Of a DNA stretch of 64,000 nucleotides, positions 1 to 64,000 are shown in pieces. Each line of letters begins with the position of its first letter. Within the stretch, counting starts at the first letter, position 1. The stretch lies in the NCBI GenBank assembly GCA_000310025.1, contig FN649746.1, positions 420,544 through 484,543 of the forward strand, given 5' to 3'. The notes beneath the pieces were generated by a model. The model did no database searches and was not told the origin of the DNA. It was given only the letters and a program-made list of their open reading frames with translations. A program made the position numbers and the translations under genes. This stretch comes from Ectocarpus siliculosus (lineage: Eukaryota > Sar > Phaeophyceae > Ectocarpales > Ectocarpaceae).

Positions 1-1020
1 TGACTGACAAGTTCCACAACAGCGTATGCGATCATCATCTTCCCCTGGATGGGTTACAAACGTACGAAGCGGACGGGGTTAATTTGGTTTGCGGTTGTCA
101 CCATGGAAAACCTTCACCCTCGTCGTTCTTCAACCGTTGTGTAATGCGCCACCCGTGCCTCCGACGACAGATTCGTAAGAGCACGACGGTGCTCAATATT
201 GAGCAGCGTCTCCATGCGGCCCGTCGCAGGCCAAGACGGGGAAGGTATTTCGCAGGTGGGCGAAGCAAAACCGGGACTATGAATGTCTCGTGCATGTTTC
301 TAGTTAACTAATCTTATGAGGGGTACTTTCACATGCATGTATTCTCAAATAGCGTAAATACGTGGGATGTTTTGGCCAGTTGAAGGAGCGAAGGTCGGAA
401 GAACGTTGAGCGTGGTTCACGACGGCTTGGGGTCAGCGGCTAGGCTGCCATGCAGTGATTGTGCATACTGCCTATCGAGAGGCAACAAAAATATGTTAGC
501 CCTTGCCTTCGTGCGCGCCGAACGTATGGTGCTCACATTTGGTTGGCCCGTGCTCTCGAACATTGACAAGCAGGAGGCGGCCGATGTGAGCAAGCTTGCA
601 GACATGGACCAGAAGCCAGCTTTCCTAGAAACGGCAGACCTCGAACGGCTGGTGAAGAATCCCGATGTGAGCAATCGCGGCACACCGCTACCATGACTCC
701 ACAAGCGTTGTCGGCAGATCATGCACTGATAACCTATTTTCCTACGTTTGGATTGTAACTCTAGAGTTTAGGGTATGGTTCGCTTCCTTCCGCTCGCATT
801 GTGCGGAAACCAGCTCCCGGTTTAGGACGGTACACATCCTGAACCGAAGCGAGAACCGAAGCGTTGTGGGAAAATGAATTATTGAAAGCAAGAGGAATGT
901 AGCGGTAGCATACCCACGCAGTCAAAAGGGACAGCACACCGCCCGAAATCCACTTGGTCTATTGTCTCTCCCGTTGTTCAGGACGGAGACACCCTTTCGT
1001 TCGCATGTTGCTTCCCGCAG
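1..1020. other. No proven gene
   Basis: No recognisable domain is visible. The + strand at 484-694 stays open with polar, protein-like composition (ending in a motif like LERLVKNPDVSN) and could be an upstream exon of the gene at 1021. I see no convincing splice pair, so it is not called. The rest is AT-richer than the exon that follows. Confidence 0.4.
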
Positions 1021-3009
1021 GTCTACCTGGCCGAACTCATGAGACACTTTTTCCCAGGCAGAGACTTAGCTCCATCCCGCTTCCCCGGATCGCGAGGGGC
1101 AGCAGCCGATACGAGGACTGCCCCAGAACGGATCGCCCGCAGCATAGCCGGCGGAAGTGGAAAACGCCCGTCCGCGTCGGACAGCGTCAAGGTTAAGGGT
1201 AAGGGCGACAAAAAGAAACGTTTTCCACCCGCGGCGACGAACTTTTCTTCGACGATCGATGCCGCAAGGAGGGCGGCCATGCGAATGCACGCCCGGTCAC
1301 ATCGAAGCGAAGCCTCTCGATCTAGCTCAGATGGCGAAGGGAGCGGCGAAGGAGAAGACGTTGAAACAGGAGATAAAGAAGGCCACGATGACCTACACAT
1401 CGGCAACATGGAAGGATCGTTGGTAAGAATGGAGACTGCTCTTGAGGGACGCAGCTTGGGGGCGCTCCTGCTACGCGCTACTAGAGATAACAGGGAAGAC
1501 ATTGACACGAAACATGCCACCCAAGAACCGGCGGTCGCCGCAGGGAAAGGGGAAGAGGGGAAGGAGGAGGAGGGCACACAGGAGGAGAAACCCAGACCGC
1601 ACGCCCTTGAACCTGATGTCAATAACGTCAAGCAAGGGTCAGAGTCATCGGCGTCTCTAAACTCGAACGAAGACCGGAGTGGTACATCTACAAGGGCCGG
1701 TACCGCTGACCACAAGCCCGAGGAGAGAACACACCAATGGGGAGGGGCTGGTTCTGCCATCGACCAAAGCAGCGCCGGCCAAGACGCAGACACCTCATTC
1801 GTTGGGGACAACTATAGCACGGCCCAGATGCGACGAAAGGGCTGCGTAACCGTCTTCGTGCCGCATTCGCCCAGCCCCGGAGTGTGGGCCGCCAGCGTAG
1901 AGTACGACGGTGAACGCGACGTGGCGTGGGTCTTAGCCGAGGCTCTTCGGATGTACGCAACCGAACACAGTCCAGTGGCGCGGCACGCGGGGTTAGCACG
2001 CAGGCCTCGGCTTGTCGAGCGCTCTCCCACCCGATGGGGGCTGTTTCAAGGGAACAGCAAGGAGTCATGGGAACAGGGACCGGTTTTGTCCGCGGCGGCC
2101 CCCGTGCTCTCTGTGTTACGACCAGGGGAGGAGTTGGTAGTACTAGTAGAAGGGTTCGATCCTGCGGCCGCGTTTGCTAGACGACCATCGGTAGTGGCCC
2201 TGCCGCACGTTCGAAACGATGCAGCGCCAGGCGCCTCGACAAGGATCAAGGGTGACCGCGACGGATCACTTTCGTTGCCAACCCTACCTGTGGACGATGC
2301 TGCATCTATGCGCGAAGATGCCCTTTCTGATGGGTCGAGGGCACCCAGCGATGGCCCAAGGAGGTTCGCGGGTATCAGCGAGCCAGAGGCTGCCGATGCC
2401 TGCACCCGTGTGTCAGCGACACTCACCCGCGGTGGTGGTGATAGCCGTGGTGGCGCCGGCGACTCTCTCTCCGCCACGGGAGGCGACCAGGTGCCGGGAG
2501 CAGCTACACTTGTCGCGAACGGTCCTGCAATGTTCGAAGATATCAAAACCGGCGGGTACTACCGCGGTCGGAAGTCCCAAGAGCTCGGCGACGAAGACGC
2601 TAACGTGTATAGTAGTGACGATTCGCTCACGGACGAGGAAGACGAAGAGACACGTGACGACGACGATGACGGCGACGACGAGGGCTACTATCACTACCAA
2701 AACCCCTACTACGCGGCGGGTGATGCCGCACGTCGACCCATTGGGGGAAATGCCTCGTTGGGGCGAAACAGCCCTGCACAAAGCAGGCTAGTAACAGACG
2801 CCTCTGTCACGACTAGAGGAATAACGGAGAGGTGTGAAAACGACAATAGTGGGGGCGGAGGGTCACGATCACGGGGGCTGGGCAGCGTGGCTACTGGTGG
2901 AGAGCGCCGCGATGAGCGGCAGGCGGGAGATGGGTTTCCGCAGGATAGATCTCCGCCTCGTTCCTTGGTGGCACGCATGTACGCAGCTTGGGGGGAAGAC
3001 AACCGGTGA
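1021..3009 (+). CDS. Hypothetical disordered protein, large (probably last) exon
   Basis: Not recognised. A single open frame runs from the first ATG (1039) to TGA at 3007-3009, giving 656 residues. A good 3' splice site (CTTCCCGCAG) ends at 1020 and the frame stays open from it, so this is more likely an internal or last exon starting at 1021 than a single-exon gene. Residues 1-260 are charged and low in hydrophobics. Residues about 266-372 look like the only folded part: hydrophobic strands (VTVFVP, LVVLVEG) flank a helix (DVAWVLAEALRMYA), an order that would suit a small ubiquitin-like fold, but this is a guess. Residues about 525-550 form an acidic run of Glu and Asp. The exon is distinctly more GC-rich than its flanks. 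The final TGA overlaps a possible GTGACA donor, so the true C terminus could lie further downstream. Confidence 0.5.
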   Translation, partial: VYLAELMRHFFPGRDLAPSRFPGSRGAAADTRTAPERIARSIAGGSGKRPSASDSVKVKGKGDKKKRFPPAATNFSSTIDAARRAAMRMHARSHRSEASRSSSDGEGSGEGEDVETGDKEGHDDLHIGNMEGSLVRMETALEGRSLGALLLRATRDNREDIDTKHATQEPAVAAGKGEEGKEEEGTQEEKPRPHALEPDVNNVKQGSESSASLNSNEDRSGTSTRAGTADHKPEERTHQWGGAGSAIDQSSAGQDADTSFVGDNYSTAQMRRKGCVTVFVPHSPSPGVWAASVEYDGERDVAWVLAEALRMYATEHSPVARHAGLARRPRLVERSPTRWGLFQGNSKESWEQGPVLSAAAPVLSVLRPGEELVVLVEGFDPAAAFARRPSVVALPHVRNDAAPGASTRIKGDRDGSLSLPTLPVDDAASMREDALSDGSRAPSDGPRRFAGISEPEAADACTRVSATLTRGGGDSRGGAGDSLSATGGDQVPGAATLVANGPAMFEDIKTGGYYRGRKSQELGDEDANVYSSDDSLTDEEDEETRDDDDDGDDEGYYHYQNPYYAAGDAARRPIGGNASLGRNSPAQSRLVTDASVTTRGITERCENDNSGGGGSRSRGLGSVATGGERRDERQAGDGFPQDRSPPRSLVARMYAAWGEDNR

Positions 3010-4296
3010 CACCTCTTTCTTTGGCCGGGAGAAGGCAGCCGTGCTGTCCAACAATACCCGAGTTTGGTTTACGGGATTTTCAAGAATGCTCGTGTCGAGC
3101 ACCCCCGCGAATGGTGTGTTCTTGGTCGCAGAGGACACCAAACGAAGTGGGTATAGTCTACGCTTCTAACTACATTGACATTTTCCTAGCCTGACGTGTT
3201 CAACGTGTTCGAACCCAAATTCCCGAGGTCCTGGGTAACCAACGGCCCCGATTGGCAGCACTTGGCGTACTCACGTATATCGTTCACGAGACCAGCTTCA
3301 TAATAGGCCGCGGATGTAACAACCAGCCCCTCCTTACTCCGGACCAGAGATCAAAGGGTACATTACCACATCGGGTACTCTCGGCATATTTCTCGCCCGT
3401 GCCGCGGTGTGAATCGCAGGCAAGACGCGGAAACAGGAGAATGGGCAACTGCGTCGTCGTCGTGGGTACACAACGGCTGGCGCCTCAATTGCACAAATGG
3501 GCTCCCTCAACGTGGAGCGCGAACCTGAGGGGTCCCCTCTAACTCGCGCGCGCCCGCATGCTCCAAACCCTCCGAAAATGACCCAAGTCCCCAAATTAGA
3601 GACCCCTCCCCAATGGGACATTGAATCGACAAATGGTCCCCCATGGAGTCAACGGCCACCGCGTGGAGGAGGCCACGAAGTGCCAAACGTGCGCATCGGT
3701 ACACATCGGGCGGCAATGCTCTTCGCTACTCGCGATAAAACCAAGAATATTTAGTACACCTGGTTGAAGTATCCAATACGAGGCCAAGAGATCGGAGGGC
3801 TGACCACCGCAAATCAAGTCAAGCCCGGGAGTGGCCACCCCCGAAAACCAGCAAGCGACGACGGTTTCGCCCTACATAGATATTCAAAGTATGCAAATAA
3901 AAACGAGCACATTCTGAAGATCCAGCCTATCTTGGCGCCGTTCAGCACTATCTATATACATGAAACACGCGTAGTATGTAGGTTGTTCGCCCCCCTCTAC
4001 ATTGGTCTGCACGAGGGTGACAAGGTCAGCCGACATCTATCTATCAGTGCGGCCTCAAAATCCCTTGAACCCCCCCCGGCGTATCGCTCCGTTCCGGCGT
4101 TGTAGGGATGCGAGGTCAATGGTCTAACGACTACAGCATGCGTTTACATGAGTACACCCCCCAGGATATGTCGCCGGCAACTACACGGTACAATCGTCGC
4201 AGGAAGGAACATCATTGGCCAACTTATAAAGTGTCCCAAGAACTATTCGAAAAAACGCAGTCGTGTCCACACAAGGCACCCTGACACAACCTGAAC
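3010..4296. other. Intergenic, with one dispersed-repeat copy
   Basis: No coding signal seen. Positions about 4083-4165 hold a copy of a dispersed repeat, with further copies at 10205-10330 (-), 17369-17505 (-), 24890-24975 (+), 29003-29115 (-) and a partial one at 51243-51290. The recognisable core reads GTTGTAGGGATGCGAGGTC. Confidence 0.5.
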
Positions 4297-4977
4297 CTAA
4301 AACAAATGCCCCCCGTTTGTGACCTCCCGGTATATAACCAAACAGATCAATATCGACAGAAGCGCTATCGTCAAGTACAAGCAGATCTTCTGCCTCAAAG
4401 CCTTCTGTTCCATCTCCTTCAGGTGCAAACGCGCCTCATCCGTCATGCCTCGCATGTCCCCCAACTGAGGCGAAAACACAACAGAGGAAACGAGCGGAAT
4501 AAACTCGCGGGAAAAAAAAACACTTTCCTTGCGCACGCAATCGCACCTCTCGGGGGTGAATTAAACGCAACAAGTCTACGTTCCCATCCATGTCTGGATC
4601 CGGCGAAGCAGAACGTGCCCCGCCGGTAAAATAATGTAGCACCCACACGTGTGATAAGAGCGTGTGGTTTGGACACGACAGTAAATATGGTAAAAAACAC
4701 TGTGCCAGGATGTACAAGTCGGTGTTTGTACAATCCGCATTTACAAGGAAATTGGATGGAAACCATTCGGAAACGCAAACAGTTAACCCCCCCCCTTGCC
4801 CCGACAGGTCTGCCTCCGGACGAGTACGGACGACACGGCTACCACCACCCCAACTTGCGTCATTCTTCGGAAGACAAGGTAGGTTCTCACCCTCTGTTGT
4901 GCCGACTCCAGCGTCTCTCGCTGCCCGAATAATCTTGCCATCACGTCGTCCGCCATGTTGGAAGTTTCGTTTTGCAC
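4297..4977 (-). CDS. Tail-anchored SNARE (Vti1-like Qb type), C-terminal exons
   Basis: Two exons fit exactly: 4977-4891 (29 codons) and 4464-4297 with TAG. They are joined by a 426-bp GT-AG intron (donor GGGTGAGA, acceptor TTTTCGCCTCAG), phase 0 on both sides. The spliced product reads as a SNARE coiled coil. It has heptad-spaced hydrophobics, the zero-layer glutamine in the motif FGQRETLESAQQR, a juxtamembrane basic patch (KALRQK), one transmembrane helix (about 19 residues, ICLYLTIALLSILICLVIY) and a 9-residue lumenal tail. A single C-terminal anchor and QRETLE around the zero layer are typical of Vti1-like Qb SNAREs, which act in Golgi-endosome-vacuole fusion; a membrin or other Q-SNARE is not excluded. 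The upstream acceptor (AAAAAG at 4978) has a weak pyrimidine tract, and the N-terminal regulatory exons beyond 4977 were not found. Confidence 0.7.
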
Positions 4978-7900
4978 CTTTTTGTTTTTCATCACGGGCG
5001 TGCAGGGGCGACCGAAGGACCAACAAGAGTATTGCATGGTCGCGTAAAAATTCCCAAGGCAAGCACCGCAAGAGGGACGGACGGAGACGAACCCTTCTGT
5101 GTGACCACGGACTGAAGCCCCTACACGGCAGAAAGGCTGTGAGTGGTGTGAGCGCTGATGATGTATAAAAAAAAATCGTGCAACGATACAGTAGGTCGAG
5201 AATGCGCCCAGTATCATCAGTACAACACAGCAAGACGCAGTCACATTCCCACTCGGAAGAAGTGCAAAGGGGCACGTTGCTCGGGGTAGGCGACCACCAC
5301 CACGACCAGGAGGTGCGAAACAGGAGTGAGATCACGGGGGAACTCCTCACGTAAGGCTGCCTCGTTCGCGGAATACCAGTTGCAGCAGCGCTCTCTTTTT
5401 TTTCAATGCACCATTAACCATATGTAAACCGAGCGTGATGCGCCCTCCTCAGGAACAAATTAGACGGACCCTCGCAAAACTTGAAAACATGTTGTTTGCA
5501 GGGAGACATACTTACTACGGCCGCGAGGAGGCCGCCTGGAGCGGAGGAAATTGTTCGAAGAGCAGCCACCAAGACGGGAAATGCCCGCACACATTTTTCC
5601 ACGGAGCTGTTACTGGCGGCGCATGATTAGGGAACCTTAGTTGTCTTCATGGTCCTCTTTCACATTCAATTTTCTAAAAAATAACAACCGACGAAGGAAA
5701 AGGTTGGGTGCCAAACCTAATACCTATCGCTGTAGGCAGTACGCCGGCTAGGGCTCTATCAGGATTAAGCGCGGTCAACACGTCATCGCTGAGGCAAAGG
5801 ATTGTTGTTGGTGGTCGTGTTGCTGCGCTTCGTTTTTGTTTTTGTTATTGTTATTCTGTTCTGATTGTTATTGTTTAAGTCATCTTCCGCTCGGTGTCGC
5901 CGAAGCTCCATACCAAGGACTCCCACGACACCTCTTCTGCGATACACTGCTGTATATGCCGTGTTTTTTCGTTTTCTTGAGTGTACTGACACTCGTGTAT
6001 AGTGACGTGTTTGCGCAAAACAAAATTTGGCTCATAACGACCGTTCGGGGTATTTAAAGTTCCTCCGAAGCAAATCTTGCCAACATTTGTCGCTAAATAT
6101 GGCCAGATACAAAAATCTGCAAGCAAACTTTGCAAAGTGGCGAACAGACCAACGACCACCTCGAACGGATACCCCGAGCATCTGTATCCCCCGCACACCG
6201 CATATACATCCAGGCCAGCTATAAAATAAACAGCAGAGGCCGAGCCTATTCGACCTGCACCGCACGGTCGTGGGTATAGAGTCATGTGCCATGTGCTCCC
6301 ACATAGATAGCGGGTTGTGTTATTACGTGTGGGTCCAAGCATACGAGCTGCTCGCTGAGAGATCGGCAGAGCGGAGATCACACAGCTTGCTGCACACACA
6401 CATGCACATACATACACACATATACCGACCGTCAGACAGTCGGGAGCTTCCGGTCGCATGGCTCACGCCCTTGGACAAGCAGATCGACAGAAACCTCTGA
6501 GGGCTTGAGGGTCTACTACTTCTGTGCGTTCTCACAGGACGCGGTTGCTCACGATCGGTTCAGGTCTTGCTTACTGCGCCTCTGCTGCCGGCTTGCGTTT
6601 GTTGCGTCTTTCTTGCACTCATCTTGCGTGGTTGCAGTCAGTATCATCCTGGTGAGACTGCTCACTCCGTGTCGGGGAAGTTCGGCAGGCTTGAGATCAT
6701 TGACTGTGGCGGGTTAGATGTGCGCCTTCCGCACCTATCTGTCTGTCCCGCTTTATTACGCTGTGCAGGTTGATGTTCTGTGGCGGGCGATGTGCTCGTT
6801 GGGCTCGATACACTTGCTGTGAGTTTACAGCACATTCAACATTCGATGCGTCTTGACGATGTGCGTGTCCGCGTCCGCAAAAGTGTTAATTTCTATCTGC
6901 GCACGGTGGAAAGACTTCATATTTTTGTAAACCAGCATCAAAATAGTAAAATTTTTGCTTCCTGCGCAAACACGTCAGTCTGCGCGATTTTTTTCGTTTT
7001 GTTGAGTGTACTGCTGTACAGGATTATTGCGGGAACATTCTTTGGCACTGTTTTCGAAAAAATTAAAAGCGCAGGTAACTGGGCCCGAGAGGTAGGTGGA
7101 GGGCTAATTCTAATTGGGGGCGACGCAACGTGAATGGGGACGGGGGCACCCAGCAACCGCATCGAGAGAGCAAGTGCTGAGTGCTCTCGAAAGCGCGGCG
7201 TGAAGAACACAAGCGAGGGAGGGTGAGAGGGAGGGCGGTCAAATAGAGTCAGTCCGCCTTTGTAGTGTTAGTGTAGGCCACCCCCGATCAATGACTCATC
7301 GCAGCCAGTTTCTACCTACCCCTGCACGCCCTTGCATTTCCAATCCGAGATCATTCAGAAGGACTCCTCTGTGGTGGTTGCCATTCTACTCCAACAAGGC
7401 TAGTCTTCCGTTCCCTCCGTGCATACTCCGCCGTATATACCTGTGGGACGTCGTTGCGCGCAAAGAGACGAAACACTGATTCAAAACTCACCGCCAAAGA
7501 GTCATCGAGTAATCTCCTGCTCTGAGCTGAGCTTGGGGTTGTCGTCGTCGAGCCGTACATGGCCACTCAGTATTTATCTCTCTCTCTCCGCCTCTCCCTA
7601 CGCGCTGTGCGAGACAGACACAAGCGCATGTGTGCTGGGCGTACTGGCGTGTAGAGCTCATAGGGTCTCCGCCAACCATACAAGCAAGGGGGTGAGATAT
7701 GATGTGTATCCTCTGCGATGCCCCCCGAGAGAGAGAGCCAGAGGCACACACACATCCAGCAGCCACACAGCCACGCAGCCAGGAAGGGGAGAGAGAGAGA
7801 GCGGAGAAATCAAATACCATGAGGGACCGATCAATGTGAGTGAGTGTGTCACGGTGGAGTAGTCGCGAAAAGCGCTTCAAATTGTGCAAGGAGGATACAA

Positions 7901-10043
7901 CTTTTTTTTTTTTCCAAGCATGATAATGGGGACCGCCGCCACGCGGCCTGTACTCGCAGACATTGGCTGTTGGGGCGTTTAGGTGGTGGCAGCCGGCGGG
8001 TGTGTCTAGCCACGTGCGATGTGATCACGACTTGGCTGTGGCACTCGATGGTGAAGATGTCGAAGTTGGTGTGTTCATCTTTCATTTCTCCGTTTCATTA
8101 GCTGTTGGCTACATACCAGAGGAGGTGGCAAGTGTAAGTGTTGCAAGCAAGACACTCCAACTTGTTGAGAGAGGACACTTCTTTTGTTCTCGTTGTTCTC
8201 GTTGGCCTATGCATGCATGGGTTTGTGGGACGTATGCATGGATTTGCGGAACAACCTTGGCGGACATGCGGACGTTGACTTGGCGGTGGTATGCCACGAA
8301 CAGGTAATAAAGCAGTCGGCAGTCCAATATTTCAATCTGCAAAAGTTGAGGATAGACTCGTTGAAATATCCCGCGATCTGAAGGCACGTGACCGAAGATC
8401 CTTCATTTTCCAGAGAGATATGTACTGCTGCAGACTCCGTGTGTGTTAAACGACATCTATCTGTGAGTCTCCCCTCTGTCTCTCCCTGAGCAAGTGCTCG
8501 CACCCCCGATGTCGATGTACTCTCCGTGCTCTCCGGCCAAAGCGTTAAAGCCTGCAGGAGTGTTGCCATGTAGACGCTGCAGAGGAATAGCCAAGGTTTG
8601 TCCCGGTATCGGTTTTCCACCGTCCAAAAGCCCGTTCTGCCTCGCGGGAGACGGGGATACTTGTGTGTGTACTGTAGACCTACCATGCAAGTTATACCTC
8701 ACGTTGCATGAGATGTCGCACCCCCTGGACCGATTTTCAAATCTCGATTACTTGGCAGGAAAACAGCAATAGTGGTGCAGGAAATGGCGGCATTGGAACT
8801 GTCTCGTCGAGAGCTTTCCGAAATGTATGCATACACCATACTTTATTTCGGCATCCTCTTCGTCGTGGAAAAACGCAAATGCGAACCAAACCAAGTTACC
8901 GTCCGTTCATCACCTCTTACAGCCCCCCCCCTCGGTCTATTATCGGATGGTGTGTGCGGTGACAACGTGTGTGGCGCGCTTCGAAATGACAGGAGGGTAG
9001 CCAAGTGCGCCACGCTCCCCAGCAACACGGCGCAGAGGGTGAGTGAGAGCATCAATCAGACAGAGGTACTTAGCCGGCTTTCAGGAGTTCTCAACTTGTA
9101 TGTGCTCTGTCAGACATGATAACATGTGAGCCACAGCAGGAGCAGCAGCAGCAGCAGCAGCAGCGTGTGCTTCAGCAGTAAAGCTCTTTCGCAGTTGCGG
9201 TGTAAGCACACCCGCGTTTGATGCCTGGTATCACCGCCTGGTGACGGAATATCCAGCAGCCTCGGCGAGAATATTAAGCTTGTTTTTGGTAGGGGGTACT
9301 TGGTGGGGTTTTAAGGGGTAGGGATACGCAAAACCGCACTCTATTTCATTAATTGATAATATTGTCCTGGCGAAGGTGATCCTGAATCTCGTGTCTTGGT
9401 CCCGCCTCAACGCATGAGTTTTCGACGCCTCCCTGTGTTGGAAAACCCCACGCCGAAGGGATGTTCCGGAAAATCATGAAGAAAATTTACCATTTTGGGG
9501 GAAAGGCACTCCGACCGTCGCCGAGAGAACGAGGAATCCGATATCATTGTCTCAATTGTGACATGGAGTCTCCCTCGTATGCAAAAGCCTGTGCAAGGGA
9601 TTTAATACCTGCGGTCGAGGCCTACACCAATCAAGTATCCTCATACCCCATCCGTCGATGTCGCATCATGTGGTGGTGCCGGTCTCTAGCCACGAGTGGT
9701 TTTCTGTTTTCGGCTCATCTACACCATCAGTTTGTAGCCGAAAATGCGGCGTATCTGTTGTTTGGACTCGCTGATTTGGGTGTTCTTTTTGTCTCGTTTT
9801 GTTTTTTCGGCGTTTGTTGCCCCGCCATTCTTCTTCATTTCTTTCTGCCCCTTGAGACGTTTCAGCGCGGCGCCTTCGTTTTGTATAGCACGCCGACAGC
9901 ACGCAGCTACCGCTGGGTCGGCTCGTCTCCCTCCCCAATTGGCCGTTTCTTTCGTACGATGATAAGGCCCGACGATGTACATGTACAATAACAACCCGTC
10001 TTGTATCCACTGACCAAAGCCATGTGCTTGACTGTTCTCACAG
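4978..10043. other. Long stretch with no proven exon
   Basis: It should contain the N-terminal exons of the SNARE (- strand) and the first exons of the ADD-SET gene (+ strand), but I could not fix either. Visible content: CT-rich sequence near 7575-7605, GA/CA-rich sequence near 7725-7805, a MITE-like core near 8790-8830 (TCTCGTCGAGAGCTTTCC), and an AGC/CAG trinucleotide run at 9139-9165. Open frames at 9461-9991 (+) and 6780-7133 (+) have no recognisable domain. Confidence 0.4.
9139..9165. repeat. (AGC)n microsatellite
   Basis: About nine AGC units in non-coding sequence upstream of the ADD-SET gene. Confidence 0.85.
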
Positions 10044-13000
10044 TATCACGAGCAGCAGGCGGAAGAGCATTTGGAGCTGGCGGCCCGGGGGAGATTGAGG
10101 TGCTTCGCATGCGGAGAAAGGCGAGTGCACTTCTCATTTACTCTTTGCTGTGTTTCGCTTTCGCCCTGCGCTGCCGAGGGGGGGGGGGGGGGGGGGGGTA
10201 CTCATAGTCGTGCATGCCGTAGTCGTTAGACCATTGACCTCGCATCCCTACAAAGCCGGGACGGAGCACGCCGGGTCCTCACCGGACCAGGCTCTAACAT
10301 CACCAAGCGCGAAGCCCCGTGAGGCGACGAGAGGGGAGGGGGGGGGTGTCACGGCGTGCTTTCGTTGCCTTGCTAATGTTTTCTTTCGTTTTCTCTCTCG
10401 CAGGGAGCTCGAATCATGGCCAGAAAGGCGATGATGCCGTCCTGTACACCGGTTGTTATTAATTGCTGTACCTTTTGTCATCGAACTCTGTGCCGTATAT
10501 TGTCGAACGTTGCACTGCAGGTCGCGGCCTTTACCACCTGTTGCCCGTGTCACGATCTTACATTACTTGCCTTATTCGTCTCAAGCTGTATCGTCCATTG
10601 GCCCCTCCGCAGCTGTCTGTTTACCTCGTTTTGTTGCAAGCTACAGTACCCCTTTTACGGCAGCACTAACCAACCCTGTCGTTCCACAGTCCCAGTCGCG
10701 CCTTTTGGTACCCTTACCCATTAGTCGCACCCCGCCGCCCGTGTGTCTCTGTGTGTGGTGCCTGCTGTTCCATGTTTTTTTCCGTGGAACGCAGCCAACC
10801 CCACAACCAGGTGAGGTGCCACCCGAAGCTGTTCGTGCACGTCTGCTCCCACTGCCACGACGTGTACCACCAGGGGGAGTTTGATGTCGCAGACGGTGAG
10901 GAGCGAGACAATGGGTTGGGTTACAGCAATGAGCGACTCCTTCTTGGTTGCAGTTCCAGCCGCAAAAAACTGTTCTTTTTTGCAAACGCCTGCTGTATTG
11001 TGCACAATTGAACACTTCCCGCAACATGCATTAGTTGTTGTTTTTTGTTCTTTTTTTTTGTTTACTTTCAAGATGGCTTGTGGTTTCTCCACGTGGCAAA
11101 GAGAGTGCTGGTGGTATCTCCGGTATCTCCACATTCTCCGTCAGATGAAGATGAGGGGGGCATGGTCACAAGTTATCTCCAAATATCTCTCCTGGTGATT
11201 GTATTGCAAGACGCATATACCTACGTACCTTTGTTTCGGTTTGTCGTTTCTTGTTGTGGCGCTTTCGTGCTCGAGACCGATCGATGTCTCGGGGTTCGTC
11301 GTCGCGAAAGACAGCCAAGCATGAAAGAGCACAGGCGTACGTCTACAGTTAGCCTCTGGTAGTACTTTTGACCGAGGGCGAGGTTCTTAGTTCCTAGGGT
11401 TATGCTAGAATTGGTTGCTATTATATCTAGGTTTTTGTGTAGGGGTTGGGTGAGGTTCTTAGTTCCTAGGGCCATGCTAGGAATGGTTGCTATTATATCT
11501 AGGTTTTTGTGGAGGAGTTCTTGGGTGACCTCACAAATAGGTGCTTAAAAGTTCTTCGATTTTGAGTGTTTCGAGGCTTTATCAATTTCTTCGCTGCCAA
11601 GTTTTGACGTGCGAGCGCCGACTACTGTAGGCACGTTTGTTTGTGTCTTTAGTTTATTGCACCTCGTCCGTTTTAGCGAATGAGAGGGATCACCAGATGC
11701 CGCACACGCCACAATAGCACCCTTCCTATCATACGATGCGGTACAAGCTGGAGACAGCAGGGTTTCATCGGTCTCGCAATTCCCAAAACTCGTCGCTAGA
11801 TCGAGCTTCTTTTTTCCCTTTTTCCTCAGCTAATAGTTGCAAACGCCACGCTGGTTTTGGGCACGTATGGTTGGACACCCATCTACTCACATCTGCGAGC
11901 CCCCTCCCCCCTTGATGAATGTTTCACCCCCCGCGTTTTTCTGCTACACGTTTTTCTGCTACACGCAGACGGGCGCGAGATGTACTGCCGGATGTGTGGA
12001 GATGGCGGAGAGCTTACTTCGTGCGACGAGCGCCAGGCGGGCACCAGAAGGCCGTGTCCATTCTCGTTTTGCCTGGCGTGCATCGAGCGAAACTTCGGCT
12101 ACGAACATGTGCGTGTGTGTGTATTTACTATTTAGCATGTAACGGCGGCGAATCGGAAAATGGGTGCGGCGATTGCCGCCTCCTACTCCCGAACATCAAA
12201 TTGAGTCACAACAAACTAGTCACCACACTAAAGAGAATGACCGCTTTGAGAAGAAAACAATTTCTGCGAAAAATTCCCTGTCGTCGTCCATTCCGCGCAT
12301 CAACGCGCCGTCGCACCATCTTCAGCGCGTCCCACTTGGTAGTTGTTTCACACCACCTAATTAGTCTATCCTGACAATTTTGTGACTCCCACCAAGCTCC
12401 CACACTGTCAACTTTGAGGATAACTCTTCTCCCCCCCCCCCCCATCCGGTCTTTGAATACAAAATAAACAACGTTTTTTCCGGGCCTACAGCAGTATGTA
12501 CGAAGATGCCTGTCCGTGCCAAGACCAGCATCCTTTTACGGTACATGGACCAATGCTTTGAGTAGGGTATATTATGTTTTGGGGGGCAATGGGTGATAGC
12601 CTCTTGAGGCTTTCTCTTGAAGAGCACACGCAAGACTTGTTATGTGTAAACTAGTGGATGGATAAAGTGCAGATGGACCCAACGGTCATGCGGTCGCAAA
12701 ACACTACCCACATCCCAATATATGCCCCAATTTTTAATGGTTGCCATCCAGCATATCCTTCGTAGTCCAATGGTTAGGATATATCGCTCTCACCGATGAG
12801 ACCCGGGTTCAATTCCCGGCGAGGGAGTTTCTTTTTCGTCGTTTCCATGCATGCTGTAACATATTGTATGTTTCTGCCATTTTCTTCAGGGCTTTCTTCG
12901 TGAATTTCTCCGCGGTAATTTTACTGCGGTAAAACCACGGTAATTACCGTTCCCCGTGATCCCGTGAAAAATTATATTTACCGTTAACGCCCAAACCGGT

Positions 13001-16000
13001 AACGAACAATTTGAGTTTTCCCATTACCGTACAAAAGTTTACCGCGCAAAAAAATCGTTTTTCCCGTGCTTTCGAGTTACCGCGGAGTACATTACCGTAA
13101 GAACAATAAGATCCCAATTACCGCACAGAAACACCTAGTGGATTCCTGAAGGTCATAATAAAATGACCGCTGCCTTTCCAGGCCACCAGGTGTATCCGTC
13201 CCATAGACCTCTGGAAACGGAGAGTTCGAGTCCCATTCTCTCTTTTTTCTGTCATCTCTTTTATTTTTCTTGAAGGTTTTTTTTCGGGTAAGACCCATGT
13301 TTATGGTCGCCAAATCTTTGAAAAAAATCTTCAAATGTTATCAAACATTTGCGTGCGAATATCTGCCAGAGGAACATTTGAGTACCGTTTTTATGGGCAA
13401 AAAAATCTTTATCGTGTGGTTTTCTCGAAATGCATCGCACGTGCGGCGGGAATCGTGGTCTACTGCTACCAAACGATTTGTGACAGACAAACCACAAATG
13501 CGTCATGGAAACTGAATGTAACGAGCTCGCAAAGGGCTCCCCACAACCCTTGATGCACTGAGCTGATGCTGTGCCCGCCAATATGTGGCGATAGCGCTCC
13601 GTGCGTGCGAGAAAAAATGTTCTCGGTGTCAAAAAGAGACCAAAACGTGCGTCAGCGCTTCCCAACGGCAAAAAGTCGACCGCTTGACAGGACATGTGAG
13701 TACAAAACTATCCAGCTCTCGTCCTCTAGACCATCGATTCATGTTTTATCTTCTTGGGTGTCTTCTCCATCAACGACTCTCATCCGGTTGTGCGTGGGTT
13801 AGCAGTGGCCGCGCTCAGCCGGCAGGGAGGCACATCGTTGTGCGCGCAACGTTGTGGACACAACGTTTTTTTCGGTCTATTTTTTCACTTGAATATAGAG
13901 GGCTTGTTCCTCCGTCCCAAAAAAGACTTTTTCAACACATCGAGTTCACAGCGACGCGCCTCCCTGCCTGTTGAGTACGTCCACTGCTGAACCACGCACA
14001 CCCGGATGAGAGCCGTTGATGGAGAAGACACCCAAGAAAACAAAACATGAACCGATGGTCTAGAGGACGAGAGCTGGATAGTTTTGTGCTCACCTCTCCT
14101 CTCAAGCAGCCGACTTTTTGCCGTTCGGAGACACAAACCACGCTTTCTCCGTGCCCTCCAAACCACCCCTGTCTGTTTGTTTTTTTGTGCACGCTTGACG
14201 AGCTCCCGCCATGTATCAGCCGGCAAAACATTGACACGGTGACTCTAGGGTTGCCCGGATCCCTCTATGAGCTTGCTACGTTGAGTGTGCGCTGCGCAGT
14301 GGTTGGTGTTTAGGACGGAAGGGGCGGTCGGCTACTAATCTCGCCGCTCTTGGGAAACATTTTCGCGACCTGCCCCATTTCAAAATGTTTGAGAATATTT
14401 TGCCGAAGATTTTCTCCCATAAACAGTGAAACAAAATCTTTGTCCGCAAATGTTTGAAAATATAAACATTTTCGCAAAGATTTGGCGACCATAAACATGG
14501 GTCTAATGTGCTTTTTTTTTTTTTGCCGTTCAGACGTGTCATGGTGTGGTTTACTGTACAACTTATACTGTGGTAACCAGTCACCGTACAAAATGCACAT
14601 TTCTGTGCATTACCGTGATGGCTGGTTACCGTACAAGAAAATTACCGTGGTGACCAGTTGCCGTACGGAATTGCCGTGGTGACCACTTACCGTACGGAAC
14701 TTACCATGGTGACCAGTTGCCGTACGGAATTTACCGTGGTAGCCAGTTACCGCCCAAGTATTACTGTACTGTGCCGTGGTGGCCAGTTAACGCCCAAAAA
14801 ATGCCGTATTGTTCCGTGGTTTTTGGTTAACGCGGGAAATGATGCCGACATGAAAAACCGTTAACGAAGAAAGCCCTGATTTTTTTTCTCCTTTGCTCTC
14901 AAGAGCGACTGTTCCACGTGGAATATTCTATTACCATACAACAGGACATCTCGTTTAATTATTTTCTCGCTTTTGGCTCAAACAACATGGAATAGTGTGA
15001 CTGTTCCGCGCAAGGATGACACACAGCCGGCACAAGCCATGTTCATTTTAGACACAAACTAAAAAAGTGTAGTGTAGAACGCGTCTCACCACGGAAAATG
15101 GGGGAACTGTCACCACAATCATAGGACGAAAAAAAAAAAATCGACCGCGCTAACTGGTGACCAATGAAAAGACGTCAGTCTCAGCGCGGTTGAAAACACA
15201 AAAACACCTGTAAATGCCATGAATGGGACCCCGTGCGGGGGCGGCATGCATGTGTGTGTGCGTGTGTTTCTTTTTTGCTAGCGTCGACGGCGCTAAGCGG
15301 CTCACCAGTGGAAATACGTCAGTCTCAGTGCGTGTGTGCGTCTTTATTGTTAGCATCGACCGCGCTACCCGGCTGGCCAATGAAAAGACGTCAGTCTCAC
15401 TGCCGCTGAATACAGAATATGCTTCTAAATATGTGTGTATTGTCATCGGCCGCGCTAACCCGCTCACCAATCGAAAAGACGCCAATCCCAGTGCGGTTAA
15501 AACGGGAACGGTGCTACCCATGGGCCACAATCTGGACCCCGCGTGTGCATACGTGTTTGCAGAGAGTTCATTGCAGCCACAAGTTCAAGTGCTGGATCTG
15601 CGACGACGGGCCCATGGAGCAGCTCAGGAGGCGCATCCCTGGCTACGAGCACAACAGCAAGAGCGTTCTCACCAGCCTCATCATGCAGGTTCCGAAGTGT
15701 CGAGGAGGAGGAGGAGGAGGAGGAGGAGGATGGGGGAGTGCCGGCAAGGATTCTAAAGCGGAGTCGCATGTCGGAAAAAGCGCGGTTACCGATGGTACCA
15801 GTGCTGCTGCTTCCAAACCAAGGCCCAAGAAGAAAGCGGCATCGTCATCATCGTCTTCGGCATCTACGGTATCCCTGTCGGAGACGGAATCGGACCGACC
15901 CTTGCCCCCTCCCTGTCGACGACAGCAGCAGCGTCGAAGGCAGCAGCCGCGGCCTACGGGGTCCGGCGGGGGGGCGCAACAACCGGCCGCTAGTCGCCGG

Positions 16001-19000
16001 CGGTGCCGGGCGTTCGAGTCCGGAGACGAAAGCTGTGCCTCCGAGGGGTTTCCAGACTTGGATGGGGGTGAGGACGGAATGGGCGGCACCGACAAGGATA
16101 GGAATGGCCAGCATGGCAACGGCAGCAGCGGGGTGGCGCCAGCGGTGTGCGGGGCTCCGCTCGCCATAGCTCCCCCTCCCGGGGGCCCCGGCAAAGGCGC
16201 AACCCTATTGGACGTTCCTTACTCCCCGCCTCGTGGAGGCGGCGGCGGTGGCTACGTCCATTCCTGGAAGAACAACCCACCGGATGAGCAAGAGGATGGA
16301 GAAGGAAGTGCCGCGGGGGGTATGAGCACGGACTCCAGCGACAGCGACGACAACAGCACTTGCGGTGACGGCGGCTACAGCCGTAGGCGGAGGAGGGGTC
16401 GGGAGGGGAAGAGGAACACGGCTGGGGGAGGCAGCGCCGAGGATGGTGTGTTCCAGTGGGACAGGCGGCAGTTGATTAACGACCTCTCTCGCGGGCTTGA
16501 GAACGTCAAGATTCAGGTTCGTCCATTTGGCGGTCATTCACAGAACACAATACCGCAAGGATGCGAGAGATGTAACCCTCCCTAGAAGCTCGATTGCTCC
16601 ACAATCAAGTGGGTGCGGCAAGAGCCCGATGCGTCTCTACGGAAAGCCCTCCACGAGATGTTTCCAAAACCACATTTTTGGCGTTGGTACACGCTTGATT
16701 GTGGAGCAATGGAGCCTTGAAACCGGTTTTTTGGGGGGTGCCACCTCTGGCATACCTACGGCATCCCGAATACCCGCCGCAAACCCAACCCCACTACTGG
16801 GGTCGAGGTCGAGGAGGCGGGCTAGCTCGCTGGCATCCACCCGTATCTACCGTGAAGATTAGGGAGAGCCCAGTTTCCATGGGAATATGTTGCCGAAAAT
16901 TTAGGGGTCGGAACCATCTCGTCGGGAACTTCCGAAACTTTTCACATGATTCGTTCGTCCTCTTCGTGGAGTAATCGAGCTATGAAAATCGATCCGGGGT
17001 GTGTGGTATCATGTGTCACTTACGGTACTACAGTGTAGTTCTCCTTATTTACACCCTGTCTACATAGCGCACCTTCCTATACACGTATGAATTCTCCGAG
17101 AAAGCGATTACTCCCAACGGGTCATCCCCCGAATCGGGGACCCCAGATCATCGGAACGAAAAAGCCTGTTGGGCAGTTCGACGGTTTCAGTATGTTACAC
17201 AACGGTTTGGCACCGCTACACATCGAATCAAACCTGTATTTGGTGCTTGTTTAAGGGGAAATGATCCGCTAGCAAGTTCGAGGACAAGCCCCGACTCTTG
17301 TACCACCAGCACTGGAGGCAGGCACTAAACACCCTCGATAAATGTTCTGGTATGTGTGTGAGGGTCCTCACAGTCGTGCATGCCGTGGTCGTTTGACAAT
17401 TGACCTCGCATCACTACAAAGCCGGGACGGAGCACACCGGGTTCTCACCGGACCAGGCTCTCACATTACCTAGCGCGAAGCGCCGTGAGGTATGCGGCGA
17501 GTCGCATGGAGGGTGCGCTGCATCCTGCTAAGGGTGTTCGGCATATTGTGCTTACCTCCGTGCAACGGTGTTCTGGTGGGGGGGGGTGTTATCTGTGGTC
17601 CCATCGGGTGCAGGTGTGCAACGAGGAAGATGAGGAAAAGCTTCCGTTTTTCCGGTACGTGACCGGTTACGTCATGGGGGGAGACGTCCATCAGAAGAAG
17701 GATCCAGATGATATGGTGAGAGAGAGAGAGAGAGGCTGCCCGATTCGTTCAGTCTGGCCCATCAGGAGGCATTATAGTACGTGATTTGCTTTGTAAGTGG
17801 TGGATAGTGGGTCCAGTTTTTCAAGATCGGTTAGCGCTATGCGGTGGCATCAGCACACGACCATGGTTAAGCAGTGCGGGAAGGGGGTGTTTCGAGAGAA
17901 GAGCGGCCGGAAACATGCCCACCGCTGCTGTGTGAAGGCTGTTGGTCTACTCGGTTCGATGAAGATGTCGAACATGTCAAACCTCCGCGGATGGTGCTAT
18001 GTACCCCCGAGCAGCAGTAGTAGATAATCGAAACGAGGACCGTCCTTCCCCAAACTCCAGCAACTAGAACCCCGCCGGGAATGCGGTTCAACCGTTCGAC
18101 CATGAACCACTTGTGACTTGTGACGCCGGTTCGTCTTGACACAACACACCGCACTCCTGTCATTGTCCGCCACTCGGCCCGAACGGGTGCACAAACGCGA
18201 CAAAAAACGCCGCCGTCATCGTCCAGTGGGCCCGCACTGCTGCACAAACGTTGCACGAAAACGCCTCCTCAACATTTTTTTTGTATTCAATATTTTTTTT
18301 GTTTCAATGATTCGGTTTCAGGTGTGTTGCGACTGCACCGACGGTTGTAGAGACCCCAACCTCTGCGCCTGCCTACGGCTGCGAGCGGGGAAGGCGGGAT
18401 CGGTGTACTTAGCCGACATCGGCGGCACCGGCGGCGGCGGCAGCGGCGGCGGGGGCGGCGGGGGCGGCGGCGCGGCGGCGGAGACGTCGGTCGAGGAAGA
18501 GAAGTCCGGTCGGCGACGGTTTTACAACGATGACGGCCTGCTTCTTCATCTCCCGGACGCGATCTTCGAGTGCCACGCGGGGTGAGCCGGTGTCCGTCGA
18601 GTCTAGTGAATCGGGGTCTGTTTGGCCTGTCTGCTTGCTCTGCTTGCTTTGCTTGCTCTGCTTGCTTTGCTTGAGATGCTTGAGATGCTTGCGGGTTTTT
18701 TGTTTGTGTTTTGGGTCCGTTCTGAACGTGGAGCGATGGGGGAACGTGGGGCACAACCGCGTACAACGTTTTTGTTATTGTTCCCTCGCCACGCGTGTCG
18801 CCTAGTGCGGGTGATGTTTATGTGATGGCTGGTGTGAAACGAATGACAGACAAGCTTGATCTCGGCACAAGCAGCTCAATGAGCGAAGCACCTCTCAAGA
18901 CTTGCTTCTCGATCGACCACGAATGTTGAACGTGCTTGGGCACCACCTGGTGCCACGACGCCGCGTTTACGATGACGACGAAATGTCCCTTCTTGTCGCC

Positions 19001-22000
19001 GATTTTGCAGCGCCCCCCTTTCTCTGTTAACTCTTGCTTTGTGTTGTGTGCACGCCGCCTCGCCACTGATGTTTTTTGTTATGTTTTTTGATACGAAGCG
19101 TGTTTTTTGTTATGTTTCTTGTGATGTTTTTTTTTGCGAAGGGTGTTTTTCGTTGTGCTTTTTGTTTTGTTTTCTTGTGATGTTCTTTTGTTGTGTTTCG
19201 TTTCGCTGTTCCGTTTTTCAGGTGTGCGTGCAACCCGCGGAGGTGCAAGAACCGTGTCGTGTCCCGTGGCGTCCATCTGCCCCTCCAGGTACCTTTACAG
19301 CCCACGCTTGTCTTCTGCCAAGAAGCGGTGTGATGTGCTATTGCACGCTGCTTCTGTCTAGAGCCGAAGCGCGTTGTGACCATCTCCGTCACCCCCTCCC
19401 TCGCGTCTCACCCTGTCGTTCGCTATGAAGCGGCGTGACCGTCTAGGTACATTGCACACCATTTTTATCTCTACCGTTAGGAAGCGGTGTGGCCGGCTCC
19501 CTCATCAGCTCGCTCGCTCTCGCCTCCCTCTGGCTAGCTTGGTGCTCTCCCTGCACCTGCCGCGAGTCTATCTCCAACTTGCCGCCCTGCCCTGCGTGCG
19601 TCCCGTATGTCCCGCTCTCGCGAGTATCAAGCTTGTCGTAAACGAAAGCAAGAACATCCCGATTCTCCCACTCACTGTGAAGACTTTAACCCACCCCCTT
19701 CGACTGTGGTTATATCTCGAATGAGTAGTCTTCTTTCATTTTTTGTATATTTTCTAACCCATCCCCTTCGACTGTTGCTATATCTGGAACGAATAGTCTT
19801 TCTTTCATTGTATATTTGCTAGCCCATCCGGTTCAACTGTAGGTATATCTCGAACGAGTAGTTTTTTCTCTCATTGTATGTATATAGGCATCCCCTTCGA
19901 CTGCTGTGGCTATATCTCGAACGGGTAGTCTCTCTTTCATTGTACGTGCATTTTCTATTCCATCTCCTTCGACTGCTGTGGTTATATCTCGAAAGTCCTT
20001 TCATTGCACGTATATTTTCTAGGAAACTCGATCATCTTGCTATCGTTTTCGTTGCAGCAAAGAAGCTAACCAACCTCGTCGCCGTCCTCCGTCCGTCCCC
20101 TCCGCAGGTATTCCGATGCGCGGAATCCGGCAAAGGGTGGGGCCTTCGCTGCGTGGAACCCATCCCCGCGGGTTCGTTCGTGGCGTGCTACCTGGGGGAG
20201 GTGCTGACGGATAGATCCGTTGACGACCGTGGGAGGCAGACCCACGACGACTACGTGTTCGGCCTTGACTTCGCCAAGTGCGCCGCCAGGCCGGGCCACA
20301 GCGGTGGCAGCAGCAGCAAGTCAAGCAGGAGGCGCTCGATAGCGATGACATCCTCGAGCAATGCTGATCAGAGCAATTGGGGCTTGCGGTTTCCGTTGAC
20401 AGCGCCTACTGGTGCTGCTTCTGCTTCTTCTTCTCCTTCTCCGCGGCGTAGTGGCAGCAGCGCCGCCTCAGCCGCCGCCGACGGCGGAGCCCCCGGGCGG
20501 GGGGAGGGCTCGGCGTCGCCCGCTGTGTCGTTAAAGAGCCCTGTAAGGAAAAAAACACGAACTTCGCCGAGTTCGCCGCTAGCTGCAGCCGCAAGAACAG
20601 GCGCAGGGGCAAGAGCGGGAGGAGGACTGTCTAAGGATCAAGAGGAAGCCTTTGGTGACTTCGTGGTCTCCCCGAACAGGGAGAAGTTGCTGGAAGGGTT
20701 CGTCGGCGCTACGGGGTGTATGAGCCGCGAGCGGGCGGCGTACTTCCTGCGGGGCGCTGGCGGCGATCTGGCGGTGGCGGTCAACCACTTCCTCGACGCG
20801 CCGGCTGGTGCCGGTGCCGGTGATGCTCGTGGCGCCGCTGATGATGCTTATGCTGGTGGTGCTGGTGCTGATGCTGATGCTGGTGCTGATGCTGATGCTG
20901 GTGCTGATGCTGATGCTGATGCTGATGCTGTTGCTGATGCTGCTGCTGGTGTTGGTGTTGGTGAGGACAAGGGGCCGTGTGCAGACGACGATGCAGATGA
21001 CGATGTGGGGGCCCAGTCCCCGGCTCCCCCCCTCCCGTGCGAAGAGGCGAAGCAAGCGGGTGGCGGTGCTACGGCGGGGGGCGGCGCTGCTTCCTCGAGA
21101 AGGACTACGGTGTCGCCGCCGAGTTCTCCCGCGGAGGTGCTCTGGCAAGAAGTGGGAGACGACTTGGGTGGTGACGAAGCGGTGACGGAGGCGGGGGCGG
21201 GAATGCTCGTGCCTCCCTGGAGGCACGGCAGCGTGGCGATAGTGGCGGAGCCCCTCACGAAGAACGTGGTACCGTCTGGGGCGACGTCGCCGCCTTCGTC
21301 TTCCGCGACACCCCCCCCATCGGGTGAGGAGGCTGCAGCCTGCGGAGCCCCCTTGCTGATGGAGGCTTTTTGTGTCCTTGGCTTTTGTTCGAACGTGCCA
21401 GTCGGTTTGTTTGCGGGGTTACCTTTAGAGGTCGTGTGTATGCTGTTGACCAAGCGGTGTTGTGTTTCATGTGTTTTGTACCTTGAACATGCGCTGCAAA
21501 TGTGTCTGTTCTACTCTTGCTGTGATCCCTGTCTCTTCCTTTCTTGTTTCCTCTCTGCCTCTTTGCCCTCCATCTCTCTCCCTCTGATTGTCTCTTCCTC
21601 ATGGCTCTGTCTGTCTGCCTGCCTCTCTCTCTCTCTCTCTCTCTCTCTAATTCTCCCCTTCTAATCTCTCCCCCTCCTCTACGCGCACACGGCCGTTGCC
21701 CATGTTGCTGTTCTCTTTCGCGCTTGCCACGCGAAACGACGACGGCGTAGACGAACTTCCCGACGCCAAGCGCATCAGGAGGGGGGGCGACCTGCACGAG
21801 TCGTTGTGCGAAGTCGTCGACCTCGCAGGGCACCCCCCTACAGCAGTTTCGTCGCCGGGGCCCTCACGCGGGTCCGGAGGGAGCGGTGGGCAGTGGCTGA
21901 CACGCCGGAAAGACAAGACGCCTCGAGAATCTTCGACCTCGAGCATGGCCACAGCAGCAGAAACAGCTGTGAGTGTGGCCACAGCAGGTGTGAGTGTGGC

Positions 22001-23958
22001 CACAGCAGCAGAAACAGCTGTGAGTGTGGCCACAGCAGGTGTGAGTACGCCCACAGCAGCAGAAACAGCTGCTGTGAGTACGCCCACGGCAGCAACAAGA
22101 GCGGCACAAGAAGAAGTGAAGGATGGGGAGGGGCTATTCGCGGAGATTGACCTCTCTCTGGAGGACGAGTCGACCGCCGCGTCGCAGACCCGACCATCAC
22201 CCAAACACGCTGCTGTCTCTACCGCCGAAGAAGCCCATCGGACGCCGCCGCCGAGTCGGAAGATCGCCGCGCGGACCCACGCTGCTGCGGTCGAAGGCCC
22301 CGGTGTTGACATCGCCGCAGCCGGTGCCGGTGGTGGTGGTGACGAGGTCGCTGTCGATGTCGATTTCGAGGGGGAGGCGTGGACTCCGTCTTCGCCGCGC
22401 TCGGATGTGTCGCCGGAGGTGAGTCCGCGGGAAAGGGCGCACCTGACGGCAATAGTGTCCCGAGGCTGAATCGGACACGCACAGCACGCGGACCACGACG
22501 GACGGCACCCAGACCCGCGCAAGCGAGGGCCGACTTTTCCGGGCCTGGACACCAGTTCTTTGTCCCGACCCTATTCCGTTGGCCCCCGTTTCACTGTTGA
22601 ATTCATTCTGCTGACCCCCCCCCCCTGGCCGCTTCCGTTGGCTCCCGTGTCATTGTGTATTTATTCCACGGAACCTCCCTCTTCCGGCCGTTTTCCGTCG
22701 GCCATGTCGCTGTGTATTTTTTCCGCGGACCCCCGGAGGCAAGATGGCGGTGGACGCCAAGGACTTCGGCAACGTGGCGAGATTCATGAACCACAGCTGC
22801 GACGGAAACCTGGTCAAGAAGGTGAATGGGTGGATGGCGGCTCTCCCGCCCGCACGTGGCATCTCCCCGTTTTCCCCTTTTCCGTGACACATACAGGGAC
22901 CCGATAGAAAAAAGAGGGGCGGTGGCATTTCCTCACAAGTAAACATTGTGTTTTCGGTTAGCACGAAAACAGAGGGGTAAGCGTGCTGTTTGTTTTTGTG
23001 GGCTCTTTGCCGTTTGAGACTACAGGAGAGATAGGGTACTGTGTAGACCAGAGGAGGTTTTCGTGTGACGACGTCGACAGCAAACAACACGCTGATGTGG
23101 TCCTACGCCTTCTTTGCCGTCGAGCACGTTGCGATTGTTTCGCTACAGAGCACGCCACAACTTGACAACGTTGGAGTCAAGCCACAACTTGACAACGTTG
23201 GAGTCAAGCCACAACTTGACAACGTTGGAGTCAAGCCACAACTTGACAACGTTGGAGTCAAGGAAATCCAAAACAGAGAGATTTAAGAACTTGGCCACAA
23301 GAACAGGTGCCCAGTTAAGAACCTTACAATGAAACCTGCGCAACGAATAGCCAAAGAATCCTACGCTGAAACCTATGTGGAAACCTATGTGGTCGATGTT
23401 GGGTTCCTTACCCTACAGAGGAAAAATAGCAAGCCTCGAGACAAGATGGTGGAAGAGGTTCTTGCGTGGTGGCGCCCTCTACATACAATGTTTTTTCCCT
23501 GTTGGGGGTGCTGTTGTCGCTTTTGTGTTCGGTCGAGAGATGCCCTTTTTGCCCTCAGGCTCGGGTTGCTTTGGAACAAAACCTTTGATGCTCTGTAGGC
23601 CCGCTTCTCGATACCGAGAAGAAGTCATTTCGTGAATTGACTATCCGATAACCATCCAAAGTGCAAGAGATTTCTTGGCATTTCTTCGTCATTTACAAGG
23701 CGGATCTTGCACGCACCTTCAGCAACTCAGCAGCGAAGCAAGTCACCCCCGCGCCAATCAACACGGGCTTGTTTGCGGTGCGATTTTTTTTCGGCAGATG
23801 GTTTTCGTCGAGGGCCACGACTTTCGCATCCCGCGGGTGGCGTTCTTCTCTCTCGAGAAGATACAGGCGTACGAGGTACGTGGGGTCGAGAAGAGGTAGA
23901 GGTAGCGAACGACTTGATTGTTCTCTGTCTGTCTGTCTGTCTGTCTGTATCTCTCTCT

Positions 23959-24029
<71 letters not shown>

Positions 24030-25090
24030 TCCCTCTCTCTCGCTCTCCCTCTCTCCCTCTCTGTCGCTGTCGCTCTCTCTCTCTCGTTCTGTGTGTGTGT
24101 CTCTCTCTCTCGGTCTCTCTCTCTCTCGCGCGCGATGCGCGTGCGGCTTTGACGACAACGGCCGTCGACACCACAGAGTGGAAAATGTCGTAAGCCTCTC
24201 GGGCTGAAAAGGCAGGCACAAAACGCGAGATGGTCGGTGCAGACGGGGTTGGCAGGCAGGAGACAGCAGGACGCTATGTCCCATGGGTGTTGTTGTGTTT
24301 GGTTGTTGTTGTGTTTGATTGTTGTTGTGGTGTTGTTGTTGTTGTTGTTATTGTTGTTGCTTCTGTTGTTGTTGCTGTTACTGTAGTTGCAGGTGGTGGT
24401 GATTGTGGTGAGGCCTTTTAATTGTGGTGGTGGTGTTGTGGTTGTCGTTGTTGTCCACGTAGAGAGCCCAACTTTCGACAGGCTTTCACGAAGCATTCGC
24501 ACAACCAGGCACTCCACAAACAGCGAGATCAGCGAAACTGTGTAATAGCACCGTCGCGTGCTTACGTTGCTATCGTCCGGCGACCGCCGCCATTCCAAGC
24601 GATTCGGATGCGTAGTAGACGGGCGTTGCGGTGCACCTGAAGTGACGATATACCCGGCGTGTCACAAAAGCATTGATATGTATGAAGCTTACGCTCGATA
24701 CCGCTTCAGGTGACGCCATACGTGGAGGAAATTCGACGCAATGAACGCATGCATATGTACGAACAACTACGCAACGTGAGGAAGGCAATGCGGTGCAACT
24801 AAACCGGTTCATCCCCAACCCCCATGCGGTAACAACCGCGATGCACACGCCCCCGCACCTGATTCATCCCTGTGAAACGTAGCCTGGGCCGGCGAAAATC
24901 GCTCCGTCCGGGCGTTGTAGGGACGCGAGGTCTATACGACTACGGCATGCGTTTACATGAGTACACCCCCACCCCCGCCCACACCAAACAGGAGCTTACG
25001 TACGACTACAACTACAAGGTCGGTTCGGTGGAGGGGAAGAGCCTGGTTTGCCGCTGCGGGGCCCCGTCTTGCCGCGGGATGCTGCTTTGA
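10044..25090 (+). CDS. ADD-finger SUV39-type histone H3K9 methyltransferase (ADD / pre-SET / SET / post-SET)
   Basis: Probable histone H3K9 methyltransferase of chromatin. Mapped exons: 10044-10120, 10795-10895, 11969-12108, 15563-16516, 17614-17715, 18322-18581, 19222-19288, 20108-21323, 21751-22418, 22744-22821, 23798-23875 and 24992-25090 (TGA). All phases match and give 1279 residues; 5' exons are missing. Residues 20-119 form an ADD finger: CFACG, then [35 protein letters not shown] and CWIC, in ATRX/DNMT3 order. A Ser/Gly/Pro-rich linker follows. Pre-SET starts at DLSRGLENV (about 412) and carries nine cysteines (CDC...C...CAC, then C...CAC...C) split by a Gly-rich loop. SET begins at GKGWGLR with YLGEV (about 597), is interrupted by about 570 residues, and resumes with NHSC (1211-1214) and YDY (1251-1253). 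Post-SET is CRCGAPSC. All expected catalytic and zinc residues are present, so an active enzyme is likely. H3K9 specificity is inferred from the SUV39 family. Confidence 0.9.
10180..10198. repeat. Poly-G tract
   Basis: An uninterrupted G run inside the first mapped intron of the ADD-SET gene, directly followed by an inverted copy of the dispersed repeat also seen at 4083-4165. Confidence 0.8.
11380..11516. repeat. Two-copy 72-bp tandem repeat
   Basis: Two direct copies beginning GAGGTTCTTAGTTCCTAGGG at 11380 and 11452, each ending near ATATCTAGGTTTTTGTG. A diverged relative lies at 51955-52050. The site is an intron of the ADD-SET gene. Confidence 0.8.
12756..12827 (+). tRNA. tRNA-Glu(CTC)
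   Basis: A full cloverleaf of 72 nt without intron. The acceptor stem pairs TCCTTCG with CGAGGGA (one G-U), followed by discriminator G. The D arm contains AATGGTTAGGA. The anticodon stem TATCG/CGATG closes the loop CTCTCAC, giving anticodon CTC. The T arm is CCGGG-TTCAATT-CCCGG. A box and B box (GGTTCAATTCC) are intact, so it should be transcribed by RNA polymerase III. No run of four or more T lies directly at the 3' end; the first T-rich stretch (GTTTCTTTTT) starts right after it. The gene lies on the sense strand inside a 3.45-kb intron of the ADD-SET gene. Confidence 0.92.
12886..14879. mobile_element. 2-kb foldback (long inverted repeat) element
   Basis: Ends are inverted: TCAGGGCTTTCTTCGT at 12886 returns as its complement ending at 14879. 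Further matching blocks are collinear about one centre: 13290-13318 with 14480-14508, 13696-13730 with 14058-14093, and 13769-13850 with about 13938-14020. The whole element is thus a near-palindrome with arms of about 950 bp and a loop of about 90 bp. Subterminal parts consist of degenerate 30-bp repeats rich in TTACCGTGGTGACCAG and CCGTACGGAA. No transposase is visible, so it would be a non-autonomous element. A T-rich duplication at the borders is possible but ambiguous. Mirror-image open frames inside it (13585-13974 + and 13932-14237 -) are a product of the palindrome, not genes. Confidence 0.85.
15135..15505. repeat. Tandem array of a dispersed about 95-bp repeat
   Basis: Four diverged units share the core CGACCGCGCTAACCGGCT, then GACCAATGAAAAGACGTC and AGTCTCAGTGCGG. 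Single copies also occur at 27326-27376, 51640-51680 and 56098-56140. The trailing part of the unit (GGGACCCCGTG-type block) also precedes the 3' splice site at 15562. Confidence 0.8.
16588..16715. mobile_element. 128-bp hairpin MITE
   Basis: Terminal inverted repeats of about 24 bp (GCTCGATTGCTCCACAATC against its complement, few mismatches) bound a short core that contains ACGGAAAGCCCTCCACGAGA. Related ends or cores are at 25366-25480, 37700-37780 and 61030-61060. It lies 71 bp inside an intron of the ADD-SET gene. Confidence 0.75.
18628..18690. repeat. Intronic CTTGCTYTG minisatellite
   Basis: Short units of about 10 bp (GCTTGCTCT / GCTTGCTTT, then GCTTGAGAT twice) just downstream of the exon ending at 18581. 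Confidence 0.8.
19686..20030. repeat. Tandem array, about 70-bp unit, five copies
   Basis: Units carry CCCTTCGACTG, TATATCTCGAACGGGTAGTC and TTTCATTGTA. Single related copies are seen at 52115-52150 and 58680-58725. The array fills most of the intron before the exon at 20108. Confidence 0.85.
20685..20806 (+). other. UBA-like module inside the SET-domain insertion
   Basis: Residues about 760-800 of the methyltransferase form the only ordered-looking part of the insertion. The pattern is three amphipathic helices: [10 protein letters not shown], then [16 protein letters not shown], then [11 protein letters not shown]. The FV-x-x-TG turn, the A-x-x-FL helix, the GGDL turn and the final A-V-x-x-FLD match the UBA-like domain of the p47/UBXN family. 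Such domains bind ubiquitin in several proteins; binding here is inferred only. It is flanked on both sides by Ala/Ser/Gly/Pro-rich sequence. Confidence 0.6.
20845..20960 (+). repeat. In-frame GCTGATGCTGGT repeat coding Ala-Asp-Ala-Gly
   Basis: A 6-bp unit repeat within coding exon 20108-21323 gives alternating Gly/Asp and Ala residues directly after the UBA-like module. All units are multiples of three bases, so length change would keep the frame. Confidence 0.9.
21945..22097 (+). repeat. In-frame coding minisatellite in the SET insertion
   Basis: Units of ACAGCAGAAACAGCTGTGAG and TGTGGCCACAGCAGGTGTGAG alternate, coding Thr/Ala/Val-rich peptides like [15 protein letters not shown]. It lies within coding exon 21751-22418. 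Confidence 0.9.
23154..23261. repeat. Exact 27-bp tandem repeat, four copies
   Basis: Four identical head-to-tail copies of a 27-bp unit starting GCCACAACTTGACAACGTTG. It is intronic, between the exons ending at 22821 and starting at 23798. The perfect identity points to recent expansion. Confidence 0.95.
23921..24130. repeat. (CTGT)n / (CT)n microsatellite
   Basis: CTGT units pass into a long CT run, with some GT and CG interruptions, in the last intron of the ADD-SET gene. Long open frames on both strands here are repeat artefacts. Confidence 0.95.
24293..24440. repeat. (TTG)n-rich microsatellite
   Basis: Degenerate TGTTGT/TGGTGG-type trinucleotide tract in the last intron of the ADD-SET gene. 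Confidence 0.85.
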
Positions 25091-28000
25091 AACCCCAGTC
25101 AAGCCGGCACGCTCTCCTTTCCGTGTTTTGACGGGACGGGATGGACTGTTGATTCCCACTACCGTCACGTTACGGGACGTTTGATAAAGGTTGTGTGTTA
25201 ATTGTTGGTGTGGTGTTGTTGTTAGTGTTGTCTTCAGTTGAGAAAACCGTTCCGATCTCTGCTCAGTACCGTCGAACACCCGTAACTGCCCAACTGACTC
25301 CGACGCAGGGTGTGGTCACAGGCCAACTACCGCAAGAGGCGGCGAGAAGACACCCCCCCCCTAGACAGATTTTTAAAGCTCGATTACTCCGCAACCAAGA
25401 TTGTTCCAACGCCAAAATTGGCGATTTGAAAACCATTCCCTCGAGGGCTTTCCGTAGACGTATCGGGTTCCTTCCTCATCGAGGTTTGAAAGTCGGCATC
25501 GGCGGGGTGCCATCTCCCCGCCTCCTACGGTACCCCCAACAAGGGTACAATTTTGCGCTACGGAGACTCAAAAGAGATTGTAAATAGGTTTAGGTTGTGT
25601 TGTTTGTTATTGAGCCCGTCGCTGTTGTCGTCGTTGTTGTCTCGACATGTAACGGTTCTGGCGTCTAGAGAGCATCCCTCCCGCACGGTGTATTGTACAG
25701 TAGACAAGTGTCGTTGTTGTCTCCAGTGGGATGGCGCCTGACGTTGCACCGCTAGATAGGGAAGTATAGTGTCTTATCGACCGTTAAATACGTTTGGTTG
25801 ATAGTTTGCTAGGGTTGGTTCGAAGGTCTCATTAGAAGGCAAGGCGCCAACGCCGTTTTTCAGTGTATTTACGCGAAAAATACATGCGCAGATCGTTATT
25901 TGAGGTTTAGTAGCGTCTTGATTAGGTTACGGGCAGTTGCTACAAATGACGCTGGGGGGGAGATAAATAGGCGAGAATGGTAGCGATATTTGTGTTGTGT
26001 GTCCTGCCTTGGGCGCCAGATGATGGGGTTTCCTACGCGTTACTCTGGTGTTCGTAGAGGCGGGGCCAGCTGGCAAGGACGAGAGGCGACGTCACATTGT
26101 TTTTTTCACGTCCCGTCTGTTGCGGCCGCCGGCCTACACCCTTCGGTGTGTATGTTTGGCCGGGGTCACACAGACAGGAGGATTTTTACGTTTCCTCCTA
26201 CGGTGCGGCCTTCCAGGAGGAGTTATCTGCGTTTACTCCAACGATGCTTGCCTTCAATTACAGCAGTACCGCGAGAAGGGTTCAGCCGTCCCCTTTCCTG
26301 TTGGTTGTGTGTGGACAAGACTTGTCGGGGTTCACATCTACAGTCGGCCGTGATCGCACGGAGGAACGGCTTGATAGAGATGCGTGTTTTGTTTGGATGG
26401 GGGTCGAGTTTGGCGTGTTGTGCATCACCCCCCCTCAACGATCACGTGCAGTTGGTTGTAGTGGTGGCATCGTGTCCTTTTTCGTGTACATGCGGTATGG
26501 GTACTACAGTCCGCGCCCCCCCCCCTGTCGAGGGAACCCGCGAGCTAGAAAGCGGGTTTGTGGGTCGGTCCCGCCTTTCAAGGTGACGTGGTTTTGTTGG
26601 CTAGCTGCTAGTTTAGGCGACGTACACGGAAGGCACCCTCTCTCCGTGACCTTAATTTTTTTTTCGTGTTTAGCTGCCCGATCCGAGGTTCTGCAGCGGG
26701 AGGCGCCAGTCGGGTCTCTGGCGACATAGCCCCAATCAACTCCGTGAAAACTCCCCCACAACTAGTGAAGAGTTGGTGTTCACCCCTTGCCGTGGATAAG
26801 CGTCGGGGATAAGCTAGCGGTAGCCATAGTGTGTAACCTATTTAGCTGAGGTTTTCTTGTGCCAATCATCGTAGCACGCGCAATAGTCAGCTCTGCCGCG
26901 GGTGGCAGTCTCTCTTTGTATGACAGATGGGTTGCGATCTCGTGATTAAGTAAGTAAAAGTATGTTCTTGCTGACGGAGGATTTCGATGTTTTCTCTGAA
27001 CCTTCGACTGAATAGACAAGGGGCGGGTGAGTTCGTAGGTTTTGCGGCGTGCTTTCGGTGGTTTACGCTAGCTAGCAAGGGAATTGCGAAGAGTGTTGCG
27101 CGTTGCGGTTGACGTACGCTAGCGAGATGGGCCCGCAGCGTCGCTGCGGTTGCTGACAGTTTCAGGTCAATTTCCTTCAGTAGTGTTCCACCAGACGCGT
27201 CTATGTGCCAAGGGTAACGCGGTATTTAAGAGATGGGTTCCTTTGCCCAACAATGAGATGGGTTCCTTTGCCCAACAATGAAGGACCAAATGGTTTTCTG
27301 TTGTCGTGTGTGTGTTTGTTATTAGCGTTGATAGTCCTAACCGGTTGACCAATGAAAAGAAGTCACTTACAGTGCGGCTGAAAACCGAAAAATGCTTCTA
27401 AAGGCCATGATCTGGGACCCCGTGAGGGGGCGTCATGGGGGCGGATAACCACTACTCTCCAAATGTGTGTACCGGAGAGGGTCCGAAAACCAGGTCTTGG
27501 CAACCTACACCGCTCTTTGTTGTTTGCCGTTATTTTTCGGCACACAAGAACGTGTTGCTGTTGTCTGCAACAACCATGAAGGTCTACTGTACGTACAACT
27601 AGGAGGGGAACTACACGTCTTCCACGCCTCGACTTGGATGAGCCCTTGACCGTAGATTGAACGGCTGCTACCGGCCCCTCGCACACACTCACTCATGAAA
27701 CATGCGACGAGCAGAATAATTTTTGAGCGAGAGTGAAACCGAGTTTGAGCAGGATGAACTGAGCGAGGATCAATCAACATCGATACGTCAGGCAGGTCAA
27801 GGCAGGTAAAAGTAAAAGGGTGCGCAAGGGGGAGAATTACTATTGTCTCTTCCTGAATATGCACGCATTCCCTCGAAGAATGCCAGCCGTTTCATCACAC
27901 CAGAGGAAATTCATCCTCCGTCAGACTGAGCACAGACAGACCTCCGAAACATCCTCCTCCACCAGACTGAGAACAGACCTCCAGAACATCCTCCTCCATC

Positions 28001-28115
28001 AGACTGAAAGCACAGACCTCCAGAACATCGAACTTTCGCGAAAGGCAAGCCCCACAAGAAAAATCTACATCTCGACACGGTGTCTTTTTCGGCCCGCCCC
28101 GACGAGGGTTACCTA
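25091..28115. other. Intergenic space between two convergent genes
   Basis: The ADD-SET gene ends at 25090 (+) and the carrier ends at 28116 (-). The space holds repeats: an element end with TTGTTGTTAGTGTTGTCTTC and CCGTTCCGATCTCTGCTCAG at 25203-25270, a MITE-like block at 25366-25560, a 24-bp direct duplication near 27231-27281, and a dispersed-repeat copy at 27326-27440. Overlapping open frames at 25990-26729 (+) have no recognisable domain and no consistent frame. Confidence 0.5.
27921..28032. repeat. Three-copy minisatellite of about 40 bp
   Basis: Three imperfect units with CAGACTGA, ACAGACCTCC and GAACATCCTCCTCCA, just beyond the 3' end of the carrier gene. Confidence 0.8.
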
Positions 28116-30476
28116 CTACTCCAAGACCTGCTTAACCAATGACGTGTTGACGCTCGTTGGGCTGCAGGAGGACCGCGGCCGGGCACCCAACAGGTCGATG
28201 GTGGTCTCGTAGCCGAGGAACACGAGGCCGTGCATCGGGAACGCGCGCAGCATGGCCGCTCCCAGCCCCCTGAATAGCACCGGCATGCCCTCCGCCCTGC
28301 GGCAACAGAAAGTCACCACAAAAGGGTGTATGTTGTCATAGGAGTGTCAGGGTTAGAATTTACTCGGAAGGAGGATTTTCTTGTTGTACCCCAAGAAGCC
28401 GTCCCGATGTTCTGTTCGGTTCCCCCCCCTCAGAGCGTTCGTGCTATATCGTAAGGATAGCGCTGAGAAACACGCTTCCATAATTACGGGCTAGAATATC
28501 CCTGATGAGGCAACGCGGCCCCCCAAGACCTTGGGGCGATCTACGCCCAGGTCGGGTGGGACCCCGGAGCCGCCGCCGCACCATATCCACGCAACACAAA
28601 ATAGCCGAAAAAAGCTTTTGTCATCAACTGCAAAAGAACCGTGATTTTCCTCTCACAGGCCAACACGCAACAGCAGTAATAATCGTCGTACATTCCGCCA
28701 CGAAATACGGCAACCACCACTACCCCGCTTGGTACAAAATAGTTCCCCAAACCTCAGGGTCTTCATCAAGCAGTCCCGCACGCCTCGGTACACCCCAGGC
28801 TCCGCCGTCTGCATCCTCGTCTTGATCACGTCCAGGCAGTAGATAGGCGGGAGCCACATCACGCACCCCGCTAGCCCCCCCGCCAGGGCCAGGAGGATCG
28901 GCTCGGGCACCGCCGTGCTTGTCCGGTCCGGAGGCAAGAAGTAGTCCTTGGCAATCTCGTACTATAGGTTTGCATGAAAGAGGGGGAAAGGGAGGGTCTG
29001 CAAGTCGAGCCGTAGTCGTTGGACCATTGACCTAGAGCATTCCTGCCATGCCGGAACGGAGCGATATGTCGGGTTTTCGCCGGCCCAGGCTGCGCTGCAC
29101 AAGGATGAACCAGGTATGTCATTGATTGATTGGGCATCCCGGCTAACCAAACGTTTCACATTCGGCAGGCAGGGGGCACTCGAAATATACTCACGGTCAT
29201 TTTTTAAGTCGTCGTATATGCGGTAGACTAGCACGAAGGGGGTATTGCTCTCGGAGCTACCCTCGCGGGTGAAAGTGTCGCGGACGTGTTTCGGCGGCAA
29301 GTGTGATCTCGAGCGGGAATTGTCCCTCTAGCGAGAGAAGTCGTTTCCGTCCGGGAAAGGTTGTTGTTTCTGCATGTCCTGCTTGAAATTTCGTTTCTTG
29401 TTTCTTCCTCTAGCACTTGGGCTAGATCCACCCATCCCCGTTCAGCTATCACAGGCGCTTCCCCTTTCCATCCAACGCCAGGAAACCTGGTTTGGCCCAC
29501 ACAGGAGTTGTTCCCGTAGAAGGCCGCATAACTAAGGCCGGTGAAATCGCTCGACCCAGACGAAATAGTCAGGTCGTCTCATACTCTGGATAAGGGCCGG
29601 GTACCCGGTATAAGGCGGCCAACTCTCTTTCGCATTATGCGGCCGAACACATGGACCACCACTGCATTCTATTTTGACCGCACCGACGGGTAGTAGATGC
29701 CGAACTGAAGAGGTTCCCTGAGCATGGTCGCTCCCATGCCCCGACATAGCCCCATAGCAATACCCTCCCTGTAACAACATGGCAGTGGACAGACAATCAA
29801 ACACCGTGCGGAGACGTCAGGAGTGAGTGATTAGTCGCCTGAGTCGGGACACAGAATAAATGAGGTACATCGTTCTTCGGAGGGACACAGCACGTCCACG
29901 CTCCTCCGACCAAACCAACATCCACGGGATCGGTAGCCTGTAGGGAAATCTGCCACTCCGTTCCACTGCTCGCCTCCAATAGCTTACACCTCCCCGAGGA
30001 TCACAGCCACAGACGCTGCGCTCGGCATTGCAGCTACCTACCCTCAGCAGTCCTGTGGAGCCCGCAGTCGTCGTCCCGTATTGGACAACAGGCCACCATA
30101 CGGAACTACTACCACCGTGCAAGAAGCACTCGCGGAGATCTCTCCGCGGAGTATTGCCGTCGAAGGCGAGGAAGCTATGAACCGGGGCCTCCCTCCCCTC
30201 CCCCCCGGCCGGAAAGCAATGCTTGCGGCCTCTCACCTTCGCACAAGGTCCACAACGCAAGCCCCGCTCCAGGAGTACGGCGATTGCAGCTTCTTTCCTT
30301 GTCGCACCTGCCGCCGCCCACCGGGGGCGAGGAGACACATCACTTTCGCGGTCATTCTTCGTCAGGTAGTACAGGGGAATCGCTCAAGTCGAGATAGACA
30401 CGCCAACGGAGCGAGTTTCTCGCGTTTTTCGGGAAGAGCTTTGCTCTGCTATTGTTTTTGTCTTCGATGTTGTTGT

Positions 30477-30530
<54 letters not shown>

Positions 30531-32155
30531 TGTTGTTGTTGTAGTTGTTTTGTCTTCATATTGACAAATATTTCCCATCTCTACTCAGTACCTATATCCG
30601 TACTGGTCCAACTGACTCGGAGTATATCTAACTATATTCCATGAGCTTCTTGCGGTACGGGGAGGGGTGCACCTCCGATTGCGTGTTCGGCTAGCGGGCG
30701 AGGCTCCTCTCACAGCAAACACGGCCTTACCGAGAGGTCCGACACACTGGAGTGCGTTCGACGCCTGCTTCGGTCTCTGTTTTCACCTGCATGACTCCCT
30801 TAACCCTCTCGAACACCTGTCGCATAGGAGCGTTCATTACGCCAGCCCACGCCCCAGCGATTCCTTTCTCAGGGAGGGTCAGCTTGTCGGTTGCTTTCGC
30901 CTCTCTCCGCCTGACCAAACCAGCAGGAACGAAATTTCCAGTAGCGCCCACAGACCACCAAAGGTTAGATGGTCCCTTCTCTGATGGTATCGACTATCGA
31001 GCAATCGGTTCTCCATGTTAGAGCATGTCTCACATAAAGAAAAGAGAGAATTAAAAAAATTACGCTACTTATCCCGAGGGCCTGCACGTCTATGACGATC
31101 GCGATTTTTTCAGTATTCAGTAGAGGTAGGCTACCTTGATGAATGCTCACCGTAGAAGAAACCTGCCGGCGTAGCCGTAGGAGGAAAATGACACAGCGAA
31201 CATAGCTCCGTAGCCAACGACTGGAGAGAGGAGGCCCCGGTATAAGGACAGCGTCTGTGAGAGGTAAATGACAACGGGTGGACGGGAGCTATGATAGCTA
31301 AGGTTTTGCAGACGGGTTCAAGCTATTGCGCGCGCACAGGGAAACGGGATCGGGACAACAAATTACCACTCGACAACCACGACGACGACGGTGCATCTGT
31401 CGAATCGCACGTAGACTGTCGTCAGTATCAACTCCAGGCTGAGATTTCGAGCTCCCGACTTTGGAGACTCACGAGCGATTCGTGCACGCCTACCATGGCA
31501 TGGATCCATAGAGCTCATCACTTTTGTAGACTTCATGTAGACGCAATTCGTGTACCCCTGCCGTTGGCATGAATCGCCTCGACTCACCCCTTCTTTTCTC
31601 GCCATCGATGTGAGTACATTCGCGATGCTCGAGTATCTCGAGCGCCCAGAAGTCTGGAGTCTGTGAGAAAATATTGCATTGAAGGAAAAGCACACGGCCA
31701 ACCGGTGTCATGCGGCGACAAGGTTAGAGAGGACTGGCCATCATCCCTCCGAAAATATGGAGTCTGGCGTGTACTTATTATGCAGTCAGTGATGCTTGTG
31801 CGGCAAAAAACAAAGCATTCACACGCACGCACATATGTGTCCTGGTTCTAACCACCCGCAAAAGCTTTCAAGCTCCTTCTCATGCTCTGCGTAGGATAGG
31901 TGCAGCTGACTTTGCGAATCGTGACTGTGATCGTTAATAAATGTGCAGCCAACGGCAGGAGACCTCTTCCCTCACCCTCTGTCGTAGAGTCTGGAGAGCA
32001 CGCGGCAAAACAACTCCGAAGACCATGGACCAGTACACAAATCACCGTGAGAACACAACCTACCTGGACTTTATGGTGTCTAACGGGTAGACCACCGTCA
32101 TTCCGATGACCCCGCCAACGGTACCTCCGGCAAGCTCTTGCCAGAATGAAGGCAT
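28116..32155 (-). CDS. Mitochondrial carrier family (SLC25-type) transporter
   Basis: Inner-membrane solute carrier, complete. Exons, in order: 32155-32064, 31660-31588, 31254-31151, 30910-30748, 30307-30237, 29768-29684, 28961-28753, 28296-28116. All phases agree and give 325 residues, the normal family size. Three repeats are visible. Repeat 1 has YPLDTIK (23-29), then a matrix helix and LYRGLLSPVVGYG. Repeat 2 has AGAWAGVMNAP with ERVK (about 109-127), then LCRGMGATMLREP. Repeat 3 has PIYCLDVIK (235-243), then LFRGLGAAMLRAFP. Repeats 2 and 3 depart from the usual PxDxxK signature. ATG at 32155 is chosen because it gives a short N terminus before helix 1; an in-frame ATG 96 nt upstream (32251) is possible. 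The donor of exon 4 (A|GTGTGT) was chosen because it alone keeps the frame into exon 5. The overall pattern recalls carnitine/acylcarnitine or amino-acid carriers; the substrate cannot be set. Confidence 0.93.
30470..30545. repeat. (TTG)n microsatellite
   Basis: About 24 TTG units within a carrier-gene intron. It is followed by TTTGTCTTCA and, further on, CTCAGTACC...CCGTACTGGTCCAACTGAC, a dispersed-repeat end also seen at 25203-25330, 43621-43735 and 50305-50405. Confidence 0.95.
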
Positions 32156-35100
32156 CCCCTGCTCCCCTGGAGATGCCCACAAGCTATGTATGAAGGAATC
32201 CAGGAGATTCACACCTCTGGTGTATGTATGGATATTCAGATCAACCGACAAAGCTTAGCCAAAGGGGCGCTATCGGGCATCACCCGTTCATATGTCTATG
32301 GCACATACACACAATTCACCGGTGTGCTACTCTGCTGCTTGCTGCTCCTCGTACAGCAGTTGGTCGTCGGCCCAACCCGGTGTTCCTCTTGGAGGGAACC
32401 GCTGTCATTTACGCCGTATGTGCCGTTTCGGGTGCTTTCATTGTCTCACCGCCTACAGTAGACACTTACTCCCAACACTGCTGTCGGGTGGATGTGGGAA
32501 TGCTGTCGGGTGGTACAAGGCGGTTCTCGACAGTCTCCCTTCTCCCTTCCTCACATATACCGCTGCTGCCATTGCCATGACGTGGCACTTTTTTCTGACT
32601 CTGAGGGCGCAAAACCTTGTTTGTTTGCAGGGAAAATTTGGTGCATGCTTTGCACAGATCGCCCCGGAGAGAAAAAACCCTGGGGCACGCACTTACGCCC
32701 GCATGTATACGCGACGTACGCGTAGTTGGCAATGTGTACAAAGTGCGGCTTCATTCGTCTTGACCAAATCAATGCAACTGTGTCATGAAGAATGATCAGG
32801 CATTACGCTTAATCTACAGATTTTTACGAAACGTATGTTGGCCAGACTTTAGGTTTGATAGTGGTGCGTGTATGCATAGACTAGTTGTGTTCACAGTAAG
32901 ATCACAGTTGTAAGATCGTGCTGATATTTACCCAGTATGTAATGTAGTATAGGCTACCACACCTTCCTCCCATATGTTTCCTCTCCAAGGGCAAACACAC
33001 GAAACTTCGTGTGAATGCTTAGGGTTATGACACACTGCTATAAACTAGACGAGAAGATGAGAGCTACGCTTCAATGCATGTATGTATAGCTGAAATCACC
33101 CCGCCCCGAGATTTCGTTACATACCTGGTCAGAACATGTTTAGAAAATCGCGACTTTCGAGGGAAGCAAGACGTTGCTGAGCCTTTATCCCTAGTTGGCG
33201 TTTTTTTTTGCGGATCCCAATGGAACTGCTATGCCGTCATGAGTGGCGACCCATGTTGTGTTGGTATTGGTGGGCGTTGCCCAAATGATTTAGAGTCGAC
33301 GGCGCCCAATGCCGACGTATCGCCGTCAAAAATACAGCAAGGGTTGTTATTGTACTTGGACCAACTCCAAAGCACGCATATAGCATTCAGCAGCCACAAA
33401 TCCTGAAGAAGGAAACGCGGCTCGAGTCATTTCGTCGCGACCGTGGCTGCTTAGCCTCGCGCGTAGCGATGAGAAGTAGACGCGTGTGTCGATTAATTGA
33501 ACGGGTCGCGTTCGTCAATGAACCGGTTACACGCGCCGTGAGGGGAATGGGACGAGGCCTCTCTGAGCTCATGCCACCAAGGGTAAGTCCTTGAGGGTTT
33601 TCTGGTGTGAGGTGCGCGCACATGCAGCGGTCCCGCACCGGTGCAAGGGTGCTAGCTCCCATTGGGGGCACCAGAAGGGTAGATTTGGAAGATGGAATGG
33701 CTCGACGCGCGAGTGGCATAGGGGCGGACCCTATGCTATACCGAAGGCCGAAGGGGGTGATATGTTGAGTAGAACACGCGTTGGACGAGACGAGAAAGTC
33801 TGTTCGGATCAGCTCAAAAAAGGGATGATCCAACCTTGTGGCACCTGAAACACATAACTTCTCAGACTGCAGACAACGTGATTCGCTCAGTTCATCCACG
33901 GTAGTGCGGTACAGAGGGCGCCGGCCCGCAGCGAAAGAGTAATCCAAATACCGCGGCCGACCGAAGATCTACTTGGCGTTACCCAACAATCAAACGAAAT
34001 GATAGGGTGCAAACACCCATTGTTCACATACATGCCCGAAGTACAGCAGCCAGAACACCGGCCCTCGAGAACAAGGGGCATTGTTGAGCACCTCTCACCA
34101 TTTGCCCCTGCATCCCGACGTGCCTTGCTTCCAGCAGGTGCGACGTTCAGCGAAAAGCAAGCGCCGATGGTTCGCCACCACATTTCCCTCTCCTGAATAA
34201 AGTGTCTTTCGGTTTGTAACCAACAAGCTCTTGACCGCTAGAGCGCAGGCAGTCGACGCAAGAGTGTCAAGCCCTGCGCATAGATACTATTTTGGACACC
34301 GTTTTATCGACCTCTCAGAACCACTCGTCTTCATTTCCACGTCCGTTTAGCCTTTGGGCAGAAAACTTCCTGCATTTGATACTTGAAACCTACACAGATC
34401 GTTCGTGTCGCATCCGTTTCAACTCTCGCCCCTCAACACCCAAGCGTAACAGCATCTGCCTTCAGCTCAAACGAACGTGTTATCACTGGAACGGACTATC
34501 TCGGCGTCATGTCCCTCACTTTGTACGGCGGACACACTTAATCGGCTTTCTGAACTCTACCAAGCGTTACTAGCTAACCCACGTTCGCAATCTCTCTTTT
34601 GACTGCTGTACAAGTCTGTGAGTGAGAAAGCCAAAATCACCTGTCTACTTCACGTCGACCTCGTTGTACGCGTAGGAGACGCCTTCAACCGCGACAGCGA
34701 TGACGAGATAGGTAAAAAAAACAGGTTAGAACTGACAACGCTTTGAGAGCACTTCGAACGACCACGCTAACCATTTCAATCCGCTCAAGCGCTTTTCCGC
34801 AGTACGTGGGGCGTCTTACGGCGACGCGGCGCCTGCACCCAATACACACTAGGTTACTCCTGAGAACAGCACTAAAAATACCTGGGTTGCTGCAGCATCC
34901 CAGACCCAAACGTGGAAGGAAATAAACCACGAACAATGCACAACTTTATCCACACCTCAGACAAGGGACCGGGCGAAAACGGCACCAATACTCTCCCACA
35001 CGGGTAACACGTACAACCTGACGACCCCATGACAAACATCAACATAGAACACTCCAAACACACCACCAATACATACCACGACAACACTTAATACCCCCCC

Positions 35101-35845
35101 AGCTACTACCTCACGCACACAAATGCGAGAAAAACGCTGGGAAGACAGTCTCGCCCGCCTCGTCACCCGCACATTGATTGATATATATACCTGAGGAGAT
35201 GTGCGACTCGGGGTGAACCCGGCCTTCGCCTTCATTCTCCAATGGGTAGGCTAGGTGCATCACTAAACACCTTTCCATGCGAGGAGGCCCTGAGGGGCGG
35301 CATGAAGGACCACTTTCCGAAGAGCCCATTCACCAACCATCTTGGGCACGACCACAAACTTGTACGGCCAAAACGTGACTTCTTAGCCTCCAAAACAGTT
35401 CTTTTTACGTACAGCAGCAGCGTGTGCTGTCTACACCTTTCTAAAGGAAGACCCTCGGCACCAAAAACGTAATGGTCCTACGAAAAACTTGTTCTCTTCG
35501 CTTTGACGGCGCAACGCCCAGGGATTCGTCGACAACCAACGGCGGCGAGTAGAAACTGCCGTCCGCGTCACCTCCTCAAAGGCCGGCGAAGGGCGCCCGT
35601 ACACCTCACGCACGCATGCATTCAAAAATCCTTAACATCTAGCCAACCTGGTTCGAGAGCCAGACCGGACAACGTGTCTGCACCCCCGGCTGGCTAAGGT
35701 TTACACGCCACCACAACCATCACGTGTATACGAGCACGCTTGGCCGGTCCGTGCGTCCGTCTACCTGCTCCTCCCGCTGCGATGTTTTCGCACCTGCTAC
35801 AGACATGACTTCGATGCTTTGCACCTGCCACCCCTGCCACTCCTC
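32156..35845. other. Gene-poor stretch
   Basis: No exon is supported. The longest open frame is 33387-33947 (-, 186 codons); it matches nothing I know and lacks domain features. The promoter and 5' UTR of the carrier should lie just above 32155, but no clear element is seen. Confidence 0.45.
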
Positions 35846-36183
35846 TTACCCCTCCTCCCATTGCATCCCTTCGATGCTTTGCCCGCTGCTCGAGAAGCCG
35901 TGCCGGACGTACACGCCGTCGACGATTATCGTCTCGAAGCGCTGACGGGACGGCTCGTAGTACGCGCTGCGCCACGGGGCGGGAAAGGACGGGGCAGCGC
36001 GAGACGGCGGGATCTCGGTGTGATCGCTCGCGAAGCGTACCCGGCGGCGGCGGCGGCGGCGGCGTTGTTCTCGCCTCTGGAGCTCCCTCAGCGACTCGTA
36101 GCGCGGTGGCGCGTTCTCGGCCTCTGCTGCCTCCGCTTCCGCGTCTTCGAGGTGTTCTTTCACGGAAAGGTTATGTCTTTGCT
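35846..36183 (-). CDS. Hypothetical protein, C-terminal exon with basic RVRF motif
   Basis: Not recognised. The exon seems to start after CTCAG|CAG at 36184 (or 36181) and ends with a stop at 35846, coding about 112 residues. The order is a helical acidic segment (KEHLEDAEAEAAEAE), a charged helix ending in a run of eight arginines, the motif RVRFASD, then a Pro/aromatic segment and VDGVYVRHGF before a short acidic end. RVRF followed by acidic or polar residues fits the RVxF docking motif for protein phosphatase 1; this is inference from a short motif. No upstream exon was identified and the opposite strand is also open, so the call is tentative. Confidence 0.4.
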
Positions 36184-39100
36184 GCTGAGATGACCGGAGC
36201 GTGAACAGAGGGGGGGGGGGTGTTCGCGAACAGGGACATTCGGGGAGGTGGGGAGGACGGACGAATGAATGTGTGTGTGGGCAACTGTTATTATTGTCTG
36301 CGAAGTCGTCGACGTATACGCTCGTAAAGGCTTGTGGAGCAGGAATATACACGTACTGAAGAACTTGGTTTTTGGTCTTTTTTATAATTATTTCGGACTG
36401 TCGGTTTCGCCTTCATTGTCTGGGTCATCGAGAAGCACCACCGCCGAAAAACCCGGCGCGCAATATCTCGGAGGCAAACGGACATGGTGGCAGTGCAGCC
36501 GCTGCTATCCGGGCGCGACTTGGTTTCCATCCGCGGGGCCGCACACAAGCACGTCTCCCTCTGCCGCCGCAAAAGCAGCAGTCGATGTGTCCTGAGGCAA
36601 CCTACAAACGACTGCTGTGTGCCGGGAAAAATGCGGCCAATCACAACGGTGTAGCTGTAGGTCTTCGCCACTGCATCACCAGGGCGTAGCGCAAAGGGGC
36701 CTCACAACCAAAGCCCACGGGCTATGATGCACAATTGATGGTTCAAGGAGAAGAACGTATATGGGTGTGTACTAGCTAACGAAGCCACGCTTTGACTACC
36801 ATGGTCACCAGACATCACGTAAGTTCGAGGTGCTGTTGAAACTATTGCCTTGGTACGGATGGGGTTGCAGGGAGAAAATTTTCGACCGAAGAATCTGTTG
36901 GTGGTAGTAACCTTGCGTGTGGTATGGAAACCTTGCTTGGTTGTATCTGGAAAATGTCATTTTATGGAACAGTGTGCTGAGCCACAGAGTGACTCTAAAG
37001 TACACTTGTTTGAAGACCATGTAAGGTAAAACGATCTGTGAAACAAATGTCTGGTCTAGAAGGCGCCTAGGAAGACGGCAAACCTGTGCAGAGGCAACAG
37101 TGCGCATGCTGATACACACGGCACGCGAGGTCATCTCATCGGATTTCTGAACGCGTATGCCTGTGATGTATCTGCTCGTGTACATACGCGTGTGTGCATG
37201 AAGATACAAGTAGATAAATGTGCATGAATATGTGCACAGGAAAATCTATCTGGTGCTTGCTGATGACGATGCGGGTGATGCTACCACAAGGGGACCTAGC
37301 GAATCATTTTTTTTTTTTTCTTAACATGACACAACGAAACCATATCTATCATAGAAAAGAGTCTGAGACAGATTAGCAATGGATTCATAGCGTCAGAAAG
37401 TACCTGTATGTCTACGATTTCCCAGACAGCATATAGGGACATCTCCCCTGCGGGTAACAGGCTCAACAAGACAGTTTGGTAGCTGTCTTGTGTGTCTCAT
37501 ATATGTTATGTTTTTGTTTCGAATGATTGTTCGAAAAGAGCAAAACAGGCGGTCAAGACAGGAAGACAGCGCGCATGATTGCACATGCTCGCAATTTTCT
37601 GGCCATGTTTCTGGCAAACCCGTAAATGTCGGAGAGATGGCACCCCCGTGTCAGCGTTTTTATATTAGCGTATCTCTCCACAACCAGGGGGGTACTGTAC
37701 CACTGCCGAAAAGGGTAGTTTTGGAAAACATCTCGTCGAGGGCTTTCCTGAGAGATATCGGTTGGTGTTCGCACCCTCCTAGTTGTAGAGAAAAACGCTA
37801 CAAAAAACGCTGACACGGGGGTGCCATCTCTCTAACCGTTACGGGTATGCAGCATACTTGCACATTGGCGCACCGTACGCGCTTTCGTCGTACCATGCTT
37901 ATTGACAATAGTCACACAGATAGGTCTCCTTGGTAACTCTCTCAGCCGCACAATACGTCCATTGACAAACCACTGAAATGAACACAACCGTTGGACGCAC
38001 TCTTACTCAGCCGGGATTGAGAGTAGTCACACACGTACCGTGGCAGTAGCGGCACGAGAGCACACAAACCGCACGCGCGTAAGGGCACCAACAGAAGGTT
38101 TGGGAGACCGGGAACAGCAGAGATTTGTTAAACCAGCGATAGAGGCCTCCTGCTCAAATCAGACCACCACCGCCCACGAGCAATCGGCATACATACACAA
38201 TAAGCATGTATGCGCACACAGCACACAGCAACCCCCATGGTACCCGAAACACAACAACACAAGATGCATAGATAGGCGGCCGAGAACCCCGTTTCTCTTG
38301 AGATTCTTGTCGCTGCCGTTGCAATGCTCTGCCGCTGCAATGCTGTGTACGTACGTGAACGATTGCGGCGCCCGTGAACGAAGACTCCCGCCGCCCTTTA
38401 GTTTTAGAAAATTAATTGGAATGCTGGGCACGGGACCCCGAGTTGTTGCGCACGGTGTGTGTGTGATTTCTTCCCATTTATTGTCGCGACAGTACCCCCA
38501 TTTTTCGTGGTGAGACGTGTACTACACTATTCAGTGCAGTAGAGTACTACACTTTTTCAGCGTATTTTTTCGTACAACAACAACCACCCAGGGTCACACA
38601 GGAGGGGGGTAAACCCCGGGCGGGGCTTTTTCCCTCTTTTTATTTTTGTTTTCGTGCCCCACCACCTTCCTCCTGCGGTGCGTGCTGAATTTTATTTTTA
38701 TCGCGAGAAGGGTCCAGCCGTCCCTTTCCCTCGTCAACCTACGTCAACCTTGCTACCGTCGAAGTTTGGTACTCACGAGAGCTTCATTGTTACTCCAGAA
38801 AATCGCTCTCCAGACCAGACGGCCAGAACCAAGAGAGTCGGTTTCGTCTGCTACTGCGCGCGGAAGCCGACGAAACTTGGCCGGGGCCATGATTTGCAAT
38901 GGGTTACCGAGGCATATTCGAGAATAATGTCGCGAGACGGTTGCCATAGGTCGAGATCGGCTTTTGAGACCCGGTCGGGCAAGGGTGGGGGTACTATCGG
39001 AATGGGATGGGCGTACGCACTACAAGTATACGACGAAAGCATTTTCCGTCGACGCAAGACGAGACTGAACCTTACCTTTGCTGTACAAGCTCCAGAATTC

Positions 39101-40980
39101 AGTGAACCTCTGAGGTTAGTTGAGCAAGATACATCAGCGGGAATAACGAAATAACTACTGGCACAATGGTGTCATAATGTAGTTATGTATGACCACAAAG
39201 GGCCGAAACGCTGACGACATGTTCCTTCTATACATATGGCAGCCAAGATTCAAGCGCATCAAATATCACGGGCCTAACGTAGGGTGTGTTTCCGTAGCTC
39301 CTAAGGCTATCACGAGTACCAGTACCAGTACCAGTGGCAAAGGGCAACTGACATTGAGAATAAATATTTTACCAGCTTTTTCTCTTGTTTTCACCAGACG
39401 CCTCCTCTTTGGCTGCACTGCTGTTACTCCTGGACACACGTGAGCCCCAAGCTCTTGTTCTCAACCACGAGAGAGCCATGAGAGAAAGAGGAGCGGTGTC
39501 ATCTCTTCCACTTTATTAGATGGAAAAGCCTTAGTGGGTTGAACCTCGCTCGAGAGGAGATATTCGGGTCATCTACTTATTTATTATGAAAGTAGACTGC
39601 TGTGACACACAAATACGCGTTGTGGACGTATCGCGATACGGGGAAAATCGAGAAATGGTCTACAGCAGTAAATAACACAGCAGCAGCAACTATGAAAGGC
39701 GGAATATTTCTGGGTCGAGGAGCAGAGAAAGCAAGCGCCACCTTGTCGGGATGTTCGCGACTATCCGTACCACTAGCGCATCACCTACACCGTGCGGAGG
39801 CTTCGCGCCTTATCGACTCCACCACTACGCGGCTCGCGCGCTCCTGTTCGCAAATACTGCTGTATGTCGTACTTCTTGCGAGCCACCTGGCTCTTTCAAG
39901 GGTGCTTAGTGCTTACCTCCCGCACCGCGAGGCTGGTACCCCAGGCAACCACGCACGCAGATAGGCCACCAATCAGGAGATGTGCAACCATGGCTGCTGT
40001 ACAGCAGCTCTCTCCCGTCTCGTCCCCTTCCAGCTGTGGTCCCAAATATTGTTTTCTTCTCTCCCTCCTCGCCTGCAAGCGCTACTGTGCCGCTACGCGC
40101 GAGACACGTCACGTGCTCGTGGCTCTTGGGGTGCCACCCGTGGTCTTCACATTGCTAACTGTTCTCATTTCTCTGTCCAGCACGTCCTCTACTGCTGTAT
40201 TACGCGCTATTAGCTTAGCAATATGCATATGATACAAGGCCAGGTTGCGGTCAAGCTGTCGCCCTGTACTTACTGTCGTCTTCGCCGACAGCGGGGAATG
40301 TGATAGCGTCGCCTGCGAGAAATTGGTTCGAAGGCCAGCTGCTTCAATGCCTTTATGCTGGTGTGTGCGTGCCCGACAAGTGTACAGCAGTACCGTTTCA
40401 ATTGGCCCTGCACCAGGGCAACAGGGCAACCAGGGCGAAGCACACAGGTGCAGTTCGGTTTCTGGTTTGAAAAAAAAAAGGTCAATCTATTGTAGGGATG
40501 ATGGGGGCACATGGATGGGCACTGCGCTGAGCAGCCGTGTTTCGAGCTTCTTACACAACACTATGTACTCGGTGATGGATCGAATGCTTGGTATTTGGTA
40601 TGGTGTCAAGTGTGACGTATGACAAAAGTGTCCTGGTCCGTTACCCGTCATCCGCAGATCCGCAGTCCGCAGCAGCTGTTTGGTTCGAATCCAGCTGTTT
40701 GGTCGAATCCGTGCTTGTATGTGCCTGTTCGGGTGATTGGAGCAGAATGATGCGGCGAAATTACGTCAGATCTAGATGCACCTGTATTTTTAATCCGTGC
40801 TACAAATCAGTTGCACAGGGTATCTTGTACGAAGTACTCCGGAGTAGTACGTCCGTATCATTCACACGGCACATGGGTCATGGTCTTCCTGCCGCTGCTG
40901 TCCTTCGTTGCGGTTTCGCTCGTGGGCAACACCCTCCCCGGGTGCCCCCCCCGTCCCTGGGGTAGGCCGAGGTTCCGCAA
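36184..40980. other. Gene-poor stretch with small mobile elements
   Basis: No gene supported. It contains the 230-bp MITE at 37618-37847 and an inverted copy (38478-38580) of a small repeat also found at 15050-15130 and 46290-46375 (core GTAGTGTAG...CTCACCACG...ATGGGGG...ACTGTC). The open frame 38654-39154 (+, 166 codons) shares a short block (CGCGAGAAGGGT...CAGCCGTCCC) with 26270-26300, so it is probably repeat-derived. Confidence 0.45.
37618..37847. mobile_element. MITE with 30-bp perfect core terminal inverted repeats
   Basis: GAGAGATGGCACCCCCGTGT starts at 37632 and its complement ends at 37832, identical over 30 bp (37632-37661 with 37803-37832). Flanking ACCCGTAA/TTACGGGT extends the symmetry outward, with mismatches. 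The core has CTCGTCGAGGGCTTTCC, shared with other small elements in this window. It is too short to code for anything. Confidence 0.88.
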
Positions 40981-42080
40981 ATGGATCTATCTGATCTAGA
41001 CCTCAAAAGACCACCCAGCAAAAAGACGGATATACGGTCCCTACTAGCAGAAGGACTGGCGAGAATGATGACCATCATCGTTGAGGCGTTCGGGGAGTTC
41101 GGGCTGACGGTATCGGAGAAGAAGACGGAAACACCTCCTGATGATGCGCGCGAGAAGGACAAGCCGACTACATACAACAGAACACCACAGCCCCCCCCGC
41201 CGCCACCGCTGACCATCGAAGCCGCGGGACAGAAATACGCCCAGACGACCGAGTTTCGGTACCTCGGTGGCCTCGTCCACGAACATGGCGACCTCACCCG
41301 GGAGACCAACTACAGGAGCAGAGGAGCGTGGGCGTGCCTCAGGCGATATGGCCGGGAGCTCTTCGACAGACCGAGAGCGCCATTCCGACTCAAGATCCGC
41401 CTCCTCCAGGCGGAGGCGATCGATGGAGGCACTGCTGTACGGCTGCATGACATCGTCACCACTCAGCGGCCACTACCAGACAGACGCTGCGGTCGATACA
41501 CCACCGACTGACTGCTCCTTCGAGTTATCGGGTACAAGCGCAAAAGAAAGACACCTACCGGCAGCTTTCCTACGCCCAGACGCTGAAGAGGGTCGGATGC
41601 CAGAGCGTTGAAGCCACGATCCGACAACGACGCCTACTGTTCGGGAGCATTGGCAAGGCAGCCAGACGGGCGACTCCCGAAACGACTGATTGATGCTCGG
41701 CGAACTGGCGGGGGGGGAGAAGCGACGTAGGGGGGGACAGGAACAGAACTGGCCGAAGTGTGTGCTCGACGACCTAAAGACACCCGGGGTCGACCACGGA
41801 TCTACGAAAACCGATCCATGTTGTCTCGGAATCCCGGTACCGAAAGACACGGCACCGAAGTTAAAGTGGACGGGAAAAAACCGCGAAGGTGGAGGGGGGA
41901 GTACCCTGGCATGCGGCGGTGCTGCAGGGAGCTGAGAGGTTCATGACCTCCTGGCACAAGAAAGAAGAAGAGGCCAGCCGACAACGAGCGCTCAAACGAG
42001 ACCACAAGCCAACAACCAATGGGGCGAGAGGGGGCAGGAGACGGACGAGACGGCGAGGGAAGAAAGTAAACGAGAAGAGA
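40981..42080 (+). mobile_element. 5'-truncated, frameshifted LINE (non-LTR retrotransposon) relic
   Basis: Conceptual translation shows the region after the reverse transcriptase catalytic core of LINE ORF2, spread over several frames. Frame 1 (40981-41420) has GLARMMTIIVEAFGEFGLTV, then FRYLGGLVHEHGDL and RLLQAEA. A shift near 41425 moves to MEALLYGCMT. A later frame has YRQLSYAQTLKRVGCQSVEA and RQRRLLF. The last pieces are RWRGEYPGMRRCCREL and a basic end near 42080. The upstream polymerase core with its Asp-Asp motif is missing, as expected of 5' truncation. It is dead: several frameshifts and stops. Confidence 0.8.
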
Positions 42081-42521
42081 CGAACCGAGTGGCGTGATAC
42101 GTGCCGGATTGAATTTCTTTTAGCCAATTCCCCCCCCCCAACGCTGCACCATTGCACCAACCCCCCACTAGTGATGACGTACCATTACCATGTATCGCTG
42201 GTTGGTGGCCATATTTGCGTGTTTGCTTGTTCGTTCGTTATCATTAATAGTGGTCTCTCCACCGTGTGCCTTAGGCCATTTGTTACGGTGTCTGTTTTAC
42301 TAGATATTTGTTCCCCCAAAAGAGACGACCCAAAAAATGATCTACAAAAAAGATTACCCCCTTCTTGCGGTGCTGGTCCATCCTTGTTTCTATTCCGAGT
42401 CATCGACCGAAAAAATGAGACCCTGCAAAGGCCGTTCGTCACACATACATACACCTTCCACCGCTATGTAGTATATACTATATGGTGTTTCGGTGATATC
42501 TCCGCATAAAGTGAAGCAACA

Positions 42522-42860
42522 GCGATGACAAAGGCATCCACCATGAGCTGTGTGTATGGTCCGTCTTGGGTGGTGGCTGTTGGAGACCACAGGGCGATTG
42601 GAGGAACGGAAACTGAGGTGGCGAGGGTCAACAGCACGCCGGAAAAATACCTACCGCGCCAGCAACCAGTTTTTTTTGCTCTCTGGCCTGTGTCCCAATT
42701 TTGGTTCATCGATGCTCCCTCGCCACCCACTCCAGCACCAGCGATGACAAAGGTATCCGCCATGAGCTGCGCGTATGGTCCGTCTTGTGTGGTGGTTGAC
42801 ACAGATCAGGAGGCTATAGGGCGCCCAAAACTTGGGTTCGCAAAAGTTGACAGCACACCA
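42522..42860. repeat. Direct duplication, 219-bp offset
   Basis: GCGATGACAAAGGCATCCAC at 42522 recurs at 42741 with few changes, and similarity continues for about 110 bp. The + strand frame 42525-42977 is open through both copies and repeats a peptide like MSCxYGPSxVV. The family is unknown. Confidence 0.75.
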
Positions 42861-43889
42861 ACAACGACCCCCCGCTGCTGCGTCCAGACTCTCTCGGCTC
42901 GTTTGCCGATTGTTTGCGCCGCATACGTCGGGTTGTCCACTTGGTCCAGCCGAATGAAAAAACAACGTTACCGCTGATGCTACTGACTCTGCACCAGTCA
43001 CATGACACAGCTCGTGTGAGCACCGTTCGTTAGAGTTTGCGGGGATCAACCGTCGAGAGATTAAGTTTGTAGGTAGCGACATGTGGTTGTGACCACAGAA
43101 AAAGACAGCCCCGACTTCTCCAAAACTGCCCCAGAAAAAGACAGGCTGTCCAGAACGGGTTGTCTTTTTTTGTTGGTCTTTTTCTGTTAAATAGACACCG
43201 AAAGAAGGGGTTCTGTGGCCAGTTGTCTTTTTTTGAGAAGGAAAAAAGGAAAAGACAGCCCCAAAAAAGAACCGTAAGAAATGGCCTTATTCTGTCTCTT
43301 ATTTCTTGTTTTTTCGGCCTGGTCTCTTTTTGTCCTCGCTCTTGTTCGTTTCGTTTCGTTTTTTTCTCTTTTTTCTCTTTGTCGCTCTTTTTTCTCTATT
43401 TTCCTGTGTCAGATGGCCTTGTCTCTGCTTGCGTGTGAAGCACCAAGATTGAACCAATGGGGTGTACCTCTTTCTCTCTGGTCCGTGATGCTGACTCCTA
43501 GTCTCAGTTGTTACCTCGCGTAGCGCGCAGAGGGAGCGGAGGACTCCAGAATATCTGTCGTTGATTTCTATTGACTTGCGGACCCCTCGGGGCCAGTTTG
43601 TTTGAGCGTACATTTTCAGGGTAAGTTAGCCTGTGACCACGGGAATCGACCGCGTCGAGTGTTGGATCAGCACGGACATATGAAGGTACTGGGTAGAGAG
43701 AGATCGGAACGGTTTTTAATGTGAAGACAACAACAATACCCTCGAACAAACGAAACTCAGGAGAAGGAAAGAAGGGGGGTCGTCACAAAAATTACTTGTC
43801 ATCCATCGTTGCTATGGATACAACTACAGCAGTAATCAAGGGTCTGTGCGAAAAAAAATTCGTGACACGTAGGCCTACTAATCGAAAAT
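42861..43889. other. Non-coding, repeat-derived
   Basis: A low-complexity, T-rich block at 43140-43400 has recurrent GTCTTTTT. A dispersed-repeat end lies at 43621-43735, with GATCAGCACGGACAT, GGTACTG and GAAGACAACAACAATACC. Confidence 0.5.
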
Positions 43890-44370
43890 CGGGGTCATTT
43901 TGGGGGGGGGGGGGGGGGACATATACCCATGCATCCCCGGGTTTTCCGCCGAGGCGTCGGCGCTTCCGGGTCATTTGGGGGGGGGGGGGCAGGACCCCGT
44001 GGTCCCCCCGGCTTTCCCCCCAAGGANNNNNNNNNNNNNNNNNNNNNNNNNNNNNNNNNNNNNNNNNNNNNNNNNNNNNNNNNNNNNNNNNNNNNNNNNN
44101 NNNNNNNNNNNNNNNNNNNNNNNNNNACGACGGCCCCTCCTTTAAAAAAATGGGTCTTATTTGGGGGGGGGGGGGGGGGGAATAACCCCCAGCCCCCCCC
44201 GGGTTTTCCCCAAGGCCGCGGGCCCTTGGGGGGATTTGGGGGGGGGGGGGCATGTACCCATGTATCCCCGGGCTTTCCGCCGAGGCATCGGCGCTTCGGG
44301 TTAGGGGGGGGGGGGGTATCCCTTGTATCTCCGGTTTTTCTGCCGAGGCGTCGGTGCTTCGGCGTCCTGT
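43890..44370. repeat. G-tract minisatellite broken by the assembly gap
   Basis: Units of 65-90 bp each carry a run of 9-18 G, then ATGCATCCCCGGGTTTTCC and GCCGAGGCGTCGGCGCTTC. At least four to five units are visible. N bases occupy 44027-44126, a standard 100-N gap placed inside the array, so the true length is unknown. Confidence 0.9.
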
Positions 44371-47300
44371 TCTCGCATGTGGTTTGCATCACCGCTGGCG
44401 GCGCTGCTGGCTCTCTCTGTGAACTGTGGAGACTTCCGAGAGATTGCAGACACCCCGCACACTACAGGGTCATCATCGCAATCTTCACATGTATACATAC
44501 CCCGGGGGCAGCCGCTATATATATAGCCCACCAGTCGCCCGTCCATGTGGCAGAATGGTCAAGTCAAACGTAACCCGACAAGAAGACCAAGGCTACGAGT
44601 AGATTTGCGAGACTATGTTCCCTGTTGTGCAGTGCTATAGATAGAGGAGGCGGCAAGGGCAAGTTTGCAAGGCAGGTGGTTCAATGTGAAAGCTGGTCAA
44701 TGACCTGTTCCAATTGAATGGACTGATTTCGAGCTTTTTGATCGATACTACTATATATTACTCTGCTGTGCCGCTGTAACTACTACTACTACTGTATTTC
44801 CTCGTACTACTTGTTGTACGCGAACTAGGCTGCTTGTTTCCGTGTGTTCCTGTAGTAGCACGGCTGGGTGATGAGTGTGGGCCGGCATCGATGACCAGGA
44901 GGTAGATGATGCAGAACGGGTAACGAGAGTGAGGCACGTTTGCTATATCCACATCTATCTACTGCAACCTCATTGTAATTTTTCGACGATTCATGGTAAC
45001 TTTTCGAATTTCTTCCCCCTCCGGGGGGGTGGGGGGTGGTGGCCTACGTGTCCGGATTTTTTTTTCGCACAGACCCTTGCAGTAGAAGAGATTTAATCAA
45101 CGCGTGTTGATATCTTGCTGATGATATGTACACGGCCCGAGACTTCGCACCACACATCACAGCAAAGATATGAACACATGCACACACACACCTCGTGTTA
45201 CATGACCTACTTAGGACAAAGTACTGTAGGTATACTATTTTTTGTGTACAGTCGTATCATCATTGTTGGGCGTGAAAACACCACCAGGATTGTTTTCTGA
45301 CAAACAAACGAACACTTTTGGTGCAACTAGGTTTAGGTCTTTTATGCCGAGTACTGGTTGGTCAACTCCCTCATCGCGAGTAAAGATGCAGCCCTGGGAC
45401 CTCACTGACTGTTGTTGTTCATCTCTCTGCCGTTTACTACTTCAGCTCTCATAAGTAGCTTGACTACGAACGGACATGAGAATGGTACCATTTGTGAGGG
45501 GATCATCCGTCTGTCTGTCCGTTGTGTGGACGGGCATCATCATCGTGACCAAGTGCACCATTTCGAAGGTCTTGCAGAAGGCCCTCCGACGATGTATGTA
45601 TGTTGCCACCGGACGAGATCAGGTGAGACACCGCGTTCGATGCATGTAGTACAATAGTGTGCACGAAGTTTGAAGAATGAACGCTTCATTGTAGCCATCC
45701 TTGCGTTGGGAGCGAGGGTCGATGTTCGACGAGAGAACGTCTCAAAACAAGCGCATTTATTCGTCAACCTCTCTACACCCCACCCAGCACGATCAGCCGC
45801 TCCTCTTGCCACCAACAACCCGCTCACCACCAAACCATACACAGCAAAAACCACATGATATATATGCGACCTGCATGTAATGTGTCACCGACTCCGTAGG
45901 GAAATCGAGACTGGCGGTGACGAAGAAGCATATGATGATGGCCCAAAGAGGCGCCAGAACTCGCTGGACTCGCAATCGGACAGCGATGGCGAGGAAGGTG
46001 GCGACTACATGTATTTAGTCCGCCATTCGACGATGGTCGCTGACTGCTTTTGTTTTGTTCGGGAAATGTTTTTCTCGCGATTAAGACACAAGCTGGGGGC
46101 ATAACGTCCATTGGGTGGGAGTCGTATGAAATATCTTTAAAAAAACATTGAAACGATATCTGTATGGGTTGAGTTGAGCAAAACTCTGAATGAATTGGAT
46201 TTTCATGTGTTGCCATTGGTTCTACGTGGCGATTTCGAGGAGTGTTTCTTGGTGCTACAGAAACAATACCCTGAAGAGTGTAGTGCTCTACATACTACAC
46301 TGAAGAGTGTAGTACACGTACGTATGTCTCACCACGAAGAATGGGGGGACTGTCGCCATAATAGAACGAAAACATACACACACTGCTTGCTGCTGTCTAG
46401 ATCGTATCTATCTATAGTAGTATCTCGAACCGAGTCGGGGAGGGGGGTATCCAGTGAAGTAGGACTGATCTTCGGGGCCTCGTATACCACGGTGAGTTGA
46501 GTGCCACTCTGCCCATTACCCAGAAACAGGGTACTCAGGAACAGTTCAGTGTTGATTAGTTAGTACCAGGTTGTGGCAAGGTAGCATCTAGTGCCGCTGG
46601 CCAAGCGAAGCTAGTGGGGGGGTACGTGCGTTATAGCGGTCAGTAATATAACTGGCCAAGCTACTGTGTGGGGACAGTGGAATAAGTGGAAAAGGGCAGG
46701 TTTGTTTGTTTGTTTGTGGGAATAGACAATCCAAACTGACTACTGGTCGTTGTAAATGAAAGACCCTTCGAATTACTACTGACGGTTTTTTCGGTGCGGG
46801 TAAAGTTCCACGGAGTACAGCTCCCCGAGCGAGAGAACGAGAGAGCGAGACAATGAGTCCAAGCAGTCTTCGGCGCGCTAGAGGTCTCAGATCAGAGAGA
46901 AGGAACGAGGTTGACACATCGCAGGCTTGCAGCTGTTTGCCAGCTCTAGGGGCTGCAAATCAATGCACATGAGCCAAAAGTATTTTTCCCACCCTTCCTT
47001 GCAACTTTTTTAATTCTTGGTTGAAGGACAATTCATTATTGTTTGAAAAATTGAAAAGGCTCCGAAAGACAGTGCTCTGCAAATTTGGCATCTCTCCGTT
47101 TCCTTTCTCCGTTTCCTTTCTTCGGTGAGCGCGGAAATTGGACGATGAAGCCAACGTGCGCCAAATCGACCAAGTCAATCCCATACCATACCCCGTGAAC
47201 ACTCTATGGATAATCACGAAGTGCAAGCAAGGTGTTGAAGTTTCTCAAAACACGACCGCCTCGGGCGCTGGACATTCAACAGAGAAGCTGCAGACTCGAA

Positions 47301-47589
47301 GAAAGCTGTTTCTGTTCACTCCAGAGAAAGGCGAACTCGCAGTATGCCATACTGTCACTACTGTAATAGCCGAAGTACGAGGTAAACCACCAGAAGACCA
47401 CCGGGACGAGCGGTTGCGATACCCGGCAAATGACCCCCACTCTCGTAGGTCGTATGCGTATGTATGTACTTCGCCATAGATCGTTTCGTTCGTTTTATGA
47501 TGAAAGAGATGAGGCAGTTCAGCCGTCTGCAACTAATTGTGTTGTCGGTAACCGTCATGTACGGTATTAGTTGGACATCATACATATTT
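44371..47589. other. Gene-poor stretch
   Basis: A short coding-like fragment at 45880-46010 (+) gives LRREIETGGDEEAYDDG and an acidic Ser/Asp end. It has no clear splice sites and is left uncalled. Positions 46290-46375 hold a copy of the small GTAGTGTAG repeat. Nothing else is recognised. Confidence 0.4.
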
Positions 47590-49030
47590 GGACTGTCCCA
47601 TGGACCGCGGTCCAGGTCCGTCCATGGACCATCATGAAGCTCAATGAAGTAGGTTTATCGGACGCTCCAAGGTGTGCCGTAACCAGTTCATGGGATGGCC
47701 CATGGGAAGGCCCATGACCCGTTTCACGGCCCGGCCCATGGCATGGTTCAAGAACCACCACGGACCAGACCATGGACCGAGGTATGGTACGGTTCACGAA
47801 CCGTTCCACAACCCGGATCATGTAACGCCATGCCACACGATATGGTGCACCACGGTGCACCATGGGCCGTGCCATGGACCGTTTTGCGGTCCATTATGCA
47901 CACCATGGTGCACCATGAACCGTGTCATGGACGCACCCCTTGGCTGTGCCATCGACCGTTTGGCACACCATGGGGAACCGTGGGGCACCGTGGTCTGTGC
48001 CGTGGACCGTTCGACACACCATACGGTTCTCCACGGTGCGCCATGGACCGCGCCATGGAGCGTTTGGTACACCATGGTGCACCATAGACCGTGCCATGGG
48101 AGCGTTCGGCACACGATGGAGCGCCATGGTGCACACCGTGGACCGTTCCATGAACCGTGCCACATGGACCATGGCGCACCACAGATACTACAGTGTATCA
48201 ATGCATCAGGGACCGCGCCATAAGGGCGCGTTTGGTGCACCATGGCGCACTGGTGCACGATGGACCGTTTTGCACACCATGGGGCACCGTGGACCGTGCC
48301 ACTGACCGTGCGGTACACCATGCGGTTCTCCCCATGGTGCGCGATGGACCGAGCCATGGACCGTTTGGGGCTTGTCCATAGTGCACCCGCATAGGCACGC
48401 CGTGGGCGTGCAATAAACCATTTGGCACAACATCGTACACCATGGACCGCGTGTCATGGAGCGTTTGTGGTACATCATGGTGCACCAGGACGGTGCCATT
48501 TGGGCAAACTCATGGACCGTCTTTTGCGTCTTTTCGCACACCATGGAGCACCATCATCATGCCGTGCACCACTGTTTTGGCGCATCGTGGAGCACCACAT
48601 GGCACACCATGGTGAACATCGTGCTTCATGGACCATGCCATGGAGCGTTTGGCACACCATGGCGCACTATGGCGCGCACCGTGGACGGTGCCACGAATAA
48701 CCATGTGGCACACCATGGTAAACCGCGGAACGTGCCGTGGACCGTTCGGCGCACACTGCACACAGTTCTCCAGTTCTCCACGGTGCGCAATGGACCGTGC
48801 CATTGAGCGTTCGGCGCACCATTGACCGTGCCTTGAGGGAGCGTTTAGCTCACGGTGGAGCACCACGTGCCGTAGTGTTTGGCACATGATGGAGCGCCAT
48901 ATGGTGCACCCCATGGACCGTGCCATGGACCGTGCCATGTTCCATATGGACCATGGCGCACCACAGACAGTGCATCAGGGACAGGGCCTTTGGCACACGA
49001 TGGTGCACCATGGACTGTGTCATGGACATG
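47590..49030. repeat. Palindrome-rich CCATGG/GTGCAC satellite
   Basis: About 1.4 kb is made of degenerate 10-12-bp words such as CCATGGACCGTGCCATGG, CGTTTGGCACACCATGG and TGCACCATGG. Larger blocks recur: TTCTCCACGGTGCGCCATGG at about 48023, 48330 and 48773, and ACCATGGCGCACCACAGA at about 48168 and 48952, implying a higher-order unit of 300-450 bp or a nested one. Both strands are largely open here because stop codons are rare in the words; the frames are not genes. It ends about 320 bp before the kinase start. Confidence 0.9.
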
Positions 49031-49346
49031 GATCAGGCCCTTGGGATCGTCGGTGAGCTCAGTGGTATACATGTATACACGTGGAAGCTAGATACTGCTG
49101 CTTCGAATGCAGAATCTCGCCGCGGGCGGCTTGATGAGGCGGCGATATTTTTTCCGAGAAAAAAAGGTTAAAGTTGTACAATTGCGCCGCACTTCACATC
49201 CAGCACACCCACTCCCCACTCCTGCCTGTACACTACTGCTGTACACCCACCGCCATTCACCAGCCACAGCCGCCCAACCAACGAGAAGAAGGAGACCGAC
49301 CGGCTAGAGGACCATCGTCGTCGAGCGGTGCGGTTTTGGGTAAGGG

Positions 49347-52300
49347 ATGTACTCGGACCGGGTGTCGGGTACGTGGGCGCCCGGCTCGAACACAAGGTTC
49401 CACCCAGCGCGAACGATCCGCTGGCGAGAGCTCACAGGCCTGCAGCACCTCGCCGACGGGGCGATGTGCTCGTGCTACACGGCGCATCTGGCGGGGCACG
49501 GAACTGTGGTCGTCAAGAAGCCGAGTCGGCGCAGCAACGAGGTGTGTTCGCGGGCGGCGGTTGATCAGGCGCTGGTATAATAGGGTTTTTGCTCTCTTTC
49601 TCGTGCAGCAGTCCTATTCTGCTGTGCTGGCTATCCGCCCTCCAACCACCTCGGTTTGTCGGCAAACTCCGACTGCTTTGGCGGGGGGCACACCGCATAC
49701 ATCCACGCCCACCGCTGTGCTGGCGATGTTGAGGCGATTGGGGCTGTCGGCCACGCCCATCGCGAGAGTGGCCGGGAGCATGTACCAACATGCTGCCATG
49801 CGCCTACATCTCCGCCAGATGGTTGCCCCCCGGTTCACGAGAGGGTAAACGTCCCGTCCACGCTCGCCCTCTTCCCGAACCATAATAATGCGCGAGTTTT
49901 CCGGCACCGACGACAGATTCCTCTACTACGTAAGAGTGTGTAATTTCCACTGCTGTCTGTGTCGTGGGTGCTCAACAATCTCAGTCGTGTGTTCTCCAGA
50001 AGCGTATGTTTTCCTGCGGTGGCGCTCCCGGTTTTCGTGGGTGGCACACAACAAAAGCGGCAGCAGCAGCCAGCACATGTACATCCTCGCTGGCTCTTTA
50101 TTTCCGTGAGGGTGTCCATGTTGTCCTTACATCAAAAACCGTTCCGTTCTCCGCTCAGTATATATATTTGTTGCAACACCAACACATTGCAGGAATAGGA
50201 ATAGTAAAAGAAATCCCCTTTGACTGGGGCTGGGTATGCGGGTATTATCTCGAGCGGGGGTTGTTAGTCTTTGAGGGATTTGCACGTGGGCCCCTCTTTT
50301 GGGGTGGATGACTTTTGATCACAGAAGGGGTCCACGTCAGTTGGACCAGTACGGACATTAGAAGGTACTAAGCGGTTTTTCAACCTGAAGACAACAACAA
50401 CTAGTATTCTCTTTCAGAAAACGTGCAGTTGCACACGCGGGGGTTGCGAAACGTCTATTTACCTGTCGATGTTGCCACGCAAATCCGCTGCCGGCGACTA
50501 CTGCTGTGACGGCTGTTGCTGCCGACTGTGTAGACAACGGCGGCAGCCTGCCTGCGCGAAGAGACCGGGATTTTGCCGCAAGCAAGGTTTTGTTCGATAA
50601 TTATGATTTCACCACACCTTCGGACTAAAAAGTAATCCTGGCCAACCTTTCGGTGTACAAACCAGCCACCGAACGAAGGGTGTTTCTGTGAGCTGTGTGC
50701 TCTTGCCTTCTTCGTGGTTCACGTGTACCGCCGTCAAGGTTCGGCTAAGACCTCCATGCACGCTCTGTCACGGCTGCTTTCTCAAATCCCATCCAACACG
50801 CTAGTGGTTCTTGACTCCGCCTACTAGCAGCACGTGGAGGGACTAGGGATTCTGATCCGCTTCACAGGCGTCATGGGTGCCCGTTTATTCAGGTAGAGCA
50901 CCCAGGTTAGCATGACCACAAAATTGTCCCCGCTGCGTTAAGGTATTCTCAACACCCGTCTCCTATTTCTCCCCGCACCACCAACCGCTGGGAATTTCTT
51001 CAACCTTCCATGTACCTAGACAAAAATGATAGAAGCAAAAAACACACCGGTTTCTGACACCACCACATTTGTCCTGACTCACTTCCTATTATAGTTTCAT
51101 GAAGACCTTCCCAGAATTTTCCCAGCCGAGGAAATCATCATCATGCACGCCGATGTGTAAGTGACGGCACACAGAGCTCCACCCCGCTACTGCTGTTGTT
51201 GACGCTAACCGCCAACACGTCAACAACGGTCCGTCCTCTCGAGGACGCGTGGTCTAACAACTACAGAAGGCATGCAAAACTGGAGTACCCCCCCCCCCGC
51301 CCCTTTTTAATCTGCGGTGCCCTCGTCCGACCAACGCAGACTCTGGAGGAGATCGAGCGGGAGTTGGACATCGAGAAGGCCTACCTCGCCAGCTTGCAGC
51401 ACCCCAACATCGTGAGGCTCATCGGTAGCGGCCGCCGCGGCATCAAGAACAATTTCCAGCCCTTCCTCGTGCTCGAGTACCTGTCCGGGAACACCCTCGC
51501 TAACCTCATCTCCAAGCGGAGGCGCGGCGAGTTCGAAATCCCCCATTTCGTCTTGGACGGCAAGAAGAACTACATCCCCTGGGCGCAGGCCATGGGGTGG
51601 GCACAGGTGAGAGTCTTGTGTGTGTGTTTCTTCGATTATTAGCACCGAATGCGCTAACCTGCCGACCAATCGAGAGGTTTACCCCGGGGCAACGCAACGC
51701 CTCCTATCAAAAGTTCTGTCCAGTGTGCATGTTCCGCGGTTGGCATCGACCGCGCTCACTGGCGTACCAAAAACCAGGCACCTTCCACTAGTCAGAGTAG
51801 CATGAGACAGACAACCTGAATATTTTCCATCTTCGTGTCACGCGAGTTTTCCGGCCTCGTACAGGGTTTACCGGCCTTAGTCATGCAGCCTAATGAAAAG
51901 AACCACCGATGTTAATCCTCAACAAAGTGTTATACAGACCGCGCCCGCACTTAAGAACCTCTTTTAATGGTTTCGACCGAGGCTGGGGTTCTTACTGTAT
52001 TCCTGGGGTCATGCTCGCTATGTTGGTTTTAGTGTAGGGCTTCACCGAGCTCATACGCAAGTTCGATTTTTTTTTGTAGGCTCAATGTCTGAACTCCTGG
52101 GTCCTTAAGTCCGGGCGCGTTCTGTATCTCGAGCGGGTAGTCTTTCTCTGTGATATTATGGTATGACATACAATGATTGCATGTATGTATTTACGTGTAT
52201 GTTTGTCCTTCCCTGTGCCATCGGACCAGGACATGGCGTCGGCACTCCACTACATGCACCACGAGGCCTCTCCGGGATACATGTACATATGCCGAGACCT

Positions 52301-53728
52301 GAAGCCGGACAACATCGGCTTTGCCGCGGACGGCACTCTCAAGATGTTCGGTGCGTTGTTGACTTTTTTTTTCGGGAGCCTTCGGGAGGGTGTAGGGATT
52401 CCGGGTGTTGGTTGGAGGTTAGGGAAACGAAACCCCACTCTCTACTTCAAAGATTGATATTTATATCCTCGCGAAGGGGTTCCTTTGTTGGGGGACACTT
52501 TTCTGTCTGTCTAAAACGAAGTCATCCTTCGTACCTCGGGACTGTACAGCCTCTTCCAATGCACGGATGCGAATTTGTCTGGACCTCGTGACCTGTAGCT
52601 AACTGGGGTCTATTGATGTTGTCCTTGGGGTACTCGGTACCGGATGTCCATCTGCGGGGAATCTGTGGAGATATATGCTACGGTGGGGCCCCCATAAAGG
52701 GCCTAACTACATGCTGCTGCTGTGTGTCTCGGTAGGCACTACTGTAAAAGGTCTTGAGGCAAGCATTATTTCTTTTTCGACCTCTGGCGAAAAAGCTACT
52801 GGACCCAAACATGTTGTTGGTGGTTTGTCCGGCCGGTTGGCGGCGCCATTGTGCCGTCGTCGTCGAAACTGTTCTGAAATTTCAAGGTTTGACCTGCACA
52901 GCAGCTCGTGCGCTTTTCTGATTTGACTGGTGAAGTAGCACGACTGCCCCCGTCGTCACGCCGGCCCGAACTGAGCAAGTGATCTACATAAGGCAGCAAG
53001 GAAAAAAACGAACGGCACCAAAAGAGAAATAAAATGCACACGCATCCAGCCAACAAGGATATTACGATCTTGTTTTTTCGTTTTTTTTGTGCGTCCTGTT
53101 GCGTATTGTTTTTCATTTTTTTTTCGGTTCCTGCAATAAGCTATTTTGGTAGGTATTTTGCATTGGCCTTTTTCTGCCCCCCCCCCCCCCGGTTCCGGCA
53201 AGTGTACTCCCGCGCACTACGTAAATACTTTCCATGACTCCCTTCCACCTTTTTCCTTCCTTCGGCTCGCTGTTGTGTTATGTCTTTCCCTCTCCTGTCC
53301 GTGTCCGCTTTTCCTGCCCCTGTTGTGGCGGTGGTGCGATGCATGGAAGACATGGGGCTTGCCAAAAGGGTGGCGAGGAAGTCGGGCACAAACCAGCGGT
53401 ACACGATGACGAGTAGATGTGGTACCCTTCGCTACATGCCACCAGAGGTAACAAGTCGCACCAGCGTTTTTGTTTTTCACATCTGAAGGCTACTGCTGTG
53501 TTTATCAACGTGCTGTACCTACCGGTTGCAAAGTTCTGCTTGTGCTTTTGCAACAGATACAGAAGATACTCAACACGCGTTTTTTGCGAGTGTGTTTTTT
53601 TGTTTTATTTTTCAAAATCGAAGGCTTAAGAAATGTTTTTTTTGCCAAGACAACAACGACAATATCGTGTGGGAGGTCACGTCGTACCCCCAGGTGGTGA
53701 TCCGACCTCGTCTGTGTGGTTACTCCCC

Positions 53729-53796
<68 letters not shown>

Positions 53797-54490
53797 GGCA
53801 TGACGCGGCAGGCGTTCCTCGGGTGCTCGTACAACGAAAAGGTGGACGTCTACGCGTGGTCCCACGTGGTAGCGGAGATGCTCTCCCTCGATGTGGTGAG
53901 TTGAGAATCGGACTTTTCTTCTCTCCTTCCGGTTGAGTTGCCCGCCATTGTAGACGCATTCAAATCAGTAGGAGTCCCTTGCCCCGTCCCACCCACCCCG
54001 CGTCGATTTAGTGCATTCATCACTGTTGGGTATTGCCGCTCGTTTCTTCTGAAAACGCATGTCCTGCTTTGCTCCACGCTTGACGCCGGAACTGCCTACA
54101 GCCTGCGTACATCCCACGTTTGTGCGTACTACGAACTGTTTTTCTTGTTGTTGTTGTTGTCCGTGGTCCAACCTCGAGACATGCAACCCTCCATGCCTTG
54201 TCTCGACACCACCTCTCTCATCATGTGCTAACGCCTAACCGCACGCCACTCCTCTCCACGACGGCGGTTTCATGCCCTGCACGCAGCCGTACGAACACAT
54301 GGGCACCCACGAGTTCCGAGCGACGGTGGCCCTGGGTCGCCGGAGACCCAACGTAGAGAGGCGGTGGCCGCGGAGCATACAGCGCCTGCTGAGACGGTGC
54401 TGGGACCGAGACCCGGCCGTGAGGCCGAGCTTCGGGGAGATTCTGGAGGCGGGCGTTCTGGAGCAGGTGGGAAAGGGTTTGGGTCGTTGA
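49347..54490 (+). CDS. TKL-type protein kinase
   Basis: Serine/threonine kinase of the tyrosine-kinase-like group, with degenerate motifs. Exons: 49347-49541, 51340-51606, 52230-52350, 53350-53447, 53812-53895 and 54287-54490; phases agree throughout and give 322 residues. Visible parts in order: poor glycine loop (LADGAMCSCY), beta-3 lysine (TVVVKK), helix C (EEIERELDIEKAYL) with QHPNIVRLIG, hinge LVLEYLSGNTL, catalytic loop CRDLKPDN (176-183; Cys where His is usual), DMG (195-197) in place of DFG, GTLRYMPPE (Pro for Ala in APE), YNEKVDVYAWSHVVAEML, and RCWDRDPAVRPSFGEIL. The catalytic Lys, Asp and Asn remain, so activity is plausible. Exon 6 either ends at the TGA at 54488-54490 or is spliced at CAG|GTGGGA (54466) to a Ser/Pro-rich tail that ends at 55229; I cannot decide. 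ATG 49347 is the first in-frame Met; an upstream exon is possible. Confidence 0.88.
53729..53795. repeat. (CT)n microsatellite at a 3' splice site
   Basis: About 33 CT units stand 17-83 bp upstream of the acceptor at 53811 and are the only pyrimidine tract available to it. Confidence 0.95.
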
Positions 54491-57030
54491 GGAGGTGTTG
54501 GTGTCAGTGGCGTTAGCAAATGTGTTGCTTGTGTGGGTTCTGGTAGTGGTGGCGGGAGGTTTGGGTGGTTGAAAAGTTTGTTGGCGTAAGTGGCGTTAGC
54601 AATGTGTTGGCTCTGGTGGTGGTGGTGGTGGGAGGTTTTGGTGGTGAAATTCTTTGGCGATGAAAATGGTTGAGAATGTGCCGGTGTGATTGGCGTCAAC
54701 AATGGCTTGGTCCTAGTGGTGGTAGTGGTGGTGGTTTTTGGTGGTGGTGGTGGTGATGAGGAAGCTCGAGTTTCTTTTCTCTCAAGTGTTGACGCCGCCC
54801 AAAGATCCAAATATCGATTCGGACGTTCTTGCCTGAATGTCGTTATTGCGCCGCATCATCACCCCCCCCATCCCAAAGGCAGCGGGCCCCCAACAATCCT
54901 GGTTCCACCACTTCAGCCTCCGGCGGCCCTCGTCAGCAACAGCCACCAGAGACGAGGCGACTGCTGTGGCGAACGCCGACCAGAACCTCACCGAACGTGC
55001 TTCGCGCGGGCGGATAGCGACCATCGACCTCTCCGGCGACCCCAACCACCGGTCCCCCGCCCCGCAGCCCGAAGGGGCTTCGGTGGCCCCGGTGGTAACG
55101 GTGGGAGACTCAGAGGAAGAAGACGCGGCGGGAGTAGGAACCCGGCCTAACTCCACCCCCGCAAGGCTCATCCGGCTCGGACCGTGGGCACTACCCGTGT
55201 GCTTTTTTGGAGGCGGCGCACGGGCATAGACTACCACTGCTGTGTGGACGTTGTTTTTTGTCTGTTTCGTTGTGTTATAGAAACCCTACGCGTGCGGCCG
55301 CTCCGCTTTGCGCCGCGCTCCTTGTTGTTGTCTTAGTGTCGTTTTTTCAGCGGAGTGTTCTTCTTGGTGGTTCAAAGAAAAAAAGAGTGTGTGTCGGGTG
55401 ATGATGTGCTGGCCAACAGATTTTTAAGAGGGTGGCCGGTTTAGAGGTGCTGGGGGACGACGTGTATGTGAGGTGTGGTTGTTTCGACGGTCCGTGTCAA
55501 CAGTGGCAGCGGTGTCTTTGGTGCGTTTCTTTCTTTGTTCGTCGTGGTCGTCTTGTTTTGTGTAGTTGAACAATAAGTAACCTGCTCCGGTCGGTCTTGC
55601 GCCGTCTGCCCACATACATGTGGAGTTTTTTTTCAGGCCCTAGACGATTATTAGGAAATTAGATGATCGGCTCGGCTAGAGGTCCTTCGGGTTTTAAAGT
55701 TGTACGTTGTCATTGCATTGTACGAAGTAGCCCTCCTGGGGTACACTAGTCTATCTACGAGTACAGGTGTACGGGATGAGCTGGAGTCCGTGCATAACGA
55801 TGCTTGAGTGAGATGATGACCAGAGAGAGAGAGAAAGAAAGTCTATTGCCTTGCTTGATGGTCAGGTTGCCGGTTTGGTTCCGCTGCTATTTTTTATATA
55901 TATTATAAAGTAAGAAATTGAAGCTGGTCTATGGTATGCAACCACGGTTGGTTGTCCTGCCCTTTGGTTATCACCCCGTAAACACTTATAGCGAATGATT
56001 GTACTCTCCACCACCTCGTCGTGTGTTGTCGGCTGGATTTTTCGGCACTTGGGTGAATCGGTCTGTTCCCTTGAGGCACATTTGTGTGTGTTTTTATTGT
56101 TAGCATCGACCGCGCTAACCGGCTGACCAATGAAAAGATGTAGTGTGTGTCTGCACATCGAAAGCAAAGTGTGTGCATCAATGTTCACCGAGGCTTGTTT
56201 AAAACCAACCCCGTTGACCATATCGTCCTCCATTGTTACTTGAATAATGGCTGATGATGCAGGCATTGTGTTTGCGGTCTACACGGTACCATGCTGTAGG
56301 TTGTTTACTGTTGTTGTGTCCGAAAAGTATGGGGTGTAGGTGTGAGAGGTTTTTCCAAGTTATTACAAATTCAGGAAAATAAGTTCCGAAGAGAACCGAC
56401 GCCACTTTGCAAGCTTGCAAGGAGGATTGCGTTGAAGTGCCTCTGCTGAACGGAACTGCCCAAAATTTACGTTGGCATCCGGAGATAAAAGCTCGGGTCG
56501 AGATTGGCCGTGCGTGGCTCTTTTTCTAGTACCGTCGCAACGACACAGTCTTCGCCCCTACCAGGGAGCACATGAGCACATACATGTATTATGTTGGTGT
56601 TGCATTGTTGTCACCAATTTTGATTTTCCTCAAGTCTGATCTCTGAAACATAATTCTTCTATTTGCGGTCGCCAACTGCCGCGCACACCCTGTTGTGGCG
56701 CTGCTAAATTACTATGTAGTAGACTGCTTGCATGCCTTACGCAGCAGCAAACAGCTACAATACAGTACCAGCACGAGGGCGGTGTGTTGTTGCATAGACA
56801 CACAAACATGTTTACAACTACTACGTGGCTTTTTAAAAGTTTTTTTATTCCCGCGGGCATCCCTATTGCTTATTTACACCCCCTTGAAATCGAGTCAAAC
56901 AAGCACAGACAAACAGCTCCGAGCGTGCTGCGTTTTATCACACCTTTCACGCACTTCAACGACCGCTGCGGAACATCGACCGAGCCCCGACCGCACCTAG
57001 GGTATCCTCAAGCTTCCCCAGCTGTCGAAT
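54491..57030. other. Space after the kinase, with a possible extra kinase exon
   Basis: Positions 54490-54760 hold three diverged units with GTGGCGTTAGCAA and TGGTGGTGGTGG. The frame 54837-55229 (+) has protein-like composition (ATIDLSGDPNHRS, VTVGDSEEEDA) and may be a kinase C-terminal exon, but the phase from 54466 does not fit a simple acceptor. A dispersed-repeat copy is at 56098-56140. Otherwise nothing recognised. Confidence 0.45.
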
Positions 57031-60000
57031 ATGGGGAGCAGTAGCGACGAGGACGCTTATCCGGACGCCATACCCCATGACCACGCTCTCGGCTTTTCAA
57101 CGGGGGGAGGAGGAGGAGGAGGGGGGCTGCGGCAAGAGAGGGGACTAGCAGGAGGAGCAAGAGGAGGAGGAGGAGGAGGAGGGGGAGGAGGGGGAGGGGG
57201 AGGGTACCGCGAGGGGGATGCCGATCGTGGGGGCGGGGGGAGCAAGGCGCCCGGGTCGGGAGAGAGGCGAGCGAGCTGCGATTTTTGCTCGCGGCGAAAG
57301 CGAAAGTGCGATGGCGTAAACCCTTGCCAAAACTGCCGAAAGGTGCGTGAAGCAAGCGCGAGAAGAGAATAAGAGATTGGGTGAGAGAGGGTGAGAGAGA
57401 TGGACCCCCCCCTCTCTCACTCTCTACCGGGCTATGGGCGAGGGTAGTGGGGGGATGGGGGAAGAAGGTGCTCGAGACGGCGGGGGCGGATTTGGGCGGC
57501 GATGACGCGCTCAACTATTCATGGAAAGGCACACCTATGCATACGTCGCGTATCACAACATCAATCACAACAAGAGCACACGAACGAAAGCACACGTACC
57601 TCTTTCTGTACTCCTTCCTTTCTTCGCTAAGGTCAACTGGCGAGTCCTCGTGCCCAGCGAAAGTAGCACTTCATGAGATCAAAGCTCGCCGTGCGCATCG
57701 TCTCGCGCGCCTAGACATGCAGAACCCAGCACACATGAAGAGCCGTAGGTGCATTGATGAAAAGGCAGGGTCTACTACACGCCGCCCCTGGCTATCTCGC
57801 TCGCTGTTTCTTCTCGCTCTCTTCCTTACTTCTCTCGTCCCTACAAAAGAAACAACCGCATCGTGTCCTGTGTGATATTTGTACGTGCGATACGCGTATG
57901 GTGTTCATTGAACACCCAAAAGTCTCCGACAACGTTCCCCGTACGTACACATGTACGCAAGCAAGCCCTCCCCGCTGCCCATTTTTTTTTCCCTCTCGTG
58001 TATCCTTACCCCGGACAGCAGTACCGCATCATGCAATAGCTCGTCCCTACTTTCGACGAACTGCATTTCCAAGGAGTGCGCAGAGGTGTACCACCTATCC
58101 TCGAGATTATTCTCAAATGGGTAAATCTGCGACGCGTTCATGTGAATATGCGTATGCGTACAACGGACCCAAGGACTTCTGTGTTGGTTATTCGGGCATG
58201 CATCCTAGGGTTGGTTGGTGTGGCGCTGCATATTGAATGCCACTCTCGCACTAACTTCTACGTACTTAGCGTAGCTTGCACTCTCTCTTGAGTATCTTAG
58301 CGTATGCCAAGCACTCTCACACTTCGGACTCAATGTTTCGTCCTACCATGTCAACGTTCCTTGCCCCCTCCCAATGTGAACGGAGGACAGAGAATGCATT
58401 TTTCTCCCAAGCATGTGTTGGTGTCAGGTTGGCAGCAGTTGTCCCTCGTCCCTCAGTCCTTGCGTCCTTGCTGCATGGACGATACTTCAACACGTGTGCG
58501 TTCGAACCGGGTTGGTTATGACCTAGATCGTTCATGTTAATGTCCTAATCGGTATTTATGCTTCCGAGCTTAAGAATTTTTTTTTGGCTGTGACGAGATT
58601 GAACTCCTACCGCTTGTAAGACTCGAAATAAGTCCAGTACCCAGCCGGTTTCCCTTCACTCACTGAAAAGACTCCACCACATCCCGTTCGACTGTGGGTA
58701 TATCTCGAATGGGTAGTCTTTCTGTGTGTGTTTTTATTATTCCTTAATATTCAGCCCTAGGGCTTTTTGTGGAAGGCTCTTTCGGTCGGTCGTTGTGGGT
58801 GATACATGCTTGCACATGGATTGACCGACTTTTCCGCGGACACACCGCCGCAGATTATACAGCAGCGAGAGAGATGGTCAGCCGGTGTATGCCTACTATA
58901 CTTTGGCGGGCCCACCGCAAGGTCATGCCGCAGCTGCCGCTGATCGCAAGCGCCCGTGGGACCTCCTTCTTGGGCATGACCAAGCGTTACATGTGAAAAT
59001 CAGAGAGGGGGGTTCGTTACCCCTTACCCTCAACCCAACCCCTAACTACTAAAACCAAGCTTATAATAGTGCTTATCAAAATAGTATCCTCGCGAAGGCT
59101 ACTGCATCGTGGGCACGGCGGTTGCTGATATGCTGTCGACAGCGACGATCTGCGTCAGAACATTTTTCTGAGCTTTTATGAAGGTGTGTACGATACCTCT
59201 GGTTTACTTTACCCTGGTGACCACTGCCTAGGACGTGCGTGAGTCACTCCGGTACTAGGCTGGAGTTGCGCTGCGGTCCTAAGCTTGGTGTCTTATCTTC
59301 GTTCCCAACGTACAACACCGATCCCTTTTGTCCAGTCTGCAGTGTTGATTTTATCATTATACTTCCAAGTATTTGCCTTTCGAACAACACATCAAGTTCA
59401 TCTCTTCCACAGACAAAAGTCCCGGGTTGAACTTCAATTTTTTGGGCATGCAATAGTGTTGCGGTCCCGGGGACATCTAGGTACTGTAGAGGCAGCAAAC
59501 GCTGTCTTGCCGTGAAGACAACAGCCACCGTTTATACCAAACAGGAGCAACCCTCCGGCACGCTCGTGCGATCAACCTCAACACCAAAAGCTTCAATTTG
59601 TGATCATACATGTGATGGTAAGATACTCTGACATCCCAACTCCCATGTGTGCTGGTTGGTCGCTCCCCCTCCCCAGCTCAAGCTAGTGTGCCACTTCAGC
59701 GTGAAGCAGAAGAGCGGGCGCAAGCGCAAGCCCCGAGAGGGGGAGGCGCCGACGCTAGACACACCTTCCCGTCCGCCGGCCCCCCGTGCCAACAAGACCG
59801 GGGCCGTCGGCGGCAGCGGCAAGGGCTCTGCGGCGTCGGCGATGGCGGCGGCAACTGCGGCGGCGGCGGATTCGGCCGCGGCGGAATCGGCGGCGGCGGC
59901 CGCGGCGGCCGCGGCGGCGACGGCGTCGTGGTCCAACGCGGGCGGCAGGGAGCGAGGCCTGTCTTCGGCAAGCCGGAGGTGAGAGATGATGGCCGTTTGG

Positions 60001-63000
60001 CCATCAGACAGGCACAGGGACGGAGATGGAGAGAGCGAGACAGACAGACAGGCAGAGGCAGAGGGGGGGGGGCAGGCAGTCCTGGTTTTGCCTCGAAAAC
60101 AGACAAGTGCATTTTAGAAACCAGCCCGCCTGTTACAGTAGCACGTCACGTGCCGGCAGGCTCGACAACAAAACAGCGGGGGTCAAGTCCAGGGCCACGG
60201 ACGTGTAGAACCGCAACGCCCGCGTTTAACTTCCATTGCTTGTGTTAACCGCTTCTCACCTCCGACCCCCCCCCCCCTAACGTCTGACTGACGTATCAGG
60301 AGCGGGGGAGGATCGGAATCTGATGGGGGTCACGGCGACCGGGGTGTGTTCTCGGGAAAGAGAAAGTCGTCCAGCTCGAAGGTACGGACGGCGGGAGTCG
60401 AAAAAAAGCACGAGGAAGGGCTCGGAGCAATAGCAGTATATTAACGGCTAATTGGTGCACTTGGTAACCTGGGCTGTACGAAATACCAAATGCCAACAGC
60501 GGTGTGGCTAAATAAAATGTTTTAGTTAGTGTCCTCGGCTCCTTCGCCACGGCAGTCCAGATACCGAGAACTCGGTCACGCAACGTAGTAACTGAATGGT
60601 TCAGTTGGTAACGTCGACCCCTTCGGGATGGCGACCAAGCGCGGGTCTAAGCACCTGCCACGCAACAGCAGTGGTGGCTAATTGGTTCAGTTGCCCTCGA
60701 TACCTTCAACACCGCAGCTCTGCGCGGGTCAATGCATGCCAACAGCTCGGTCACACAACAGCATAGCGGCTTAAGTGGTTCAATTGGTAGCTTGGACTCC
60801 TTCAACACCGATCTGCAGCATGCATACCCAGAGCTTTGTCACACAAAAAGCGGCAGTAGCGGCTAAGGTTGTTCAGTTGGTAACCTCGTCACGTTGTGGC
60901 TCTTAATGGGGTGTGGAATCACATGTCGCCGTTGTAAAAGAAACTCGTATTTCGCAAGCGAAAAGTGCATAGTCGTACGCGCACACACGTACCAACGGAG
61001 GGCTCAGACTGCGGCTAAACCACACACCCTGGACCGATTTTAAAGCTCGATTACTCCACGATGAAGAAAATGCCACAATCACGTTATGCGTAGCTCTCGA
61101 CTGAATATAAAGAATGGGCGAGAAAGAGAAGCGCTTCATTGTTTCTTGTTGACTCGACGGGAACATCTTTAAGGGTTGTGATCAACATGCACGCACCACG
61201 TATGGTACGTGCGACACGGTTTGTCCGTCGTATTTTGTTACATGCTATCAGAAGGCGGGGTCGCGGGCGAGTAGATGACGGGTCGAAGCGGTGCGGTGCC
61301 AGCTAATGCGTTGGTACCAGGTATATGTTTGGGCGGGTTCGAAAAGGGGTTGATATGATTGCGCTGCGGTGTGTTTCTGTCCTGCATGGCATTCGTAATC
61401 CATCTTTCCATCTCCTGGTTGCCCATCGCTTGCTGGTTGACCAGCGTGATATCTCGTGGTCACAAGCGCGTGCAGGAACCTGTAGATCATCCTGCGTTGC
61501 ATGCGACCACCAAGCGCCTTCATGATCGCTAGAATGAAAACCCGGAATCCGGTGCATGTGTGTGTTTGCCGTGCACGCAGCAGTCGGCAGCGCCGCACCA
61601 GAAGCAACGCCGGGAAAATACCATGGACATGGCCGCCGCCGCCACCGCCGATCCCAGCCAAGGAGGAAGGGGCCCCACGGGAGGAAGAGGGTCTGGCCCC
61701 ACCCCCTACGCCGTCGATGGGCAGGCGCGCTCCCCTCATGGCAGCAGCGTTGGTCACCACTACCTCCCGGCCTCCGCCAACTCTCACAACAGCTTCGCGC
61801 AGAGACCCCCCTCCCCATCGCGCAGCGGTAGCGGGAGCGTCAGCAGCAGCAGCGGTGCTGTGCACTCCCCAAAGCCGTCGCGAGACGCGAGAACCGGGCG
61901 CCACAACTACCGTCACGTTCATCACCGGGGCGACGGCGGTGCTAGGGCTGGCCGCCAAGACTCCTCCGGGAGCGGCGGCAGGGGAGGGGGGGTGGCGCCA
62001 CCGGCGGTGCCGCCGGCGGTGGGCCCGGAGCCGCAGATGCGAGTGGCGTCCAAGGGGGTCCCGCAGGTGTCTTCCGGCGGGGCGGGGGGTATCCCCATGC
62101 GACCGTCGTCGCCGAGCGCCTGGCGGGCGGCGGCTCAGCAGGACTCGTCCACCTCCCGACACGTTCTCCACCCGCATCACCACCACCGGAAGGTACTCAA
62201 GCGTGGCCCAAGTGTTTCGGTAGAAAATGTCGTAGACGACTTGCTTTGTGCCACGCCCCCCCCCCCGCTAGTTCGGTCTCGAGATGCACTTAGGAGAGAA
62301 GAATAAAAAGCTTGGGAACGACCTGATGAAAAACCTTGAACCCTTACCTGACGGCTACCTTCCGTCTTTGTGTAACTGAGCTCGTCGGACCATGATTTTT
62401 GGGGGGCGAGGGGGTTGGCTATACACGAGGTACCCCCCGTTTCCTCTCCTCCTCTTTCACGGGGGAAGACCAGGTCCGTTTCTCATGAAAAAAAACAAAT
62501 CCGCTGGAAATACGGCAGGTGTCACCACCACCACCTTCAGACCAGGCCCGTTTCTCATGATCACAAATTCTCATAAAAACAACTGATAAATACGCTGGAA
62601 ATATCATTTTCGCACGGCAGGTGTCGCCACCACCACCTTCTGCACCGCAGAGGCATCTACAACAACAACACCACGTGCATCAAAACCCGCAAACCCAGCC
62701 CTCGTCGTCGCGAGGAGGGGGATCCGCGGGCGTGGGGGGAGGAACCACCCCGCCCCCCGGTGCCCGAGAGCCTCCGCACCGGCAGCAGTACCAGCCGGAG
62801 CCGGAGTCGAACGGGCAGCTGGCGTGGAAGCTTGTGCCGGATTCCCGATCAGTGCCCTCCCCCGGCTTCACAGACCAACAGCAGCACCAACAGCAGCACC
62901 AACAACAACACCCCCATCATCATCACCACCGTGGGATTGCCCCGCAGCAGGCCGCCTTCTACGGCTCCGGCCATGCCGCGGCGCAAGCGGGGGCGGTAAG

Positions 63001-63384
63001 GACTGCTTCCTCGGCCTCGTCGTCGGTATCGCCGTCGCCGCCGCCCCGGCCGCCGCAGCCGCAGCGACCGCAGCCGCAGCCGCCAGTGGCTGCGACGCCG
63101 TCTCCCGGGGACTTCGTCGGTACGGATACGCAGGAGGCGGACGCGGCCGCTGCGCGGGCCGCAGAGGCGAAGGCTCGGCTGGTAGAGGCGAACGCGAGGT
63201 CGGAGATGGCGGCGCACGAGGCGAAGGAGGCGGCGGAGGCGGCCGAAGTGGCGAAGGAGGCCGCGACGGCAGTGGTGCTGCCGCTGCCCGCGACCAGGGA
63301 GGAGATCACGAGAGACGGCAGGGTCGGGAGGAGGGAGAACGCCTTCCTGGACACGTACTTCGCGTTCTTTGGACGTTTCGTGCG
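57031..63384 (+). CDS. Zn2Cys6 (fungal-type) binuclear-cluster transcription factor, right end open
   Basis: Nuclear DNA-binding regulator. Exons: 57031-57342, 59677-59978, 60300-60381, 61581-62192 and 62621-63384. Phases agree (0, 2, 0, 0) and give about 690 residues; the last donor is CG|GTGGGT and the gene probably continues past the window. The zinc cluster spans the first junction, with Cys 83, 86, 93, 99, 102 and 109 (C-x2-C-x6-C-x5-C-x2-C-x6-C) and the basic core SRRKRK, followed by GRKRKPRE. This is the exact spacing of GAL4-type clusters. Before it comes a poly-Gly stretch (residues about 28-75). After it come an Ala run, Ser/Gly-rich parts, His/Gln/Pro-rich parts, and a charged helix (EAKARLVEANARSEMAAHEA) that may form a coiled coil. 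No fungal-type middle homology region is seen. An alternative donor at 62997 (GCG|GTAAGG) would shorten exon 5. Pro/Gln/His-rich segments could serve activation, an inference only. Confidence 0.82.
60430..60895. repeat. Tandem array, about 90-bp tRNA-like unit
   Basis: Five to six diverged units contain GGCTAATTGGTTCAGTTGGTAAC, CTCCTTCAACACCGCAG and CAGCTCGGTCACACAACAGC. TGGTTCAGTTGGTA looks like a tRNA D arm / A box. No unit folds into a full tRNA and no good B box is seen. Intronic in the Zn2Cys6 gene. Confidence 0.8.
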
Positions 63385-63620
63385 GTGGGTCTTTTTTTTC
63401 TGCATGTCTTGTCGGACACGTCCATGCTTTCGTGCGTTTCGTGCTTTGTCTTGTCGGACACATACATACTTTCGGGCGTTTCATGCGTTGGGTCTTCCTC
63501 GTGTGTGCCTGTGGCACGTATTTAATGGAACTTTCGACCGTTTCCTCTTTGTGTGTGCTGGTTAGACACGTACTTGGCGCGTTTTTAGCGCGTTTCGTGC
63601 GGCGGGTCTTCTTGTGTGCG
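63347..63620. repeat. Tandemly repeated exon-intron junction
   Basis: GACACGTACTTCGCGTTCTT plus GGACGTTTCGTGCG|GTGGGTCTT at 63349-63393 is echoed by diverged units downstream. The last one (63567-63615) reads GACACGTACTTGGCG...CGTTTCGTGCG|GCGGGTCTT. Four to five units of 45-65 bp are visible. Confidence 0.75.
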
Positions 63621-64000
63621 CTGGAGGCGGCCCGGGGGACTGACCTTTCGGGCGGAGGAACCGGGGGGGGGGAAGGGGTGGAGATTAGGGTGTTGTAGTG
63701 GTTCTTGTTTGTGTTTTCAGAAAATATTTGTACAATCAAAGAAATTCCTATCGTGTTTATTGTGCTTCTCGCCTCTGCTGCTGCTTCGCAGAGTTCTGTA
63801 TTGTTGTGATTTTTTGTTTTTTCGTTGCGGAAGTTTTGCCGGGGCCGTCGTTGCCTTGGCGCACGTCAATGATTTGTCGTGCGCGGCGTACCGACCTCCG
63901 CCTTCCTTCTCCTCGCAGACAGACAAATGCACACTTCTCTATGCCATGTAGCTCTACTCGTCCACCGCCGTCTCAACGTTGCCCCCCCCCCCCCCCCCCC
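63621..64000. other. Intron or intergenic end of the window
   Basis: T-rich sequence with a possible acceptor (TCCTTCTCCTCGCAG) at 63919, then a poly-C run at 63981-64000 that reaches the window edge. No further exon can be set. Confidence 0.4.

What the first reader, a model, noticed from the sequence alone, without database searches (positions are those of the whole stretch)
10044..25090. ADD zinc finger fused to a SUV39-type SET methyltransferase in one gene
Twelve exons with matching phases link a full ADD finger (residues 20-119) to a nine-cysteine pre-SET, SET and post-SET. ADD domains are established in ATRX and DNMT3, where they read H3K4me0 together with H3K9me3. SUV39-type enzymes write H3K9 methylation, and their usual reader partners are chromodomains, ankyrin repeats or SRA domains. 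I know of no described ADD-SUV39 fusion. Inference: this would be a self-contained read-write enzyme that spreads H3K9 methylation only where H3K4 is unmethylated.
Basis: partly seen in the sequence, partly recalled or inferred. Interest (0 to 1): 0.88.

Follow-up and report, generated by a model that had tools for sequence, protein, structure and literature searches.

The report
Brown-algal SETDB1-like enzyme with ADD reader
A gene of the brown alga Ectocarpus joins a histone-tail-reading zinc finger of the ATRX/DNMT3 kind to a split SETDB1-like histone methyltransferase that also carries a ubiquitin-binding-type domain, which is surprising because brown algae are reported to have largely given up the mark such enzymes write.

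Summary
The 12 exons at 10044-25090 join in phase into one 1279-aa frame. They match a deposited Ectocarpus siliculosus protein, "similar to SET domain, bifurcated 1" (P0001), whose model starts two short exons upstream. The finger is a true ADD domain: a three-homologue profile hits ATRX at E 7e-13, and the best 24 of 50 PDB rows are ATRX or DNMT3 chains. One 954-bp exon holds both the last ADD zinc ligands and the start of the pre-SET. Two diverged homologues keep the same order.

The SET is split by several hundred residues, as in SETDB1, which is the nearest outside family in the profile search. A UBA-like domain follows the SET N-half in 10 of 10 relatives recognised. SETDB1's Tudor and MBD domains were not found.

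One inference fails: the ATRX residue that contacts H3K9me3 (Y203) is V/V/I here, so the finger should read H3K4me0 only.

Best reading: an H3K4me0-guided SETDB1-type methyltransferase, probably for H3K9. This sits badly with reports that brown algae largely dispense with H3K9 methylation (PMC13076208). Activity, substrate and binding are untested. New variant of a known kind.

The parts
7819..7836 (+). putative first coding exon of the deposited model (MRDRSM); gene-model only, weak
   Evidence: match of P0001 residues 1-6; no homologue support
8994..9037 (+). putative second coding exon (RVAKCATLPSNTAQR)
   Evidence: exact match of P0001 residues 7-21
10044..10120 (+). exon: N-terminal helix and first Cys pair of the ADD GATA-like finger; GC donor
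10795..10895 (+). exon: second Cys pair of the ADD GATA-like finger
11969..12108 (+). exon: ADD PHD-like finger, Cys 1-6 of 8
15563..16516 (+). bridging exon: last two ADD cysteines and C-terminal ADD segment (15563-15688), low-complexity linker, and N-terminal edge of the pre-SET (about 16472-16516)
   Evidence: single 318-codon open frame; P0001 omits 15689-15922 and 16070-16234 in frame, P0002 keeps sequence there
17614..17715 (+). exon: pre-SET, N-terminal part
   Evidence: Pfam PF05033
18322..18581 (+). exon: pre-SET cysteine cluster (CxCx3Cx5CxC), Gly-rich spacer, sixth pre-SET Cys
19222..19288 (+). exon: last three pre-SET cysteines (CxCx4C) and start of SET
20108..21323 (+). exon: N-terminal half of SET (20108-20284: [15 protein letters not shown]) followed by the split-SET insert
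   Evidence: PF00856; alignments
20669..20803 (+). UBA-like domain (PF14555) inside the SET insert
   Evidence: 29.5 bits over cut-off 21.8; follows the SET N-half in 10 of 10 relatives recognised; three-helix model, block pLDDT 81-91
21751..22418 (+). exon: rest of the split-SET insert, low complexity
22744..22821 (+). exon: C-terminal half of [14 protein letters not shown] motif
23798..23875 (+). exon: C-terminal half of SET ([11 protein letters not shown])
24992..25090 (+). exon: [16 protein letters not shown], post-SET CxCx4C, stop

Best explanation
It is a brown-algal histone lysine methyltransferase of the SETDB1 type in which the N-terminal Tudor and MBD readers of animal SETDB1 are not found and an ADD domain stands in their place, with a UBA-like domain inside the split SET. 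Shown by sequence: the gene, its domain order, its conservation in two diverged homologues, and intact presumed zinc ligands and catalytic motifs. Inferred: the ADD binds the H3 N-terminus when K4 is unmethylated and so places or activates the SET on H3K4me0 tails, barring active promoters, as the DNMT3 ADD does for DNA methylation. The SET then methylates H3K9. The UBA senses ubiquitin on H3, on the enzyme itself or on a partner, a counterpart of the ubiquitin control known for SETDB1 and Clr4.
For: Architecture. In the profile search the three rows after the first eight (all family) are animal SETDB1, E 4e-63 to 8e-60. Over the catalytic composite the six SETDB1-type rows share 44-47% with P0001 and 43-48% with P0003; all other families, SETDB2 included, 35-43%. 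The C-terminal string DY[NS]Yx[VI]GSV occurs in 4 of 4 family rows and 6 of 6 SETDB1-type rows and in none of the other 13 rows, one of which (SETDB2 P0057) is truncated before it. Split-SET spacing is 471-640 residues in the five family rows with both motifs, 193-451 in 16 SETDB1-type rows (P0014-P0029), 136 in one SETDB2, and 52-85 in the SUVH, SUVR, EHMT and P0065 rows where both motifs were found. SET-C, post-SET Zn motif and catalytic Tyr align with EHMT1. The 12 presumed ADD Cys ligands are invariant in 3 of 3 complete homologues. DNMT3A contacts K4me0 through D529, D531 and Q534 (PMC6316889, passages): the D531 position is D and the Q534 position is E in 3 of 3. The SETDB1 insert is activated by monoubiquitination (PMC7354471, passages); Clr4 responds to H3K14ub (PMC12407891, abstract).
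Against: No binding, activity or expression data. H3K9 methylation in Ectocarpus is reported absent (PMC12477816, PMC13076208, passages) or weak and on blots only (PMC7784034, passages), so the predicted product is scarce at best. The D529-equivalent is A. The SETDB1 link is not firm: a tree groups the family with SETDB1/2 at support 62/42 and a larger one leaves it unresolved; a single-sequence search with the SET N-half listed plant SUVR2-type proteins, not SETDB1, as first outside rows (4 of 13 hits); the best solved structures are EHMT1 and SUVH6, with no SETDB1 row among the 60 shown of each. Neither AlphaFold model covers the whole ADD or the SET with confidence.
Confidence: 0.55

Rival explanations
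1. The enzyme is active but its substrate has shifted: it writes another mark (for example H4K20me3, which is linked to repeats in Ectocarpus) or methylates non-histone proteins, and the ADD only targets it to H3K4me0 chromatin.
For: H3K9me is near-undetectable while H4K20me3 is associated with repression and repeats in Ectocarpus (PMC7784034 and PMC12477816, passages); the NHSC-xPN signature of most relatives is NHSC-DGN here.
Against: Nearest relatives of the catalytic part are SETDB1, EHMT, SUVR and SUVH proteins, mostly named as H3K9 enzymes; H3K9me1 or me3 was detected in two brown algae and in the sister alga Schizocladia (PMC13076208).
Confidence: 0.2
3. The ADD acts as an autoinhibitory lid on the SET that is released by the H3K4me0 tail, rather than as a recruitment module (a sub-case of the best explanation, not exclusive of it).
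For: This is how the DNMT3A ADD works (PMC13031684 and PMC6316889, passages).
Against: No interface can be predicted here; the linker is 127 to 336 low-complexity residues.
Confidence: 0.25
4. Two neighbouring genes, an ADD protein and a SET protein, are merged by gene prediction.
For: No transcript data here; the deposited models differ in low-complexity stretches, and six of ten relatives' models start downstream of the ADD zinc ligands (P0005-P0009, P0101).
Against: One open exon (15563-16516) spans the end of the ADD and the start of the pre-SET; P0001, P0003 and P0004 keep the order, and P0002, which starts inside the ADD, also joins it to the pre-SET.
Confidence: 0.02
5. The finger is an ordinary PHD, not an ADD.
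For: The Pfam ADD model matches Ectocarpus below its curated cut-off.
Against: Full-length profile match including the GATA-like half to ATRX (7e-13) and the DNMT3 family; the first PHD-only row is at 0.0078; Cys pattern C4 + C8 invariant.
Confidence: 0.01

Closest known systems
SETDB1 / Eggless (KMT1E)
   Same: pre-SET, split SET with a long insert, post-SET; the closest catalytic sequence in the profile search and composite (43-48%); C-terminal DY[NS]Yx[VI]GSV string; ubiquitin theme in the insert
   Different: no Tudor or MBD match (Pfam; both present in P0014 and P0029); ADD at the N-terminus instead; UBA-like domain in the insert; insert longer than in the 16 rows measured
ATRX ADD
   Same: best sequence match of the finger over both halves, N-terminal position in a chromatin protein
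   Different: the K9me3-contact Y203 is V/V/I, D207 is G, and E218 is M/I/I; an 8-residue insertion between Cys ligands of the PHD half; no SNF2 helicase match
DNMT3A/3B/3L ADD
   Same: ADD tied to a methyltransferase; predicted H3K4me0-only reading; acidic K4 site partly kept
   Different: tied to a SET enzyme, not a DNA methyltransferase; the D529-equivalent is A
SUV39H/Clr4, EHMT, SUVH, SUVR
   Same: same SET superfamily with pre-SET and post-SET; SUVR2-type proteins are the first outside rows for the SET N-half alone

Membership tests
[quoted passage not shown]
   PF05033 65.7 bits and PF00856 61 bits over cut-offs; 6 of 6 members match both models at the search threshold E 0.1
SETDB1 (split-SET H3K9 methyltransferases) | long insert splitting the SET at the conserved position | tested here: met
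   471-640 residues (5 family rows) against 193-451 in 16 SETDB1-type rows and 52-85 in SUVH, SUVR, EHMT and P0065 rows with both motifs
SETDB1 (split-SET H3K9 methyltransferases) | grouping with SETDB1 by sequence and tree | tested here: inconclusive
   profile search and composite identity favour SETDB1; tree support only 62/42, unresolved in the 23-row tree; SET N-half alone lists SUVR2-type first
SETDB1 (split-SET H3K9 methyltransferases) | N-terminal triple Tudor and MBD | tested here: not met
   no Tudor or MBD match in 6 of 6 members, of which P0002 and P0005 are incomplete; found in P0014 and P0029. Hence filed as a variant, not as SETDB1 itself
SETDB1 (split-SET H3K9 methyltransferases) | H3K9 methyltransferase activity | not testable with these tools
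   no assay; motifs intact
ADD domain | GATA-like C4 finger followed by a C8 PHD-like finger, matching ATRX/DNMT3 | tested here: met
   12 invariant Cys; profile E 7e-13 to ATRX, best 24 of 50 PDB rows are ADD proteins
ADD domain | curated Pfam ADD cut-off | tested here: not met
   18.8 bits against 25.7 for ADD_ATRX in Ectocarpus; scores of the other two members not shown, best E 2.8e-4. I read this as a sensitivity limit; the profile search carries the identification
ADD domain | three-dimensional ADD fold | tested here: inconclusive
   only the GATA-like half is predicted with confidence (block pLDDT 78-90, residues 31-70); the fold searches were filled by the UBA part
ATRX-type H3K9me3 reading | aromatic K9me3 contact (ATRX Y203) | tested here: not met
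   V/V/I at the aligned position, gap-free between cysteines; role of Y203 from PMC7764450 and PMC12900691 passages
UBA-like domain | match over the Pfam cut-off and three-helix fold | tested here: met

The most novel reading that the evidence does not exclude
Brown algae did not lose H3K9 methylation but rewired it. A SETDB1-type writer lost its K9me-reading Tudors and MBD, as DNA methylation was lost, and gained an H3K4me0-reading ADD and a ubiquitin-reading UBA. Heterochromatin would then be set by the absence of active marks plus a ubiquitin signal instead of by copying existing K9 methylation, giving a sparse or stage-restricted mark that bulk mass spectrometry and ChIP have missed.
Probability: 0.3. 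Interest if true: 0.8.

Novelty: new variant of a known kind. Interest (0 to 1): 0.62.

Why it matters
Brown algae are an independent origin of complex multicellularity, and a 2026 survey describes them as having lost PRC2 and DNA methylation and calls H3K9 methylation largely dispensable there (PMC13076208; abstract, sections 6 and 13, and passages seen). A conserved, apparently intact SETDB1-type enzyme with its own predicted H3K4me0 reader gives a named gene with which to test whether H3K9 methylation is truly lost or only rare and differently targeted. If the predictions hold, it would be the first case known to me of an ADD domain guiding a histone methyltransferase and of a UBA-type domain inside a split SET; my paper searches listed none, but they covered an open-access library in part.

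Tried and rejected
My first gene model had an extra exon (12492-12540, with a second GC donor). None of P0001-P0004 has it and it was dropped; searches used that model and one search aligned it, the later ones did not.

Family searches of the own genome with Pfam ADD_ATRX and Pre-SET found nothing, but their controls were also silent, so they say nothing about absence. The protein search found only this one ADD locus (4 of 4 matches, one per exon).

Ordinary PHD, merged neighbouring genes and a plain (unsplit) SUV39 SET were considered and rejected.

The check for ADD domains in other listed homologues through precomputed Pfam labels is weak, because the family's own members carry no ADD label either; only 120 of 278 hits were listed, and only the 7989 candidates sharing most words were scored.

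Tree: rows P0033, P0034 and P0062 were dropped because my motif search failed on them, and I had removed P0031 from the list after crashed. In one search I also left out the second Ectocarpus gene and P0065. In one search rows lacking either motif have no spacing value.

Structure: two predictions of P0001 gave mean pLDDT of 35 and 37. The PHD half of the ADD and the SET were not usable. No ADD or SET chain is among the rows shown in the fold searches (50 shown in each); a few RING-type rows appear at E 0.6 or worse, and I did not see which part of the model they cover.

Pfam on 20 of the 58 open frames of 170 aa or more (the 58 include frames inside this gene) gave one frame with a partial, below-cut-off kinase match. 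NCBIfam gave only a below-cut-off L31 match. Paper searches listed no paper on an ADD-SET or brown-algal SETDB1 protein by title or abstract start. The library is open-access only, long result lists were seen in part (for example 40 of 971, 8 of 51), and supplements could not be read.

Full report
WHAT THE WINDOW IS. The window lies in contig C21 (420544-484543) of a 189.5-Mb genome. The gene's deposited protein, P0001 of Ectocarpus siliculosus, maps onto the window by exact peptide matches exon by exon, so the organism is Ectocarpus (class Phaeophyceae).

THE GENE. Twelve exons from 10044 to 25090 join in phase to 1279 residues and a stop. One intron (10121) starts with GC. P0001 skips four in-frame low-complexity stretches; the model of another Ectocarpus species, P0002, keeps sequence there, so their status is open.

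THE FUSION. Exon 15563-16516 alone runs from the last pair of ADD cysteines (KCWIC) to the first residues of the pre-SET ([13 protein letters not shown]), with no stop in 318 codons. P0003 and P0004, two unnamed EukProt proteins that I take to be other brown algae by inference, carry ADD, pre-SET, split SET and insert in the same order. Between P0001 and these two the ADD is 70% and 62% identical over 148 gap-free columns, the SET halves 74-84%, and the linker and insert 40-47% of the columns that could be aligned. Of the ten family members recognised among the listed hits (P0001-P0009, P0101), four show the ADD (three complete, P0002 partial); the models of the other six begin downstream of its zinc ligands and say nothing either way. 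The search with the ADD part returned five proteins among 95 candidates, all of this family.

THE FINGER. A single-sequence search hits ATRX at E 2e-9. A three-homologue profile hits ATRX at 7e-13 over both the GATA-like and the PHD-like halves, and DNMT3L, DNMT3B and DNMT3A next; the best 24 of 50 PDB rows are ADD proteins, and the first ordinary PHD row (CHD4) is at 0.0078. Pfam's ADD_ATRX model matches 3 of 3 members, but for Ectocarpus below its curated cut-off, which fits the fact that the precomputed Pfam labels of these proteins list no ADD. All 12 presumed zinc-ligand cysteines are invariant in the three complete homologues.

WHAT THE FINGER SHOULD READ. The stretch between the second and third cysteine pairs aligns with ATRX without gaps. 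Position Y203, the single aromatic K9me3 contact in ATRX (PMC7764450, passages; mutating it weakens binding, PMC12900691, passages), is V, V and I in the three homologues. D207 is G in all three, and E218 is M, I and I. I placed these positions by the spacing Y203, D207, D208, E218 given. On the DNMT3A side, K4me0 is bound by D529, D531 and Q534 (PMC6316889, passages). Placed by the D529-D530-D531 string and the DNMT3B alignment, the equivalents are A, D and E in all three. I infer H3K4me0 reading without K9me3 reading.

THE WRITER. Pre-SET and SET pass Pfam cut-offs. Against EHMT1 the cofactor motif, NHxC, catalytic tyrosine and post-SET CxCx4C are kept; the nine pre-SET cysteines are present and invariant in the alignment. 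The SET is split: 471-640 residues lie between the GWG and DAxxGN motifs in the five family members where both were found, 193-451 in 16 SETDB1-type rows (P0014-P0029, several of them unnamed or 'hypothetical' but with MBD, pre-SET and SET), 136 in one SETDB2, and 52-85 in the SUVH, SUVR, EHMT and P0065 rows where both motifs were found. In the profile search the three rows after the first eight family rows are animal SETDB1. Over the catalytic composite SETDB1-type rows share 43-48%, other families 35-43%. Against this, a single-sequence search with the SET N-half listed plant SUVR2-type proteins as first outside rows, the best solved structures are EHMT1 and SUVH6 with no SETDB1 row among the 60 shown, a tree puts the family with SETDB1 and SETDB2 only weakly (62/42), and a 23-row tree leaves it unresolved. 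I therefore call it SETDB1-type by architecture and overall similarity, not by proven phylogeny. Tudor and MBD domains were not matched in 6 of 6 members scanned and are present in two animal SETDB1-type proteins scanned alike.

MECHANISM. Most likely the ADD holds the enzyme on H3 tails whose K4 is unmethylated, the SET methylates a lysine, by family most likely H3K9, and the UBA tunes this by ubiquitin. Shown: gene, domains, conservation, intact motifs. Inferred: binding, substrate, gating, ubiquitin. Whether the ADD recruits the enzyme or releases autoinhibition, as in DNMT3A (PMC13031684, passages), is open.

CONFLICT WITH THE LITERATURE. A 2026 survey calls PRC2, H3K9 and DNA methylation largely dispensable in brown algae, but detected H3K9me1 in Desmarestia herbacea and Schizocladia and H3K9me3 in Undaria (PMC13076208; abstract, sections 6 and 13, and passages). 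Earlier Ectocarpus work saw weak H3K9me2/3 on blots, nothing usable by ChIP-seq, and noted methyltransferases with novel domain structures (PMC7784034, passages). A transposon paper states that H3K9me1/2/3 is absent (PMC12477816, passages). A 2021 review calls the status inconclusive and mentions an EHMT2 homologue (PMC8566409, passages). None of the passages I saw mentions this gene or an algal ADD. Supplementary gene tables could not be read. The genome holds a second, unsplit pre-SET/SET gene on contig C474, so this enzyme need not be the only candidate H3K9 writer.

VERDICT. A real, conserved ADD plus split-SET methyltransferase: a new variant of the SETDB1 kind, with a testable role in a lineage thought to have little use for its mark.

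Noticed in passing
window 13291-14504: A MITE-like terminal-inverted-repeat element (36-nt ends, 94% complementary; inner 211-nt hairpin, 83%) lies in the intron between the exons ending at 12108 and starting at 15563. A 280-bp inner piece has 40 scored copies at 97-100% identity in the genome (92 candidates), four of them, this one included, with a full-score identical match, so it probably moved recently.
   Followed up: partly
window 12756-12827: An intact-looking tRNA-Glu (CTC) gene lies on the same strand inside the same intron.
   Followed up: no
L026 (C474:112500-122400), about 5150-8560: A second Ectocarpus pre-SET/SET/post-SET gene with an unsplit SET (KGWGAY, GNVSRFFNHSC, CLCGSRLCRG), a second candidate H3K9-type writer; its other domains were not examined.
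   Followed up: partly
P0101 (ena, 631 aa, contig of 1.03 Mb): A divergent relative with the SET N-half (67% identity) and the UBA-like domain (over cut-off) but a different insert, from an unnamed source; it may date the UBA gain.
   Followed up: partly
window 10120-10121: A GC-AG intron (AAAG|gcgagt) after the first ADD cysteine pair, supported by the deposited protein.
   Followed up: no
window 51103-51639: An open frame with a partial protein-kinase match below the Pfam cut-off, perhaps an exon of a kinase gene.
   Followed up: no
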